Source: Nitrosomonas sp. Nm84 (GTDB taxonomy: Bacteria > Pseudomonadota > Gammaproteobacteria > Burkholderiales > Nitrosomonadaceae). Taken from it: a stretch of 64,000 nucleotides of DNA. Location: positions 62,001 to 126,000 of the forward strand of contig NZ_QJJP01000005.1 in assembly GCF_003201565.1 (NCBI RefSeq). The letters run 5' to 3'. Shown here piece by piece: positions 1 to 64,000 of this stretch (position 1 is its first letter; every line of letters begins with the position of its first letter). Both the position numbers and the translations under genes were made by a program. The notes under the pieces are model-generated. The model was not told the DNA's origin, did no database searches, and saw nothing but the letters and a program-made list of their open reading frames with translations.

Positions 1-252
1 ATAGGGATAGCAACCAGGCAGTGCTGCATCACTGGGAGTGATCCCGTATCGTGCTAAATCGCTCAAATAGGCCGTATTGAATTGCATCGAACCGACATCA
101 TGGGTTCCATTGCGGTTACTCACCCATTGTCCCGGTTTGCCTCCTTCTTTTTCCGCAATGGCCAAAAGTATATTGGCCGGTATTTCGTACTTGATCGCCG
201 CCGTGATTGAACACACGATTCTATCCTGCTGATCGGGTGGCAGATCCATCAT
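1..252 (-). CDS. TrbN-like lytic transglycosylase, partial (runs off left edge)
   Basis: The first 84 codons of a minus-strand gene can be read, starting with two adjacent ATG codons just after the stop of the OmpA-like gene. The protein contains LLAIAEKEGG, where the glutamate after AIA fits the catalytic Glu of SLT/VirB1-type lytic transglycosylases, followed by a downstream GSMQFN segment typical of the family fold. Such enzymes open peptidoglycan so that the conjugation channel can cross the envelope. In RP4 the trbN gene, downstream of trbL, encodes this function, so position and sequence agree. The 3' end lies outside the window. The family call is firm; the exact trbN orthology is inferred from gene order. 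Confidence 0.75.
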   Translation of the reverse strand, partial: MMDLPPDQQDRIVCSITAAIKYEIPANILLAIAEKEGGKPGQWVSNRNGTHDVGSMQFNTAYLSDLARYGITPSDAALPGCYPY

Positions 253-255
253 GGA

Positions 256-990
256 TTAATGCGCCGGTTGCTGAATATATCGTTGCTGATCCTGATCCTG
301 CGGCAGTTCTTGTTCTTGTACTTGTGGCTGCTGTTGTGGTGGCTGTGGTTGCGCTTCTTTCACCAGAATCTCGACACGACGATTTTTTGCCCTGTTTTCA
401 GGGGAAGTGTTGGGTGCCACCGGCTCAGCAGAACCGCGACCATCAATACTGATACGATTGGATGTAATGCCCTGACTTACCAGATATTCACGTGTACTGG
501 CAGCACGATTGACCGATAAGGGGTTATTAATGGCATCATTGCCGGTATCATCGGTATAACCGATAATGGTTACCTGAGAATCTGGATTACTTATGAGTCC
601 TGCGGTCAGGCTATTGAGTACCGGATGCATTTCGGGTTTTATGGTGGATTGCCCGGTATCAAAGGAAATATCGCTGGGAACATTGACTTTTAGCTGATTG
701 TCAGCGGTTTGAGTCACAGAAACCTTTGTGCCTTCGGTCGCCGCTTCCATTTTCCTTTTTTGTTCTTCCATCCGGTTGGACCAGATATAGCCCCCCACTG
801 CACCGACACCCGCACCAATTCCTGCACCCAGCGCCGGGTCTCCGGCTATGGCGCCGATAATGGCCCCAACCGCGGCACCTGCACCCGTACCCATGGCGGT
901 GCCTTTTGCTGTGCTTTGCTGGGATTCGCTCATAGTGGCACAGCCACCCAGAAAAAACAGTAACGCCAAAAATGTAAGTAATTTTTTCAT
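256..990 (-). CDS. OmpA-family lipoprotein with glycine-zipper segment
   Basis: This 244-residue protein starts with a lipoprotein signal peptide (lipobox LGGC, Cys17), then an Ala/Gly-rich glycine-zipper stretch (about 30-68), then an OmpA C-terminal peptidoglycan-binding domain (about 105-210; note FDTG, TDDTG and NRRVEI). The tail is very rich in Gln and Pro. It probably anchors the outer membrane to peptidoglycan. It sits at the end of the trb operon between trbL and the transglycosylase, where RP4 carries trbM, so it may be a cargo gene serving the mating channel. The role in conjugation is inferred from position only. Confidence 0.85.
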   Translation of the reverse strand: MKKLLTFLALLFFLGGCATMSESQQSTAKGTAMGTGAGAAVGAIIGAIAGDPALGAGIGAGVGAVGGYIWSNRMEEQKRKMEAATEGTKVSVTQTADNQLKVNVPSDISFDTGQSTIKPEMHPVLNSLTAGLISNPDSQVTIIGYTDDTGNDAINNPLSVNRAASTREYLVSQGITSNRISIDGRGSAEPVAPNTSPENRAKNRRVEILVKEAQPQPPQQQPQVQEQELPQDQDQQRYIQQPAH

Positions 991-1016
991 GGTTATATTC
1001 CCTTTGTTTGAGGGTA

Positions 1017-2150
1017 TTAGTAGGATTTCTGTGCTGGTGACTTAAAAGGATAGTTTGATACGCCCTTACTTTTGCTTGGTGCGCTGAATTCTCCCTCTCC
1101 TGCTACCGAAGCTGCCGACTTAACAGCATCTATTGCACTATTGCCTCCACCTAATATTGATGCAACCGACGATATCGCTCCCGCTGCCTTAGAGAGTCCC
1201 ATGCTAGCAACGGCCATCGATGTGGCTGCCGCACCGATGACATGACCTCCACCATAATTACCAACCCCTCCCGCATTAATACTGCTACCGGTAATAATTC
1301 CGGCTATCATGGGCGGTAGTTTTGAAATCAAAACATAAAACGCAATCACAAAAATTAACATGACACCCAATTCTTCAAAGTTCATGATGTTTTGATTCAT
1401 TTTTCCATAATAGTTAATCAGAAAATCACTACCAATCCCAACGATCAAAGTCATGACCATTAACTGAATACCGATCCCCAAAACTGTTTTAAAGTAGTTA
1501 ATGGCGAAATCAGTCGTCCAGCGCGAGCCACCAAAACCTAATAAGAAAATACCTGCGTATAAGAGTACCCAGGAAGAAATTAGCAGCAACAACATGTTGA
1601 CTGCGATGACCGCGAGAATAATTAGGATAATGAGTGAAAGAATGATGGCTAGTAGGCTGTCAATTGGACTTAGAACGTTTAAATTATCGTACCCTAGTCT
1701 AAATATTTGAAAGCCTATATCCATTACATTACCGTGCCCTGACCCAGTCATCCCTGAAGCCTGATTACCCAATACCTGCATGGATTCAATAATGGTTCCA
1801 CCAATATTGTGTCCTGACACAGCATTGCTCAGTAACCAGAAGAAAAATCCCGTAAATATTATAAATCGAGTAAATTCCGCAAAGAAATCTCCAAGATCAG
1901 CCTTGCGTAGAATCATCATGCCAAACGTCCACACCATCGAAATTAACACCAGCGTCCAGAATAGACGTGTTGCTGCCGCTTCCAGGGCGGTATGCCAGTT
2001 TTTGGCCTTATTAAAAAACTTTTGAGTAACCTGTTCCAGAACGCTTTGGTTCGTTGCCGGATCAATATAGGCCAACTCCGCAAATGCGGCTGTAGAAAAC
2101 AACATCAAAATTAAGGCACTAAAAAAGAGACATAGATTCGATTGATTCAC
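1017..2150 (-). CDS. trbL: TrbL/VirB6-type inner-membrane channel protein of the T4SS
   Basis: A 377-residue protein with an N-terminal signal sequence, a short periplasmic segment, and a cluster of about six hydrophobic segments between residues 50 and 280. The C-terminal tail is Gly/Ser/Ala-rich. This is the layout of the TrbL/VirB6 family, the polytopic subunit of the P-type conjugation channel. The protein is shorter than RP4 TrbL (over 500 residues); the difference appears to be in the low-complexity tail. It lies last in the B-to-L series and is separated from trbJ by the small lipoprotein gene, as expected. Confidence 0.9.
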   Translation of the reverse strand: MNQSNLCLFFSALILMLFSTAAFAELAYIDPATNQSVLEQVTQKFFNKAKNWHTALEAAATRLFWTLVLISMVWTFGMMILRKADLGDFFAEFTRFIIFTGFFFWLLSNAVSGHNIGGTIIESMQVLGNQASGMTGSGHGNVMDIGFQIFRLGYDNLNVLSPIDSLLAIILSLIILIILAVIAVNMLLLLISSWVLLYAGIFLLGFGGSRWTTDFAINYFKTVLGIGIQLMVMTLIVGIGSDFLINYYGKMNQNIMNFEELGVMLIFVIAFYVLISKLPPMIAGIITGSSINAGGVGNYGGGHVIGAAATSMAVASMGLSKAAGAISSVASILGGGNSAIDAVKSAASVAGEGEFSAPSKSKGVSNYPFKSPAQKSY

Positions 2151-2182
2151 AGGGTTGATCCTCTAACAATTAGATTGAATGA

Positions 2183-2389
2183 TTACTGTGCTTCGTCAGA
2201 TGCGACAGGATTGCCATCTTGATCAACCAGTCCATGGGTTACGCTAAAGTGTATCCCTCTATCCACATGCTCTGGCTTAGGCTCCTTTAGGACAATCTTT
2301 CCGTCTCCATCCACGTGATCACCACAGCCTATCAGTGTAAAAAGTAATGCAGCCGCTATCGTAATAATTAGCGTTTGATTGGTTTTCAT
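2183..2389 (-). CDS. trbK: Small lipoprotein at the trbK position (possible entry exclusion)
   Basis: A 68-residue protein with a short hydrophobic signal peptide ending in a lipobox (LIGC, Cys22), followed by a charged tail. In RP4 the gene between trbJ and trbL is trbK, a small lipoprotein giving entry exclusion; size, lipobox and position agree. Sequence similarity to RP4 TrbK is not obvious by eye, so the symbol rests mainly on synteny. A VirB7-like structural lipoprotein is the alternative. Confidence 0.65.
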   Translation of the reverse strand: MKTNQTLIITIAAALLFTLIGCGDHVDGDGKIVLKEPKPEHVDRGIHFSVTHGLVDQDGNPVASDEAQ

Positions 2390-2410
2390 AATTGATTCCT
2401 TTGGTTTAAA

Positions 2411-3208
2411 TTAAAATATATCTCGAACATTCCATGCTTTTGCCGGTGGCAAAGTTTGTGGACTTAGCCGTTTGGTTGCGGCCTGATGTGCGGCTTGCTG
2501 CATGGCTTCTCGATCCGTTTGCGCCTGATTTCTGGCATTCTCTGCATTAAACTGTGCAATCATCATGGTACGCAATTGCAACAGTTGGTTGGACTGATAG
2601 GCAGCTAATTGGTTGGCGTACTGAATCGCTTCCAACTGCCCGCCTGCTGTTTCTGCCCGTGATTGCAACAATTGCAAATGCGCGGCATCGAGAGGCACTC
2701 CATCCTGATGTATTTCCAGGCCCCGCAATGATGCATCATTAGCACTTTTTTGCGCGCTGGTGCTGGTTGTTTGCCCTTGCTTGATCAAATCCCAGGCTGA
2801 GTCTGAGCATTTGCCCTCCAGATTAAAACAGGGTGAACCACTGTAATAACTCGCGTTTCGGTACCGGTTCAGATAGTTTTCTACACCGCCCTGGTCTTGA
2901 TAATATTTAAGTGTATTCGATGCTTGGACTAACCGGTTCATCGTATATTCCGCTTTTGCCCAAACATAAGCTGCCGGTGCTACCGTGTTTCTGAGCATGT
3001 TTTCATATTGCTGCAATTGCGTTCGATACTGATCGATCTGCTTGAGCCGCATTTCTACACTCTCATAAGCGGTGACCGTAGTCTGTTGTATATTCGATAG
3101 ATCAATCACAGCCATCCCCCCTGCGTGGCTTTTTGAGGAATACCCAGCGCTAATAATTACGAGCAGTATTGCTACCCCAAGGGCGGTTATGTTTTTACGG
3201 TTTATCAT
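2411..3208 (-). CDS. trbJ: TrbJ, periplasmic T4SS protein (VirB5-like)
   Basis: A 265-residue protein with a signal peptide (hydrophobic segment about 8-25, then SHAGG), followed by a mostly helical, Gln-rich body with heptad-like patterns around residues 40-75 and 180-245. This is typical of TrbJ, the VirB5-like component thought to act at the pilus tip or in the periplasm. It contains a CFNLEGKC pair of cysteines that could form a disulfide. It follows trbI and precedes the small lipoprotein gene in the RP4 order. Confidence 0.88.
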   Translation of the reverse strand: MINRKNITALGVAILLVIISAGYSSKSHAGGMAVIDLSNIQQTTVTAYESVEMRLKQIDQYRTQLQQYENMLRNTVAPAAYVWAKAEYTMNRLVQASNTLKYYQDQGGVENYLNRYRNASYYSGSPCFNLEGKCSDSAWDLIKQGQTTSTSAQKSANDASLRGLEIHQDGVPLDAAHLQLLQSRAETAGGQLEAIQYANQLAAYQSNQLLQLRTMMIAQFNAENARNQAQTDREAMQQAAHQAATKRLSPQTLPPAKAWNVRDIF

Positions 3209-3225
3209 GTTAGATGCTCCTTGAG

Positions 3226-4581
3226 TTAATAATCAAACGATTGATACGGTTTAGAAAACACCATGTCCTTGGTCACAATGACATTGAATCTAAAGCCTGG
3301 GCGTATTTCCAGTGTGGGCGCAATATTCAGGTTTTTCATCATTAAACGCGTGGTGGCTTGGCCCAGTTGCTGGCCTAGCGACTGACTCAAGATGCTACCG
3401 GCATTTTGTCGCCCGAATACACCCCCTCCCCCGGCATCACGCTGACTGTACGTGGCTCCAGCGATCACGGCTGACATCAATAATGCCGATCCGAATATGC
3501 GTAAATAATGATTATTCACCTGATCCTTGAATCCCGCCTGACCGATACCGTCAGCGCCCGGCATCGCACCGATATCCATGGTCTTGCCATCGGGGAAAAT
3601 AATCCGCTGCCAGGCAACCAGTACACGCGATTGACCATAGGCAACATCACTGGAATATTCCCCTACCAGCCGCGCCCCTTGGGGTACCAGACGGTGTTTT
3701 CCCACGGGCGTGTCATAAATATCTTGACTGACTTGCGCCATGATCTGGCCGGGCAGTTCTGAATTAATACCGGAAATAAGCACCGCCGGGATGACAAATC
3801 CCGCCAGCAGGCTATACGGTGTTTCGGGTGCTGCTGGTTTGCTATCCAGTTCCCAACGACTCCCCTGCCCCGTTACATCAAAATTTGTATAATCGTTATT
3901 GGGTCTTTTTGAATCCGCATCGATTAATTCCGTCGGTAAATTATCCAGGGCATCCAGGCCATTCCGGTCACCGCTCAATCCACTGTCCCTGATTTGTTGC
4001 AATCGCGCCAAATAAGTGGCAGTAGGATCGTCTTTAACTTGTGCATCGACTTGTTGTCTGACTGCGGTTATGCGCGCCAATGCCTCCTCTCGGCTGGGTG
4101 TGGCACTCGGTGCAGAGCCTGCGCTTCTGGGTGCTGCGATGGTGACGTTTGTTTTGGCTTTGACTGCCTCTTCAAATTGTTGCATCTTAAGCTGACGAAT
4201 ATGCTGATATTCGGGTGATTCCATCACGGGATGCATTGTGTTTACTGCAGGCAATGGCGGCAAATCAAGATTATCAGGACGCGCAATGAGTATTTCCTGT
4301 GGGATGTCAGGTATTCTAGGGGGTGGTATTTTGGGTTCAATAATCCCATCCTTAAAATCACCCGTGATCATTGCCGCTAATAAATTAGTCGACCCTACTT
4401 CTGTTCTTTCTTCCTTACTCTCAGAGTTTTGCTGATCTGAGCGATTCATCGCAACAATCATCATGATTAACAAAAAGACCAACATAATGCCGACAACAAT
4501 ATAAATCGGTAGATTGTTAACCCGGCGCACGCCCGATGACGAGACGGTATCAGGGGATGTATCAGCAGCCATATTCATCAT
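3226..4581 (-). CDS. trbI: TrbI/VirB10-type channel core protein
   Basis: A 451-residue protein with one N-terminal transmembrane segment (about 26-46), a Pro-rich periplasmic linker (PKIPPPRIPDIP) and a C-terminal TrbI/VirB10 domain (about 245-445, including GVFGRQNAG and FRFNVIVTKDM). VirB10 homologues span both membranes and form the core complex with VirB7 and VirB9. The gene is immediately downstream of trbH, with the start codon next to the trbH-side stop, which suggests coupled translation. Confidence 0.92.
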   Translation of the reverse strand: MMNMAADTSPDTVSSSGVRRVNNLPIYIVVGIMLVFLLIMMIVAMNRSDQQNSESKEERTEVGSTNLLAAMITGDFKDGIIEPKIPPPRIPDIPQEILIARPDNLDLPPLPAVNTMHPVMESPEYQHIRQLKMQQFEEAVKAKTNVTIAAPRSAGSAPSATPSREEALARITAVRQQVDAQVKDDPTATYLARLQQIRDSGLSGDRNGLDALDNLPTELIDADSKRPNNDYTNFDVTGQGSRWELDSKPAAPETPYSLLAGFVIPAVLISGINSELPGQIMAQVSQDIYDTPVGKHRLVPQGARLVGEYSSDVAYGQSRVLVAWQRIIFPDGKTMDIGAMPGADGIGQAGFKDQVNNHYLRIFGSALLMSAVIAGATYSQRDAGGGGVFGRQNAGSILSQSLGQQLGQATTRLMMKNLNIAPTLEIRPGFRFNVIVTKDMVFSKPYQSFDY

Positions 4582-5019
4582 TTACTCCTTGCGCACCCAG
4601 TAACCTGCAGGGTTTATGGTGTTCTCTTTGGAACTATACGCGCGAGTCAGCACATGCTGATCTACCAGGACTGTAAGGCGGTATAAGCCGTCCATGCGGT
4701 CAAAGATATACCCAAGGGTCATGCCATCCGATATTGTTGGTTCTGCTGCTTTGTTGAGGCGCTGCTTTTGATGCTCAATGATGGCGTAGCCCCCGGTTCG
4801 TAAACTATCCACTAAAGCATCGCCAAATGAATCCGCCGTTGGGTGTTGCAGTTTGAATTGTGTTGTAGCCGGTGGATAAAGCGCTATCAGTTGCTGCGTC
4901 ACATCATGAGCTATGCTTTTGTTGTGCGCTTCATCGTTCGCCGCCACAAAATTGCCGTATGGTGTGGTGGCACAACCAGCCAGCATGAATAGCAAAATAG
5001 GCATTGATAACCGAAACAT
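4582..5019 (-). CDS. trbH: TrbH-like conjugation lipoprotein
   Basis: A 145-residue protein with a lipoprotein signal (lipobox LAGC, Cys16) between trbG and trbI, the exact place of trbH in RP4. The mature part is soluble and shows no clear catalytic motif. TrbH is a small outer-membrane-associated lipoprotein of the P-type T4SS and probably fills the VirB7 role. The match is based on size, lipidation signal and synteny. Confidence 0.8.
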   Translation of the reverse strand: MFRLSMPILLFMLAGCATTPYGNFVAANDEAHNKSIAHDVTQQLIALYPPATTQFKLQHPTADSFGDALVDSLRTGGYAIIEHQKQRLNKAAEPTISDGMTLGYIFDRMDGLYRLTVLVDQHVLTRAYSSKENTINPAGYWVRKE

Positions 5020-5020
5020 A

Positions 5021-5932
5021 TTAATTTCCTTGTGTTTTGGTGATTGTTACGCGGCTTTGATCGCTGCCTACACCCGCAATCAGATACGCTTTATCAAAAA
5101 CCGCATCCACGATGTACCGGTCATGCTGCAAACGATAATTCACCATGACCTGCGTGTCTTTTGAGAAAAAGCCTCCTTCTTTGCGTACCACCATTAAAAC
5201 CGGGGCTTCCTGTTGCGAAAATGTGCTCGGCATCTGAATAATGGTTTTTTTGCCATCGTTATAGACGCGCAGCGGTTTCCAGGCGGCCGAGCCTGACACG
5301 CTATACAAGAAATCAAGATCGCCTAAATACTCTCCTGTTGCGGGTAGGGTTCTGGCTTGTTTAATGGCCATTGCGCGGTTTTCTCTCAGTTTGACGGCAT
5401 CCCATTTGGCCTGGGCATCTTCGGGATAAATAAAGGCCACGCGCGGCATGAATTCCTGCCGGTGTGAACGAAGGCGCATGTGATACGTGCGCCGATCGGT
5501 GGTCACGACCAGTGAGGTTTCCAGTCCGACATCCAGCGGTTTGACGATTAAATGTTGTACTTCGAATGCACCGCGCCCGGTTATTGCCGGTTCGACTTGC
5601 CAGCGCACTTGATCGCCCAGGTGAATAGAATTGACTTGTTCGCCGGGTTGCAGTTGTATATCGCAAACCTGCAACACTGCGCAGACAATGCTGGGTTGTT
5701 GTGCGCCAAATAAAAAACGGATGGTGCCATCAGGTCCGGCAACCGGTTTGATTCCCGTGGCGCTGGATTGCTGCCATTTCCGGGCTATTTCAATCGATGC
5801 TCTTTCCTGTGGCGTGAGCTTTGGATTATCTTTTGCAAAATAGGCATCCGGAAAATTACTGCCCGCTGCCAAAACAACCGAAGAAAGGAAACTGACACAT
5901 AGTGCAGTAAATATTATTCCGAGCGTGTTCAT
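5021..5932 (-). CDS. trbG: TrbG/VirB9-type outer-membrane core protein
   Basis: A 303-residue protein with a cleavable signal peptide (about 1-22) and two beta-rich halves. The C-terminal domain (about 200-300) contains DFLYSVSGSAAWKP and MVNYRLQHDRYIVD, recognisable for TrbG/VirB9/CagX proteins. It pairs with TrbI to form the channel core. It lies one base from trbH and just downstream of trbF, in the canonical order. Confidence 0.92.
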   Translation of the reverse strand: MNTLGIIFTALCVSFLSSVVLAAGSNFPDAYFAKDNPKLTPQERASIEIARKWQQSSATGIKPVAGPDGTIRFLFGAQQPSIVCAVLQVCDIQLQPGEQVNSIHLGDQVRWQVEPAITGRGAFEVQHLIVKPLDVGLETSLVVTTDRRTYHMRLRSHRQEFMPRVAFIYPEDAQAKWDAVKLRENRAMAIKQARTLPATGEYLGDLDFLYSVSGSAAWKPLRVYNDGKKTIIQMPSTFSQQEAPVLMVVRKEGGFFSKDTQVMVNYRLQHDRYIVDAVFDKAYLIAGVGSDQSRVTITKTQGN

Positions 5933-5949
5933 TATGGTCCCCTTAACCT

Positions 5950-6708
5950 CTAAATCTGCTTCGACCAGGAGTAATCATTGATATAAATACCCAATGGATT
6001 ATTTCGTATTTGTTCTTCCGTTGTATTTGCCGTCGATCCAACGCTATAGATAGTTAACAGCGCGCGCATTTTAAAAGGAGTCATTGCAATATGGCCTTGC
6101 CGATCATAGGTGGTTTCATTCCAATCGACCTGCCATGTCTCGGGAGTTTGGGGTATGACCGAGATAATCTCGATACTGACGGTTTCTGTGGCCGCCCGCT
6201 TAAAAGGACTGCTATCCTCTGTCCCATTGAGCCATACGTTTGTTTTAGCAGTAGCTGGGGCATTGGGTGAGAGCATTGCATATGCCCGGAAAATAGCCCG
6301 GCGCTGCAATGCAATGTCCGGCGTTACCATGCGTAAATCAGTAATAAATGCGGCAACCGACGCATGAATTACCCGCGGATCAGCCGGTGATGCAATATCC
6401 GCGCGTAATACCGCGACCGCTTCGCCCATTTTGTCAATTTGCACCACATAGGGAATAAACTTGGACTGACTGCCGATATAAATAACGCCGCCCACTGCCG
6501 CCAAAACGATCATGAAACTGAGTATGGCCATGATTTGCCACATATTGCGCGATGCTGCGACAGAGCCCATGTGATCATTCCAGGTTCTGCGCGCATTGAG
6601 GTAAGGGTTTTGATTCTCCCCTGCCCTACGGCCATCCTCGATGATCTCGTCACTTAATCGTTCATCGGTGCCCGGCTTGCGCAGGAAAAAATCTTTTATG
6701 GTACTCAT
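5950..6708 (-). CDS. trbF: TrbF/VirB8-type inner-membrane assembly protein
   Basis: A 252-residue protein with one transmembrane helix (about 58-80) and a periplasmic VirB8-like domain (about 90-250) ending in NPLGIYINDYSWSKQ, a typical TrbF C-terminus. VirB8 proteins nucleate assembly of the T4SS. Its start overlaps the trbE stop by four bases, which fits translational coupling. Confidence 0.92.
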   Translation of the reverse strand: MSTIKDFFLRKPGTDERLSDEIIEDGRRAGENQNPYLNARRTWNDHMGSVAASRNMWQIMAILSFMIVLAAVGGVIYIGSQSKFIPYVVQIDKMGEAVAVLRADIASPADPRVIHASVAAFITDLRMVTPDIALQRRAIFRAYAMLSPNAPATAKTNVWLNGTEDSSPFKRAATETVSIEIISVIPQTPETWQVDWNETTYDRQGHIAMTPFKMRALLTIYSVGSTANTTEEQIRNNPLGIYINDYSWSKQI

Positions 6709-9242
6709 GCCCTACCCTCATTAAAATTTAGCGTCAGATCTTTCATATCGAGCCATTCCTTAACCCAATCATCACCATATTTTGAAATCAAGTGTTTAAT
6801 GGTGGCGATGGATTCTTTGTCCGATGCGCCGACAAAGGCCAGGGCAATCTGACCCAATGCCAACTCATAAAGCCTTCGGCCATTCTCGGAAACACAGTAA
6901 TATTGACGCTTGGCCTTGGCTGTTGCGAGAATTTCAATCTGGCGGGTATTGAGTCCCATGCGCCGATAAAGTGCGGATGCCTCTTCATCACGGGCATGCA
7001 CATTCGGCAGGAATATTTTTGTGGCGGTGGATTCAACAATCACATCCAAAATCCCGCTATTGGCTGCATCTGACAGGTTTTGCGTCGCCATAAGCACTAG
7101 GCAATTGGCTTTACGCATGACTTTCAGCCATTCGCGGATTTTTTCTCGGAATACCTTATGACCGAGCATAATCCAGGCTTCATCCAGTATGATTGCCGCT
7201 GGTTGGCCGTGTAAACTACGCTCAATGCGGCGAAACAGGTAGAGCAAGGTTGGCAGCGCATATTTCTCGCCGATATTCATCAGTTCTTCAATCTCGAATG
7301 TGGTGAAATCAGCCAGTTGGAGTCCATCTGCTTCGGCATCGAGCAAATGCCCCATCATGCCGTCAACAGTATATTGCAGCATCACTTCACGAATCGCCTC
7401 ATCCTGAATCGTTACCGAAAACTCTGATAAGGTTTTAGCGCCACTTTGATGCATGCTGGTCAGTGCGCTACTGATTTCATTGCGCTGATTCGGGGTGATG
7501 GCAATATTATTGAGTTCGATGATGGTACTAATCCATTCCAGCGCCCAGGCGCGATCTCCTTTTGTTTCGAGGAATTGAAGGGGGCAAAACGCCAGCGCGT
7601 CATCATCGGAGGCCACGCAAAAATGCTTGCCGCCAACGGCTTGGGTAAGTGGATACATCGACATGCCTTTATCAAAGCAATAAATGGACATGCCCTTGTA
7701 GCGCCGCAGTTGCGCAGCTATGAGGGCTAGATGCGTTGATTTACCAGCACCGGTTGGGCCAAACATGAAAGTGTGTCCAATGTCTCCAACGTGCAAGTTG
7801 AGACGAAAAGGCGTTGCCCCTTGCGTAATACAGTGCATGAGCGGTGGTGCCATCGGCGGATACATCGGACAGGGCGCTGCATTCATTCCAGGCCAAATCG
7901 TGTTGAGCGGTATTAAATCCGCAAGATTCATGGTGTTTAACAAGGGGCGGCGAACATTCTCAACCCCATGCCCGGGCAAGCTACCCAGGTACGCATCGAT
8001 GGTGTTGATGGTTTCAATACGCGCTTTAAATCCCAAATGATTAATCGCTTTGACAGCTTGCAACGCAGATGCTTCCAGTATTTCTCTGCTCTGGCTCATC
8101 AACACGACTACGCTGGTATAGTAGCCTTGTGAAACCAGGCCACTATTGGTCTCAGAAATAGCTGATTGTGCGTCACTCACCATGTTCAAGGCATTCTCAT
8201 CAATATGGCTGCTATGCGTATTAAATACCTGATCAAAAAAACCACGCACTTTCTGCTTCCATTTTTTACCGAACTTTTCCAGGTGGGCTACCGACTCGTG
8301 ATTGTCCATGAAGATATAGCGCGTCGACCAACGGCAAACACAATGCAATTCAGACAAGGCGTTGAGGATTCCTGGTGAGGATTCAAGGGGGAAACCATCA
8401 ATAGATACCACCTGGATAAAATTGCGGCCAATTTTAGGCACGACCCCACCCCAGAACTCCTGTCCACTTAGCAGCGCATCCAGGTACATGGGATTCTTAG
8501 GTAAAACCATTGGGTCATCCATACCCGTTATGCAAAACTGTATCCAGCGCAAAAAATCATCATGGGTAATGGTTGAATTGTCCTCATTGGTTATTTTGTG
8601 GCTGAGTAGCCGCGTCAATTCGATAGTGCCGGACAATCGTGATTCAATATTCAAGCACTCGCGCTTGAAATAGTTAATGAGGTTAAAGGTTCGCGCTTTA
8701 TTGTCTGGCGCAGCTTCTCCATCATCAAACATGAGATCAACAAATTGTCGTTCTGCCAGCATGGGCGGTAACCAGGTTGCAGTCAAAACAAAATAACTCT
8801 CATACAAAGTACCAGTGCTCTCAAAAGTTCTGCGCCGCTCGCCATCTATGGCGGCTGAAACTGGATCAGGAAAATGCGACAATCCTTTGTCGGAATAGCC
8901 TTCTGCGGATTTACGAACCGCATCAACATGGATCATCCAGCCGGCGCCAAGGCGCGATAAAGCATTATTGATTTGTAGAGAAACATGCTCACGTTCCGCC
9001 TGGGTACTGCTTGCTGTGTCAGAACCCTGATAAATCCAGGCCGTCATCAGTGACCCATCTTTGCCGACAATCACGCCATCATCCACGACCGACGCATAGA
9101 TAAGCAGATCAACAAAACCGGGTGTTTTAGAGCGGTGTCTGTCCAGTTTGTGGTTGTTCTCAACTGCACGTATGCGCATGATCAGAACAAATAGCAGCAC
9201 CATTCCACTACCGGAAAAAAAGAAGATCAGGACCTCTATCAT
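6705..9242 (-). CDS. trbE: TrbE/VirB4-type T4SS ATPase
   Basis: An 845-residue protein with an N-terminal hydrophobic segment (1-24), a VirB4 N-terminal domain, and a P-loop ATPase domain with Walker A GPTGAGKST (about residue 495) and Walker B AIILDEAW (about 680). VirB4-family ATPases power pilus subunit extraction and substrate transport. The length matches RP4 TrbE (about 850). It overlaps both trbD upstream and trbF downstream by four bases. Confidence 0.96.
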   Translation of the reverse strand: MIEVLIFFFSGSGMVLLFVLIMRIRAVENNHKLDRHRSKTPGFVDLLIYASVVDDGVIVGKDGSLMTAWIYQGSDTASSTQAEREHVSLQINNALSRLGAGWMIHVDAVRKSAEGYSDKGLSHFPDPVSAAIDGERRRTFESTGTLYESYFVLTATWLPPMLAERQFVDLMFDDGEAAPDNKARTFNLINYFKRECLNIESRLSGTIELTRLLSHKITNEDNSTITHDDFLRWIQFCITGMDDPMVLPKNPMYLDALLSGQEFWGGVVPKIGRNFIQVVSIDGFPLESSPGILNALSELHCVCRWSTRYIFMDNHESVAHLEKFGKKWKQKVRGFFDQVFNTHSSHIDENALNMVSDAQSAISETNSGLVSQGYYTSVVVLMSQSREILEASALQAVKAINHLGFKARIETINTIDAYLGSLPGHGVENVRRPLLNTMNLADLIPLNTIWPGMNAAPCPMYPPMAPPLMHCITQGATPFRLNLHVGDIGHTFMFGPTGAGKSTHLALIAAQLRRYKGMSIYCFDKGMSMYPLTQAVGGKHFCVASDDDALAFCPLQFLETKGDRAWALEWISTIIELNNIAITPNQRNEISSALTSMHQSGAKTLSEFSVTIQDEAIREVMLQYTVDGMMGHLLDAEADGLQLADFTTFEIEELMNIGEKYALPTLLYLFRRIERSLHGQPAAIILDEAWIMLGHKVFREKIREWLKVMRKANCLVLMATQNLSDAANSGILDVIVESTATKIFLPNVHARDEEASALYRRMGLNTRQIEILATAKAKRQYYCVSENGRRLYELALGQIALAFVGASDKESIATIKHLISKYGDDWVKEWLDMKDLTLNFNEGRA

Positions 9243-9550
9243 CGGTATTGTTTCTCCTGCGCTGCGCTGTTGTTATAGAAAGGAGTGCTACGTGACGCGT
9301 AGTACTCCCTATATTTGCGGTGACGCAAATAGACCTGGCGCAATTGCGGGTCATTCTTTGCCATCAGGCGTAATACGTACAGAGCGAAAGTCCACAAAAT
9401 TACGCCAAAAACAAATGCTTTAAATTCAAATGCACTGAATATCAAGGTAAAAGCCAGGAGGCCGGAGAACATCACCATCTCCCTGTCTCCCCCCATGAAA
9501 AGATTAGGGCGGTTAGCGGCCTGACGGATAGGAATAGTGCGAAGCGCCAT
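9239..9550 (-). CDS. trbD: TrbD/VirB3-type membrane protein
   Basis: A 103-residue protein with two adjacent hydrophobic segments (about 28-62) and a basic, Tyr/Arg-rich C-terminus. VirB3 homologues are small inner-membrane proteins acting with VirB4. The N-terminus (ALRTIPIRQAANRPNLF) is typical of TrbD. The gene overlaps trbE by four bases and lies two bases from trbC. Confidence 0.92.
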   Translation of the reverse strand: MALRTIPIRQAANRPNLFMGGDREMVMFSGLLAFTLIFSAFEFKAFVFGVILWTFALYVLRLMAKNDPQLRQVYLRHRKYREYYASRSTPFYNNSAAQEKQYR

Positions 9551-9552
9551 GA

Positions 9553-9963
9553 CTATCCCCTACCCTCTATTATTTTGATTTCTGGTCTAAACAATACGTC
9601 CGGAGATTCTTGCGCGGATGGGGTAATGACTGCGCCAGAAAACAGGTTTGTCATGATATTTTGTGCGCCAATGAGTAGTGCCATGACCAGCACAATGAAA
9701 ATCAAGGTTCTAAAAAACGCGTTCAATTCCCCGCCAAAGATCAAAATACCGCCCGCAACGACAATACCGATAATGGATAACGTAAATGCAACCGGTCCAG
9801 TAACCGAGTTTCTTAAACTCACCAGCCATGTTTCATAGGGCAGACCCCCGCCGCCACCAATCGAAGCAAAAACGACTTCAGGGAGCAGCAAAAGACACAA
9901 AAAGAAGACCCATAAAGACAGTTGGTGGGCGGGAGATTTAACAGTTACAAGCGGATAATTCAT
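9553..9963 (-). CDS. trbC: TrbC, prepilin of the P-type conjugative pilus
   Basis: A 136-residue prepilin with a long signal peptide (about 1-33, ending VVFA) and a mature core with two hydrophobic helices. The core ([29 protein letters not shown]) is very close to RP4 TrbC as I remember it. In RP4 the prepilin is trimmed and then cyclised by TraF; a traF gene is present at 32.5 kb, so the processing partner is in the same window. Confidence 0.94.
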
Positions 9964-9978
9964 GTTGTGACCCTTTGT

Positions 9979-10941
9979 TTATAGTTTCTTGATTTGGTAA
10001 CTGCCTTTTTTACAACCTTGAACTTCAATGATTTCTTGAATACGCCGTCCATATGGAGTGCGTGTCACATGTACAATCAGATGCACGGCCTCGCCGATGA
10101 GTGATTCAATATCTCTTGGTGCTGATTTATTTCGGGTAATCAGTGACTTGAGTCTGGTTAAACCAGACAATGCATCATTGGCATGTAAAGTGGCGGCCCC
10201 ACCCTCGTGCCCTGTGTTCCAGGCATCGAGCAGATCCAATGCTTCCTCACCCCTCACCTCCCCGACCAATATTCGATCCGGTCGCATACGCAGCGTTGTT
10301 TTGAGTAATTGGGTCATCGATACATCAAGACTTGTATGATATTGCACAAAATTCTCAGCGGCGCATTGAATCTCGCCGGTATCCTCCAGGATGAAAATGC
10401 GCTCGGATGGGTCATTGAGCACCATTTCATTGATGATGGCATTAACCAGAGTAGTTTTGCCAGAACCCGTACCCCCTACAACCAGAATGTTACGGTGGGC
10501 TGCAATTGCTGATTTAAGCTTGTGGTACTGCGCTTGGGTCATGATGCTTTGTTCAACGTATTGTTCTAACGTGAATATCGCAATGGCTTTTTTACGGATA
10601 GCAAATGTTGGGGATGTCACGATGGGAGTAAGTTGACCCGCGAAGCGCGAGCCGTCGAGTGGAAACTCGCCCTCAATAATCGGTTTTAACCGGGTGATTT
10701 CTTTGCCGTGGTATCCGGCCACTGTTTTGATAATGGCTTCAGCCTGGGCTGGACGCAGATTGCCGATACATGCCATTGGTACGCCAAGTTTTTCTTGCCA
10801 GACTCGGCCATCGGCGTTGACCATTATTTCAACTGTTTGGGGATCATTTAACGCATCGATTAATAATGGTCCCATGTCACGATCCAGCTTGCGCTTGGCT
10901 CTGTCTTTCAGCGTCGAGCAGCTTTCCTCAGATTCCAACAT
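9979..10941 (-). CDS. trbB: TrbB/VirB11-type hexameric ATPase
   Basis: A 320-residue VirB11-family traffic ATPase. Walker A GGTGSGKTT is at about residue 155-163, the Asp-box ILEDTGEIQ at about 185, Walker B (RILVGEVRGEE) at about 220, and the His box region (GHEGGAATLHAND) at about 240. It is the first gene of the trb operon, as in RP4, and is preceded by a strong inverted repeat. Confidence 0.96.
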   Translation of the reverse strand: MLESEESCSTLKDRAKRKLDRDMGPLLIDALNDPQTVEIMVNADGRVWQEKLGVPMACIGNLRPAQAEAIIKTVAGYHGKEITRLKPIIEGEFPLDGSRFAGQLTPIVTSPTFAIRKKAIAIFTLEQYVEQSIMTQAQYHKLKSAIAAHRNILVVGGTGSGKTTLVNAIINEMVLNDPSERIFILEDTGEIQCAAENFVQYHTSLDVSMTQLLKTTLRMRPDRILVGEVRGEEALDLLDAWNTGHEGGAATLHANDALSGLTRLKSLITRNKSAPRDIESLIGEAVHLIVHVTRTPYGRRIQEIIEVQGCKKGSYQIKKL

Positions 10942-10946
10942 GGATA

Positions 10947-10990
10947 TATCCCGTTTTATTGTTTAACTATATTTACAATATAACGGGATA
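10947..10990. promoter_or_regulatory. Inverted repeat in front of trbB (candidate operator)
   Basis: Two 15-base arms, TATCCCGTTTTATTG at 10947-10961 and CAATATAACGGGATA at 10976-10990, are complementary except at one position and are separated by 14 bases. The repeat begins six bases upstream of the trbB start, in the only gap between trbA and trbB. TrbA of IncP plasmids represses trbB transcription, so this is a natural candidate operator for the TrbA-like protein encoded next door. An mRNA hairpin in the leader is the alternative. Confidence 0.55.
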
Positions 10991-11006
10991 CTAATTAAAG
11001 CAACAA

Positions 11007-11387
11007 CTATTTCTCTTTTCTTTTTTTATGGATTAATACTTGCTTCTTGTTTTCAGTGTCCCAAAGATGAACCTGATAAGCTTGAAACTTCGTGAGTGTT
11101 CCACATGCACGCACTAAACCTTCAGGTAAGTTTGATTTTGGTATAACGCTCATAAGCTCCTTCATTTCTGCTTCAGAAAGATTTGTTTGCTCCAAAAGAA
11201 TAGGAAGTGGTGTTTCCAGAGCATTTGCAATAGCTTCCATGATTCTTAATGATGGATTGGCCCTATCTTTTGTCAGGTCGGACAAAAAAGATAGTGAGAT
11301 ATTAGCTTTTTCAGCTAATTCTACTTTTGTCATGTTCAACTCATCCAGTACTCGTATTACATTTGTTAAAAATATCTGGTTATACAA
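11007..11387 (-). CDS. trbA: TrbA-like XRE-family repressor of transfer genes
   Basis: A 126-residue protein with an N-terminal helix-turn-helix (about residues 16-60; MTKVELAEKANISLSFLSDLT) followed by NPSLRIMEAIANALETPLP and a short C-terminal domain. Sequence, length and place directly before trbB match TrbA of IncP plasmids, which co-ordinately represses tra and trb operons to limit the cost of conjugation. It is probably the switch for the trb cluster here and perhaps for the tra cluster at 26-33 kb. Confidence 0.88.
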   Translation of the reverse strand: MYNQIFLTNVIRVLDELNMTKVELAEKANISLSFLSDLTKDRANPSLRIMEAIANALETPLPILLEQTNLSEAEMKELMSVIPKSNLPEGLVRACGTLTKFQAYQVHLWDTENKKQVLIHKKRKEK

Positions 11388-11615
11388 GCTTACTTTCTCC
11401 TGCGTTAGACTTGTTTCGATGGGTTTGGGTCGTATTGAAAGATTTTATCTGGTAAAAAATATGTTTGTGGAATTACTATTCAGTAATTGATGCGCATCAT
11501 ATTTAACTTTAACTAATATATTCTTAAATATACAATGATATACCGCTCTACATTCATTATGCAGAGCAAATATATTTAAGTAACCTAATTAGAGATTAAT
11601 AGTTTATAAAATGAA
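11388..11615. promoter_or_regulatory. Divergent intergenic region between trbA and the korB-like gene
   Basis: This AT-rich gap must hold promoters for both trbA (leftward) and the ParB/KorB-like gene (rightward). The segment 11500-11570 is rich in TATA-like stretches. I do not see a canonical KorB operator palindrome in it. No specific promoter is assigned. Confidence 0.4.
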
Positions 11616-12494
11616 ATGAAGAATACAACTAAAGATATAAAAAAGGATAAATTTAATACGGTTACTTCATTAGAACTTGATCTAAGCCTGATTGATGAAG
11701 ACCCTGACCAGCCACGTACGGAATTTGACCCTATTACGTTACAAGAACTTGCAGATACTATCCGCTTGCGGGGTGTAAAAACCCCGATATCAGTCCATCC
11801 TAATCCAGAATCGGAAGGTCGCTTTATCATCAATCACGGTGCTAGACGCTTTCGAGCATCCTTACTCGCCAAGAAAAAAACCATTCCCGCTTTTATAGAT
11901 ACCGATTACTCTAAAGTCGATCAAATGATTGAAAACTTACAACGAGATGCTTTAACTCCAAGAGAAATCGCTGACTTCATCGGTTATCAATATTCTAAAG
12001 GATTCAAAAATACGGAAGTCGCTAAGATGATTGGCAAATCTCCAGCATATGTATCACAACATCACACATTACTAAATCTACCGAGCACGATTGCAACAAT
12101 ATTTAATGCTGGAAAAGTTCGGGATGTAGTAATTATCAATGATCTTGTAAGGGCCTTTAAAGAATCCCCTGAGATCGTTATTGATTGGGTTACAGACACA
12201 AAACAAGAGATAACGCGAAGTTCCGTCAATCTTTTACGCCAATTTATCAAGACTGAAGAAAGGCAGAAGACAGAAGCTAAAAGTGATTTTTTAGGTGCTA
12301 GAACTGCGAAAAGCAACAAGAAGGCAAGCCAATATCAATACTCCAATGTTGAATTATTATCTCTTTTAAGTCAGTTTCATAAAAGCATTGACTTACGAAA
12401 TGATAGCTCAGTTAAAGCACTTGATAACTTGACACAACAAGAACGAAACAATCTATCAATTTTACTCGATAAATTAGTTAATTTTGCAAAATGA
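11616..12494 (+). CDS. ParB/KorB-like DNA-binding protein
   Basis: A 292-residue ParB-family protein. An N-terminal ParB/Srx-like domain (about 18-100) contains DPDQPR, GVKTPI and INHGARRFRA. It is followed by a helix-turn-helix region (about 115-160; NTEVAKMIGKSPAYVSQHH). Architecture and the LTPREIADFI segment resemble KorB of IncP plasmids, which is both a partition protein and a global repressor. Unlike IncP, no incC/parA gene precedes it; a ParA is encoded separately at 15.2-15.9 kb. It is shorter than RP4 KorB (358), lacking part of the acidic C-terminus. Confidence 0.85.
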   Translation: MKNTTKDIKKDKFNTVTSLELDLSLIDEDPDQPRTEFDPITLQELADTIRLRGVKTPISVHPNPESEGRFIINHGARRFRASLLAKKKTIPAFIDTDYSKVDQMIENLQRDALTPREIADFIGYQYSKGFKNTEVAKMIGKSPAYVSQHHTLLNLPSTIATIFNAGKVRDVVIINDLVRAFKESPEIVIDWVTDTKQEITRSSVNLLRQFIKTEERQKTEAKSDFLGARTAKSNKKASQYQYSNVELLSLLSQFHKSIDLRNDSSVKALDNLTQQERNNLSILLDKLVNFAK

Positions 12495-12615
12495 TAAAAA
12501 GATATATAAGATGTTTTAATCTAATAAATAACCGATATATCAATATTCTTTTTTTTGTAATAGAACTCTTAATAGGAGTTTTAACTTATTTTCTGGGTCA
12601 AAGGGGTAGTCAGAC

Positions 12616-13707
12616 ATGCTTAACTCGCCGATAATTTACAGCAAATCTAATACATCAAATACCCACAGACCTCCAATGAAGAAACCACCAAAAGATCCTA
12701 TAAAAAGTTTGCAGCTTGATTTATTTTCTCAATTTGTAACCAACGATCTAAGTAAAGTTTCTAACACAATTGAACTTTGGGAGCGCATACCGAAGTATTT
12801 CTTTACAGCTAAACAAGTTGAAAAGCTGCGTACTACTGATGGGCTAGCAAAACCTTACGAATGGACCTATACAGAAAATGGAAAGGAATATACGGTCTCT
12901 TTTCAACCGGCATTAGTTAAACAAAAACAAGGAAAATACAAAGCTTTTTTCCCTGGAGTTACAGAAGAACTTGTAGAAGAAGCACTAAAGAAGATATTTA
13001 GTGATCAACAATATGCTATTCATGACCCTGAAAAGACAGAAAGTTGGATTAAATTTACTTTAGGAATGATACAAAAAGCACTTAAAACAAAAGGACGAGC
13101 CAGAAGTATTGATGAAATAAAACATGCTATCAACGTAATGAGTTCTTGCCTTCTTACATTTAGCAAAGAAGGTAAAGAACTCTGGAAAGGAGCTATTTTA
13201 CAGGATTTGGTAACCGTTGGTCGTGATGAATACCTTGCTTCTACTGATACACATCATATCGCAAGGCTACCCCTTTTCATCAGTCACAGTATCAACAACC
13301 TAGATTACAGACAATTTAATTACGACCGTTTAATGAGTTGTGACGAGCAATTAACCCGTTGGATATACAAACGACTTATCAACCGCTTTACCCAAGCCAG
13401 CCAAACAACAACGTATTCTTGTATGTACTCAGATATAAAACAGACAAGCGGGTTATTACAACAAACACGTGAGATTGATAACAGAAGAAAAATACGATCT
13501 GCTTTTAATGAATTACAAGAAAAAGGCATAATTCTTGCCTATGAAATTGACGAACGTAAAACTGGAAGAGCTATTACAGATGTAAAATATACAATTAAAG
13601 CAACACAACAATTTATTAAAGAACAAATAGCTTCTAATAAACGCGCTAGCGATACACAAACAATAGCCCAGAAATCAGGTATTCGTTTTATCAAAAAACA
13701 TAGTTAA
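12616..13707 (+). CDS. Plasmid replication initiator protein
   Basis: A 363-residue protein resembling TrfA/RepA-type initiators: SLQLDLFSQ near the N-terminus, a central conserved part (RLPLFISHSINNLDYRQFNYDRL cut into shorter motifs) and a basic C-terminal winged-helix-like region. An iteron array starts at its stop codon, which strongly supports the initiator role. A purine-rich AAGGGGT sits about nine bases upstream of the first ATG; a second in-frame ATG at 12676 is possible. The specific Rep family cannot be fixed by eye. Confidence 0.8.
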   Translation: MLNSPIIYSKSNTSNTHRPPMKKPPKDPIKSLQLDLFSQFVTNDLSKVSNTIELWERIPKYFFTAKQVEKLRTTDGLAKPYEWTYTENGKEYTVSFQPALVKQKQGKYKAFFPGVTEELVEEALKKIFSDQQYAIHDPEKTESWIKFTLGMIQKALKTKGRARSIDEIKHAINVMSSCLLTFSKEGKELWKGAILQDLVTVGRDEYLASTDTHHIARLPLFISHSINNLDYRQFNYDRLMSCDEQLTRWIYKRLINRFTQASQTTTYSCMYSDIKQTSGLLQQTREIDNRRKIRSAFNELQEKGIILAYEIDERKTGRAITDVKYTIKATQQFIKEQIASNKRASDTQTIAQKSGIRFIKKHS

Positions 13708-14043
13708 AGGTTTAACTCACACATGATATAGGTTTAACCCACATATGTTATAGGTTTGACTCATACATGATATAGGTTTAACCCACATATGTTATAGGTT
13801 TGACTCATACATGTTATAGGTTGAACCCACACTACGTTATAGGTTTAACTCACCTTTAAGCTAAGAGTCATAGGTTTAACTCACACTATAATTAAAAAGA
13901 TATAGGTTTAAACCACAGATAAAAACAAAAGATATAGGTTTAAACCACATTTAAGCAATAAAGATATAGGTTTGACTCACACAAAACAAAATAACTTATA
14001 GGTTTAGCCCACACTTAAACACCATGTTATAGGTTTAACTCAC
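13706..14043 (+). repeat. Thirteen iterons (vegetative origin, oriV)
   Basis: Thirteen direct repeats of the consensus ATAGGTTTRACYCAC begin at 13706, 13728, 13750, 13772, 13794, 13816, 13839, 13870, 13902, 13934, 13966, 13998 and 14029. The first seven are spaced 22-23 bases (about two helical turns) and the rest 31-32 bases (about three turns), so all lie on the same face of DNA. Variation is confined mostly to the TRACYC positions. Such arrays bind the Rep protein encoded immediately upstream. Confidence 0.92.
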
Positions 14044-14095
14044 ACTAAATGCAAGAATAACCATACAACATACTGATATTTAATCACTTTTATCT

Positions 14096-14104
14096 TGTGG
14101 ATAA
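14096..14104 (-). promoter_or_regulatory. DnaA box of the plasmid origin
   Basis: TGTGGATAA is the exact complement of the consensus DnaA box TTATCCACA. It lies 53 bases past the last iteron, at the edge of a very AT-rich stretch (14105-14240) that would serve as the unwinding region. Confidence 0.7.
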
Positions 14105-14474
14105 CTTCCTATTCTTTTCTTCTCTTAATCATATAAATAAACAAGACTTTTATATGATTTAACTTTTAATCCACATCAATATTATTTAAAATACTTCCAG
14201 ATTGATACATATCAAAAATAATATTACCCAACAAAGGTTCATTATCCAAATAGCAGATAACCCCATCAAATCACTCTCATGCACTTCTAAGGCAATTAAT
14301 AATCGAATAAGGGTATACCCCCCTACTATTCATATTCTTTTACCTAAAAATAACCTTAAATCAATTTTGATTGCAACCATAAAAACAATCTAAAGAAATT
14401 AACGCCAAGAAAAAATGAAAAACATGACTTTCGATGTCTGAACTAGTTATATTTAAAAATGAAGGTTTGATATT
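14105..14474. other. AT-rich non-coding stretch of the origin region
   Basis: No convincing gene is present. The first part is extremely AT-rich, as expected for an origin unwinding element; the rest probably contains the promoter of the kfrB-like gene. A short open frame (14202-14393) has no recognisable features and is not called. Confidence 0.5.
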
Positions 14475-14831
14475 ATGAAAAAACGATTACTCGTCATGAA
14501 CGGCCAAAAATTAGTTCAAAATGAAACAGCTGGCGAATGGAAAACAGAAAAAGTAAGTAAAGCTGAAGGCATCAAACCCGGAATATATAATTTATACAAT
14601 ACAGTTGATCCAGACCTTTCAAAAGATAATATTGGAGAAGTAATCTATATCGACAAAATAGAAAATGTGCTTTATCAACAAAAAGGATCTCAAACTCAAT
14701 ATATTAAGCACGATTTAAGCTGCTTCAACCAAATCCCAAAACCAGGCCACTTAATGAATATTAGATATGAAGACAACAAAGTAAGCACAACAGAAGTTTC
14801 AAAAAAACTCAATCAAACTATTAAGTTGTGA
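14475..14831 (+). CDS. KfrB-like plasmid protein
   Basis: A 118-residue protein whose pattern (MKKRLLVMNGQKLVQ; IKPGIYNLYNTVDP; GEVIYIDKIENVLYQQ; IKHDLSCF) matches the KfrB domain found on IncP-type and related plasmids, where kfr genes are linked to plasmid stability. It stands alone here, convergent with the parA operon. Its molecular function is not established. Confidence 0.7.
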   Translation: MKKRLLVMNGQKLVQNETAGEWKTEKVSKAEGIKPGIYNLYNTVDPDLSKDNIGEVIYIDKIENVLYQQKGSQTQYIKHDLSCFNQIPKPGHLMNIRYEDNKVSTTEVSKKLNQTIKL

Positions 14832-14838
14832 ACATAAA

Positions 14839-15222
14839 TTATTTTGTTATTTCATAGAAACGATTTTCTAATTTGTCTAAACCTTCTTTTTGTATTAATG
14901 CCAATATAGCTTTCTCAAGGGTTTCAGTATCATAACAACCCAAATGTTCACCTATATCCTGAAATAAAGTTTTGATACCCTCTCGACACTTTCCCCCAAA
15001 CTGTGCAGTATAAGGAGAAACTCTTCGACGTTTTTTTGGCTGTCGACTAACAAAACCAAGTTTTGCCCCTTCTCTTTCCATTGCCATTTGTTGATCCAGG
15101 GTTAACTTATGCGCTTTTTGTCCTTTAATTACAAGTTCTTCAAGGTCTATTTGTTCCTCATTTAAACCCAATGATGCGCGTTCACTAGACATTTGTAATG
15201 CTCCTTTCAGAGTGTTGCTCAA
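14839..15222 (-). CDS. Small basic partner of ParA, unrecognised family
   Basis: A 127-residue protein overlapping the 3' end of parA by 38 bases, so translation is probably coupled. It has a basic patch (PKKRRRVSPY) and a helical C-terminal half. In type Ib partition loci a small DNA-binding protein follows parA and binds the centromere, which would fit this gene and the repeats upstream of parA. I see no definite ribbon-helix-helix or HTH motif. A start at codon 11 (ATGTCTAGTGAACG) is equally possible. Confidence 0.6.
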   Translation of the reverse strand: MSNTLKGALQMSSERASLGLNEEQIDLEELVIKGQKAHKLTLDQQMAMEREGAKLGFVSRQPKKRRRVSPYTAQFGGKCREGIKTLFQDIGEHLGCYDTETLEKAILALIQKEGLDKLENRFYEITK

Positions 15223-15907
15223 TACCTTTTTTCAATAACCTTTTAATTTCTTCAGCATAATTCTCAGAGTTTTTGGCTGCTTTATCGAGGCTTATTTGTT
15301 CTTTTTTATTTTCAGTCTTTAACGCATTGACAGAACCACCAAAAGAAAAGATTGATTTAAATGCCTCCCTATCAATTAGAGAACATTTAAGTATATCTAT
15401 ACCCGCCTCATTAAATGATTGTGTAAGATACTTCCCTGTTTTAGTAAAAATTGCTGCACTTAACCGAGTAAACATAACAGAGAAAGGAATTTCACGACGA
15501 GCAATATTCGCGCCATATTTAATAGTCTTGATGGTTTTAACAGCTTCCTTGGCATCATTCTGTGAAGCTTGACAAGGAACTATTACAAGATCTGCACGAC
15601 TTATTGCACCAACTACTGCACTGCTTGCAACCCCTTCCAAGTCAACCAGAACAAATGGAGTTTGTTCCTGTGCCTGATCAATAACATCTAGAATATTTTC
15701 TTCAGTAACATTATCATAAAGTCGTATATTACTGGGTTTACCTTCTAGCTTTGCCCATGCTGCGCTATGTTGGTTTGGGTCTGCATCAATTAAAGAAACC
15801 TCTATATTTTTGTCAAAACCTTGTCTGGCAAGCTCACAAGCAAGAACAACACAAGCTGTTGTCTTACCGGCTCCTCCCTTACTTGATGCAAAAACTATAA
15901 CGGGCAT
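15185..15907 (-). CDS. parA: ParA-family partition ATPase
   Basis: A 240-residue deviant Walker ATPase: KGGAGKTT at residues 10-17, SLIDADPNQHSAAWA at about 38-52, and FVLVDLEG at about 85. It lacks an N-terminal HTH, as in type Ib ParA proteins. It is transcribed leftward with the small downstream partner; the upstream 350 bases are packed with short repeats that could be the centromere and operator. A VirC1/orphan transfer ATPase is a less likely alternative. Confidence 0.88.
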   Translation of the reverse strand: MPVIVFASSKGGAGKTTACVVLACELARQGFDKNIEVSLIDADPNQHSAAWAKLEGKPSNIRLYDNVTEENILDVIDQAQEQTPFVLVDLEGVASSAVVGAISRADLVIVPCQASQNDAKEAVKTIKTIKYGANIARREIPFSVMFTRLSAAIFTKTGKYLTQSFNEAGIDILKCSLIDREAFKSIFSFGGSVNALKTENKKEQISLDKAAKNSENYAEEIKRLLKKGIEQHSERSITNV

Positions 15908-16260
15908 ATAACTGTACTCCTATATTAATAGTTATTAAATAGATAACCTTAACTAATAGATAACTAACAGTTACTCTATATTATAGTTACTAAATAAGCA
16001 ACTTTTAGATAACCCTTTGTTATATGAAATAATAGTTATTCTATAGTTAACCATCAAATAACTTATAAATAACTATAATTTCAGTTACCTATTAGTTATA
16101 CCTATCTTCGTCAACTAATTGTATATACTACATGAAAATATATATAACAATAAGTTATACATTATATACCTATTAGTTTAATATATGTTATACATAAAAA
16201 TAACTAATAGTTATTTTATAGATAACCTTATAATAACTATAACTAACATTAAACTAATTA
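15908..16260. repeat. AT-rich repeat region upstream of parA (candidate centromere)
   Basis: Many copies of TAGTTAT and its complement ATAACTA occur here in both orientations, including a 19-base palindrome AAATAACTA-A-TAGTTATTT at 16198-16216. The density is far above that of the surrounding AT-rich DNA. Location directly upstream of parA suggests a partition site bound by the small ParA partner, also controlling the operon. Confidence 0.55.
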
Positions 16261-17018
16261 GAAAGTGGATTATATTTAGCACATTGATTCGTTCCTGTCC
16301 CGTAAATTAGCGCTTAAATGAATGATATTTTATCTTTAGTTAATCTTGTAAAATGCGAAATCTTTACATCCAGAACTCGGGATAACGCATTATGAATTAA
16401 CTGATTTCAGAGCTAGCTTACGGAACAGTAATGAAAAAGGAATCGAAAATCATAGATCAGGTCAGATTAGTGGGGGCAGAAACAATCATCGAGAACTTGC
16501 AATGACCAAAACATTTTCTATACTGTGTGTACTAACTACTTCGGCAATGTAAAAAACAGCACCCAAGTTATTACTAATAAGCACCTACATGAATCTAAAA
16601 AAAACTAATAAAATTTTCCTAGACACGTCATCACCAAGACAGTACATATATGGATATAAACTTCTCTTCCTACACAAAATTAATGTAATAAGTGTTGCCT
16701 GATAATTTTCTTATTTACCACGAAATATTTTCAAGATATGCAGAATTGTTATTAACCATATCTAACAGATATCTGTTAGATATGGTTAACTGTTAGTTAT
16801 CTGTTAGATAGTATTGGTGATTCTGTTACAAATAATGGTTTTGGAAAAAGATTAATAAAACTGAGATTTTTACAAAAGTGCATTACGTTTTTGCAATACT
16901 ATGTATTAACTTAATAATGATTTCCTGAATTAGGTTTTGTAAAGGTGTAATCTATATGATGGATTTAAATTCGAAGTGTAAATTTAGATAGCTACTTGGT
17001 GGTAATTAGCTGTAGTTT
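16261..17018. other. Long gene-free stretch with a palindrome
   Basis: No open frame with recognisable features is present over about 750 bases. The stretch is AT-rich and contains the 38-base palindrome listed separately and further TCTGTTAGATA copies. It may be a recombination seam between backbone and the toxin-antitoxin block. Confidence 0.4.
16752..16789. repeat. 38-bp perfect palindrome with a flanking half-copy
   Basis: Two 19-base arms meet at 16770/16771; the left arm reads TTAACCATATCTAACAGAT and the right is its exact complement. The core ATCTGTTAGATA recurs once more at 16799-16810. It could be an operator, a centromere-like site or a recombination site. It is not followed by a T-tract suited to a terminator and no gene starts close by. 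Confidence 0.8.
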
Positions 17019-17306
17019 TTAAAGCCATTTTTCAATATCTTGTCGACCAAGAATATTCATAATTTCAACCGCGTCACTTACAACACGGTAATAAATAGTA
17101 TCAACGCCGCAAACGCTTTTTCTGTAGCCTTTGCGGATATAGTCAGCAGATGGATGCAAAAGGGGCTGTTCTGCAAGCAATTCAAAGCGTTCAAAAAAAG
17201 CATTGTAATATTTGTCAGCCTGACATTCTCCCCATTCTTTAAAACCTCGTCGCCAAATCCTATTTAAATCTGCTTGCGCGTCTTCGGTTATTTTATAAAA
17301 CCCCAT
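17019..17306 (-). CDS. parE: ParE/RelE-family toxin
   Basis: About 95 residues from the start MGFYKITEDAQADL; a longer frame to 17348 exists but lacks family similarity before this Met. ADLNRIWRRG, LLAEQPLLHPSA, RKSVCGVDTIYYRV and ILGRQD are typical of ParE toxins (gyrase poisons) of the RelE/ParE superfamily. The start overlaps the antitoxin 3' end by 14 bases, the usual arrangement for a parDE operon. Confidence 0.9.
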   Translation of the reverse strand: MGFYKITEDAQADLNRIWRRGFKEWGECQADKYYNAFFERFELLAEQPLLHPSADYIRKGYRKSVCGVDTIYYRVVSDAVEIMNILGRQDIEKWL

Positions 17307-17562
17307 CGCGGCGCGCTTTTTCTTTAATATCTGCCAGTATTTCATCACGGTTCTTATTCGTAAAACCGCTCTGTTCGGCTTTAATCAATTTAGCGCGGAT
17401 AAGCTTGATTTCAGCGGGGCTTTCGGTACGTTGCTCTTTATCTCTACGAATCAGATTACGAACATATTCGCTATTACTCACATACTCACCGCTTGCAATA
17501 ATTTCATTCATCCATTGCCGGTCTTGATCGGTAAGACTCAGCGTTGTTTTTACAATGGCCAT
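17293..17562 (-). CDS. parD: ParD-family antitoxin
   Basis: An 89-residue ribbon-helix-helix antitoxin starting MAIVKTTLSLTDQD, preceded by a good ribosome-binding sequence (TTGGAGG). The frame opens further upstream to 17628 but the extra residues do not fit the family. SNSEYVRNLIRRD is the RHH dimer region, and the C-terminal half would wrap ParE. It probably represses its own promoter and stabilises the plasmid. Confidence 0.9.
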   Translation of the reverse strand: MAIVKTTLSLTDQDRQWMNEIIASGEYVSNSEYVRNLIRRDKEQRTESPAEIKLIRAKLIKAEQSGFTNKNRDEILADIKEKARRDGVL

Positions 17563-17672
17563 AAATTTACCTCCAAGTATGGTATGAATATATACCACTA
17601 CAATACCTCCAAAAGAATACCCTATCAAGATCTTTCTGCGGGTCTACAATCGGGATCATTTATAATAGATTT

Positions 17673-18257
17673 TTATTGCTGTGGTCTGAGTTGTTCAATT
17701 TTCTCGGGTGGGAAGTGGCGATAGAAGGTTGTTCTGCCGATACCAAGGGTTTTAATGATGTCGGAGATAAATGGGTAATTCTCGGTATCTTTGAGCATGG
17801 CTTGTGCCGTACGTATTTTATCCACTGTCATTAGTGTGGGCCTACCTCCAATACGACCGTTCCTGCGTGCGGATTGCAGACCTGCTCGGGTATTTTCAAC
17901 AATGATTTCGCGTTGAAACTGGTCAAAAGCCGCATTCATGTGAAAGAACAATCTACCTTCCGGTGTGCCGGTATCGATATTTTGTGTGATGACTTTGAGT
18001 CCGATCTGGCGATCTTCGAGACTTTTGACGGTATTGATGATTTGAGTCAGCGATCGTGCAAGACGGGAGAGTTTCCAGATTACCAGCGTATCGCCTTCAC
18101 GCATATAGTTAAGAGCATCTTCCAACTGAAATCGTTTTGTACTTGCTCCTGATATTTTTTCAGTAAATATCTTTTTACATCCCGCTTCTTTTAGCGCTTC
18201 AATCTGTAATTGTGGATTTTGATCAAGAGTGGAAACTCGTGCATAGCCAATCAACAT
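17673..18257 (-). CDS. Serine recombinase (Tn3-type resolvase / invertase)
   Basis: A 194-residue small serine recombinase. The catalytic serine is Ser9 in YARVST, followed by the conserved IWKLSRLARS (about 60-70) and RLFFHMNAAFDQFQRE; the C-terminal HTH is FISDIIKTLGIGRTTFYRHF (split here as FISDIIKTL and GRTTFYRHF). It could be a Tn3-family TnpR or a plasmid multimer resolvase. A Tn3 TnpA fragment occurs only 40 kb away. Confidence 0.9.
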   Translation of the reverse strand: MLIGYARVSTLDQNPQLQIEALKEAGCKKIFTEKISGASTKRFQLEDALNYMREGDTLVIWKLSRLARSLTQIINTVKSLEDRQIGLKVITQNIDTGTPEGRLFFHMNAAFDQFQREIIVENTRAGLQSARRNGRIGGRPTLMTVDKIRTAQAMLKDTENYPFISDIIKTLGIGRTTFYRHFPPEKIEQLRPQQ

Positions 18258-18454
18258 ATTTTATGTTCCTAAAACGGTTTTTTAAGATATTAACAGAACG
18301 ATTTATTCGGAACAATGTTTTGGAACACATTATCAGGAGTTTTTATATCGAGTTAGGGTAGGGCGCCTGTTGTTCCACAAACGATCGTTTTTGGAACAGT
18401 CAAAAGGGGGTTTTAGTAGGAATTTTTGGTAAAATTTCACGAAACATACATTGC
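18258..18454. promoter_or_regulatory. Candidate res site upstream of the resolvase gene
   Basis: Repeated GGAACA / TGTTCC half-sites occur at about 18299, 18315, 18373 and 18394, some paired in inverted orientation, in the 200 bases upstream of the recombinase start. Resolvases bind paired inverted half-sites upstream of their own gene, so this probably is the recombination site and the autoregulated promoter. Confidence 0.5.
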
Positions 18455-18483
18455 TTGACATTTGTGCATACATATTGTACATA
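18455..18483 (+). promoter_or_regulatory. Predicted sigma70 promoter of brnTA
   Basis: TTGACA at 18455-18460 and TACATA at 18478-18483 are separated by 17 bases. The -10 box ends six bases before the brnT ATG, so the transcript would be almost leaderless. An imperfect palindrome (ACATATTGTACATAT) overlaps the -10 box and could be the BrnA operator. Confidence 0.5.
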
Positions 18484-18489
18484 TAACAA

Positions 18490-18774
18490 ATGCGCTATGA
18501 ATGGAATCCAGATAAAGACAAAGCAAATCTAAAGAAGCATGGCATTGGTTTTAATGAAGCGTGCCAAATTTTTAAAAACGATGTTTTTACATGGATTGAT
18601 AATCGTAAAAATTACAACGAGACGCGAAAAATAAGCATTGGTTCGCTTGACGGGGAAATCATCATCGTTGTTGTTCACACAGATAGAAATGGTCTAACGC
18701 GTATTATTTCAGCGAGACCGGCCAAGATGAAAGAAAGGAGATTGTACAATGAGCATATTAAAAAAACGTCTTAA
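18490..18774 (+). CDS. brnT: BrnT-family toxin
   Basis: A 94-residue protein with the family pattern YEWNPDKDKANLKKHGIGFNEA, R(K)ISIG, and RIISARPAKMKERRLYNE. BrnT is a ribonuclease-type toxin with a RelE-like fold. Translation overlaps that of the antitoxin by 26 bases, with toxin first, as is normal for brnTA. Confidence 0.92.
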   Translation: MRYEWNPDKDKANLKKHGIGFNEACQIFKNDVFTWIDNRKNYNETRKISIGSLDGEIIIVVVHTDRNGLTRIISARPAKMKERRLYNEHIKKTS

Positions 18775-19003
18775 GGAAATTAAAGCTATTAAGGATGAAG
18801 ATATAGATTGCAGCGACATTCCAGAACTTGACGAGACTTTCTGGAAAAATGCAGTACTTGTGCATCCTGAGAAAAAAGAACGTTTAACGGTGCGCTTTGA
18901 TGCGGATATGGTTGAATGGTTTAAAAATCAAGGTAAAGGCTACCAAACCAGAATGAATACTATTTTGAGAAGCTTTTACGAAGCCCATAAAAATGAATCG
19001 TGA
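18749..19003 (+). CDS. brnA: BrnA-family antitoxin
   Basis: An 84-residue protein with an N-terminal toxin-wrapping segment (DIPELDETFWKNA) and a C-terminal ribbon-helix-helix (ERLTVRFDADMVEWFKNQGKG; then YQTRMNTILRSFYEAH). It binds BrnT and represses the operon. A strong AGAAAGGAG precedes the start within brnT. Confidence 0.92.
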   Translation: MSILKKRLKEIKAIKDEDIDCSDIPELDETFWKNAVLVHPEKKERLTVRFDADMVEWFKNQGKGYQTRMNTILRSFYEAHKNES

Positions 19004-19109
19004 ATTAAGGCTCTGTTGCAAAAAATGATTTTTGAAGAAATGTGGATCTAAAAGAAATCTGAAGAGCTATTGGTTGCGAAGACAATATGGACGCGCCTTA
19101 TTTTTTGCA

Positions 19110-19561
19110 GGGGGTGTAAATAATTTTGTGTAAATGGTCATTTAGCAGGAAACTGCTTATATGCTTTTGGAGTAAAAATGACTACACGCAAATCCCTACC
19201 GACCGACTTAATTGATAGCCTGCTGGCTGATTACAAAAAACCAGAAGATTTAATCGGTGAGAATGGTCTTCTCAAGCAACTCACCAAAGCGTTGAGTGAA
19301 CGTGCCTTGCAAGCAGAAATGGCCGGGCATCTTGGTCACGATAAGCACGAAACTGTAACCAATTCCACCGGCAATGTCAGAAATGGTAAAAATCGCAAGA
19401 CCCTAAAAGGTGAATTCGGTAAATTGCCCATCGAGATCCCCCGTGACCGTGAAGGCAGTTTCGAGCCACAAATCATTCCCAGGCATCAAACCCGCTGGGT
19501 GGGCTTTGATGACAAGATCATCTCGTTGTATGCCCGAGTTTTATGTTCCATTGTTCCCTAA
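19110..19561 (+). pseudogene. IS256-family element, 5' fragment
   Basis: A terminal repeat-like sequence (GGGGGTGTAAATAATTTTGT, from 19110) precedes a transposase frame at 19178. The 127-residue product matches the N-terminus of IS256-family (mutator-type) transposases (ADYKKPEDLIGENGLLKQLTK; LQAEMAGHLGHDKHE; SFEPQIIPRHQ) but leaves the family after ISLYAR and stops; about two thirds are missing. A matching right end with a C-terminal fragment lies at 52.6-52.8 kb. Just upstream (19010) GGCTCTGTTGCAAAA looks like the end of an unrelated IS, probably a further remnant. Confidence 0.85.
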
Positions 19562-19655
19562 ACCCCAAAATCGGCATGTAATTTACCCTGAAACAATATA
19601 TTAAAAGCTGAATAATGATTAAAATGTGCGACTAAAAAAAACTTCAGGGGAAAGT

Positions 19656-22600
19656 ATGTCAGCCTTACGGGAACTACTCGCAAGCTATCGAAGCGCATCA
19701 CGCACCGAACGAGAAAAAGGCACGTACTTTGAATTACTGATTAAGGATTTTATAAAGAAGGATCCTATCCAATCTGCCCAATATTCTGATGTATGGACGT
19801 ATTCGGAATGGGCAGATCAACAAGGCATAGGAAAGCGTGACGATGGTATAGACCTGGTTGCTAGTCTGATTAAAGAAAATGGATTTTGTGCAATTCAATG
19901 CAAATTCTATGATGAAAACTATCGAATGCAAAAATCTGACGTGGATTCATTCTTTACCGCCTCCGGTAAAAAAGAATTCACACGCCGTTTGATCGTAGAC
20001 ACTACCAGCCGCAATTGGAGTGAACCCGCAGAAAGTGCCCTAAGTGGACAATCGACCAATACACTGCGCATTGGCTTATCTGAACTAGAAAATAGCCCGA
20101 TTGATTGGAGTGTATACACACCAAGCACAGTTAAACTTAAGCCTAAGAAGAAACCGAGAGATCACCAGATTGCCGCAATAAAAGCGGTTAAAGAAGGTAT
20201 GGCGCTCGCAGACCGTGGCAAGATGATTATGGCTTGTGGCACGGGTAAAACCTTCACCAGTTTAAAGATTGCCGAAGAAATCACAGGTGCAGGCAAGCAA
20301 GTATTATTTCTAGTGCCATCCTTGTCTTTAATGTCACAAATCATTACGGAATGGACAATTGAAAGTGCCCTTCCGTTACGTTCTTTTGCCGTATGTTCCG
20401 ATGTGCAAGTTGGCAAGCGCAAAAGCAGCGATGATCTGGCAGATATCAATATTCATGATCTTGCCTACCCGGCCACTACCCATGCAAAAAAGCTAGCTGA
20501 AAAAATAGCGCATCCTCACGATGGTGAAATGACCGTCATTTTTGCGACGTACCAATCTATTCAGGTTATATCTGAAGCACAAATGAAATATGGATTACCT
20601 GCATTTGATCTGATTATCTGTGATGAAGCGCACCGCACCACGGGTGCCACTTTAGATGGTGAAGATGAATCAAATTTTGTAAAGATTCATGATTCAGATT
20701 ATATCAAGGGTGCAAAGCGTCTTTACATGACAGCCACCCCGCGCATCTTTGGTGATGCCATCAAAACCAAAGCCAAGGAAGTTGATGCCGTTCTCGCATC
20801 AATGGATAACCCTGCTTTATATGGCGAAACGCTGTATGAATTAAGTTTTTCTTATGCAGTACAAAAACAATTACTGACCGATTATAAAGTGCTGGTATTG
20901 GCCGTTGATGAAACGCTGGTAAGTGAAGGCGTGCAAAAGCGTTTAACCGATACGGACAGCGAATTAATACTGGATGATGCCACCAAAATCATTGGCTGTT
21001 ATCGCGCTTTAAGCAAACTGGATATCAAAGCGGATGTAGTGTCTGATTCAGAACCTATGCGCCGGGCAGTGGCATTTTGCCGAGACATTAAAAGTTCAAA
21101 GCGTATAAAGGATGAATTCGCCCTTGTCATTAATGAATATCTCAAAAACCAATCACTACCCGAAGATTTTCAGCCCCTTAATTGTGAAGCCGATCATGTG
21201 GATGGCACTTTCAATGCCACGGCACGCAATAGCCGGTTAAGCTGGTTAAAAGAAGATACTGATAAAAACACGTGTCGAATATTGAGCAATGCCCGCTGTT
21301 TATCGGAAGGGGTGGATGTACCCGCACTAGATGCCATTTTATTTTTACACCCGCGCAAATCACAGATTGATGTAGTGCAATCGGTTGGCCGTGTCATGCG
21401 CCGAGCGGAGGGCAAGAACATGGGGTATGTGATTTTACCCATTGGCGTACCCGCTGGCATGCCAGCTGAAGAAGCCCTAAAAAACAATGAAAAATACAAA
21501 GTTGTCTGGCAAATCTTAAATGCCTTGCGTTCCCATGATGACCGCTTTGATGCCACGATTAACAAGTTGGATTTGGGCGCTGATGTCAGCAGCAAGATAG
21601 AAATCATTGCGGTCAGCAATACTTTACCCGATCGGCAAGGCACAAAAAAGGAAGGCAGCAATATTGGGGCTGGTGGCTATGAGAGCAATGAGAATGAATC
21701 CTTTGAAATCAGCAAAGATAAAACCTTAAACCAAACCAGCTTTGCTTTTGATGAATTCCAGAAAGCCATATACGCGAAAATCGTAAAGAAATGCGGCAAG
21801 CGTGATTATTGGGAAAACTGGGCTAATGATATTGCACGTATTGCGCAAACGCACGTGACCCGCATCACGGCTTTATTGAAAGACAAGAATGGCCGGGAAT
21901 ATGTGGCTTTTGCAAAGTTTCTCGAAGAATTGCGCGATGATTTGAATGAGAGCATCACCGAGACTGAAGCCATAGAAATGCTGGCACAGCACATTATCAC
22001 CAAGCCGGTATTTGATGCTTTGTTTGAAGGTTACAGCTTTACCCAGCACAACCCGGTATCACAGGCCATGCAAAGCGTGCTGGATGTCTTACAAGAGCAA
22101 AACCTTGAGAAAGAAACCGATACGCTACAAAAATTCTATGACAGCGTCAGAATGAAGGCGACTGGAATTGATAACGCCATAGGCAAACAACGCATCATTG
22201 TTGAGTTATACGACAAGTTTTTTAAAAATGCTTTCCCTAAAATGACCGTCCGGCTGGGTATTGTGTACACCCCGGTTGAAGTGGTGGATTTTATTATTCA
22301 CAGTATCAATGACGCATTACAGCAAGAATTCAATCAAACACTGGGCAGCCCCAATGTGCATATACTTGATCCCTTTACAGGAACGGGCACATTCATCACC
22401 CGGCTATTACAAAGTGGATTGATTGATCGGCAACAATTAGCCTATAAATACGAGAATGAAATCCATGCCAATGAAATCGTGTTGCTGGCTTATTACATCG
22501 CAGCCATAAACATTGAAGCGGCTTATCACAGCATAATGGGCGGAGATTATGAACCCTTCAATGGCATTTGCTTGACCGATACTTTCCAGCTTCACGAAAA

Positions 22601-22955
22601 AGACGATTTAGTCAGCAATATGCTGGTGGCTAATAGCACCCGAAGGAAGAAGCAAAAGGCGTTGGATATACGAGTGATTATGGGCAATCCGCCTTATTCA
22701 GCAGGGCAAACCAGTGCCAATGATAATAACGCCAATATTGCTTATCCTAAGTTAGATGAGAGCATCCGTGATACCTATGCTGCCTATTCAACTGCTACCA
22801 ATAAAAATGCTTTGTATGATTCCTATATTCGCGCAATGCGATGGGCAAGTGATCGAATTGGGGATAGTGGCGTAGATTGGATTTGTGAGCAATGCGGGAT
22901 TTATCGAAGCCAATACAGCCGATGGGTTAAGGAAATGCTTGGCCGAAGAATTTAG
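19656..22955 (+). CDS. Type ISP restriction-modification enzyme, N-terminal part (nuclease-helicase-methylase)
   Basis: From the ATG at 19656 (ribosome-binding AGGGGAAAG; the frame opens at a GTG 30 bases earlier) the protein has an Mrr-like nuclease motif (GIDLVA ... AIQCKFY, about residues 62-85), a superfamily 2 helicase (Walker A ACGTGKT at about 195, DEAH at about 322), and an N6-adenine methylase start (DPFTGTGTF at about 905; NPPY at about 1010). This is the order of single-chain type ISP enzymes of the LlaGI/LlaBIII kind. The frame is lost at about 22873-22876; residues after GDSGV are out of frame. The target-recognition part follows in the next entry. Confidence 0.88.
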   Translation: MSALRELLASYRSASRTEREKGTYFELLIKDFIKKDPIQSAQYSDVWTYSEWADQQGIGKRDDGIDLVASLIKENGFCAIQCKFYDENYRMQKSDVDSFFTASGKKEFTRRLIVDTTSRNWSEPAESALSGQSTNTLRIGLSELENSPIDWSVYTPSTVKLKPKKKPRDHQIAAIKAVKEGMALADRGKMIMACGTGKTFTSLKIAEEITGAGKQVLFLVPSLSLMSQIITEWTIESALPLRSFAVCSDVQVGKRKSSDDLADINIHDLAYPATTHAKKLAEKIAHPHDGEMTVIFATYQSIQVISEAQMKYGLPAFDLIICDEAHRTTGATLDGEDESNFVKIHDSDYIKGAKRLYMTATPRIFGDAIKTKAKEVDAVLASMDNPALYGETLYELSFSYAVQKQLLTDYKVLVLAVDETLVSEGVQKRLTDTDSELILDDATKIIGCYRALSKLDIKADVVSDSEPMRRAVAFCRDIKSSKRIKDEFALVINEYLKNQSLPEDFQPLNCEADHVDGTFNATARNSRLSWLKEDTDKNTCRILSNARCLSEGVDVPALDAILFLHPRKSQIDVVQSVGRVMRRAEGKNMGYVILPIGVPAGMPAEEALKNNEKYKVVWQILNALRSHDDRFDATINKLDLGADVSSKIEIIAVSNTLPDRQGTKKEGSNIGAGGYESNENESFEISKDKTLNQTSFAFDEFQKAIYAKIVKKCGKRDYWENWANDIARIAQTHVTRITALLKDKNGREYVAFAKFLEELRDDLNESITETEAIEMLAQHIITKPVFDALFEGYSFTQHNPVSQAMQSVLDVLQEQNLEKETDTLQKFYDSVRMKATGIDNAIGKQRIIVELYDKFFKNAFPKMTVRLGIVYTPVEVVDFIIHSINDALQQEFNQTLGSPNVHILDPFTGTGTFITRLLQSGLIDRQQLAYKYENEIHANEIVLLAYYIAAINIEAAYHSIMGGDYEPFNGICLTDTFQLHEKDDLVSNMLVANSTRRKKQKALDIRVIMGNPPYSAGQTSANDNNANIAYPKLDESIRDTYAAYSTATNKNALYDSYIRAMRWASDRIGDSGVDWICEQCGIYRSQYSRWVKEMLGRRI

Positions 22956-24576
22956 TCGGGTTTATGTGTTTCATTTACGTGGGAATCAGCGTACATCGGG
23001 CGAATTATCACGTAAAGAAGGCGGCAAGATTTTTGGAAGTGGTAGCCGGGCACCGATTGCTATCAGTATTTTGATTAAAAATCCCAAAGCTGCTGAGCAT
23101 GGACAAATCTATATGCACGACATTGGTGATTATTTAAGCCGTGAAGATAAGCTTGCCAAAGTTAATGCATTCAAAAGCATAGATGGAATAACAAAAGCGA
23201 ATGGTTGGCTACCCATTACACCGGATAAGCATCATGACTGGGTAGGGCAGCGTGATAGTAGTTTTAGTGAATTTATTAGTTTGGGGGATAAGAAGGATAA
23301 AGGTACGGTGACGGTTTTTGAGAATTATTCAAGTGGAGTTAAAACTAATCGTGATGCCTGGTGTTATAACTTTTCTAAGAATAGTCTAGTACACAACATG
23401 AAGAACATGATTGATTTTTATAACCATGAAATGCTGCGTTATAAAGCGGCTTGCAAAGGTTTAACAGAAGAAAGATACCCAGATATTAATGACTTCATAA
23501 ATGCAGATTCAACGAAAATTAGTTGGAATCGTGGTTTTAAGAATGATCTTGCCCGATTTGTTTTTCATGAATATCAAGAAAATGGTTTAGTTACAGGTGT
23601 ATATCGACCATTTACAAAAAATCATGTTTACTTCAGCAAGCATATGAATGACATGATTTATCAAATGCCGCGCATTTTTCCCGATGCAACGGCTGATAAT
23701 CGGGTGATTTGTGTGACTGGGAGGGGGGAAACCGTAGGATTTTCCGCGTTGATCGTAGATAAGCTCCCAAATTTGCACACCATTGCATCAGGTCAATGCT
23801 TCCCCCTCAAACTCTATGAAAAAAACTCAGCACAAGATGAATCATTAAATTCTGGTGATGTGCATGATGATTTGTTTGAAAAAAATCAAAAAATATCAAT
23901 TAACACTGATGCTGAATACACCATAAAAGACGGTATAACCAATGCAGGGCTGATACATTTCCAATCAGCTTATCCAACAGAACCCATCAATAAAGAAGAT
24001 GTTTTTTATTACATCTATGGATTATTACATTCTGAAGATTACAAAAAGCGTTATGCCGATAATCTCAGCAAAGAATTGCCGCGTATTCCTTGTGTGAAAA
24101 AGGCCAGTGATTTTTGGACATTCAGCCAAGCAGGCCGTGATTTGGCAGAGCTGCATATCAATTATGAATCGGTAGAATCTTACCCCGTCAATTTTGCAGG
24201 CGGTGAATTATTCATGGGTAATTTTAGCGATGCTGATTACCGGGTAGAACAAATGAAATTTGGCAAGAAAAATAAGGAAACTGACAAATCCACGGTTATT
24301 TATAACCACAAGATTACCATGACGCATATTCCATTAGATGCCTATGAATATGTAGTGAATGGCAAGCCAGCCTTAGAGTGGGTGATGGAACGTCAAGCAG
24401 TGACCAGACATAAAGAAAGCGGTATCGTCAACGATGCAAACAACTGGGCAATTGAAACCATGCACGATGCCGCCTATCCGCTCATATTATTTCGGCGCGT
24501 GATTACTGTCAGTCTGAAAACGATGGAAATTGTTAAGAATTTGCCACGACTAGATATTGCAGTGAGTCAGGCTTAG
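22885..24576 (+). CDS. Type ISP restriction-modification enzyme, C-terminal part (frameshifted)
   Basis: This 563-residue frame continues the methylase (SNAGFIEANTADGLRKCLAEEF; VYVFHLRGN) and the target-recognition domain of the preceding gene. GGCGTAGATTGG in the first frame would give GVIGFVSNAGF if one base were removed, so a single-base insertion at about 22873-22876 splits the gene. Joined, the product would be about 1640 residues, the usual type ISP size. Possible explanations are a real inactivating mutation, phase variation or a sequencing error; the site is not a long homopolymer. Alone this half has no start signal of its own. Confidence 0.85.
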   Translation: MSNAGFIEANTADGLRKCLAEEFSRVYVFHLRGNQRTSGELSRKEGGKIFGSGSRAPIAISILIKNPKAAEHGQIYMHDIGDYLSREDKLAKVNAFKSIDGITKANGWLPITPDKHHDWVGQRDSSFSEFISLGDKKDKGTVTVFENYSSGVKTNRDAWCYNFSKNSLVHNMKNMIDFYNHEMLRYKAACKGLTEERYPDINDFINADSTKISWNRGFKNDLARFVFHEYQENGLVTGVYRPFTKNHVYFSKHMNDMIYQMPRIFPDATADNRVICVTGRGETVGFSALIVDKLPNLHTIASGQCFPLKLYEKNSAQDESLNSGDVHDDLFEKNQKISINTDAEYTIKDGITNAGLIHFQSAYPTEPINKEDVFYYIYGLLHSEDYKKRYADNLSKELPRIPCVKKASDFWTFSQAGRDLAELHINYESVESYPVNFAGGELFMGNFSDADYRVEQMKFGKKNKETDKSTVIYNHKITMTHIPLDAYEYVVNGKPALEWVMERQAVTRHKESGIVNDANNWAIETMHDAAYPLILFRRVITVSLKTMEIVKNLPRLDIAVSQA

Positions 24577-24640
24577 GTGTAACAGCTTGCAAACATCCGC
24601 TAGAACTCAAATTAACTGCAATATAATATTCACAAAATCT

Positions 24641-25387
24641 ATGGAATTGAAAATACTAAAAAGAATATTTGAAAGAAAACAAAAACATGCTCCCCAAAAG
24701 GATTGCATCACTTGTCATGAGCAAATACATGCTGCAGCTAGAGTCTGTCATCATTGTGGTAGTTATCAGAACTGGAGAAGACATCTAGATTTTGGGAATC
24801 TATCACTTGCCTTGGTTGTTGCTTTCGTTTCAGTAATATCTATGGGGGTACCGCTTATACTTCAGGCAATTAAGCCTGATAACTCAGAAATTTCCATAGC
24901 TTATATTGACCGAGCAGATGCTATGGTGTCAATAATTGCTTCCAATAAAGGGACGCGTATGGCGATGATGAATACGTTAGCATTCATGACTATTACCATC
25001 TTAGATAATGACCAAGTAGAAAAAGAATATAAGCTTGTGTTTCGTAATATGAACGACGCTGACGCGCAAAATAACATTTCCGCAAGAAACACACTTTCGG
25101 TTCCAGAGGGTACAAGTTTGCTGTTTTATTATGGCATTATGCTAGATGAAATTACTGAAAGAGAACTCGTGAGATTATCAAGGGATAGAAGTCTAACGAT
25201 TGATAATATTCAGCAATGTGAATTCAAAGTTATACATATAAATTTCGACGGGAAGGAGGATATCAATTCATTGGTTATCTTTGATAGATTGAAAATCCAA
25301 GAGCCTGTGCTCAGCCTGCTTGGTTCGATGAACTGTTTAAACAAAATACCCGAGCCATTGGTTGATAAGTATAAGTTATTCTTGTAG
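24641..25387 (+). CDS. Unrecognised membrane protein with N-terminal zinc ribbon
   Basis: About 248 residues from the ATG at 24641 (an upstream TTG frame at 24587 is less convincing). The N-terminus holds two CxxC pairs (CITC and CHHC, a zinc-ribbon pattern), followed by one transmembrane helix and a C-terminal domain of about 150 residues. The latter contains beta-strand patterns (AMVSIIASNKG; FMTITILDND) without a family I recognise. It starts 64 bases after the type ISP gene, on the same strand, and may be co-transcribed with it. Confidence 0.6.
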   Translation: MELKILKRIFERKQKHAPQKDCITCHEQIHAAARVCHHCGSYQNWRRHLDFGNLSLALVVAFVSVISMGVPLILQAIKPDNSEISIAYIDRADAMVSIIASNKGTRMAMMNTLAFMTITILDNDQVEKEYKLVFRNMNDADAQNNISARNTLSVPEGTSLLFYYGIMLDEITERELVRLSRDRSLTIDNIQQCEFKVIHINFDGKEDINSLVIFDRLKIQEPVLSLLGSMNCLNKIPEPLVDKYKLFL

Positions 25388-25482
25388 TAAATTTATAGTT
25401 AGCAATTAAGCCCACACCGATTTAAACAACAATTAGCGATGCTTGCAAGTCCTACGAATTACATTTGCAAGCCGCTACATAT

Positions 25483-25517
25483 AAGGGGGTATGACCGCTT
25501 TGCAGTCATACCCCCTT
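25483..25517. terminator. Bidirectional terminator between convergent genes
   Basis: A 13-bp perfect stem (AAGGGGGTATGAC / GTCATACCCCCTT) with a nine-base loop lies midway between the two convergent membrane-protein genes. It can serve both strands, although T-tracts are short. Confidence 0.7.
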
Positions 25518-25544
25518 CGCGGTTTGTTTATATATTTAAGTTTA

Positions 25545-26354
25545 TTACTGTTCTTTAATAGAGTTTGTTTCAGCAACATCTTTCTTATCATTGAAGGAGT
25601 GAAAGTCCGCTAGAATATCAAAAAACGATTTGCTCTGAGATTGTAAAGTTATTTTTAGAGTAACAATTGCTGATTCTCGAACAATTTCTATCTTCTTATC
25701 ATTTTTATCCCAAAAGAATACATGCGATCCAGTTTTGCCAAGATAGGTAATATCTCGATGAGTATCGTTTATTTCAATTGTCGAATCAGCGTTTCTCTTA
25801 TCAATGGCAGAAAGCGTGCCCCAAGGATAGGAAAACAGAAATATCCAAGTTAATGCCAGTAAAACATTTGTTCGTAGTCTCTGATTTTGTATAACATCTA
25901 CCAAAAAATCAGTTTCGATATTCTGAGCTATTATTGTAATTATGGGGAACAATAAAATCGCAGAGAGGATCCATCGAATTGGCTCAGTCATAGATAAAAT
26001 TGGATATAGGCCACCCAATAACCAAACAAGCGCAATTAATCTGCGATATTTCCAAAGAAATTCTAATTCAGCAAGCTTGGATGTTTCACTTCCAGCAAAG
26101 CGAATTGAAGCATTCAAAGGAATTATTAAAATTTCAATTAAGAGAAATGACAAAATGAAAGGAGTACTAAAAATAATTAGATGATAAATAGACATCTTCA
26201 AAATATCTGATATTTCAATATATTCGAAAATATTTATATCAAAAGAGCCCCAATATCCAAGCAAGTAAAATGTGGATATTATGATGCTATAAGCCATCAG
26301 CAAAGAAAAATATTTTGTTAAATTCAAAAACATTGTTAAAGCATCTATAACCAT
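25545..26354 (-). CDS. Unrecognised integral membrane protein
   Basis: A 269-residue protein with about five hydrophobic segments (about 10-32, 55-78, 105-122, 127-145 and 160-180) and a soluble C-terminal domain of about 85 residues (GKTGSHVFFWDKNDKK). No catalytic motif is visible. It faces the zinc-ribbon membrane protein across a shared terminator and lies between the restriction gene and the tra cluster. Function unknown. Confidence 0.6.
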   Translation of the reverse strand: MVIDALTMFLNLTKYFSLLMAYSIIISTFYLLGYWGSFDINIFEYIEISDILKMSIYHLIIFSTPFILSFLLIEILIIPLNASIRFAGSETSKLAELEFLWKYRRLIALVWLLGGLYPILSMTEPIRWILSAILLFPIITIIAQNIETDFLVDVIQNQRLRTNVLLALTWIFLFSYPWGTLSAIDKRNADSTIEINDTHRDITYLGKTGSHVFFWDKNDKKIEIVRESAIVTLKITLQSQSKSFFDILADFHSFNDKKDVAETNSIKEQ

Positions 26355-26497
26355 TCAATGAAATCAATAAAGAGGCTTAAGATTAAATCACTTTTTAAGT
26401 CCTAACAAATAGTATTCCATCAGCAAGAGTTGGACAAAATAGCTTGAATGCCTAAGAGAGGGTGCGTTTAAACAAACGACACCGAAGTCCCATAGGT

Positions 26498-26540
26498 GGT
26501 CGAGTAAGCCGGAGGAATTACACCCCCAGCTTACTCGACC
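26498..26540 (-). terminator. Terminator of the traK-traL-traM operon
   Basis: A 12-bp perfect stem (GGTCGAGTAAGC / GCTTACTCGACC) begins two bases past the traM stop on the minus strand. The loop is 19 bases. It probably ends the leftward tra operon. Confidence 0.6.
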
Positions 26541-26541
26541 T

Positions 26542-26991
26542 CTACATAGTTAAAAATACATAAAGAATAATGACGGCAGAAATTGACGTAATGAGTGCGG
26601 CAATGATATTTAATATCGCCGTTTGTCTTGATGCCTGGATTGTGTTGTGAACCTGGCTGAATCCGGAACTTAATTCATGCTTCCATTGTTCTATAATCAC
26701 TCTGGACTGCTCTTCCATTACCCTAGCAACCTCGGCCTTACTTGAGACAATGGAAGAATTCAGTATTCTATCGGAATGATTCTTTGCTTCAATAGACCAT
26801 TGGTCAGAGAACAATTCCATTTGACTCCTGAAATTATCCAACAAATCCTGCTGTGCAGACTTATTCTCTTTAATAAGATAGTCATTCATGGTGTGTAGCA
26901 TCATGATTGGATCGTCTTTGGACAATACAACCCCATGCGCTGAAGCGATTTGCTGAATGACTTCATCAACCTGTTTGCCTGACGGACTCAT
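26542..26991 (-). CDS. traM: TraM-like conjugation protein
   Basis: A 149-residue protein with a coiled helical body and one C-terminal transmembrane segment (about 125-147). It overlaps traL by four bases. In RP4 the gene after traL is traM, of about the same size, with the same C-terminal hydrophobic segment. Its exact role in transfer is not established. Confidence 0.78.
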   Translation of the reverse strand: MSPSGKQVDEVIQQIASAHGVVLSKDDPIMMLHTMNDYLIKENKSAQQDLLDNFRSQMELFSDQWSIEAKNHSDRILNSSIVSSKAEVARVMEEQSRVIIEQWKHELSSGFSQVHNTIQASRQTAILNIIAALITSISAVIILYVFLTM

Positions 26992-27722
26992 GTTAATACG
27001 GGTGATGCCAGTTCAAGCTGATCAAAAAGATCACCGCGTATGATGCTAATGCGTTGGCGCGACATAATTGTTGATTCGGGTTGTTTGATGGCATCATCGA
27101 AAGTCAGCTTGGCTTGTAAAGCATCAGCCAAGTCACGGCCGAAAGTCTCTGGCTTATACTTGGGGATATTGATAATGGCAGACACGCGATTTTTATTCTC
27201 CAGGTAAACCCGCAATGACTCAAAGTTTTTTCCTTCGAGTTCAATTTTTCCCCAAAATGGATTAAGCCAGACCACAAAAGGAACATCTTCGGGGAATTGC
27301 TTGATCATTTTTTGAAACCCATTCAAGGTATCACTTAGTGCTTGTCCGCCTGTGATTACAGTATGTATGATTAACTCCAGGCCACTTTTTTCAAGTAGGG
27401 CAGGGATGCGGTTGCTAATTAAATAATGGGATAAAGCAACAAATGTACTGGCACCATTATCAATAATCACATCCGTCTTACTTTTTGAGATTAAATCAAT
27501 CAAGCTATCAAATTTGTGTGGATCGATTTCATCATCTTCCATCAGATCTAAGCGTTTCACATTTAATGCTTTGAATCCATGAAAAGTCGCGTTAACTGGA
27601 TCTGTATCAATACAGAGGGGTGTTTTATTCTTGGAGTAATAATATTGTGCCATTACGGATGCTATAAAAGATTTGCCGACACCGCCTTTACCTTGTAAAA
27701 CTATATTTACTTTATTTGCCAT
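26988..27722 (-). CDS. traL: TraL-like P-loop ATPase of the transfer region
   Basis: A 244-residue ParA-like ATPase: LQGKGGVGKSFIA (P-loop, about 9-20), CIDTDPVNATFHG (about 37-49), IDNGASTFVALSHYLI (about 86-101), and VVWLNPFWG. The sequence is very close to TraL of RP4 and sits in the same traK-traL-traM order. TraL is accessory to DNA transfer. Confidence 0.9.
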   Translation of the reverse strand: MANKVNIVLQGKGGVGKSFIASVMAQYYYSKNKTPLCIDTDPVNATFHGFKALNVKRLDLMEDDEIDPHKFDSLIDLISKSKTDVIIDNGASTFVALSHYLISNRIPALLEKSGLELIIHTVITGGQALSDTLNGFQKMIKQFPEDVPFVVWLNPFWGKIELEGKNFESLRVYLENKNRVSAIINIPKYKPETFGRDLADALQAKLTFDDAIKQPESTIMSRQRISIIRGDLFDQLELASPVLT

Positions 27723-27787
27723 TACATGATTCCTTTTTAAGATATTGCAGCCGTAAAATTGAAACGTTTAACCCTACCATTCACTTA

Positions 27788-28264
27788 CTAAACAAAATCT
27801 TTGGGATCAAAATCGGTACTCCATTCGAACCCCTTGGGATTCCCGTAATCTTTATTAGGGTCATCTTGAGTAATGCTTACCTTGATACGATCCTCAGCTG
27901 ATTCAAGTTCTGGTTTGTCTATTGACCTGCTTATATCTTCTGGAATTACATTATCAGTACTGCTGTGTGATTCACCCATATTCTTTGATTCGGATGATGA
28001 ATCGAGTTTTTCTTTGTTATCTTTATTGCTGCCATGTAATAAATCACGCTGTTTTTTAACCATCAGTAAAAAAGTTCTATAGCTACAACTCACCTTTTTA
28101 TCTTGAGATAGCGTTTCCCAAATAAATTTAATTGACCATCCATCTTTTATAGCTTTATCTATTTGTGGCTGCAGAATTATAAAAGCTGCCAAATTAAATC
28201 GCCTATTAACTTTCTTCTCATTTCCTGCAATCTCAATAAGTCTTTTGGATAGTTCGTAGTCCAT
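27788..28264 (-). CDS. traK: TraK-like oriT-binding protein
   Basis: A 158-residue protein whose N-terminal half (LIEIAGN; AFIILQPQIDKAIKDGWS; IWETL; YRTFLLMVKKQ) resembles TraK of RP4, which bends oriT DNA in the relaxosome. The C-terminal half is acidic, Ser-rich and variable. It is divergent from traJ with oriT in between, exactly as in IncP plasmids. Confidence 0.82.
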   Translation of the reverse strand: MDYELSKRLIEIAGNEKKVNRRFNLAAFIILQPQIDKAIKDGWSIKFIWETLSQDKKVSCSYRTFLLMVKKQRDLLHGSNKDNKEKLDSSSESKNMGESHSSTDNVIPEDISRSIDKPELESAEDRIKVSITQDDPNKDYGNPKGFEWSTDFDPKDFV

Positions 28265-28644
28265 ATTATTGTGTAATTAATCTAAGTGTTAGGAATGATA
28301 GATAAGATTCATCAAATAAATATGTGACGTGCCACGCAAGGTGAGGAATAAAAGTGTTTGTTATAACACCATAAAGCAGAGATAAAAGCAATATAAATAC
28401 ATATAAAACTATATATAGTGTCAGTTAATATGAATTATTATGTAACTAAATGTAATTAATCGACAGACAAAGAGTATATACTTACTATTAAATACTTATA
28501 CTACACAGGGCAGGATATGTGATGTTAGCTAACAGATAAATCTGTCATCCAACATCACAACGATCTTATTCGCACGATGTGCTCAACGATAATCCTGCTC
28601 TGCGAGGCAAGGGCAGCAAAAGAAAAAAGCCGAGACAAAACCCA
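28265..28644. other. oriT: Origin of transfer (oriT) with nic sequence
   Basis: On the minus strand TATCCTGCCC at 28517-28508 matches the IncP-family nic region (YATCCTG followed by Y, with cleavage after the G). Next to it lie an inverted repeat GTGATGTT (28519-28526) / AACATCAC (28551-28558), the likely TraJ site, and an inner perfect repeat ACAGAT-AA-ATCTGT (28532-28545). The stretch toward traK (28265-28500) is AT-rich and probably is the TraK-binding and promoter zone. Confidence 0.88.
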
Positions 28645-29031
28645 ATGGAAGAAACAAAAACAAAATCAGAACCCAAACCGAAAGCAAAAAGAAAATACAA
28701 ACTCCACCTAAGGGTTCCGGTTGAGGCGGAGGAGGGTGAAGTCATCAAAGACCAAGCCGAGAAATGTGGCCTCAGCGCTGCCGAGTATTTAAGAAGGTTA
28801 GGTTTGGGCTATGAGCCCACCAGCATTGTCGATAACCAAAAGGTTAATGAATTGGCAAAGATCAACGGTGATTTAGGCAGGCTAGGGGGGTTATTAAAAC
28901 TGTGGCTAAGCGATGATCGGCGATCTGCGCATTTTGACAAGAAAACGATTAATGGCCTGTTAAAAGATATCGAAAGAACGCGCACCCAAATGACGGAAAT
29001 CATGATGAAAGTCATCCACTCCAAAAAGTAG
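28645..29031 (+). CDS. traJ: TraJ-like relaxosome accessory protein
   Basis: A 128-residue protein from the ATG at 28645; the frame also opens at a GTG at 28579, but the later start gives the length of RP4 TraJ (123). A ribbon-helix-helix-like N-terminus (KYKLHLRVPVEAEEG) is followed by LSAAEYLRRLGLGY and the highly conserved INGDLGRLGGLLKLWL. TraJ binds the oriT inverted repeat and guides the TraI relaxase to the nic site. Confidence 0.9.
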   Translation: MEETKTKSEPKPKAKRKYKLHLRVPVEAEEGEVIKDQAEKCGLSAAEYLRRLGLGYEPTSIVDNQKVNELAKINGDLGRLGGLLKLWLSDDRRSAHFDKKTINGLLKDIERTRTQMTEIMMKVIHSKK

Positions 29032-29061
29032 TCACTCTGCAATATAGATTAAATAAAAACC

Positions 29062-30669
29062 ATGATCGCCAAACACATTCCAATTAATTCACTGCGCAAA
29101 AGCAACTTTGCCGGACTGGTGAATTACATTGTTGATCCACAAAACAAGACTGAGCGCATCGGTATGGTGCGGGCGGTTAATTGCTATTCGGACCGGCCGG
29201 ACTGCGTGATTGCGGAAGTATTGAATACTCAGCAGATGAATATGCGCGCGACTTCTGACAAAACCTATCACCTGGTTGTGAGTTTCCGCGATGATGACCT
29301 GTCTGACACTTTATTACAGAAAATAGAGGATCAACTCTGTGAAGGTCTCGGATTTGGTGAACACCAACGATTCAGTGTGGTGCATCATGACACCGATCAC
29401 TTACATATCCATATTGCGATCAATAAAATCCATCCTGAAAGACTTACGATCCATAACCCACATTATGACTATTCAATGATTGCGGAACTGTGTGAAAAAC
29501 TCGAACAGGATTATGGACTGACGCCTGACAATCACGAAACCATCAAACGCGGTGCGCAGGGCAAGTCATCCAATATTGAATTCAAGGCCGGTGTGGAAAG
29601 CCTGATTGGCTGGATGCAGCAGGAATGCCTGGAACAGATGCAATCTGCGACAACCTGGAGTGAATTGCACCAGGTATTAACCGATCATGGGCTGGAATTG
29701 CGCGAGCGGGGTAATGGGTTTGTATTTGTCTCGGGCAATGGGATTGGGGTTAAAGCCAGCTCTGTTGATCGAAGTTTATCAAAAGCCACTCTGGTAAAGA
29801 AGTTGGGGGATTATGTCGGGCTTGATGGCACACCCAGCATAAACAGAACAAACAAACCCTCGACAAAGCACTATGAGCCTAAGCCCCTGCGTAACAAGCA
29901 TGATACCGCCCGCCTTTATGCGCAATACAAGAAAGAACAAAATGAAGCGGCAATCTCTGGTGCGCAGCAATGGAAGCTATTGCGGGATAAAAAACATCAA
30001 GCGATAGAATCAGCCCAAGACAAAGCCAAGTTAAAGCGTTTGCTGATCAAAAATGTGACTGCTGGCCGATTATCAAAAAAAATAATGTACGCGTCGGTTA
30101 ATCAGGAATTAAAGCTGCGCATTGAAGCGATTAAAAAAGACTATGCCGCCGCTTATCAAGATTCCAAGGCTAAAAATAGAAGAATGGACTGGTTAAGCTG
30201 GCTGGTGAAGGAATCGCGACTGGGAAACCAGGAAGCGTTGGAGATATTGCGCGCCAGAAAAGAGGGTAGGGTGCCGGAAAACCAGGTAGCTGGGGTACAA
30301 AAGCATGCGGACTCAGCGAAGGCAGATGTCATTGAGACAATTACCCGAACGGGCACGATTATATGCACAATTGGATCCACAGCGATTCGTGATGGGGGTA
30401 ATGGGCTGGTGATTATGGCCGGTGCAGCCAAGGATAAAATAGCGGGCATATTACAGGCGGCCATGCAGCAGTACGGTAACAAGCTGGCAATCAATGGGTC
30501 GGAATCTTTCCGTAAAAAAGTGGTTCAGGTTGCGATGGATGCCGGTCTGGATGTAACGTTTGAAGCACAAGATCATTCGATCCATCATTCGGTAAAACCG
30601 CATGTTCCTTTAACAAGTATCCGATCAACGCATAAAGGTAAAGGAAAGGGGAAAGGGCGGTCACGATGA
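29062..30669 (+). CDS. traI: TraI relaxase (MOBP family)
   Basis: A 535-residue relaxase. The catalytic tyrosine is Tyr22 (LVNYIVDP), and the metal-binding histidine motif HHDTDHLHIHIAINK lies at 108-122 (motif III). Sequence and residue spacing follow RP4 TraI, which nicks oriT and stays covalently attached to the strand. It is shorter than RP4 TraI (732), mainly in the C-terminal region. Its stop overlaps the traG start in ATGA. Confidence 0.95.
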   Translation: MIAKHIPINSLRKSNFAGLVNYIVDPQNKTERIGMVRAVNCYSDRPDCVIAEVLNTQQMNMRATSDKTYHLVVSFRDDDLSDTLLQKIEDQLCEGLGFGEHQRFSVVHHDTDHLHIHIAINKIHPERLTIHNPHYDYSMIAELCEKLEQDYGLTPDNHETIKRGAQGKSSNIEFKAGVESLIGWMQQECLEQMQSATTWSELHQVLTDHGLELRERGNGFVFVSGNGIGVKASSVDRSLSKATLVKKLGDYVGLDGTPSINRTNKPSTKHYEPKPLRNKHDTARLYAQYKKEQNEAAISGAQQWKLLRDKKHQAIESAQDKAKLKRLLIKNVTAGRLSKKIMYASVNQELKLRIEAIKKDYAAAYQDSKAKNRRMDWLSWLVKESRLGNQEALEILRARKEGRVPENQVAGVQKHADSAKADVIETITRTGTIICTIGSTAIRDGGNGLVIMAGAAKDKIAGILQAAMQQYGNKLAINGSESFRKKVVQVAMDAGLDVTFEAQDHSIHHSVKPHVPLTSIRSTHKGKGKGKGRSR

Positions 30670-32543
30670 ATACTTCAAACCATAATTCTGGCGGCCCTGT
30701 GGAAAAAAGGGCGTCACAGGGAAACAACCGGCTGGTTCAGATGATGGCGGTTTTCTTTATGCTCGGTGGAATGCAGGCTGCAACGCAGTTTTTTGCCTAC
30801 CGATTCCAGTATCAACCGCAGCTGGGTGCGCACTTTAATCATATTTATGCGCCGTGGTCGATTATTGACTGGGCAGATCAATGGTATTTCAAGTATCCGG
30901 ACATCTTTGAACTGTCGATGAGTATGGGAGTTGTGTTTTCGGGTGTCGGGCTGATTGTGACGTTGATTGTAAAAATGGTTGCCGATAATTCGGCACGACC
31001 GAACAGTAGCTTACATGGATCAGCGCGGTGGGCGGACCGCACCGATATCCAGGCAGCCCGATTGTTGCCCAAGAAGGACTCGTTTTTTAAGAAGCTATTT
31101 GCCAAGAAATCCCCACAGAATGATTTTGTTTATGTGGGCGCATGGCAGGACGAGCGGGGTGTTACGCACTATCTGAAGCACAATGGGGCGGAACATGTTT
31201 TATGTTATGCGCCGACTCGCTCGGGCAAAGGTGTCGGTCTGGTGATTCCGACACTGCTTTCATGGGGACAGAGTGCCGTTATTACCGATTTGAAGGGGGA
31301 GTTGTGGTCGGTTACAGCCGGTTGGAGAAAGGAGCATGCCGGTAATAAGGTGATTCGCTTTGATCCTGCGTCACCGAAGGGTAGTGCTTGTTGGAATCCA
31401 TTGGATGAAATCCGCATGCAGGATGGTTTTGAAGTAGGTGACGTACAGAATCTTGCGACCTTAATGGTTGATCCGGATGGCCGGGGATTAAATGATCACT
31501 GGCAGAAAACCAGTCAGGCGTTACTGGTGGGTGTGATTCTGCATGTTTTGTATCGATCAAGAAATGAAGGTACTGCCGCTACCTTACCTTATGTTGACGC
31601 CATACTTTCCGATCCTGAGCGCGATATCGGTGAGTTATGGATGGAAATGGCCACCTATCCCCATGTCAACGGACAGAACCATCCGGTCGTAGGCTCCACG
31701 GCACGCGATATGCTGGATCGACCGGGTGAAGAAGCAGGGTCGGTATTATCGAGCGCCAAATCATATTTAACCCTGTACCGCGATCCGCTGGTAGCCAAAA
31801 ATATCAGCCGTTCGGACTTTAGCATCCGTGATTTGATGCACCATGAGCATCCTGTGAGTTTATACATTGTGACGCAGCCCAATGACAAGACGCGGTTGCG
31901 GCCGCTGGTGCGGATCATGGCGAACATGATTGTACGCAAACTGGCCGATCGGCTGGAATTTGAGAATGGGCAGCCGGTCGCGCATTATAAGCACCGATTG
32001 TTGTTAATGCTCGATGAGTTTCCCAGCCTCGGAAAGTTGGAAATCTTCCAGGAATCACTGGCGTATATTGCCGGGTACGGCATTAAAGCTTATTTGGTTT
32101 GTCAGGACATCAATCAGCTTAAAAGTCGTGAAACCGGATACGGACACGATGAAGCGATCAGTTCCAATTGCCATATCCAGAATGCTTTTCCGCCGAACCG
32201 GATTGAGACAGCCGAGCATTTATCCAAATTGACCGGGCAAACCACCGTCATAAAGGAACAGATTACGACCAGTGGGCGACGGGTAGGGATGATGCATGGC
32301 AATGTGACTCGGACTATGCAAGAAATCCAGCGTCCTTTACTCACTCCGGATGAATGTTTACGCATGCTGGGTCCGGAAAAGGATGAAAACGGCAGGATTA
32401 CCAAGGCGGGTGACATGATCATTTATGTGGCGGGTTATCCGGCCATATATGGGAAGCAGCCGTTGTATTTCCAGGATCCTGTGTTCTCGGCGCGCGCGGC
32501 GATTGCTGCGCCTCTTTATAGTGACAAAATCGTCAAGCAATAA
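30666..32543 (+). CDS. traG: TraG/VirD4-type coupling protein
   Basis: A 625-residue type IV coupling protein with two N-terminal transmembrane segments (about 22-42 and 76-100), Walker A APTRSGKGVG (about 181-190), ITDLKGELW and Walker B LLMLDEFPSLG (about 446). It recruits the relaxosome to the channel. Length matches RP4 TraG (635). It overlaps both traI and traF by one to four bases, so the genes are translationally coupled. Confidence 0.96.
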   Translation: MNTSNHNSGGPVEKRASQGNNRLVQMMAVFFMLGGMQAATQFFAYRFQYQPQLGAHFNHIYAPWSIIDWADQWYFKYPDIFELSMSMGVVFSGVGLIVTLIVKMVADNSARPNSSLHGSARWADRTDIQAARLLPKKDSFFKKLFAKKSPQNDFVYVGAWQDERGVTHYLKHNGAEHVLCYAPTRSGKGVGLVIPTLLSWGQSAVITDLKGELWSVTAGWRKEHAGNKVIRFDPASPKGSACWNPLDEIRMQDGFEVGDVQNLATLMVDPDGRGLNDHWQKTSQALLVGVILHVLYRSRNEGTAATLPYVDAILSDPERDIGELWMEMATYPHVNGQNHPVVGSTARDMLDRPGEEAGSVLSSAKSYLTLYRDPLVAKNISRSDFSIRDLMHHEHPVSLYIVTQPNDKTRLRPLVRIMANMIVRKLADRLEFENGQPVAHYKHRLLLMLDEFPSLGKLEIFQESLAYIAGYGIKAYLVCQDINQLKSRETGYGHDEAISSNCHIQNAFPPNRIETAEHLSKLTGQTTVIKEQITTSGRRVGMMHGNVTRTMQEIQRPLLTPDECLRMLGPEKDENGRITKAGDMIIYVAGYPAIYGKQPLYFQDPVFSARAAIAAPLYSDKIVKQ

Positions 32544-33085
32544 TGAAAAAAGGACTCCGTATTCTGGCGGGCATTGTTTTGTCTGTCAGCGCTGGCATAT
32601 TCCTGTTGAGTATTGTTTTTCATGTCAGTGGTATTTATTACAATAATACGCCGAGCTTTCCAGTGGGATTTTACAAGATCATCGATGCGCCGGTAGGGCG
32701 CGGCGCGTATGTTTCCTTTTGTCCGCCGCGGGGTGAAGTTTTTGAGATGGCTATGATGCGAAACACCATTAGCACGGGAAACTGTCCGGGGGGTTATGGG
32801 ATGTTACTGAAGCGTGTTTTTGCGCAAGCGGGGGACAGGGTTTCTATTGGTAGGGCAGGGATCGTTGTTAATGGTGAATTGATGCCCAACAGTGCGCAGA
32901 TCAGCGCGGATGGTGATGGTCATGAAATGCCTCAGTATCGTTTGAAAGAGAAGATGCTTAATGATTCGGAATATCTGCTGATGTCCGATGTCAATCCGAA
33001 TTCATTTGATGCGCGGTATTTTGGGCTGATTGCACATGCGCAGATTCAACATGTGGTTGAGCCGGTTTTTACTTGGAGTGATTAA
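32543..33085 (+). CDS. traF: TraF, conjugative-transfer peptidase (pilin cyclase)
   Basis: A 180-residue signal-peptidase-like protein with one N-terminal membrane segment (about 8-30), a serine region TPSFPVGFY (about 36-44), LLKRVFAQAGD (Lys at about 90), and SFDARYFG near the C-terminus. In RP4 TraF removes the TrbC tail and cyclises the pilin; the trbC gene is at 9.6-10.0 kb. The next RP4 genes (traE, traD, traC) are not present, so the tra cluster is cut here. Confidence 0.92.
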   Translation: MKKGLRILAGIVLSVSAGIFLLSIVFHVSGIYYNNTPSFPVGFYKIIDAPVGRGAYVSFCPPRGEVFEMAMMRNTISTGNCPGGYGMLLKRVFAQAGDRVSIGRAGIVVNGELMPNSAQISADGDGHEMPQYRLKEKMLNDSEYLLMSDVNPNSFDARYFGLIAHAQIQHVVEPVFTWSD

Positions 33086-33104
33086 ATGGACTGTATGACT
33101 TAGA

Positions 33105-33281
33105 ATGAGCAAGCAGAATAAAATCTGGATCGGTGAGCGCGTTGATTTGAGAGATTTTCCTGAAATTATACGCAATGGGAATCTAGGTGATTTAGAGACG
33201 CGGTCTGAGTATGAAGCAGCCAAGCATGGTGTTTCAGGAGATGCGCTTGATATGGCAGAGTCAATTGTCTCGCCAATCTAG
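33105..33281 (+). CDS. Short open frame after traF, probably a gene fragment
   Basis: A 58-residue frame (MSKQNKIWIGERVDLRDFP ... RSEYEAAKHGVSGDALDMAES) with protein-like composition. It looks like the first part of a longer plasmid protein that was cut. It overlaps the 3' end of the opposite-strand zinc-ribbon gene by 21 bases. No function assigned. Confidence 0.4.
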   Translation: MSKQNKIWIGERVDLRDFPEIIRNGNLGDLETRSEYEAAKHGVSGDALDMAESIVSPI

Positions 33282-33629
33282 CCCTTCACCCAAAGCAGAA
33301 TTGGTTTTTTCTAAAGCTTCATAGTGTGATTTGCCCGAACCATAGATGCCGCACTCCAGGCATTCACATAAATAAAAATGCTTACTAATTTTGTATGTAT
33401 TTAGCTTATCTAAACCACATTGCGGGCAATTTTCGGTAATAAGCAAAGATCTGGCTTTTGTCTCGTTCTTCGCCTTTTTGATCATTCCGAGAAGCTCTGA
33501 ATTTGCTGCGGCTTGTAGCCTTTCCTCCGCATTAAGTTTTTCTCTTAATACAGGATCAAAGTGCCCATTAACCCAATTAGCAGGGTTTTCTTCTGGAAAA
33601 TCCTCGAAATAATCAGACCAATCTCCCAT
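33261..33629 (-). CDS. Small zinc-ribbon protein, unrecognised
   Basis: A 122-residue soluble protein with CPQC (about residue 69) and CECLEC (about 89-94), consistent with a zinc ribbon, and an acidic N-terminus. It stands alone between the truncated tra cluster and the type I restriction operon. Function unknown. Confidence 0.6.
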   Translation of the reverse strand: MGDWSDYFEDFPEENPANWVNGHFDPVLREKLNAEERLQAAANSELLGMIKKAKNETKARSLLITENCPQCGLDKLNTYKISKHFYLCECLECGIYGSGKSHYEALEKTNSALGEGLDWRDN

Positions 33630-33767
33630 TCTAATTAATCCTTTATTTTTTGATAAATAATATGACCGCTAACTAGTTATTAAACGTACTAGAATGACAA
33701 TCCTTTAGGTTTTTTTAAAGGAATTATTAGACCAGACTTTAGAGCATTACACTGAAAAGGAAAACGC

Positions 33768-35279
33768 ATGAGCACGAAAATCAATCAGGACGAAATCAAC
33801 AGCGTACTTTGGAAGGCTTGCGATACCTTCCGGGGCGCTGTCGATGCATCAGAATATAAAAACTATATTCTGGTCATGCTGTTTGTGAAATACATCTCTG
33901 ATGTCTGGCAGGAACACTATCAGTCTTTAAAAGAAAAGCACGGTAATGATGAAGAGATGATCTTGCGTCGTATGCAACGTGAGCGATTTGTTTTACCGGA
34001 AGGATGCAGTTTTTTAGGTCTTTATAACCAGCGTAACGAGTCCAATATTGGCGAAATCATCAATATTGCTTTGGAACATATTGAAGAAGCCAATAAACAA
34101 AAGCTCTCGGGTGTATTCAGAAATATTGATTTTAACTCTGAGGCTAATCTTGGTCAGACCAAAGATCGTAATGGCCGCTTAAAGCATTTATTAGAAGATT
34201 TTAACGATACTCGGCTGGATTTAAGCCCTTCCCGTGTGGGCAATTTGGATGTAATTGGTAATGCTTATGAATATCTGATTGCAAAATTTGCTGCCGGTGC
34301 GGGTAAAAAAGCCGGTGAATTTTATACCCCTGCGGAAGTTTCCGAATTGATTGCTGAGCTGGTCAATCCACAAGCGGGTGAGCGTATTTCTGACCCTGCC
34401 TGTGGTTCGGGTTCTTTGCTGATTAAATGCGGAAATCAGCTTTTAAAAAAAGGAACAAAAGACTTTGCCTTGTACGGTCAGGAAATCACCGGTTCCACTT
34501 GGGCATTGGCAAAAATGAATATGTTTTTGCATGGGATGGACAATGCCAGAATCGAATGGGGCGATACCATTCGAAGTCCCAAGCTCATCGAAGACGATAG
34601 CACCATGAAATTTGAAGTAGTGGTTGCCAATCCTCCATTCTCGCTCGATAAATGGGGGCATGATAACGCGGAGAATGATCCGTATAAGCGGTTTTATCGT
34701 GGCCTACCGCCTAGAACCAAGGGTGATTATGCGTTTATCTCGCACATGATCGAAACCACCACCAAAGATTCAGGGAGGGTTGGCGTGGTGGTGCCGCATG
34801 GCGTGTTATTCCGTGGCTCCAGTGAAGGCAAAATTCGCCAGCAACTTATCGAGGAAAACCTGCTCGATGCGGTGATAGGCTTGCCCTCCAATTTGTTTTA
34901 CGGCACCGGCATTCCGGCGGCGGTATTGGTATTCAAACGTAATAAATCGGATAACAATGTGATGTTCATTGATGCCAGCCGGGAATATGGAGATGGCAAA
35001 AACCAGAACAAGCTACGGCAATCGGACATTGATAAGATCGTGGCGACCTATCAAGCACGAGAAAGCGTTGATAAATATGCTTATCTGGCAAGTTTCGACG
35101 AAATCAAAGAGAACGATTTTAACCTCAATATTCCGCGCTATGTTGATACCTTCGAGGAAGAGGAAGAGATTGATATTGATGGGGTGCAGGCAGAAATTGT
35201 TCAGCTTGAGAGTGAACTGGTCGAAGTGAAACAGGAAATGGCTGGATATTTGAAGGAGCTGGGTTATGCATGTTCCTGA
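33768..35279 (+). CDS. hsdM: Type I restriction-modification methylase subunit HsdM
   Basis: A 503-residue N6-adenine methylase. An N-terminal helical HsdM domain (1-130) precedes motif I DPACGSGS (209-216) and motif IV NPPF (288-291). It pairs with HsdS to form the methylase and with HsdR to form the nuclease. Ribosome-binding AAAAGGAAAA precedes the start. Its end overlaps hsdS by 14 bases. Confidence 0.96.
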   Translation: MSTKINQDEINSVLWKACDTFRGAVDASEYKNYILVMLFVKYISDVWQEHYQSLKEKHGNDEEMILRRMQRERFVLPEGCSFLGLYNQRNESNIGEIINIALEHIEEANKQKLSGVFRNIDFNSEANLGQTKDRNGRLKHLLEDFNDTRLDLSPSRVGNLDVIGNAYEYLIAKFAAGAGKKAGEFYTPAEVSELIAELVNPQAGERISDPACGSGSLLIKCGNQLLKKGTKDFALYGQEITGSTWALAKMNMFLHGMDNARIEWGDTIRSPKLIEDDSTMKFEVVVANPPFSLDKWGHDNAENDPYKRFYRGLPPRTKGDYAFISHMIETTTKDSGRVGVVVPHGVLFRGSSEGKIRQQLIEENLLDAVIGLPSNLFYGTGIPAAVLVFKRNKSDNNVMFIDASREYGDGKNQNKLRQSDIDKIVATYQARESVDKYAYLASFDEIKENDFNLNIPRYVDTFEEEEEIDIDGVQAEIVQLESELVEVKQEMAGYLKELGYACS

Positions 35280-36450
35280 AGGGTGGAAATACCAACCAAT
35301 AAAATATTTGTGCGAAAGCATCATCGACTGTGTAAATAAAACTGCTCCAGTAGTTGAATATGAAACACCTTATAAAATGATCCGGACAACTAATGTTAGG
35401 TACGGCAAGGTAGATACACACCACGTACGTTATGTTAAAGAAAAAACCTATTTTAATTGGATACGAAGAGGTGCTCCAAGAAAAGGTGATGTAATATTTA
35501 CACGAGAAGCTCCTGTCGGAGAATCAGGTATATTGGATAGTGAAGATTCTGTATTTCTAGGCCAAAGAACGATGATGTATCGCTCTGACCCTCATGTAAG
35601 TAACAATTTATTTCTTCTTTATTCCCTACAAACACGTTTCTGCCAGAAACAGATTGAAAATTTCAGTAATGGTGGAACTGTAGCCCACATGCGAGTACCA
35701 GATTGTGGTGAAATTATTTTAAGGGTTCCTCCCCTGCCAGAACAACATAAAATCGTCCAAATCCTCTCCACCTGGGACAAAGCCATTGAAAAACTGGAAT
35801 GCCTAATTACCGCCAAGAAAAAGCGCAAAAAAGCCCTGATGCAGCAGCTTTTGACTGGGAAGAAACGGTTTGTTGGGTTTGAGGGGGAGTGGAGGAAAAT
35901 TGAGCTAGGAAAACTCTTGGACTATAAACAGCCAACCTCTTTTTTAGTTAAATCAACTAAATATTCTGACGAGTATCCAACGCCTGTTCTTACTGCTGGT
36001 AAAACTTTTGTCTTAGGCCGTACAAATGAAGATTTTGGAATATATCAAGAAGATTTACCTGTGATCATTTTTGATGACTTCACGACTGCAAGTAAGTTTG
36101 TAGACTTTTCCTTTAAAGCTAAATCTAGTGCAATGAAAATTTTGACTGCAAAAAAGGGTGTTTCCATTAAATATATTTTCGAGGCAATGCAAATACTAAA
36201 TCACCCAATTGGAGGTCATCAACGGCATTGGATTTCGATTTACTCAAATCTTATTATTAGCTTGCCAAAATTAGAAGAGCAACAAAAAATAGCTGCCATC
36301 CTTTCCGCCGCCGATAAAGAAATCGAAAATCACCAAAAACAACTATCTACCCTGAAAGAGCAAAAAAAGGGCCTGATGCAACAACTTTTGACCGGCAAGA
36401 AACGGGTCAAAATAGATGAATCTGAAAAGATGGCAGCAGTGAAAGCGTAA
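35266..36450 (+). CDS. hsdS: Type I specificity subunit HsdS
   Basis: A 394-residue protein with two target-recognition domains (about 1-150 and 205-350), each followed by a conserved coiled-coil helix: LPEQHKIVQILSTWDKAIEKLE (quoted in part) and LEEQQKIAAILSAADKEIE, each ending in QQLLTGKKR. The two halves each contact one part of a bipartite DNA site. Both are intact, so the enzyme should be functional. Confidence 0.94.
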   Translation: MHVPEGWKYQPIKYLCESIIDCVNKTAPVVEYETPYKMIRTTNVRYGKVDTHHVRYVKEKTYFNWIRRGAPRKGDVIFTREAPVGESGILDSEDSVFLGQRTMMYRSDPHVSNNLFLLYSLQTRFCQKQIENFSNGGTVAHMRVPDCGEIILRVPPLPEQHKIVQILSTWDKAIEKLECLITAKKKRKKALMQQLLTGKKRFVGFEGEWRKIELGKLLDYKQPTSFLVKSTKYSDEYPTPVLTAGKTFVLGRTNEDFGIYQEDLPVIIFDDFTTASKFVDFSFKAKSSAMKILTAKKGVSIKYIFEAMQILNHPIGGHQRHWISIYSNLIISLPKLEEQQKIAAILSAADKEIENHQKQLSTLKEQKKGLMQQLLTGKKRVKIDESEKMAAVKA

Positions 36451-36452
36451 TC

Positions 36453-39400
36453 ATGGCCGCACATGATTATCTGGAAGATTTATCCTCTCTATTGCCCGCC
36501 ATTACTTTGCTGGAGAAGCTGGGATTTACTTATCTCACCCCTTCAGAAAACCTAACCTTGCGGGATGGCAGAACGTCCAAGCTGATCTTGGAAAGCGTTT
36601 TGCGAGAACAACTCCAGAAATTCAACACCATCACCTTTAAAGGCAAACAATACCCCTTCAGTGACGGCAATATCCAAAAAGCGGTGCAGGCCTTGGCAGG
36701 CATTCCTTTTGATAGTCTGATGAATACCAGTGAGCAGGTTTACGATCTGCTCACCTTGGGTAAAAGCCTGGAACAGACCATTGACGGTTATACCAAAAGT
36801 TTTTCCCTGCACTACATTGACTGGAAGCACCCAGAAAACAATGTCTATCACGTCTGCGATGAATTTGTGCTGGAGCGCCGCAACAGCAAGCTGACCCGAA
36901 GACCGGATATTGTCCTGTTTGTGAACGGCATTCCCCTGGCGGTAATTGAATGTAAACGGCCAGATCTTAAAAATGCGGTTGAAGAAGGCATCAGCCAGCA
37001 TTTGCGCAATCAGCGCAGCGATGAAATTCCGGAGTTGTTCACCTATTCACAAATCCTGTTATCAGTCAGCCAGAATAAAGCCCAGTATGGCACAACCGGC
37101 ACACCCGCCAAATTTTGGGCAGGCTGGAAGGAAGAAAACAAGGACGAACATGAAAGGCAGTTACATGAATTAGTTAATATGCCAGCCAGTTCGGAATTCA
37201 AAGCCCGCCTCTTTACCGAACGCGATGAACGGCAGCGTCGGTATATGGAAACAGTCTGGCAATCTGGTGAGCGCCATCCCTCTCCGCAGGACAAAGCACT
37301 TCATAGCCTAGTTAAGCCCGAGCGATTGTTAGAGCTGATCTATCAATACATTGTCTTTGATAATAAAGAAAAGAAGATCTGCCGATACCAACAATATTTT
37401 GCTGTTGCTGCAACGCTTGAGCGGATCGCACACAGAAAAGGTGATAGCCAAAGGCCGGGTGGCGTGATCTGGCATACAACTGGTTCGGGCAAGTCTTTAA
37501 CCATGGTTATGTTAGCCAAAGCGCTTGCATTGTCTCCTGAGATTCTCAATCCCAAAATTGTTCTGGTTACAGACCGGGTTGATCTGGATGATCAGATTTA
37601 TAAAACCTTCCATGCTTGTGGCAAAGATGTAGTACAGGCCAAAAGCGGCGAACATTTAATTGACCTGATCGCCCATAACAAAGCCAACATCATCACCACG
37701 ATTATTGATAAGTTTGAATCGGCCAGCCGTAAACGCAAAATCAGCGATGAAAGCAGCAATATCTTTGTGTTGGTCGATGAATCCCATCGCTCTCAATACG
37801 GCGTATCTCATGCCAAAATGCAAAATGTATTTCCGAATGCCTGCTATATCGGTTTTACCGGCACACCACTCCTCAAGAAAGAAAAAGCCACTGCCACGAA
37901 ATTCGGCGGCTTTATACATAAATACACCATGAATCAGGCGGTAGCCGATGGCGCTGTCACGCCTTTACTTTATGAAGGCCGGATGAGTGAGCTGCATGGC
38001 GATCAAGCCCAGATTGATAAATGGTTTGAGCGTATTACCAAAGACCTGACCACAGAACAGAAAGCGGATTTGAAGAATAAATTCCGTCGTGAGGAAGAAC
38101 TGAGTAAAGCCGAACAACGTTTGGGTGAGATTGCCTATGATATTGGTCAGCATTTCAAGAATAATTTCAGAAACATTGGAAAGAAAGGCCAGTTTGCTGT
38201 TTCCAGCAAAGCAATGGCTTTGCGCTATAAAAAATATTTTGATGAGTTTGGCGATGTAACGGCGGAAGTGGTGATTTCGCCACCAGATACACGGGAAGGT
38301 AATAAAACGGTCGATGAAGACACCCTGGAAGAAGTGCAAGTCTTTTGGAAGTCGATGATGGCCAGATATGGCAATGATGAAAAATACCAGCAAAGCATCA
38401 TAAATGCCTTTAAATATTCCCCTGATGATCCAGAAATACTCATTGTGGTGGATAAGCTGCTCACTGGATTTGATGCCCCCAGAAACAGCGTACTTTATCT
38501 GGATAAGCGCTTGAAGGAGCATAGCATCCTACAAGCCATTGCCCGTGTAAACCGCTTGTTTGAAGGCAAGGATTATGGCTTGATTATTGATTACCGGGGA
38601 ATTTTTGGCGAACTGAATGCCGCCATTGATACTTATGCGGCACTTGAAAACGAAGGATTTGATCCAGAAGATATCGAAGGCACGCTGACCGATATTTCCG
38701 AAGAAATTAAGTTGTTGCCGCAACGTCACACCAATGTTTGGGAAGTATTCAAAGAGGTTGAAAATCAGAAGGATTTGGAAGCCATGCAACGCCATTTGGA
38801 ACCGGAAGATCGGCGCCAGCGTTTTTATGAAGCATTAGCTTTGTTTGCTAAAACCCTACAATTGGCGCTGGCCAATGCCAGGTTTCAGGATGAAACACCG
38901 GAAAACAAAATTGCCCGTTATAAGGATGATCTGAAACATTTCTTAAATCTCCGCCAGGCCGTAAAACAACGCTATGGCGAAGCGGTTGATTATTCATCCT
39001 ATGAAAAGCAAATCCGCAATATGGTGAATAAATATATTGGGGCGGATGCAGTCAAACAACTGATCGAGCCCGTCAATGTATTTGCCATCGACGAATTTGA
39101 AAAAGAAATTGAATCCATTGACGGTGACGCTGCTAAGGCTGATGCCATTGCCTCACGGGTTAAGAAAACCATCACCGAGAAGATGGAAGAAGATCCTGCC
39201 TTGTATAAACGCTTGTCTGAGCTGATTGATGAAGCCATAGCCGAACATCGAGCAAAACGGCTTTCTGATATGGAATATCTGGAGAGAGTTCGCAGGACTT
39301 TGAATGAGTTACGTGGAAAAGAGAGTTCTGATCTTCCAGATATTTTAAATCATCGTGATGAGGCCAAGGCCTATTATGGTGTTATTCAAGCGCCGATGTC

Positions 39401-39647
39401 TGGTTTTAGTGTGCCCGGTTATTCGTCTGAGAATCTTGCAGCAGAAACCGCCGTGCGGTTAGAAGACATTATCCGCGATCATAAAATCCGTGACTGGACT
39501 AAGAACCAAGACGTTAAAAATCTGATGATGAACGAGATTGAAGATTATCTCTACAGTCTTAAAGGCCGTTATGAATTAGCAATGGGTATGGACATGATTG
39601 AGCAAATCACCTGTCAAGTGATGGCAATCGCTGAGCGTCGTGGGTGA
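36453..39647 (+). CDS. hsdR: Type I restriction subunit HsdR
   Basis: A 1064-residue translocase/nuclease: PD-(D/E)xK-type nuclease (PDIVLFVNGIPLAVIECK; Asp152, Glu166, Lys168), Walker A TTGSGKS (about 341-348), DESH box (about 439), and a helicase C-terminal part with LLTGFDAP and QAIARVNR. The frame is intact. It starts two bases after hsdS. Confidence 0.96.
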   Translation: MAAHDYLEDLSSLLPAITLLEKLGFTYLTPSENLTLRDGRTSKLILESVLREQLQKFNTITFKGKQYPFSDGNIQKAVQALAGIPFDSLMNTSEQVYDLLTLGKSLEQTIDGYTKSFSLHYIDWKHPENNVYHVCDEFVLERRNSKLTRRPDIVLFVNGIPLAVIECKRPDLKNAVEEGISQHLRNQRSDEIPELFTYSQILLSVSQNKAQYGTTGTPAKFWAGWKEENKDEHERQLHELVNMPASSEFKARLFTERDERQRRYMETVWQSGERHPSPQDKALHSLVKPERLLELIYQYIVFDNKEKKICRYQQYFAVAATLERIAHRKGDSQRPGGVIWHTTGSGKSLTMVMLAKALALSPEILNPKIVLVTDRVDLDDQIYKTFHACGKDVVQAKSGEHLIDLIAHNKANIITTIIDKFESASRKRKISDESSNIFVLVDESHRSQYGVSHAKMQNVFPNACYIGFTGTPLLKKEKATATKFGGFIHKYTMNQAVADGAVTPLLYEGRMSELHGDQAQIDKWFERITKDLTTEQKADLKNKFRREEELSKAEQRLGEIAYDIGQHFKNNFRNIGKKGQFAVSSKAMALRYKKYFDEFGDVTAEVVISPPDTREGNKTVDEDTLEEVQVFWKSMMARYGNDEKYQQSIINAFKYSPDDPEILIVVDKLLTGFDAPRNSVLYLDKRLKEHSILQAIARVNRLFEGKDYGLIIDYRGIFGELNAAIDTYAALENEGFDPEDIEGTLTDISEEIKLLPQRHTNVWEVFKEVENQKDLEAMQRHLEPEDRRQRFYEALALFAKTLQLALANARFQDETPENKIARYKDDLKHFLNLRQAVKQRYGEAVDYSSYEKQIRNMVNKYIGADAVKQLIEPVNVFAIDEFEKEIESIDGDAAKADAIASRVKKTITEKMEEDPALYKRLSELIDEAIAEHRAKRLSDMEYLERVRRTLNELRGKESSDLPDILNHRDEAKAYYGVIQAPMSGFSVPGYSSENLAAETAVRLEDIIRDHKIRDWTKNQDVKNLMMNEIEDYLYSLKGRYELAMGMDMIEQITCQVMAIAERRG

Positions 39648-40426
39648 TTGGCACGATGAATGGTTCTTTGATGATGAAAGATAATAATGAAAAAGAAAGC
39701 CAAGGCAAGCAACGTTCTGTTTTCTTTGGTCAAACAGAAATTATCTATGTCGTTAATTTTTGTGAACGTACGACATTAGCCATTCATGTTTATCCGGATG
39801 GCAAGGTGATGGTTGATGCACCCATCTCAGCCAATGAGCAAGCTATTGCAGATAGAGTTAAGAAAAGAGCGCCCTGGATATTTAAGCAAAAATTGAAGTT
39901 TGAATCCTATCCTCCTGCTCTTTCTCAACGGCAATACGTTTCAGGAGAAACACACCGTTATTTAGGGCGACAATACCGACTGAAGGTGGTGGAAGGAAAG
40001 AATGAGAGCGTCAAACTTTTGTATGGCCAATTATTCATAGAAACAAACAATCCAGAAAACCGATTGCGTGTAAAAACGCTTTTGCAGCAATGGTATCGCT
40101 TGAGAGCCAGAGTGGTATTTTCAGAACGTTATGAATTTTGTACTCAGGAGGTCGCTAAAGTTGGTATTGAGCATGATCAAAGCATCCATCTTCGCTTTAT
40201 GCCTAAACGGTGGGGAAGCTGTACAGGTAAAGGCAATATTATTCTGAACCCCGAACTGATCGCGGCTCCGAAAGATTGTATTGATTATGTGATTACGCAT
40301 GAGCTTTGTCACCTGAAAGAGCGTAACCACAGCCAGGTGTTTTATAAATTACTGACTGCCGTGATGAAGGATTGGGTATTGAGGCGTAAGCGGCTCAATG
40401 AAATGGTTGAGGTTAGGTTTGTTTAA
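39644..40426 (+). CDS. YgjP-like zinc metallopeptidase linked to the type I system
   Basis: A 260-residue protein with the metal site HELCH (219-223) and a third His at 229, preceded by MPKRWGSCTGKGNI, the hallmark of YgjP/DUF45 (M48-like) proteins. The start (GTG, overlapping the hsdR stop in GTGA; an ATG lies at 39656) shows translational coupling. Such genes are a recurring partner of type I restriction operons; their role is not settled, and turnover of the restriction complex is one idea. Confidence 0.88.
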   Translation: MIGTMNGSLMMKDNNEKESQGKQRSVFFGQTEIIYVVNFCERTTLAIHVYPDGKVMVDAPISANEQAIADRVKKRAPWIFKQKLKFESYPPALSQRQYVSGETHRYLGRQYRLKVVEGKNESVKLLYGQLFIETNNPENRLRVKTLLQQWYRLRARVVFSERYEFCTQEVAKVGIEHDQSIHLRFMPKRWGSCTGKGNIILNPELIAAPKDCIDYVITHELCHLKERNHSQVFYKLLTAVMKDWVLRRKRLNEMVEVRFV

Positions 40427-41096
40427 GGTAGTTAGCCCAAAGACAGTCGTGGTTTTGCGCTTGATCCTACACAACATTTGATATCTTTGTGTAATATCAA
40501 AAGTAATATTTCAGCAGCAGTATACTTTTACCAACTTGCACTATATTAAGTGATAAAATATTTCTGTTGGTCTGATCATATTGATGCCGGATCTGTTAAA
40601 CAGTTGCTCCCGAATTCATGCCTATTCGGAGATCCAGGAGCATTGTTAACCAAGGATGAAGTCCAGACAATTGTTGGGCGCTAATAAACAAAATGCTCTA
40701 AAGTTTCACGGTATTTATCTGTTTAATCAACCATCATAACGACAAGCTTATCCGTACCGCGAATTAAAGCGATTCTGAGCTTCCTGTAAAGCTATTTGAA
40801 CTTGTAGGAGCTCTACTCACACAGTCAACGTTTACAATTCAGCGCAAATGCGGAACGCAATTAATCGTCTTCATACTGAAAACAGCATGCCTTTAACTTA
40901 AGGATTTATGCTTTTGAATATGTTTCTTTAATGTGATTTTGATCGCTCGCCGATATTCTGGTAATTTGCTTGATGATTGGATAAGTCTTATGAAGGAAGC
41001 CAGGAAACTATAAAAACGGGAATAATTTCCTGGCTGGAGGTGGTTTTATGAAAGCTTACTGTTGCACTGATTTAATCGGCCGTTAGGACTAAAATA
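40427..41096. other. Gene-free stretch with a short frame and a hairpin
   Basis: No recognised gene. A 44-codon frame starting with GTG at 40550-40684 (IKYFCWSDHIDAGSVKQLL) looks protein-like and could be the end of a decayed gene. A hairpin at 40998-41035 is listed separately. Confidence 0.4.
40998..41035 (+). terminator. Hairpin before the coiled-coil membrane protein gene
   Basis: A 10-bp stem AGCCAGGAAA / TTTCCTGGCT with an 18-base loop. It could end transcription from the restriction operon, but no T-tract follows, so the function is uncertain. Confidence 0.4.
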
Positions 41097-41666
41097 ATGG
41101 ATGATCCACGAATTATCTCAGCAATTGTCAGTGGCGTCGTTGCGCTTCTGATCGGCGGAATTACATCACTGCTTAATTTATGGCGCATTCGAAAAGAATT
41201 CAAACAGGCAGATCGACGAATCTCAGAGGAAATTGCACTAGAACTTGTGAAACAACGCATCACATACTATGAAAAATTGATCGCCGATCTACGCGTAATC
41301 TCCTCAAAGGAAACTCAAGGCCAAGACGTTGAATCTCTGAGGACAAAAGTAAATAAAGTAGTCAATTCACTACAGACGCACATTTTCGGCAGATGTGGAT
41401 TGATAGCAACTCATGAAACGCGTGAGACAATATTGCGACTGAGAGAGAAATGTATTCGATTTCTTAGCGGCAGAAATACGACTAGTTTTGAAGAGATTAG
41501 GAAAGCTTCTTGGGAGGTACATCAGATGCTCCGATCTGACCTTGGACTGTCGCAACCTAATTTATTGAGCGCCATTGATCGCTTGCATTCTGAGGAGTTA
41601 GCAGGCAAGGAAAGTGAGATAGAGGAACTTTTGGCAAAAATTCATCATAATGATTGGAAATCCTAA
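41097..41666 (+). CDS. Unrecognised protein with N-terminal membrane anchor and helical body
   Basis: A 189-residue protein with one transmembrane segment (about 7-27), then a long charged helical region (about 30-75) that may form a coiled coil, and an all-helical C-terminal part. No catalytic motif. It stands alone between the restriction operon and the ISKra4 element. Function unknown. Confidence 0.6.
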   Translation: MDDPRIISAIVSGVVALLIGGITSLLNLWRIRKEFKQADRRISEEIALELVKQRITYYEKLIADLRVISSKETQGQDVESLRTKVNKVVNSLQTHIFGRCGLIATHETRETILRLREKCIRFLSGRNTTSFEEIRKASWEVHQMLRSDLGLSQPNLLSAIDRLHSEELAGKESEIEELLAKIHHNDWKS

Positions 41667-41724
41667 TTTTTCCGTTCGTTCCTCACTCCAAAAATCCCAT
41701 TGAGCCCATTAGAAATGGAATCGA

Positions 41725-41869
41725 ATGAGTTCTCATAAATTACATATAGCAGGAAAGGCGGTTGGGCTACACGGTAGTTTAATTGACACTGACTTTAGAA
41801 AACAGAGGGTTCTTTGTTCTGATCCGTGGGAGTTTGTGGCCTTATGGCTCAAACGAGATCACCAAAAAG
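41725..41869 (+). pseudogene. Short gene interrupted by the ISKra4 element
   Basis: A 48-codon frame (MSSHKLHIAGKAVGLHGSL ... LWLKRDHQK) runs directly into the left terminal repeat of the IS; the frame as it stands continues 16 codons into the IS and ends at 41919. Removing 41870-44147 would join it to GTA GAA TAG at 44148, giving a 50-residue product ending KVE. The native reading is inferred. Function unknown. Confidence 0.5.
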
Positions 41870-42065
41870 GAGAGCATGCAAAACCGGGGGAGGCATTCAT
41901 AAAAGTAGACTCCAAGTAGTAGAAATATAATAACATTCATTAGATTTTATCTGTGTTCATTTATAATATGTAAAAGCATCAAAGTGAGACTGGTATCCCC
42001 TTCGGCGCTATAATTGATCGGCTTTATCGATTCAATTAAACGGGTTAAAATCACAGAGTGAAGCT

Positions 42066-42695
42066 ATGCCAGAGCTCGATTCAGTTCATGTTTATCAACT
42101 GAAAGTTTGGATTCAGGAAATTAGTCCAATGGTTTGGCGGCGCTTGTTGGTTCGCAGTGATAGCACAATAGCCGATCTCCATTACATAATTCAGATCGCA
42201 ATTGGCTGGGATGATGTGCATCTGAATCGGTTCCACATCCGTGGCAAGGACTTTGGGGTTTACCATGATGGCGGAATGGGGTTTGCCGATAATCCTGAGC
42301 AAGTGCTTCTTTCCGCTTTTAGTTTTCGAACACGCGAACGTTTTCTCTATGAATACGACTTTGGTGATGCTTGGCTGCATGAAGTTCGTATTGAAAAACG
42401 TCTTCCGCTCGATCCTAAGCGAACTTACCCGGTCTGCATCGATGGCAAACATGCGGCGCCGCCGGAAGACTGTGGTGGTGCGCCGGCTTATATGCAAATA
42501 CGGAAAGAACTCAAATACCGCGCACTGTTTAGCGGCAGTGGAATGAATGATGACTTTGACGACGAAAACGACAGGGAAGACGAAGAGTTGTCGGACTATC
42601 AATCGTTTGATCCGGATAGCTTTTCCCGCCGCGAAGTTAATGCTCGTTTACAGCAATACGAGAGGGGCGACCGCGATTGGCTATTTTCATCCTGA
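42066..42695 (+). CDS. Plasmid pRiA4b ORF-3-family protein (IS passenger)
   Basis: A 209-residue protein with the family pattern VYQLKVWIQEISPMVWRRLLV, IGWDDVHLNRFHI, YEYDFGDAWLHEV and PEDCGGAPAYM (each cut short). This domain is repeatedly found inside ISKra4-type elements immediately upstream of the transposase, as here (12-base gap). Its role in transposition is unknown. Confidence 0.9.
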   Translation: MPELDSVHVYQLKVWIQEISPMVWRRLLVRSDSTIADLHYIIQIAIGWDDVHLNRFHIRGKDFGVYHDGGMGFADNPEQVLLSAFSFRTRERFLYEYDFGDAWLHEVRIEKRLPLDPKRTYPVCIDGKHAAPPEDCGGAPAYMQIRKELKYRALFSGSGMNDDFDDENDREDEELSDYQSFDPDSFSRREVNARLQQYERGDRDWLFSS

Positions 42696-42707
42696 AAGGA
42701 GAAAGCC

Positions 42708-44123
42708 ATGAAATTCAAGATTCAATTGATCACCCAAGGTGAAACAGGTGAGACAATCCATGAACTGGTTTGCCTGGAACGGGAAACTGAGGGGCTCGAG
42801 GCAATCGGTATATCCTTAGCCGAGGCTAAGGATATACTTGCTAACCTACAAAAACAGGTTGTTGAACAACAAATTGCAGCTTTCCTTTCCAATCGACAGC
42901 AGTGTCCTAACTGTACTCAGGCGTTCCGTCATAAAGGCCAGCATCCGGTGGTATTTCGCACGTTGTTTGGGAACCTGAAGATTCCCAGCCCGCGCTGGTT
43001 CCAGTGTAATTGCAAGCCGCACAAAACCCGTACATTCAGTCCCCTTGTCGATTTGCTCACCGATCACTGCTCACCCGAGCGCTTGTATCTGGAAACGAAA
43101 TGGTCAGCACTAGTATCTTTTGAGCTTGCTGCAAATCTGCTCGAAGACATATTGCCTGCCGGCACCCACGTTCGCACGACCAGTGTGCGCAATCATCTGC
43201 AACGCGTGGCCAGGCGGACCGAAGCTGAGCTTGGTGAGGAGCGGTTTGCATATATCGAAGGTTGCCCGCGAGATTGGGCTGCATTGCCTCGTCCTGCGGC
43301 ACCACTCAACGTCGGGATTGATGGTGGTTACGTGAGGAACTGGAATGACAAAAAGACTCACTTTGAAGTGATCGTAGGTAAATCCATTCCTGAAGAAGGT
43401 ACCAGTAAGTGTTTTGGCTTCGTGCAATCCTATGACGACAAGCCTAAACGACGGCTCTTCGAGATGCTTAAGGGCCAAGGCATGCAACTGAATCAGCAAA
43501 TCGTTTTTTTCTCTGATGGCGGCGATACTGTACGTAATCTACAGCTCTACCTTAATCCGGAAGCCGAACACCTGCTGGATTGGTTTCATGTCACGATGCG
43601 TTTGACCGTACTTAATCAGATCGCCAAAGGCTTGCCGATGACGTTTGAGGATGAAGAACAACGGTACGAATTGAGAGAGCCTACCTTAAAATCGATTGAA
43701 AGTATCAAATGGTATTTATGGCACGGCAATACCTACGAAGCACTACAGCATTTGGAAAGCTTGGAAATTGATCTAGACGCGGCGGTCGATGAGGGAAATA
43801 AAAATTCGGTTATACGTAAGCTATTGCGAGCGGTTGAAGAATTTCATACGTACATTACCAACAATCAAGCATTTATCACGAACTACGGTGAGCGCTATCG
43901 TCAGGGCGACCGAATCAGTTCAGGCTTCGTTGAATCAACCGTAAACTATGTCGTTGCCAAACGCTTTGCCAAGCGGCAACAAATGCAATGGAGCCCGAAG
44001 GGTGCACATTTACTTTTGCAGATGCGAAACAGGGTGCTCAACGACGAATTGGAGAAAACATTTAGAGAGTGGTATCCCTGTTTTCGGGTGGAGCACAATG
44101 ACGTGCTCAAAAAGGCGGCTTAG
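42708..44123 (+). CDS. ISKra4-family transposase
   Basis: A 471-residue transposase with an N-terminal zinc-binding region (CPNC, CNCK), a catalytic core with GIDGGYVR (first Asp) and FFSDGGDTVRNL (second Asp), LLDWFHVTMR, and a C-terminal SSGFVESTVNYVVAKRF (Glu). The DDE set and full length suggest that it is active. Confidence 0.93.
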   Translation: MKFKIQLITQGETGETIHELVCLERETEGLEAIGISLAEAKDILANLQKQVVEQQIAAFLSNRQQCPNCTQAFRHKGQHPVVFRTLFGNLKIPSPRWFQCNCKPHKTRTFSPLVDLLTDHCSPERLYLETKWSALVSFELAANLLEDILPAGTHVRTTSVRNHLQRVARRTEAELGEERFAYIEGCPRDWAALPRPAAPLNVGIDGGYVRNWNDKKTHFEVIVGKSIPEEGTSKCFGFVQSYDDKPKRRLFEMLKGQGMQLNQQIVFFSDGGDTVRNLQLYLNPEAEHLLDWFHVTMRLTVLNQIAKGLPMTFEDEEQRYELREPTLKSIESIKWYLWHGNTYEALQHLESLEIDLDAAVDEGNKNSVIRKLLRAVEEFHTYITNNQAFITNYGERYRQGDRISSGFVESTVNYVVAKRFAKRQQMQWSPKGAHLLLQMRNRVLNDELEKTFREWYPCFRVEHNDVLKKAA

Positions 44124-44299
44124 CCTCCCCCGGTTTTGCATGCTCTCTAGAATAGATAACAAAAACTGAAGCAGTTAATACGATTATTGGATAATATCTA
44201 CGATTGATGCGCTTCATGATGTTCAGCGCACCTTATTATTTCGGACTGCAATTTTATATAGAAACAGATTTTAAACAATATAAATGACTAAAATTCTTT

Positions 44300-47113
44300 C
44301 TAATTCTTAGTATTGATAAGATACCTAATTAAATTATGTGTGTCATTAACTATTTTTGTTAATACTTGCGTAGATAATTGATGGTTGAAATGATCCAGAA
44401 TATAATTCAAGGTATTAAGTGCAGAAAATCTTTCTCCTATCTGACAGAGAAAATAGCCTTTATTGTACAGAGCTTTAGCCACAATTTCTTGCAAATTGGT
44501 ATGTTGTGCACTTGCATATTCTTCCATGATCTGATCGTAACAATTAATTCCTTCCTTGATTTTATTTTGTTGACAGAGAACATTGCCTCTATTAAAAAGT
44601 GCATTGGCAACTTGTATCTGTAGACTAAAAGCTGGGTTAGATTGAAATCGCTGAAGGACCTTATTATAGAATCTAATTGCCGTTTTAGTTTGCTTTAGAC
44701 TTAGATATGCATTACCCTTATTAACTAGTGCTTTAGCTACAGATTCCTGCAAATCCTCTTCCCTTGAGTCTTTAAAATTCCGTATGATCATGTTATAGAA
44801 TTTGATTGCTTTCTTGGGAAGGTCTTGCTGATGAAAAATATATCCTTTTTCAATATGTATCTTTGCAACATATTCTTGTAGACTAGGTTCTTTTGTATTA
44901 CCTAAATACTTTAAGACTTTATTAAAAATACCAAGAGCCTGATCAAATTCATTTAACTGTATAAAGGTTATGCCACTGTTATAAAGTGCTAAGGAAAAGT
45001 GTTTTTTATATCCGGGAATATGCTTGTTTTTTGTAATGTATTGACAAACATCGTTGATGAAATCAAATCCTTTTTGATATTCTTTTTTATGAAAGAATAT
45101 TCTTGCTAGAGCATTCAATGCAGTAGCTACTTGTTCTTGCAAATCAGGTTCTTTATTATCCTCGAAGTGCTCTACAAGTTTTGCATAGCATTTTATTGCG
45201 TTACCAGTTTCATCTAGCTCTTCAAACGCTTTCCCTTTGCCAATAAGTGCTTCGGTTATTTGAACCTGCATTCCGATTTTTTGTGTGTTATTTTGATACT
45301 GTACAACATCTTCATAACAATCTATCGCTTCGCGAAAACGACATTTATTAACCAAAGCAAGGCCTTTATTATTAAGAGCTATCGCAATTTGTTCTTGGAG
45401 CAAAAAGCTGTTTGTATTAATGAAGCGATTGATGACTTCATCATAACAATCTATTGCTAGTTGAAATTCATGGCTTAATGCAAATGCACTGCCTTTATTT
45501 ATGTAAGTTATTACAATCAATATCTCGGAAAATGGATATTGGGCATATGCATAACGCTGTATTACAGTGTCATAGCATTTTATAGCTTCGTCTATTTGCA
45601 TTAAATTTCTTAGAAAAAGGCCTTTGTTGGATAAAGCCTTGGCCACATATTCCTGAAAAACTGATCCTTTCTTATCACCGAAAAGCTTCACGAGGTAGTC
45701 ATAGCACTCAATTGCTTCATTGATTCGATTGAGTTCAAAAAGTGTGGTGCCTTTATTAAAAAGCGCAATAATAACCTGCTCCTGCATAACAAGTTCCTGT
45801 GAATCCAAGAAATTATTTGCTATTTCTTCCCAGAGCATTACAGCAGAGTTCATGTTGTTATAAAAGCGAAGTGCATATGCGAGTTGATTAAGACCTACTA
45901 TATCGCTATGTTTCGTTAGACTTTCTGCCAGTCTTTCCATGTCCGTTTGTAAGCTGCGGCCTTCTGGATAATAAAATTCACTTTCAGGTTTATTAATATA
46001 AGCAGCCTCTGGAATGATAGGATCTACATCTCTTGGAGACTTGATAAAGCCATTATTGACCAAAGTGTTCAAGCAGGCACGTGTTTTTGCTATATCAATG
46101 TTTTCTTCATTATGATCGAATATATCTTTAAGAACTGTTCTTATTCGTTGATGTGTTAAAGGTTTTATGAATGCAGCATACAACAATATGATTGAGCGTA
46201 AGCAGTTCTTTTCCAGGTCATTCATATGAAAAGCAAAGCGTATATGCATAAATTCAAAATGCTTATGCATACAGATTGAGCCGAGAGTCGGAAATTCGCG
46301 TGTTTCCGTTTCTCCGATGGCTCTCTTTAATTCTTCTTTTTGATCCTTTCCTGCAGGTTTTAATGTTAATTTGTGGTCAAATAACTGATAAAAATTATGC
46401 AATTGTCCTGTATTTGAAATAGCATCTTTAAGCTCTGGTCCATTTCGGCATGTTGCAGCTAGTACACATTGCTTTGTAATTTGCTTCAGGCGACTAAATA
46501 GATTATTTAAATCATGCGTATTGCTGTTGTAGTCACTAAGATCATCAAACAGCCACAGCACTTTCCTTCCTTCGAGCAACCTTAATGCCTCATCACTGGG
46601 CGATTTATTTGTAAGTAACTGAATAACTAAAAAATCATTTAATTTGCGCGTAACTTCGAATAAAGTGCGAGTTTTGCCCTCGGTTGGATTGCCGATTAAA
46701 AGTATGCTGGAGTCTTGCTCGAGTAAGTAGGCTAGATCTTGTTCGTCATAGAATGCGTTATTTTCAGAGATTGTGTCGTACGGAATTGCCTTGCGATTAA
46801 TATACGTAATGAAGTAGGGGCGATCCGAATTGTTAAGTTTTTCACCAGGTTGAGTCTCTCTAAACTGAAAATCTGCCGGTGTTAAGTGACTGGTTTCCTT
46901 AATTAACCGGTATTCATTCTCAAGTTCTTTTTGCGTTAGATTTTTTAAATGATCTTTACTAAATAAGGCAAATAGTGTTATGAAAAATAGAGTAAAACTA
47001 AAAACGATTGAGTCATTGAATAAATCTTTTGTGTGCTCTGCGAAATGAGTGATAAATAACCCGGAAAAAAATATTCCCCAAAAAATATAGAGTATGTTTT
47101 TAGTTATTTTCAT
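44300..47113 (-). CDS. Membrane-anchored P-loop (STAND-like) ATPase with about eleven TPR repeats
   Basis: A 937-residue protein. Two N-terminal transmembrane helices (about 7-25 and 35-52), a P-loop NTPase (Walker A GNPTEGKT at 141-148, Walker B KVLWLFDD at 184-191, then CVLAATCRNGPE), a winged-helix-like segment (about 290-370) and about eleven tetratricopeptide repeats from residue 430 to 920 (pattern ALxNKGxxLxxLxxxxEAIxCYDxV). STAND-type NTPases with repeat sensors act as switches in bacterial antiphage defence and signalling. The upstream gene on the same strand encodes a proteasome-like protein, a likely effector or partner. Function is inferred from architecture; the specific system is not one I recognise. 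Confidence 0.8.
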   Translation of the reverse strand: MKITKNILYIFWGIFFSGLFITHFAEHTKDLFNDSIVFSFTLFFITLFALFSKDHLKNLTQKELENEYRLIKETSHLTPADFQFRETQPGEKLNNSDRPYFITYINRKAIPYDTISENNAFYDEQDLAYLLEQDSSILLIGNPTEGKTRTLFEVTRKLNDFLVIQLLTNKSPSDEALRLLEGRKVLWLFDDLSDYNSNTHDLNNLFSRLKQITKQCVLAATCRNGPELKDAISNTGQLHNFYQLFDHKLTLKPAGKDQKEELKRAIGETETREFPTLGSICMHKHFEFMHIRFAFHMNDLEKNCLRSIILLYAAFIKPLTHQRIRTVLKDIFDHNEENIDIAKTRACLNTLVNNGFIKSPRDVDPIIPEAAYINKPESEFYYPEGRSLQTDMERLAESLTKHSDIVGLNQLAYALRFYNNMNSAVMLWEEIANNFLDSQELVMQEQVIIALFNKGTTLFELNRINEAIECYDYLVKLFGDKKGSVFQEYVAKALSNKGLFLRNLMQIDEAIKCYDTVIQRYAYAQYPFSEILIVITYINKGSAFALSHEFQLAIDCYDEVINRFINTNSFLLQEQIAIALNNKGLALVNKCRFREAIDCYEDVVQYQNNTQKIGMQVQITEALIGKGKAFEELDETGNAIKCYAKLVEHFEDNKEPDLQEQVATALNALARIFFHKKEYQKGFDFINDVCQYITKNKHIPGYKKHFSLALYNSGITFIQLNEFDQALGIFNKVLKYLGNTKEPSLQEYVAKIHIEKGYIFHQQDLPKKAIKFYNMIIRNFKDSREEDLQESVAKALVNKGNAYLSLKQTKTAIRFYNKVLQRFQSNPAFSLQIQVANALFNRGNVLCQQNKIKEGINCYDQIMEEYASAQHTNLQEIVAKALYNKGYFLCQIGERFSALNTLNYILDHFNHQLSTQVLTKIVNDTHNLIRYLINTKN

Positions 47114-47133
47114 TAAAAATTAATAAGACAGAT

Positions 47134-47169
47134 AAACAATGGATTATTTATCCAAATAATCCATTGTTT
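47134..47169. terminator. 16-bp perfect hairpin between the two genes of the candidate system
   Basis: AAACAATGGATTATTT pairs perfectly with AAATAATCCATTGTTT across a four-base loop. A T-run follows on the plus strand; on the minus strand the tail is weaker (TTTATC). It lies 21 bases upstream of the TPR gene and may attenuate read-through from the Ntn-like gene. Confidence 0.65.
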
Positions 47170-47259
47170 TTTAGACTGATGTCGTACTGCAGTGAAAATG
47201 GCGGCCTGATTTGAAAAAAATACACTCCACTTTTTTATGCTCTCCATATTTTCTTGACG

Positions 47260-48198
47260 TTATTTGTTTCTGGTGACGATATCTTTTTTAAAAATACCTT
47301 CTTTAAACGTAGTGTAAACGGATGGTTTGTCTATTGCGAAACTACCACTTTCTGAGACTTCATCTATCGTTTTATTGAGGAATTTATATAATGCGTCACC
47401 AGGTGATACCTTTGTGTTTAGTGCATCCTCAAAGTGTTTTTGTGCCTTATCCTCAAATTGTTTCCGCATTCCTATAACAGCCACTTTGTTTTCTAATATT
47501 TTTTCACCCTTTACGAATACTTCTAGCATTCCATCTACTAATTTTTTATCCATTCTATAAACATATAATTGGTGTTGATTAGTTGCAGGACAATGGACGC
47601 CAGCAATGAATTCTGTGTGCATATTCTTAATCGATTCAGGTGTTAATTGATACTTTCTTGCAGAAGATATTGCTTTATTAATTGAGTACTCAATAATGTC
47701 TAATATATATTCTGCAGTAAGAATCTTGTCGTAATGACGATCAAGAAACATCTCAGTGCTCCAAGTCATATTTTGGGCACTCTTTAAAATATTTTCCTGA
47801 CAATGCATTTGAACAATATACTTTCCAGGTTCATCACTATTTGGCCCGTATTGATAACTAATCTGTAGCTTGCTAAGATGTTCTGTAATGTTATTTAAAA
47901 CGTGACTTGCGATAAGTGTGCTTCCCGCAAATGCAATAAAGCAATTTGATTCAAGGTAAACTTCAAAATAGTCGCGGAATTCTTCACGAACAAAATAAGG
48001 TTTCCATAGTTTTATCGCGACTGGATGTATCTTTCGAAGCCCACTAAGTATTGGCGTAACACCATTTGAGCCCATTACGGTTATTACAGAATCAGCAACA
48101 GCAAATAGTCCATCTACTCCTAGCTCTGATTCCATATCACCCCAAACTTTACTCCAGGGATCTTCTTTAATTTCGTATCCTGCAATGATTAGTGTCAT
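47260..48198 (-). CDS. Proteasome-like (Ntn-hydrolase-like) protein
   Basis: A 312-residue protein beginning MTLIIAGYEI. Thr2 would become the N-terminal nucleophile after Met removal. GLFAVADSVIT (Asp36) resembles the Asp17 segment of proteasome beta subunits and HslV, LRKIHPV (Lys56) the Lys33 segment, and FIAFAGSTLIASHV (about 88-101) the Gly47-helix segment. Spacings are larger than in HslV, so insertions would be needed. Such a protein could be a protease; it lies 146 bases upstream of the P-loop/TPR gene on the same strand. The fold is a by-eye proposal. Confidence 0.6.
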   Translation of the reverse strand: MTLIIAGYEIKEDPWSKVWGDMESELGVDGLFAVADSVITVMGSNGVTPILSGLRKIHPVAIKLWKPYFVREEFRDYFEVYLESNCFIAFAGSTLIASHVLNNITEHLSKLQISYQYGPNSDEPGKYIVQMHCQENILKSAQNMTWSTEMFLDRHYDKILTAEYILDIIEYSINKAISSARKYQLTPESIKNMHTEFIAGVHCPATNQHQLYVYRMDKKLVDGMLEVFVKGEKILENKVAVIGMRKQFEDKAQKHFEDALNTKVSPGDALYKFLNKTIDEVSESGSFAIDKPSVYTTFKEGIFKKDIVTRNK

Positions 48199-48590
48199 TA
48201 TTTCTATTAAAACATTTGTAATAATGCGGAAATAGTATTTATTTCGCTCAGATTGTAATGTACAAATAATTTTCTAATAATAATGCATAAGCTATACCCC
48301 AGATCAATGAATTCATATTTAAACCGATTAAAGGCCTAAAAAGCACTTAAGCATTATTAGTTTACTAGTCTTCTAGCCCAAGGGTCGCGCCGCCGACCGG
48401 CGCGAAGGGTAAGACCCCAATAGGGGCATGTTGCCCGTTCCCTACCGTGATTCTTCTTTATCCTGACTTCCTCTTATTGCTAAACGCAGTAAATTTATTT
48501 TTATAAGATATAATTTTGAAATTGTTTCGGAATTATTAAACGCATAGTGCTTTTATTCGTGTTGATAGACCGTCAATATTGAGGTGTATA
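48199..48590. other. Gene-free stretch with a GC-rich hairpin
   Basis: AT-rich DNA upstream of the Ntn-like gene (its promoter should be here), then a GC-rich island at 48380-48450 with CGCGCCGCCGACCGGCGCG, which can fold. No gene seen. The island differs in composition from its surroundings. Confidence 0.4.
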
Positions 48591-48943
48591 TTGAAGAATA
48601 ATTTATTGATTGCAGCGAATAATGTCAATGGACGTGTTTACAAGCCGTCCGGGAGCTTGCTATCGGTAGGGGAAATGTCAGAAGCCGCTTGCTAGTAGTA
48701 GCAAGTATTTTATTGCCACTACGAATTGACGAATTTCCTGCGGATCTTCAAAGAGTATTTTGTGGCATTATGAATCAGATAACAAAATATGAACCTGTCG
48801 CCAATGAAGGAAGAATAGAAGCAACTTTATATCGAATTAGGAACTCAACAGGCGAGAAAATTGCTATACGTATTTTCATTATTCATGCCAAGCTTCAAGA
48901 AATCCGCGGCCATTCTTATTTGTACTTACAATCTTGGTCGTAA
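48591..48943 (+). pseudogene. Unrecognised small gene, probably frameshifted
   Basis: A TTG start at 48591 with a good ribosome-binding sequence (GAGGTG, spaced five bases) opens a 34-codon frame (KNNLLIAANNVNGRVYKPSGS) that stops at GCTTGCTAG. A second frame from 48689 (LVVASILLPLRIDEFPADLQ) continues for 84 codons. A one-base change at the TAGTAGTAG run (about 48692-48700) would join them into one protein of about 116 residues. Function unknown; it precedes the PIN-like gene by 43 bases on the same strand. Confidence 0.4.
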
Positions 48944-48985
48944 TGTCAGGATGCAATTTTTTATATTTATTAAAATTAATAACTT

Positions 48986-50185
48986 ATGTTGGTAACTCAT
49001 GTTTTGGGAGATTGTCCAAAGTGTAGAGGAAAGTTGCAATATGGAAATGTAACTGTAAAAGGATTTGGTGTTCTCCGTGGATGTGAGAACTGCAGTTACA
49101 GTATCACAATCCCCCTCCCTAAAATTAAAAAAAAGATTCTTTATCTTGATCAGTTCTTCTTTAGTAGCGCATTCAAGAAGCATGATCCTAGATTTGTTAA
49201 AGCCGCTGGGCGAATTCGTGAGATTTCAGCTAGCCAGCTTTTAGTTGTCCCTTTCTCAACAATTCACGAAGATGAAACACATCAGTGGAGAGGCTTCGAC
49301 GGCAAGAATAAAGAGGACTTAATGGAATTCATAAAATCCACTTCACGAGGCCATCAGTTTAAGCTGGCCTATGACGTGGAGGAATCACAAATTCTTAAAG
49401 CATTCCAAGTATTTCTTGCCAACAAGCCGGAGATATTCGATCTTGAAGAGCGTATTGCTATTGATCCCGATGTTCATGAGTGGGACGATTACTTTAGAAT
49501 TGATGTAGGTCGCTATTTGGGTGATATTGAATTAATACGTAGCCTAAAGAATCAGTCCGTCGAGACTCTTGTCGACCTTTTCCCCGGCTGGAGGATATCT
49601 ACAACCACTTTCGATCAAAATGTTAAGCTTGAAATGCAGGAGGCTGCAAAGAGCTATATGGAATCTTATTTTAAATATATAGCTCGTATTGCATCTGGTG
49701 ATGTTAACGCTCTATTTGATTCGCCAATTACTTCACAAGTCGTTCAATTACTACTTTTCTGCTTTTCTAAAGAAATTCCTCAAGATCAGCAATGGAGGAA
49801 AATATCTGATTTTTTTATTTCACCACACTTCTCGGAGATACCGCATCTATGGATTTCTGCGAGAATTTTTGCAGTACTTAAAAAGAAACTGAAACAAGGC
49901 GCATACACAAATCGAGATCGCGCGCTGACACATTTTAAGGGTTTTTTTAAGGATATTAGTCATATTGCCACGTATGCTCCTTACTGTGACGCTTTTGTAA
50001 TGGATAATGCAATGGCATCTATCGTTGCCGATCCTGATATTCATTTAGAAAGTAGATACGGAACAAAAATTTTTAGTCTAAACAATTGGGAGCAGCTTTT
50101 TATATGGCTGGATGATTTGGAAGCCAGTATGTCTCAAGAACATCGTGAAGGTTTGATTGCAGCTTATCCATCGACTTCGCTTTAG
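48986..50185 (+). CDS. Zinc-ribbon plus PIN-like domain protein
   Basis: A 399-residue protein. The N-terminus carries CPKC (10-13) and CENC (33-36), a zinc ribbon. ILYLDQFFFSS (Asp55) starts what looks like a PIN-like nuclease domain, and its end, ISHIATYAPYCDAFVMDN (about 322-339), has the acidic pair expected of PIN folds. The long middle is helical. PIN proteins cut RNA and include many toxins and defence effectors. The family call is by eye and the substrate is unknown. Confidence 0.6.
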   Translation: MLVTHVLGDCPKCRGKLQYGNVTVKGFGVLRGCENCSYSITIPLPKIKKKILYLDQFFFSSAFKKHDPRFVKAAGRIREISASQLLVVPFSTIHEDETHQWRGFDGKNKEDLMEFIKSTSRGHQFKLAYDVEESQILKAFQVFLANKPEIFDLEERIAIDPDVHEWDDYFRIDVGRYLGDIELIRSLKNQSVETLVDLFPGWRISTTTFDQNVKLEMQEAAKSYMESYFKYIARIASGDVNALFDSPITSQVVQLLLFCFSKEIPQDQQWRKISDFFISPHFSEIPHLWISARIFAVLKKKLKQGAYTNRDRALTHFKGFFKDISHIATYAPYCDAFVMDNAMASIVADPDIHLESRYGTKIFSLNNWEQLFIWLDDLEASMSQEHREGLIAAYPSTSL

Positions 50186-50312
50186 CATGAATGCGATTAT
50201 TTTAAATAATATATAACAAGTTACCATAATAATAATCGGGTTTATATTTCTTTTTGCCTGCCGCTAAATACCTTTTAATTTTAACACTCTGAATTCTCCT
50301 GAATGAACACCT

Positions 50313-50540
50313 ATGTTTTCGAGACTTAACAATTTTTATTGGTTCATACGATATACACGTAACAGTTCAGAAAAAAGAAAATATTATCGCTATGCAGCAA
50401 AGGAAAAAAAACGCCTGATTGAATCAGGCGTTGATATGGAATATCTAAGACTTTATTGCCGAGCGCTTAGTAGCCGACAAAATCAGCACGTCGAGAGTAG
50501 GTTAGAATGTTACCGAAAAGACCATTTTGTAAGTAATTGA
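50313..50540 (+). CDS. Small basic hypothetical protein
   Basis: A 75-residue, Arg/Tyr-rich frame (MFSRLNNFYWFIRYTRNSSE; YRYAAKEKKRLIESGVDMEYL). No family recognised and only a weak ribosome-binding sequence. The stretch on both sides (50186-50312 and 50541-50788) is AT-rich without genes. Confidence 0.4.
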   Translation: MFSRLNNFYWFIRYTRNSSEKRKYYRYAAKEKKRLIESGVDMEYLRLYCRALSSRQNQHVESRLECYRKDHFVSN

Positions 50541-50788
50541 ATATTAATACTATTATATTTCTAATTTAACATAAAAAAGATTATCGGCAATTGAGATTAT
50601 TGATACTAAGCATTTGATTATAAATTAATAACCAGTTGTTTGATAATCTATAAGCTAAAAATATAACAAGTTTTTAGGATAAAAATCCGCTTCCCGATTT
50701 TAGTTTTCCGACTTACCCAACGATCAACCATTGACGGCTAAATGCTTAGTCATAATGTCTTAAAACGCGAATTCCCATCCTTTACTCT

Positions 50789-51220
50789 TCATAAATCAGA
50801 ACTTCTTTGAATAACGCCCAAGGCCTTAACGCGATCTAACAGATCATTAGTCAAAGTAATCAGTTCTTTAAGTAATTGTGCATCAATATCCATATGCCCT
50901 TCATACTCGGCAAGGTTACGGCGGCGATGGCATTGATCCAATACCCGACATTTATCATTTTCCAACCCGACGGTATGCTGCAAGCATTGAAAAACAATAT
51001 AGCGCTTATCAGAGCGATAGCCGTGCCAACGTAGAGCAGCCAAAGCCAATGCATGTGCCGCTCCATAAGCCAAAGAAAATTGACTATCTAATGACAAACC
51101 TTGCAGCTTGACATCCTGCAATTTAGTGGTGGCTGCCAATACCATACCATCAAACTCCACTTGGTTGGGCGGCTCACGATTAAGCGCTTTTATGGTAACG
51201 AGATTATCTAATGCTTCCAT
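50789..51220 (-). CDS. HEPN-domain protein (toxin half of an MNT/HEPN pair)
   Basis: A 143-residue all-helical protein with SLAYGAAHALALAALRWHGYR and the C-terminal RRRNLAEYEG, a variant of the HEPN RxxxxH-type active motif (R-N-x-A-E-Y). HEPN proteins of this kind are RNA-targeting toxins controlled by a nucleotidyltransferase partner. It lies three bases downstream of that partner. Confidence 0.82.
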   Translation of the reverse strand: MEALDNLVTIKALNREPPNQVEFDGMVLAATTKLQDVKLQGLSLDSQFSLAYGAAHALALAALRWHGYRSDKRYIVFQCLQHTVGLENDKCRVLDQCHRRRNLAEYEGHMDIDAQLLKELITLTNDLLDRVKALGVIQRSSDL

Positions 51221-51223
51221 TAA

Positions 51224-51829
51224 CTACTCGCCTTTCATTCCTACTGTTATGTAATCGCCCATCAACCACAGCTTGGGTTGTTCCATAACACGTGTAATAA
51301 AAGGCTGATGATTATTTTTCCGGTCAGTAAATTCTGCAACCGTATACACGGTCGGATTAATGGTCCTGCCCAGTTGTTTTTCTGCGGGTGCTAAAAGCCC
51401 CATTATTTCGCTATAACTCACATTATCACCAATCAACATCAGATCAATGTCACTAGCTGCGTGCTCGGTGCCTTGGGCTATCGAGCCATAAATAAAAGCA
51501 CTGCTTAGTTGTGGCAACAGCGGCGCTAAAGCTGTCTTGATAATATCCACGACCCCAAACGTTTTTTGAGTAATTGCCTTTAATTCATTAAAGATCGGAT
51601 TATCTGCATTAGCCTGGTAATGGTTCTGGTTACCTTGGCGAGACACCGTCAGCAGGCCAGCCGAACATAATTTTTCTAGCTCTCGATTCACAGAACCCTT
51701 ACCTACAGCGGCTAGCCGCACGATCTCGTTTAAATAATAGGTTCGCTCGGGTTTGCCATACAGCAAACCCAATACTCGTCGTTGGGTTTTGGTAAACAGG
51801 GCATCACCAATAGCAGAACTGCTCATCAC
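51224..51829 (-). CDS. MNT nucleotidyltransferase with N-terminal winged HTH (antitoxin half)
   Basis: A 201-residue protein. An N-terminal winged helix (about 10-70; RTYYLNEIVRLAAVGKGSVNRELEKL, cut) precedes a minimal nucleotidyltransferase domain with YGSIAQGT (114-121) and SDIDLML (126-132; Asp127, Asp129). MNT antitoxins modify HEPN toxins; the fused HTH suggests that it also regulates the operon. Confidence 0.85.
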   Translation of the reverse strand: MMSSSAIGDALFTKTQRRVLGLLYGKPERTYYLNEIVRLAAVGKGSVNRELEKLCSAGLLTVSRQGNQNHYQANADNPIFNELKAITQKTFGVVDIIKTALAPLLPQLSSAFIYGSIAQGTEHAASDIDLMLIGDNVSYSEIMGLLAPAEKQLGRTINPTVYTVAEFTDRKNNHQPFITRVMEQPKLWLMGDYITVGMKGE

Positions 51830-51836
51830 TTACCTA

Positions 51837-52463
51837 TCAAAAAGTCCCATTATGAGTACTATAGACCCCTTTTTGAGACTTATCAAGAGAGTTTATGCTT
51901 CTGTCATGGCTCATGCCAGTGAAATTGGTCCATATTCGATGTCCCAGCTCATCGAGGTGATGGTTCTCATCGACCGCAAGATGCAATTTACGCCAAGTGC
52001 GCCGGGCCGCAACGTCATGCTTTTCCTGGTGCCAGTCGTCCTTGCCGTAAACCTTGAGACCGGTTGAATCAACAATAACAAGACTACCCGGTTCCATCGC
52101 TTTGGTTAGGGTATGCTGAGGTAACTTAATGCTGCGCCTGGACAGGCTACTGAAGTCAGGAATGGTGATGTCAACTTTCATGATACCGGCAAGCGAGTTC
52201 ATGAAACCTTCGGTTTGACGTAAGGGCAGATGAAAGACCTGGCGGATAAATAGAGCTGTTTCTATGGCGAGATTAGAATATTCCTGCGGCCTGCCTCGAG
52301 CTCCCGTTCTGGTGGGGCGCCACTCAGCAATTGCCGCTTCCGTAAACCAAATCGTGATATCACCCCGTCGCCGCAATCCGTTGTTATACTCATGCCAGTT
52401 CGTCACTTTATAACGAGATTCTTCGATCTTATGACGGCGACTTTCGTTGTGTTTATAAGGCAT
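51837..52463 (-). pseudogene. IS5-family transposase, truncated
   Basis: A 208-residue frame matching the N-terminal two thirds of an IS5-type transposase (NWHEYNNGLRRRGDITIWF; FHLPLRQTEGFMNSLAGIM; LVIVDSTGLKVYG, holding the first catalytic Asp; WRKLHLAVDENHH). After DENHH the family similarity stops and an unrelated 40-residue tail follows, so the 3' part was lost by rearrangement eight bases from the MNT gene. Confidence 0.85.
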
Positions 52464-52553
52464 TGGCTTCTCTGCAGGTGAAATCCTGCAGAATTATGCC
52501 AGATGTGCCATCTTTTTACCGACAGTTCGATTTATTCAACAACGCCAGTCAAT

Positions 52554-52768
52554 ATGAGTCTACGCAAAGTCAGCAAAAGCCGTGGATCGTTTCCTAACGA
52601 TGAAGCTGTGATCAAATTGTTCTATTTGGCACTCATTCAATATCGCCAAAAAATGGTCTATGCCACTAAGAGATTGCAAACCTGCACTCAATAGGTTTAC
52701 TATCCAATTTAAAGAAAGAATGCCTCGGCATTATTAACCGCCGTTTACACAAAATCAAGGACACCCTC
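52554..52768 (+). pseudogene. IS256-family element, 3' fragment with right terminal repeat
   Basis: The last part of an IS256-family transposase is visible (SLRKVSKSRGSFPNDEAVIKL), but the frame slips at CAAAAAATGG (about 52648); in the shifted frame it continues KWSMPLRD ... LNRFTIQFKERMP and stops at about 52736. A terminal repeat follows (52741-52768) whose complement GAGGGTGTCCTTGATTTTGT resembles the left end at 19110. This is a relic of the same IS type. Confidence 0.8.
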
Positions 52769-52800
52769 CGTTTCGGCATGATCCTGGCTAAAAGTTATTT

Positions 52801-54495
52801 TTAGGCTGTATCTTTTTTTAGTAACAGAGGAATACCTTTTCTTTTCGTATTTAAAAACCATTTTGTGACATCATCTAAGAAAGCCCATACATCAGCATCT
52901 GTTGGTTTCCTATAGCTTTCGATATCAGGATCCTCTCCCATTTTTTCGAAAATCTCAACCAACCAATCAGGTCCATGCTTTTCCACTTTTAAATCACTTA
53001 ACCACGACTCTAATTCACCAATAGGAACAACAAATAGACCATAATCTTTTAGTTTATTGAGTAAATTATTAAATGCTTCTCTATCCCCATTCTCTAATAT
53101 TGTTTCTCCTCCGTCTGTTTTCATGTCTTTTCCTGTCTCATCGAACTTTTTCTTAATTAACGTTCTTAGCGTTGCCAACGATTCTAATTCCATACTTGGA
53201 ATAAAGGCAGAATCCAGAAAGCTGGTCCATACTTTACCGCCTTCTTTTATGATATCGATATCTACGATTCCCGCAACTGGAATACCAATTTCACGAAGAG
53301 GCTTTATGATTGTTTTAATAGTCTGTTTATTTTGCGCATGCAAAAATAAACAATTAGGAATTCCTCTATTATCATCTTGAAGTAGTCGTTCATTTATTTC
53401 TTGATAAAATGCTCTGTCAGTATCCGATTCGGTGACAATGACAAATTCATAAAATAATCCATTTAAAACCCCAGTAGATCTAAGTAAAGGATTTCTCATT
53501 AATTTCAAAATATCTTGATTAGGTAAAACTTTTGCGGTAGAAACATTATCACGGTGTGTTAACCTAACTATATTGACTTGCGCTCCTGATTGAATACAAC
53601 CCATCACAAAGCTTGAACTGTGAGTTGAAACTAATAATCTTTTTTGTGAAATGGTACTAAGTCTAGATATTTCTTTACCTAATTTAAATGATAAAGCTGG
53701 ATGCAAAAATGCTTCAGGCTCATCTATCAATAAAATTGATGGATCACCAGCAAGAATTTCGATGAGCATTCCGGTAAATGCTTTTACCCCATCACTTGAT
53801 TGACTAATCGGCGAAGCTTTTGAGTGAAATTCAACAGCTTCAGCATGAATTCCTCTTTCTTCCATATCATCTTTAGGAGGTATTAAAGATAATTTTAATT
53901 TTAACATCCCAAGTTCTGTTGGATCGACTACAAGATAATGACCAAAAGCCTCATAAACAATTTTTCGAACTTGTTTCCTCAATTCATCTTGGCGAAAAAG
54001 AATTTGAAAGCTTGTTTGCGGTTCACTTTGCAAGTTACCCGCGTGTTGATCCTCTATTAATTCAATTCTATTTTTACCATTTAGTAGCAATGTCTTATAT
54101 TTCAAATAATACATACATGCAACTATAGAATTACCGCTATCATTTGGTTTTAATAAACTATCTTTCAAACTATTCTGACCGATTACGAGTTTGTCTCCTT
54201 TTTTTCCAACAAAAATATTATCAACTTCTAAAACGTCATCTGTTTCAGGCTTCAAAATAATACTTTGAATAATTGCATCAATTTCATTAATATTTATTTC
54301 ATTTAATTCAATATTATCAATAATAAAGTTATTAGCATTTTTACGTCCATTGTTACAGAATTGGTAAATCTCAGATAAAACCTTACTTTTACCTGAATTG
54401 TTCGGCCCAACAAAAATAGTGATTGGAGTAACGTCGATTGTCGTTTTATTTATTTCGCTAGTAGTGCCAAATTTTATTTTTATATTGCTTATCAT
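52801..54495 (-). CDS. OLD-family nuclease (ABC-type ATPase plus TOPRIM)
   Basis: A 564-residue protein with Walker A GPNNSGKS (30-37), a signature-like SQSSDGVKAF, Walker B ILLIDEPEAFLHP (about 250), a D-loop/His switch (LLVSTHSSSF), and a TOPRIM start VIVTESDTDRAF (about 348). OLD-type nucleases are known in antiphage defence (P2 Old, GajA of Gabija). No UvrD-like helicase or reverse transcriptase lies beside it, so it would be a stand-alone OLD enzyme. Confidence 0.88.
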   Translation of the reverse strand: MISNIKIKFGTTSEINKTTIDVTPITIFVGPNNSGKSKVLSEIYQFCNNGRKNANNFIIDNIELNEININEIDAIIQSIILKPETDDVLEVDNIFVGKKGDKLVIGQNSLKDSLLKPNDSGNSIVACMYYLKYKTLLLNGKNRIELIEDQHAGNLQSEPQTSFQILFRQDELRKQVRKIVYEAFGHYLVVDPTELGMLKLKLSLIPPKDDMEERGIHAEAVEFHSKASPISQSSDGVKAFTGMLIEILAGDPSILLIDEPEAFLHPALSFKLGKEISRLSTISQKRLLVSTHSSSFVMGCIQSGAQVNIVRLTHRDNVSTAKVLPNQDILKLMRNPLLRSTGVLNGLFYEFVIVTESDTDRAFYQEINERLLQDDNRGIPNCLFLHAQNKQTIKTIIKPLREIGIPVAGIVDIDIIKEGGKVWTSFLDSAFIPSMELESLATLRTLIKKKFDETGKDMKTDGGETILENGDREAFNNLLNKLKDYGLFVVPIGELESWLSDLKVEKHGPDWLVEIFEKMGEDPDIESYRKPTDADVWAFLDDVTKWFLNTKRKGIPLLLKKDTA

Positions 54496-54659
54496 CTGTA
54501 TATTGTGGTTAGAGTTAATGCAATAAAATCATCAATTTCAAGTATTAACACTATTTAAGTAATTACGATACTCACTTAATGATCGATCTTGAGTAAGATA
54601 AATTTTCAATAGCGTATTCATAATCACCATACAAATGAACAATCAATGCTAAAACTGTT

Positions 54660-55494
54660 TAGATAGTGTAGTCATGAGATAAGAGATATGAGATTCTTTT
54701 AATGAAGGAGGATTTCATATGACACAAGTCCATCGCAGGCACGATATATCGGATAAGGTTTGGGCATTGCTGGAGCGGCATTTACCTGGACGGGAAGGTA
54801 GTTGGGGCGGTATAGCAAGAGATAATCGTCAATTTATTGATGGGGTTTTCTGGATTATTCGCACGGGTGCGCCATGGCGTGACTTACCGCCGGATTATGG
54901 AAATTGGAGTAACACTCACCGTCGTTTTATCCGTTGGCGTGATAAGGGAGTATGGGAAAGATTATTGGAAGTTCTGATTGACGAACCGGATTACGAATGG
55001 CTAATGATCGATGCAAGCCATTGCAAAGTGCATCCGCATGCGGCAGGTGCAAAAGGCGGCAATCAAGATATGAGTCGCACAAAAGGGGGCTCAACACAAA
55101 GATACATCTGGCCGTGGATGCGCATGGTATGCCGCTCAGAATTATTATTACGGAGGGTACCAGAGCAGATTGCACACAGGTTGATCGCCTGATCGAAGGG
55201 CTTGATGCTGATTATTTGCTGGCAGACCGTGGTTATGACAGCAACGCAATTATTGAACAGGCAAGGAGGCAGGGTATAAAAGCCGTAATCCCCCCAAAGA
55301 AAAACCGCACAGCACAAAGGTTTTACGACAAAGAACTCTATAAATTACGGCATCTTGTCGAAAATGCTTTCCTCCATCTCAAGAGATGGCGTGGGATCGC
55401 CACAAGATACGCTAAAAACACCGCATCTTTCCTCGCCGCTGTACAGATCAGATGCATCGCTCTCTGGACAAATATCTCATGACTACACTATCTA
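54660..55494 (+). mobile_element. Complete IS5-family insertion sequence
   Basis: Terminal inverted repeats TAGATAGTGTAGTCATGAGA (from 54660) and the complement ending at 55494 match perfectly over 22 bases and bound an 835-bp element with a single split transposase. Both ends and the frames look intact, so this may be a recent insertion. Confidence 0.88.
54719..55482 (+). CDS. IS5-family transposase made by -1 frameshifting
   Basis: The first frame (54719-55192) holds the N-terminal domain (VWALLERHLPGREG; IRTGAPWRDLPP) and the first catalytic Asp (LMIDASHCKVHPHA). The second frame (open from 54997 to 55482) continues LNTKIHLAVDAHGMP, LLADRGYDS and HLVENAFLHLKRWRGIATRY. They overlap in the -1 phase at ACAAAAGGGGGC (55079-55090); A-AAA-GGG is a typical slippery heptamer. 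This fits programmed frameshifting in the IS427-like branch of IS5. Confidence 0.88.
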
Positions 55495-56094
55495 GCAAAA
55501 TATAAGGAAATGTTTATTATATGCTTTATAAAATTGCCTAAATTGGAACTTACCCGTTTACGCAAACTTGAGAACTCCTACATTTTGCCTTTGGCAAAGC
55601 CTCGGAGCCTCCTTTCAAGATTTGCTACTAGCCTGAAATTATATTTTAAAGTGTTGCTTTCGTAGAAAGAACTTCAAGAATATGAGGAGTTTTAATTAAT
55701 TTATCAATAGGTGATGTGTTATGGAGAAAAGATGCCCGCATTGAGCGCTTTACTGGCAAATATTATTTTTTGTTTAACGATATCGAGAGTCGTTGCAAAA
55801 AAGAGTGATAAAGAAAATAAGTGTAAAATAGCTGATATGCATAAATAATGCATATCAGCTTGTTTTGAAGTACTACTTTTTTGACCGAACAGTTCGAGCT
55901 GTTCACATTTTTAAAGGAGAACCCCTTAAGTATGCTACTTTTTATAATTAATGCAATACGTAAATATGTTTTAAGTAAGATCAATATCAAACTTAAAATC
56001 CGTTTTAAATTTAAGTAACTTCCATAAACCAGCATTTCTTAAATCCTATCCTGTTGTTCTGATGGGATTTAGGTATGCTACAAAAATGCGAGTC
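55495..56094. other. Gene-poor stretch with a 13-bp hairpin
   Basis: No convincing gene over 600 bases. AGCTGATATGCAT (55830-55842) and ATGCATATCAGCT (55848-55860) form a perfect stem with a five-base loop, terminator-like. The palindrome GAACAGTTCGAGCTGTTC lies at about 55884. A minus-strand frame at 55763-56035 is Leu/Ile-rich but has no support. Confidence 0.4.
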
Positions 56095-56244
56095 TTAAAG
56101 TTTCTCCGAAATTCTTTCAGGTATGTCAAATATCAAACGCTCAAATTGTTTGCTAGAAATAAGGCGATTTCCTCTTAGAAAGATAATTAATAAAACGTAA
56201 GGTGGTATTAACAGTTTGTAAAAAATAAAATTAAGAATTTTCAA
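56095..56244 (-). CDS. Small membrane protein downstream of the Zot fragment
   Basis: A 49-residue frame with a TTG start preceded by AGGATAGGGAG, a hydrophobic segment (LIPPYVLLIIFLRGN) and a charged tail (FERLIFDIPERISEKL). It begins 11 bases past the Zot-fragment stop on the same strand, so it probably belonged to the same filamentous-phage operon. Start codon and length make it tentative. Confidence 0.4.
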   Translation of the reverse strand: MKILNFIFYKLLIPPYVLLIIFLRGNRLISSKQFERLIFDIPERISEKL

Positions 56245-56255
56245 CTCCCTATCCT

Positions 56256-57030
56256 CTAAAGCTTGTTAGTCGCAATCCAACCGTAAGTGATTGCTGCATT
56301 GCAGGTATCCGGAACAATATTTAAGCGTTGCGCTTTATGGCCATAACAAACGCAGTTTGCTTTGCTGGAAACACAAGCTGCAACTTGCGACCAATCAACA
56401 TTCTCAGATAACATTGAAAGCGATTCCCTGATGGGTTGATTAGTGATGGTTGCAGATACCGGTACGACAGCATCATTTGGTATTCCGCTAACTTCGGCTG
56501 AATTTTCAGTTTCTTTATTTTCTGCAATCGATGGCAGTGGCTCAATCAATCGATCCGTAATGCGACCATAAGTGATCATTGCCATTGTCGGAATCGCGAA
56601 TAATAGAAAAATTGCCGCATAAACCATTTTAGGAATTGCCGCTTGGGTTTTTCCACATGTAGACTCGCTGAGTAATACAGTTCGAACGCTTTCTTTTCCA
56701 GTTTGTACGGTTTCTTGACTGCGTTTGCCCTGTTGGTTTTGAGTTTCGGGTTAGCGCAGTATTCCGACCATTCATATTGTTTATTTCCAGACCATTCCTG
56801 GCTCAGGTGAATATGCCCATCTGCGTTTTCCAGTACGAACGGATGCACAAACTTGGGCGATTGCGTGATAACCAGGAAATCAAGCCCGTGCTTTCTATGT
56901 TGGGAAAGATACTTGATGTACTCAGGAGGGTCTTTCAGATCGATGGCCGGCCACGGGTAAGCGGCTTCATCCATAACAATAAAGCTGCCTTCCGTTATAT
57001 TGTTGAGCTTTTGAAAGTGATTGTTCGCGT
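56256..57030 (-). pseudogene. Zot-like filamentous-phage assembly ATPase, truncated and frameshifted
   Basis: The readable part starts in mid-gene (NHFQKLNNITEGSFIVMDEA, with the Walker B Asp-Glu) and continues AAYPWPAIDL, LDFLVITQSPKFVHPF and YYSASLHVEKPKR. There the frame shifts by one base at about 56634 (AAGCGGCAATTCC) and goes on as IPKMVYAAIFLLFAIPTM, a transmembrane segment, to a periplasmic domain with cysteines. This is the layout of Zot/pI proteins that assemble filamentous phages. The P-loop N-terminus is missing, cut where an IS5 relic begins. Confidence 0.8.
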
Positions 57031-57108
57031 GATTTCAGCAAAGAAATTACTAAAAAATACCCTGATATTCACATAACAATCAGAAATTGTAACGAATTTG
57101 ATAATTCG

Positions 57109-57318
57109 TTGGATTTTGCAAAGGTCTCGAAAGGTAATACAGACATAGATTGGGGCTTGTATAAATATCGGCATTTAGTGGAAAACGCTTTTGCGCGATT
57201 AAAGCAGTATCGCGCAGTGGCAACACGATATGACAAACTGAAGAGAAATTATGAGAGTATGGTTGTCTTGGCTTGTGGTTATCTGTGGTTACCCATGTGA
57301 AATGTCAACAGACCCTAG
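57109..57318 (+). pseudogene. IS5-family transposase, C-terminal remnant with right end
   Basis: A 63-codon frame with YKYRHLVENAFARLKQYRAVATRYDK, the C-terminal catalytic Glu region of IS5-type transposases, followed by CTATGTGAAATGTCAACAGAC-like terminal sequence (about 57300-57318). The 5' part is absent. It differs from the intact IS5 element at 54.7 kb. Confidence 0.75.
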
Positions 57319-57722
57319 CAAGTTGTCTTTATTTAGATTGGATGTTGTTAGAGCCAAAAGGACTGGAGTCGGAGTATATCTGTCTCTTTCTATGCTTTAG
57401 AATAGGCAATCTATTGACTCTATAAGATAGTTGACTAATGATAAGATTGTATGTATTGTCATTCTTTATTGAATCATGATTGGCCAAAGGTCGATCTCAG
57501 TTCACCGCGTTCTTGCGGTAACTTAAAACCACGTGCGTGGCACGTTCGCAGATATATGGTTGGCTTTAGCCAAATCGTACCTGCCGGCTTTAGTCGAGGT
57601 AGTGGTTCAATTTCGGTTGCCGTTTAAAGTTTATTAAAAATATGACGTTAGTCATATTATAGAAAGGAATAGTCGCAAAGTATTATTTCTGAAATAAGGC
57701 TAGAGTGAAGGAGTAAAAAAAT
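57319..57722. other. Gene-free stretch upstream of a small membrane protein gene
   Basis: About 400 bases with several short inverted repeats (CCGCGTTCTTGCGG at about 57507; ATATGACGTTAGTCATAT at about 57640) and no gene. It may hold the promoter of the next gene. Confidence 0.35.
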
Positions 57723-57902
57723 ATGGAAATTAGCAACCTGTTGTTTTGGGCAGTAGGTGCTATTGCGCTGGCTGGTTTCATAGATTGGAAGATCATAAAT
57801 TGGATAGTAGGCAAAGTTACAGATAACCTACGTAATAAAGTTCATTGTGAACGATTGATATTTGAGCCTGGTGATAAGTTAAAATCAGCAGAATTAGACT
57901 AG
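57723..57902 (+). CDS. Small single-span membrane protein
   Basis: A 59-residue frame (MEISNLLFWAVGAIALAGFI; a transmembrane helix at about 5-22, then a charged tail). It has a good ribosome-binding sequence (GAAGGAGT, eight bases upstream) and a strong terminator right after it, so it looks like a real one-gene unit. Function unknown. Confidence 0.6.
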   Translation: MEISNLLFWAVGAIALAGFIDWKIINWIVGKVTDNLRNKVHCERLIFEPGDKLKSAELD

Positions 57903-57928
57903 ATTGAAGTAACTCAAAACCGAATGTA

Positions 57929-57958
57929 AAATACCCCGTCGAAGGGGTATTTTTTTTG
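57929..57958 (+). terminator. Intrinsic terminator after the small membrane protein gene
   Basis: AAATACCCC / GGGGTATTT forms a stem with a six-base loop (GTCGAA), followed by eight T residues: a textbook rho-independent terminator. Confidence 0.88.
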
Positions 57959-57959
57959 C

Positions 57960-58787
57960 ATGAAATCAATGAGAAAGTTTTTAAACTGGTTCGTAAATCA
58001 CTTATTCGGACACCTAATTACATTACCAGTAGTTAGTTTCTGTTTATTTTTGGTTGCCAAAATACCCGAGTGGCTAGAAATAATCGATAAACCAAGATTA
58101 ATCAGCTATATCGAGTCACACCCAATACGTGTAGTATTTACTGTACTACTTCTTAGTTTTATTATCCTTTTTATAGGTCGAGGTTATCGCTTTTTAATAA
58201 CAGCTATTAGAAATAGAGAAATTCTTTTAACTGTTGGGGTATCGGGATTCTGGAATCATTCAAACGACGTTCAAAAGAAAGAGAATTGGGAATTTTGCCA
58301 ACAAAGAATCTTATCTAACGAAACAAGACAACTGCGAATCCTAGGGGCGACAGGATGGGATACATTTGGTAAAAGAGAGGCACCTTTGCATGACTTGGTT
58401 GAAAACTTTACTGGCGAGATAAAGATTTTACTACTCAAGCCGGAAAGTAAAGCAGCTAGTGCTCGTGCTCGATCGGTTGGCGTCAGTCCTGATGATTATA
58501 ATAAAGAAATAAATGACACAATTTATTTTTGTAACCAACTGAAAGCGCGCGGTAGGCCTATTACTGTGAAGTTTTATGATCAATCACCCATATGGAAAAT
58601 GATCTTCACAGAGAAATACATGTGGCTTCAATACTACAAACAAGACAAGCACGTGGATGAAACACCAGTCTATATGTTGTTTGCGAATGATAGTAAAACG
58701 TCACTTTATTTCCCGCTACTTAACGTCTTTGTTAAAAAATGGGATTACGACAACAACAAAACCGTGGTTGAGCCAGGAAACAGTTAA
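57960..58787 (+). CDS. Two-span membrane protein with unrecognised cytoplasmic domain
   Basis: A 275-residue protein with two transmembrane helices (about 15-35 and 55-78) and a C-terminal domain of about 185 residues (RILGATGWDTFG; EIKILLLKPESKAASAR; EKYMWLQYYKQDK; VYMLFANDSKTSLYFPLL). The alternation of LGATGW, LLLKP and a late YFPLL segment resembles phospholipase-D-like or related alpha/beta effector domains, but no HKD motif is visible. Two-helix anchor plus soluble domain is common among membrane-acting defence effectors. The start lies inside the T-run of the preceding terminator; ATG at 57969 is an alternative. Confidence 0.6.
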   Translation: MKSMRKFLNWFVNHLFGHLITLPVVSFCLFLVAKIPEWLEIIDKPRLISYIESHPIRVVFTVLLLSFIILFIGRGYRFLITAIRNREILLTVGVSGFWNHSNDVQKKENWEFCQQRILSNETRQLRILGATGWDTFGKREAPLHDLVENFTGEIKILLLKPESKAASARARSVGVSPDDYNKEINDTIYFCNQLKARGRPITVKFYDQSPIWKMIFTEKYMWLQYYKQDKHVDETPVYMLFANDSKTSLYFPLLNVFVKKWDYDNNKTVVEPGNS

Positions 58788-58861
58788 ATTCTTTCTAAAA
58801 GATATGATCTTTTGATTGTGTCCAAATACCTGTATTTTGTTCTGTGCTCAATATCTCATTC

Positions 58862-59207
58862 AATCGCACCATAAGTGGAGAGCATTACACAGACACTCAC
58901 GGTTTTACGGATACGAATTTTACAGCCTTCGCCATGTATGGGAAACGCTTTGTCCCACGCATACGAGGATTACAGAAGCAGGCAATTTTCCGCATTGATA
59001 CAGAAAAAGATTATGGTCCGATAAAAGTTTTGTTAGAGAAAAAAGACCGAACCTTGCATCCAGAATGGATCGCTGCCGAATGGGACCGGATGGGACATTT
59101 CTATGCTTCACTGGAAAGCGGACACGCCACAGCTTCTACAGCACTCAAACGACTAAACGGATTCTCAGGAAAAAACCATTTCTATCGTGCCAATCGTGAA
59201 TTTGGCC
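58862..59207 (+). pseudogene. Tn3-family transposase fragment cut by IS66
   Basis: The segment reads EHYTDTHGFTDTNFTAFAMYG, KRFVPRIRGLQ and WDRMGHFYASLESGHATASTALK, then NREFGR, where it meets the IS66 left end. This is an internal to C-terminal part of a Tn3-family TnpA (the FTDTNF region holds a catalytic acidic residue). Both the N-terminal two thirds and the C-terminus are absent. Confidence 0.88.
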
Positions 59208-59283
59208 GTAAGCGTCCAACGCCACCATCTAACAATTTTTAATGCGCTCAATTATCCTCAAACATTTTTTGAGAGGATAACCA

Positions 59284-59580
59284 ATGGCATTACCGACAGA
59301 TCCGCAAAAACATATAGAGACCTGGCAGTCGAGTGGTTTATCGCAGGTAGCGTATTGTCGTCAGCACAAGCTGAATTCCAAAACATTCGCGAACTGGTTG
59401 CGGGTTTATCGTTCTCAACCAGTTGCTGCAGTTGCGTCGACTTTGATTCCGGTTGAGATCAAGTTGGAGCCTTCGTCATCCGGGTCACTGTGTTTACGCT
59501 GTCCGCAAGGTCATACGCTAGAACTACCAGCAGAGATATCACCCCAATGGCTGGGGAAATTGCTGAAATGCCTGGATTGA
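59284..59580 (+). CDS. tnpA: IS66 accessory protein TnpA
   Basis: A 98-residue protein with a helix-turn-helix-like N-terminus (HIETWQSSGLSQVAYCRQH; NSKTFANWLR), typical of IS66 OrfA. A GAGAGGA ribosome-binding sequence precedes it. It overlaps tnpB by 13 bases. Confidence 0.9.
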   Translation: MALPTDPQKHIETWQSSGLSQVAYCRQHKLNSKTFANWLRVYRSQPVAAVASTLIPVEIKLEPSSSGSLCLRCPQGHTLELPAEISPQWLGKLLKCLD

Positions 59581-59918
59581 TTGCTAATCCGGGTAACATC
59601 TGGCTGGCAGTAGAGCCGGTTGATATGCGCCGTGGTATTGATGGTTTGTCGATGCTGGTACAGCAGTCTTTGGAGCATGCGCCTTGCGCAGGTTCAGCTT
59701 TTGTGTTTTGCAATCGTGCCGGAAATCGCATCAAGGTGTTGCTGTGGGACGGCACCGGCGTGTGGTTGTGCCAGCGCCGTTTGCATGAGGGTAAATTTGT
59801 TTGGCCAAAGTCAGATGAACGCTGTTTTACGTTGACGCAAGCACAGTGGAATTGGCTAATAGCCGGTGTCAATTGGCAGCGATTATCGGCGTTTCCACCG
59901 GCACATTTAAAGGCTTAA
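59568..59918 (+). CDS. tnpB: IS66 accessory protein TnpB
   Basis: A 116-residue protein (PVDMRRGIDGLSMLVQ; FVFCNRAGNRIKVLLWDGTG; VWLCQRRLHEGKF), the conserved IS66 OrfB (unrelated to the RNA-guided TnpB). The ATG at 59568, inside the tnpA end, gives the usual length; upstream in-frame starts exist. It is needed with TnpA and TnpC for transposition. Confidence 0.92.
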   Translation: MPGLIANPGNIWLAVEPVDMRRGIDGLSMLVQQSLEHAPCAGSAFVFCNRAGNRIKVLLWDGTGVWLCQRRLHEGKFVWPKSDERCFTLTQAQWNWLIAGVNWQRLSAFPPAHLKA

Positions 59919-59980
59919 CAAAACATCTATAAGCCTCTATTAATAAGCGTTTCAGTGTGTTTTGTGGTAGAATTGGCACC

Positions 59981-61546
59981 ATGAAAACGCTTGCACAATT
60001 AGATCATTTGAATCTTGATGCAGATACTAGAATGCAGGTTCAAATGCTGATTGAGCAATCGCAAAAAGAAATTCATTCTCAGCAGCTCAAAATCCAAGCG
60101 CTGACCATGGAGTTGGCCTATTTGCGCCGGAACCTTTTTGGCAAAAAGAGCGAGTCATTATCTGCACACCCCGATTTGTTCGAGGAAACTTTACAAACTG
60201 ATCTGGCAGCGGTACATGCCGAAATCGAACAGCTCGACCCATCAGCAAAAGCCGATTCGGCTAAATCAACACGTTCCCGCGCTGGCCGCCAACCATTGCC
60301 AGAACACCTGCCACGTATTGAACACCGTCACGAACCAGAATCCTGCCAATGCAGTCAATGTGGTCAGAATCTGGTTAAGATCGGTGAAGATATTAGCGAG
60401 CAGTTGGATGTGGAGCCAGCAAAGTTCTTCGTTCACCGTCACATCCGTCCACAATATGCATGCAAGACCTGTGAAATCGTTACTGCCGCGCCTATTCCGT
60501 TAGCCATTATTGATGGCGGTATGGCCGCACCCGGCCTGCTGAGTTGGGTGCTGACCAGTAAATACCTGAATCACCTACCACTCTATCGCTTAGAACAGAT
60601 TGCCGCACGGGAACAAGTCACGCTTTCACGCTCAACAATGGCGGAATGGGTCGGTCGTAGCGGCGTTGCACTCCAACCTTTGGTGGATCGGCTGACCTGG
60701 CATCTGTTGCAAGGCAACACGCTGCATGCCGATGAAACGCCAGTAGCGCAACTTGATCCTGGCAAAGGCAAGACGCGCAAGGCCTACTTGTGGGCCTATC
60801 GCAGCAACGACTTGGAACCTGGGCCGCGCATTATCATCTTCGACTATCAAGCCGGTCGTAGTGGCCGGCATGCGCAAAGCTTTCTGGAAAACTGGCATGG
60901 TCATTTGCTGGTCGACGACTATGGCGGCTACAAAGCCCTGTTCGCCGAAAAACAGACGGAGTCCTGCACTGAACTGGCTTGTTGGGCGCATGCACGCCGT
61001 AAATTCTTCGATCTGCACCAGGCTAATAGCAGCCTGATGGCGTTGGAAGCGTTGCAGCGTATCGGCAACTTATATACTATTGAAGTAGAAGGTAAAGATC
61101 TGACCATCGCAGAACGTCAACAACTACGGGAAGAAAAAAGCCTGCCCGAGTTGGAGGCATTACACGATTGGCTGGTGCAAACCCGCGCTCAAACAGCAAA
61201 TGGGGGTGGTTCCGCCAAAGCCTTGGATTACACACTGAAACGTTGGGGCAGCCTGATCCGCTATGCACAAACCGGCCACCTGCCAATTGACAACAATCCC
61301 GTAGAAAATGTCATTAGACCTATCGCGATTGGAAAAAAGAATTGGTTATTTACCGGTTCAGAGCGTGCAGGCCAACGTGCAGCAGCTATTCAAACTCTAT
61401 TTGGAACTGCTCAACTCAACGGTCTGAACTCATCTGATTGGCTCAAAGATACGCTCATAAAATTACCCACGTGGCCTAACAGTCGAATTGACGAGTTGCT
61501 ACCGTTACCACCTGAATTTATTGAAATGCTGAGAAAAAATAATTGA
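59981..61546 (+). CDS. tnpC: IS66 transposase TnpC
   Basis: A 521-residue DDE transposase: an N-terminal coiled coil (1-55), LRRNLFGKKSE, a zinc-binding CQCSQCGQ, LHADETPV (first Asp), LLVDDYGGYKAL (second Asp), CWAHARRKF and DNNPVENVIRPIAIGKKNWLF (Glu), split here. The start MKTLAQLDHL at 59981 is preferred over a GTG-type start 24 bases upstream. All catalytic residues are present. Confidence 0.95.
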   Translation: MKTLAQLDHLNLDADTRMQVQMLIEQSQKEIHSQQLKIQALTMELAYLRRNLFGKKSESLSAHPDLFEETLQTDLAAVHAEIEQLDPSAKADSAKSTRSRAGRQPLPEHLPRIEHRHEPESCQCSQCGQNLVKIGEDISEQLDVEPAKFFVHRHIRPQYACKTCEIVTAAPIPLAIIDGGMAAPGLLSWVLTSKYLNHLPLYRLEQIAAREQVTLSRSTMAEWVGRSGVALQPLVDRLTWHLLQGNTLHADETPVAQLDPGKGKTRKAYLWAYRSNDLEPGPRIIIFDYQAGRSGRHAQSFLENWHGHLLVDDYGGYKALFAEKQTESCTELACWAHARRKFFDLHQANSSLMALEALQRIGNLYTIEVEGKDLTIAERQQLREEKSLPELEALHDWLVQTRAQTANGGGSAKALDYTLKRWGSLIRYAQTGHLPIDNNPVENVIRPIAIGKKNWLFTGSERAGQRAAAIQTLFGTAQLNGLNSSDWLKDTLIKLPTWPNSRIDELLPLPPEFIEMLRKNN

Positions 61547-61566
61547 TAGATGGTGGCGCTGGACGC

Positions 61567-61848
61567 TTACGCTGCATGTGATTTTGTTACCGCTTGATCG
61601 CGGGTGTCATTGGACAACATTTCTGCAATTAGTCGATCATCAAAGCGGAAACGGCAAAGCAGCATATTTGAAGCGGCCATTTTAATGAGTTGAGCGGAAG
61701 TTAATTTTTCCAAGATTGCAGCAATATCTTGATTGATACCTAATCGATACATTGCAGACACCTTATCTTCTCGTAACATTTGCTTAGCAAGCAACAAATA
61801 ACTCAAATTGATGTCTTTAATTTCATCTAGAATTTGATCTGATTCCAT
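61567..61848 (-). CDS. flhD: Flagellar master regulator FlhD, 3'-truncated by IS66
   Basis: The 93-residue product (IKDINLSYLLLAKQMLREDK; AMYRLGI; LIKMAASNMLLCRFRFDD) is clearly FlhD, which with FlhC activates flagellar class II genes. Full-length FlhD is about 105-119 residues. Here the last sense codons and the TAA stop are formed by the terminal GTAA of the IS66 right end, so the C-terminal part is missing and flhC, normally next, is absent from the window. A functional FlhDC cannot be made from this copy alone. Confidence 0.9.
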   Translation of the reverse strand: MESDQILDEIKDINLSYLLLAKQMLREDKVSAMYRLGINQDIAAILEKLTSAQLIKMAASNMLLCRFRFDDRLIAEMLSNDTRDQAVTKSHAA

Positions 61849-62228
61849 TTTAATACTCCTTTAGATTAAAAAATCTTTACATCAAAAACACATAAATCGT
61901 ATGTGTAGATTTTCAACCATCGTGAGGTCTAAGTAAATGGAAGTTAGGCCTAAATGAGGTTAGGTAATATTCTCATCACAATGTAAGAATATTGCCTACA
62001 AATACAAAAGCTAGATTTCTAAAATCTAGCTTTATAAGATGAATCTCCTCGAATGCGGAGGCTTCTTAAATTTCTGAGTTGTCAGAATCGGCAATACTAT
62101 CATGCATAAGGAGGCGACCTATTCGTAGAATATCAACAGGAAAAGGCCTTAAACTAATGCAATGAAGAACTCGTCCATACTTCAAGACAGCCAATCGTTA
62201 TCAAAATGTAACCAATCAGATCACTATC
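61849..62228. other. Intergenic region between flhD and ybaB with hairpins
   Basis: Upstream of flhD: promoter and long leader expected. AAAGCTAGATTT / AAATCTAGCTTT (62007-62033) is a perfect 12-bp stem, and CTCCTCGAATGCGGAG lies just after; both could end the leftward dnaX-ybaB transcript. recR, which commonly follows ybaB, is not here. Confidence 0.5.
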
Positions 62229-62552
62229 TTAGAAAGGCAGTTTAAAGCCAGGCGGCAAGCCTAGTCCACTGGTAAGTTCCGCCATTTTTTCTTGGGAGGT
62301 GGATTCTACACGGCGTACAGCATCATTGAAAGCCGCTGCTACTAGGTCTTCGAGCATTTCTTTGTCGTCGCCCATAAGACTGTTATCAATACTGACTCTT
62401 TTAACATCATGGCGACACGTCATGATAACTTTAACCATGCCGGCTCCTGACTGACCTTCCACCTCGATGGTGGCGAGTTTTTCCTGCATTTGTCGCATAT
62501 TTTCCTGCACCATCTGTGCTTGTTTCATCATATTTCCCAGATTACCTTTCAT
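62229..62552 (-). CDS. ybaB: YbaB/EbfC-family nucleoid-associated protein
   Basis: A 107-residue protein ([63 protein letters not shown]). YbaB proteins form DNA-binding dimers. It follows dnaX by 13 bases, the standard bacterial arrangement, and marks chromosomal DNA. Confidence 0.96.
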
Positions 62553-62565
62553 TCTTAAGTCTCCT

Positions 62566-64000
62566 TTATTTTTGAGTCGGTTTAATTGAAGGAATGATTA
62601 ATTTTGCATCAAACTGTTCGATCAATTCTTGCACAATTGGATCTTTCTCAATGGCTTCAATGGCTTTTTCTTGCTTTACTTGTTCTTCACGTTGTTGCAG
62701 CGCCACCGGCGTCAATCCGGTAATACTGCCTATGGAAAAATTAAGCACGACAGGTTTACCAAAATAAGTATTCAGCGCTGCCTGGATTTTATCTTGATAT
62801 TTCTTATCTAGCAGATGCTTATGCATATCCGGAACGCACAATTCGATGTTTTCTGCCGAAAGCGCTTTGGCTTCACTATGTTGCGCCAACATTTTAGCCA
62901 TTCCTGTCAGTTTTAGTTGCTGAGTCAGTTGTGGCCAGACAAGATCGGATGAATCGACGTTGATACTATGGATGGGATGCTGCAAAGTGTGTTCGGATTT
63001 TACTTGCGGCTTATGAGCGGTTTTCCCGGATGGTCTGTTATCTGTTGCCGGAATCTGCAGCGACTGGTGGTTTACTGTCAGATCATCCGGCATGAACGTT
63101 AACATGCGCATCAGTGTCATGGTGAAACCGGCGTATTCATCCGGCGCCAAACTCAGATCGCTGCGTCCGTGCAATGCGATCTGATAAAACAATTGGATAT
63201 CATCGGGTGCAAATGCTTTTGCCAAGGCGAAAATACGTGCATGTTCTGGAGTACCTTCACTGATTGCTTGCGGAACGGCCTGTGCCAGTGTAATACGATG
63301 CAGTAAGGTTGCCAGATCCTGCAAAGCGGCGTCAAATGAAAGACACTGTGCCTCCATTTCATCTGCCAATGACAATAACTTCAGACCATTCCTCTGCATC
63401 AAAGCTTCCAATAGATCAAACAGATAACTTTGATCGATGATACCCAGCATATCCCGTACACCCGCCTCTTCAATTGTGCCTTCACCGAAGGCGATGGCTT
63501 GATCTAACAGGCTTAAGGCATCACGCATACTGCCTTGGGCAGCACGGGCAATTAATTGCAGCGATAGAACGTCATTGGGGATTTTCTCCTGCGCCAATAT
63601 CTTTTTGAGGTGATCGGCAATTTGTGTTTGCGGGATTTGTTTCAAATTAAATTGCAAACAACGTGACAGAACTGTGATCGGGATTTTCTGTGGATCGGTT
63701 GTAGCCAGCACAAATTTGACATGCGCCGGTGGCTCTTCCAGTGTCTTTAACATGGCGTTGAACGCCGACTTGGAAAGCATATGAACTTCATCGATGATAT
63801 AAATCTTATAATGCCCGCTGGTTGGCGCATACAACGCGTTTTCCAGCAGCTCACGCATGTTATCCACTTGCGTATTTGAAGCGGCATCCAATTCAATGAG
63901 ATCAATAAAACTTCCGGTATCAATTTGCTGGCATGCCGGACATACACCGCAAGGCGTTGCAGTTACCCCCGTTTCACAATTGAGCGATTTGGCTAGAATA
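62566..64000 (-). CDS. dnaX: DNA polymerase III gamma/tau subunit DnaX, N-terminus beyond the edge
   Basis: The frame is open to the right edge. It contains the zinc-binding cysteines ([16 protein letters not shown]), [22 protein letters not shown] (Walker B), [12 protein letters not shown] (sensor 1), and the C-terminal extension typical of tau. About 478 residues are visible; the Walker A part lies outside. It loads the sliding clamp as part of the polymerase III holoenzyme. Any gamma-producing frameshift site is not obvious. Confidence 0.95.

What the first reader, a model, noticed from the sequence alone, without database searches (positions are those of the whole stretch)
44300..48198. 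Candidate two-gene system: proteasome-like protein plus membrane-anchored STAND-like/TPR switch
Two same-strand genes sit between an ISKra4 element and other defence-type genes. One encodes two transmembrane helices, a P-loop NTPase (GNPTEGKT, Walker B LFDD) and about eleven TPRs. The other starts with Met-Thr and carries ADS, RKIHP and AFAGS segments in the order of the Thr1, Asp17, Lys33 and Gly47 regions of proteasome beta/HslV proteins. A sensor/switch paired with a self-compartmentalising or N-terminal-nucleophile protease would be an unusual defence or signalling unit.
Basis: partly seen in the sequence, partly recalled or inferred. Interest (0 to 1): 0.78.

Follow-up and report, generated by a model that had tools for sequence, protein, structure and literature searches.

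The report
Mobile proteasome-like protein, possible phage defence
A gene in this bacterium encodes a relative of the proteasome's cutting subunit, found repeatedly on viruses, plasmids and other mobile DNA, which suggests it may be a stand-alone weapon or shield in fights between mobile elements; the neighbouring switch-like gene does not appear to be its partner.

The parts
47260..48198 (-). 312-aa proteasome-like Ntn-hydrolase; Thr2 (nucleophile if Met1 is removed), Asp36 (= Asp17), Lys56 (= Lys33), Gly92 (= Gly47 region)
   Evidence: residue equivalences are from conserved motifs and their order; the structural alignment output gives only end points (in several rows model residue 2 to chain residue 1)
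47947..48018 (-). family hallmark (about residues 61-84): about 18-22 extra residues between the Lys33-like and Gly47-like positions, predicted mostly as beta strands
   Evidence: K-to-G distance 36-40 in 12 of 12 members, against about 15 in the HslV and 18 in the Anbu sequences printed there; DSSP of the model
47716..47871 (-). second insertion (about residues 110-161) between predicted helices 94-109 and 162-181
   Evidence: DSSP of the model; block pLDDT 66-83 over residues 111-160
44300..47113 (-). 937-aa protein: two hydrophobic N-terminal segments, P-loop NTPase (GNPTEGKT, LFDD), TPR array; judged a separate solo gene, not a partner
47134..47169 (-). 16-pair inverted repeat with 4-base loop between the two genes (terminator-like or operator-like); not seen by eye upstream of the TPR relative
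   Evidence: L022 upstream sequence read
33768..40426 (+). Type I R-M (HsdM, HsdS, HsdR) and YgjP-like metallopeptidase: left side of the defence-type island
50789..54495 (-). right side: PADLOC candidate pair PDC-M05B/PDC-M05A, a transposase ORF, and an OLD-like ATPase-TOPRIM protein
29062..33085 (+). conjugation genes (TraI-type relaxase, TraG-type coupling protein, S26 peptidase): the island looks like cargo of a conjugative element
   Evidence: TraM activator and ParA-like at 26542-27722

Best explanation
The 312-aa gene is a stand-alone cargo gene of mobile elements. It encodes a threonine Ntn-hydrolase of the proteasome-like family. Met1 is removed by methionine aminopeptidase, so Thr2 becomes the free N-terminal nucleophile, with Asp36 and Lys56 as the triad and Gly92 in the oxyanion region; no propeptide is needed. 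Two family-specific insertions beside the active site probably restrict it to particular protein substrates. It most likely serves its mobile element by exclusion or defence: cleaving a phage protein, or a host protein in response to infection. The adjacent membrane-anchored NTPase-TPR gene is a separate, independently mobile gene of the same island. Shown: gene, conserved residues, mobile contexts, no conserved partner in the sample. Supported by prediction: fold and catalytic set. Inferred: Met removal, protease activity, defence role and target.
Against: No experiment. The window protein and L015 have no PADLOC match. No relative in 50,697 phage records with two protein queries or, at DNA level with two queries, in E. 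coli genomes. Six of the eight mobile loci came from collections of plasmids or viral contigs, which biases the count; of the six loci from genome collections (window, L002/L013, L003, L011, L012, L071) two are clearly on mobile elements. The Thalassospira (L013) and Methylotenera (L011) copies sit among chromosomal-type genes. Only one locus is in the P2-like hotspot. Sequence alone does not link the family to HslV/Anbu: hhalign probability 0.6-2.4; the best PDB hit of the six-sequence profile was a TNFAIP8-like protein (E 0.0045, profile 95-206), and the only weak family hits of the window protein were unrelated (DUF3226 E 0.055, DUF818 E 0.079, an amidase model E 0.14).
Confidence: 0.5

Rival explanations
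1. Two-gene switch: the membrane NTPase-TPR protein senses infection and activates the adjacent Ntn protease.
For: Adjacent, same strand, 146-bp gap, in a defence-type island; some NTPase-protease pairs exist in known immune systems (recalled).
Against: No TPR relative among the ORFs of the other 11 Ntn loci; the one TPR relative is in a genome without the Ntn gene; 16-pair stem-loop between them; no hit of the TPR protein in plasmids at 1e-10 or, by its first 441 residues, in viral contigs.
Confidence: 0.06
2. An element-benefit protease unrelated to phage defence: protein quality control, or cleavage of a repressor, antitoxin or anti-restriction target in the lysogeny/SOS programme.
For: L017 lies about 2 kb downstream of an S24-type repressor gene; L011 lies directly after an S24-peptidase gene and a umuC-like ORF (the latter by eye) with an SRAP gene behind it; the uncapped proteasome clears unstructured proteins (PMC8665760, Discussion).
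Against: Contexts vary from locus to locus with no shared target gene seen; the P2-like hotspot and R-M/defence-island loci fit defence better.
Confidence: 0.25
3. A specific protein ligase or single-site processing enzyme (connectase-like), perhaps monomeric, modifying a host or phage protein.
For: Constant insertion between the Lys33 and Gly47 positions, which I take to be the S3/S4 site where connectase carries its signature insertion (PMC8665760; equivalence of sites inferred).
Against: Connectase lacks helices H1/H2; the model has helices 94-109 and 162-181 in their place. The insertion here is predicted as strands, not helices.
Confidence: 0.13
4. A non-catalytic structural or decoy relative of the proteasome.
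For: Proteasome alpha subunits are catalytically inactive (PMC8665760).
Against: Thr, Asp, Lys and Gly are invariant in 12 of 12.
Confidence: 0.03

Closest known systems
Anbu (ancestral beta subunit)
   Different: About 18 extra residues between Lys and Gly and a 50-residue insertion between the first two helices; Anbu's MTYC start is not shared; hhalign against 12 Anbu sequences not significant
20S proteasome beta subunit / HslV
   Same: Fold and catalytic set
   Different: No PF00227 match listed up to E 1; 312-339 aa against about 173 for mature HslV; no HslU-like neighbour; the genome has its own PF00227 protein of HslV size on another contig
The 22 proteasome-like subfamilies of Fuchs, Alva and Lupas 2021 (PMC8665760; abstract, introduction, methods, results and discussion read; figures and supplements not seen), incl. 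PPH and AAH carried by phages and PMI-5/PMI-6 with an S3/S4 insertion
   Same: Small, patchy prokaryotic families, function unknown, some moved by phages
   Different: Cannot be compared: sequences of their representatives could not be fetched; this family may be one of them (GPH, PMI-5, RPC and DPH are candidates by taxonomy) or an additional one
PHROG phrog_25719
   Same: Matches 5 of 5 members scanned (E 2.4e-29 to 1.3e-55)
   Different: Listed only as unknown function; the Ntn assignment is new relative to that entry
nSTAND / TPR membrane switches (for the neighbour gene)
   Same: P-loop, Walker B-like LFDD, TPRs, N-terminal hydrophobic pair
   Different: nSTAND3 below its cut-off; only marginal PADLOC matches (E 0.0056 and 0.0033)

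Membership tests
Proteasome-like family (Ntn clan) | Proteasome-type Ntn fold | tested here: met
   Predicted, not solved: two AF2 models, rows shown proteasome/Anbu; second model has low confidence (pLDDT 59.3)
Proteasome-like family (Ntn clan) | Thr1/Ser1, Asp17, Lys33 triad and Gly47 | tested here: met
   Invariant in 12 of 12; order kept, exact T1-D17-K33 in 2 of 12
Proteasome-like family (Ntn clan) | Sequence-profile link to known members | tested here: inconclusive
   hhalign probability 0.6-2.4 with small alignments; weak phrog_1040 match for L005 only
Proteasome-like family (Ntn clan) | Hydrolase or ligase activity from the N-terminal Thr | not testable with these tools
   -
Pfam PF00227 (Proteasome) | Score over the curated cut-off | tested here: not met
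   Not among matches up to E 1 for the window protein
HslV | HslV family model match and adjacent HslU | tested here: not met
   No HslV match in NCBIfam or Pfam; no HslU-like gene beside it
Anbu | Anbu sequence profile | tested here: inconclusive
   hhalign against 12 Anbu sequences: probability 0.6, a weak test; structure close
Connectase | No H1/H2; two-helix S3/S4 insertion | tested here: not met
   Model has helices 94-109 and 162-181; insertion predicted as strands
Fuchs 2021 subfamilies (GPH, PMI-5, RPC, DPH and others) | Clustering with the representative sequences | not testable with these tools
   Representative accessions read, sequences not available
Anti-phage defence system | Protection against phage | not testable with these tools
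   Only context evidence
Anti-phage defence system | Match to a catalogued system (PADLOC-DB 2.0.0) | tested here: not met
   0 families for the window protein and for L015; other members not scanned
Two-gene Ntn + TPR-NTPase system | Conserved adjacency | tested here: not met
   0 of 11 other Ntn loci; TPR relative in a genome without Ntn gene
nSTAND3 (PF20720) | Score over the curated cut-off | tested here: not met
   21.0 bits against 27.2

The most novel reading that the evidence does not exclude
A previously unrecognised proteasome-family threonine protease that works alone as an anti-phage or inter-element exclusion factor, spread by phages, plasmids and conjugative elements: a proteasome relative recruited into bacterial immunity without an unfoldase partner.
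Probability: 0.35. Interest if true: 0.82.

Novelty: new variant of a known kind. Interest (0 to 1): 0.55.

Why it matters
Many proteasome-like proteins of unknown function are known in bacteria and phages, and PMC8665760 (Discussion) reports no genomic contexts suggestive of a specific function. This family offers one: mobile cargo, including a published antiviral hotspot. If it protects against phages, the proteasome fold joins the toolkit of bacterial immunity, and single-gene members give a direct test of what unfoldase-free proteasome relatives do.

Tried and rejected
Two-gene unit: rejected. The first scan of genome contigs with the single protein found nothing; the three-row alignment A3 found three loci. 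L018 was dropped before all counts: its match lies inside a tape-measure-like ORF, judged by eye. Phage records gave no match; E. coli genomes gave no DNA match; the viral structure library gave no match at E<=1e-3. Profile comparison with HslV/Anbu: scores 19.4 (12 Anbu of 14 loci fetched), 18.2 (11 HslV of 30 loci, those passing my motif pattern) and 24.4 (both pooled), for a 10-member family alignment, against a maximum of 22.05 in 60 comparisons of 30 column-shuffled alignments; the shuffles were run against the separate sets only, not the pooled one, so the pooled score has no control. PDB sequence searches gave no proteasome hit (best a TNFAIP8-like protein, E 0.0045). The TPR protein N-terminus gave no viral relative and no PDB hit below E 0.18. 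No tRNA in the window. Literature: searches returned no paper; some searches listed 1, 3 and 1 papers, none with a title on such a defence protein; I looked at passages of the one (PMC12345140), which concerns hslUV expression only, and saw the others as listings. Searches were listings used to find PMC8665760. The library holds no bioRxiv preprints and few subscription papers. Proteasome residue numbering beyond what PMC8665760 states, and the names ISKra4 and P4-like, are recalled or taken from the finding. RNA-family, tandem-repeat and composition tools were not run.
Full report
What is there. The window (contig G000:C5, 62001-126000) carries, on the minus strand, a 937-aa ORF at 44300-47113 and a 312-aa ORF at 47260-48198. 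The host is most likely a Nitrosomonas: G737, a genome of the same genus, holds a locus (L023) identical over its 3933 bases to L012, recorded as Nitrosomonas sp. Nm33. The island looks like cargo of a conjugative element: relaxase, coupling protein and S26 peptidase at 29.1-33.1 kb, TraM- and ParA-like at 26.5-27.7 kb. It holds a Type ISP R-M gene in two overlapping ORFs, a Type I R-M system, and the PADLOC candidates PDC-M05A/B with an OLD-like protein.

The 312-aa family. The protein has no significant Pfam, NCBIfam or PADLOC match (the weak unrelated hits are told in the Against line) but belongs to phrog_25719, unknown function (E 8.4e-52). Relatives came from the genus (L012), other Proteobacteria (Methylotenera L011, Thalassospira L002/L013, unnamed L003 and L071), plasmids (18 of 72,556 records: one Vibrio, one Acinetobacter, and 16 of Leclercia, Enterobacter, Citrobacter, Raoultella and Klebsiella, of which the two looked at are typed IncHI2A and one is split by an insertion sequence), and viral contigs (L014, L015, L017). 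L005 and L014 are near-identical (97% at DNA level). It is rare: 3 of 299 phylum genomes, 2 of 369 class, 2 of 149 relatives, 1 of 318 in Thalassospira's class, 2 of 379 in the order, 1 of 250 in the order of G031; these samples overlap and each count includes an already known carrier.

Catalytic set. In a 12-sequence alignment 15 columns are invariant: M1 T2 G7 F32 D36 S37 T40 G53 K56 P67 F74 G92 S179 G243 P292. T2, D36, K56 and G92 take the places of Thr1, Asp17, Lys33 and Gly47 as named in PMC8665760; G243 may be the later glycine of proteasome beta subunits (recalled). In the members with the shortest loops (L005, L014) the spacing is exactly T1-D17-K33. The Lys-Gly distance is 36-40 in 12 of 12, against about 15 and 18 in the HslV and Anbu sequences printed: a constant insertion. 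The Met-Thr start is the first start codon of the frame in the window, L002, L011, L012 and L071 and the annotated start in L004-L006; L015 and L017 have possible earlier starts, and L003 needs a TTG start, so the N-terminal Thr is inferred there; L014 begins at the edge of the stretch held.

Contexts. L015: the order is portal (PF04860), a cll match, a PD-Lambda-2_C/Beta_protein match, the Ntn gene, gpA (PF05840), with an integrase-like ORF further on (by eye). PMC9122126 (passages) describes the gpA-gpQ interval of P2-like phages as a hotspot of antiviral systems that holds old and tin in P2; PMC9519451 (passages) reports that PD-lambda-2C is needed for defence against lambda-vir. A PTS gene of host type lies close behind the portal-like gene, so this prophage may be incomplete. 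L017: about 2 kb downstream of an S24-type repressor, with a nuclease-like and an SH3-like gene between. L014: at the contig edge of a Mu-like prophage. L003: next to a TrwB-type coupling protein and about 3 kb from a TrwC relaxase. L005: plasmid, about 3 kb from helicase and methyltransferase genes. L012: near a Zot-domain ORF. L011: after an S24-peptidase gene and a umuC-like ORF, before an SRAP gene. L013 and L071: no clear mobile signature read. So 8 of 12 loci are clearly mobile (window, L003-L006, L014, L015, L017), with the sampling bias told in the Against line.

The neighbour. The 937-aa protein has TPRs, a P-loop and Walker B-like motif conserved in its relative, and two hydrophobic N-terminal segments. 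Of 61 genomes searched two match, the window's own and G653 (52% over residues 1-564). In G653 the gene lies 450 bases after an integrase gene, and that genome has no Ntn homologue. A BLAST of the protein against the ORFs of every locus held found no other relative. A 16-pair stem-loop lies between the two window genes. It is therefore best seen as a second, independent cargo gene.

Verdict. The pairing was not supported. What remains is a compact, mobile proteasome-like family of unknown function with a context that points to exclusion or defence. It is a new variant of a known kind, because proteasome-like families of unknown function, some in phages, are already in print (PMC8665760), and whether this is one of them could not be tested here.

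Noticed in passing
window 48986-50185 (+): 399-aa protein with an N-terminal CPKC...CENC zinc-ribbon-like start (by eye) and no significant Pfam, NCBIfam or PADLOC match; divergent neighbour of the Ntn gene, possibly another cargo gene.
   Followed up: partly
window 19626-24576 (+): Type ISP restriction-modification gene present as two overlapping ORFs that match successive parts of one profile, so it looks interrupted.
   Followed up: no
window 50789-51829 (-): Pair matching PADLOC candidates PDC-M05A (nucleotidyltransferase-like) and PDC-M05B, with a transposase ORF beside it.
   Followed up: no
window 52801-54495 (-): OLD-like ATPase-TOPRIM protein.
   Followed up: no
window 47134-47169: 16-pair inverted repeat with a 4-base loop just before the TPR gene start; not obvious upstream of the relative in L022.
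   Followed up: partly
L015 3279-4944: A cll match and a PD-Lambda-2_C match in the same gpA-portal interval as the Ntn gene.
   Followed up: yes
L007 8001-10136: IncHI2A plasmid copy of the Ntn gene split by an annotated ISEc33 element; intact copies exist on sister plasmids.
   Followed up: no
L022 7731-16339: Island with an integrase, the TPR/NTPase relative and a large 955-aa ORF in a Nitrosomonas relative.
   Followed up: partly
L017 6745-7908: 387-aa protein with a weak C-terminal SH3-like match directly before the Ntn gene in the phage contig; no counterpart noticed at other loci.
   Followed up: no
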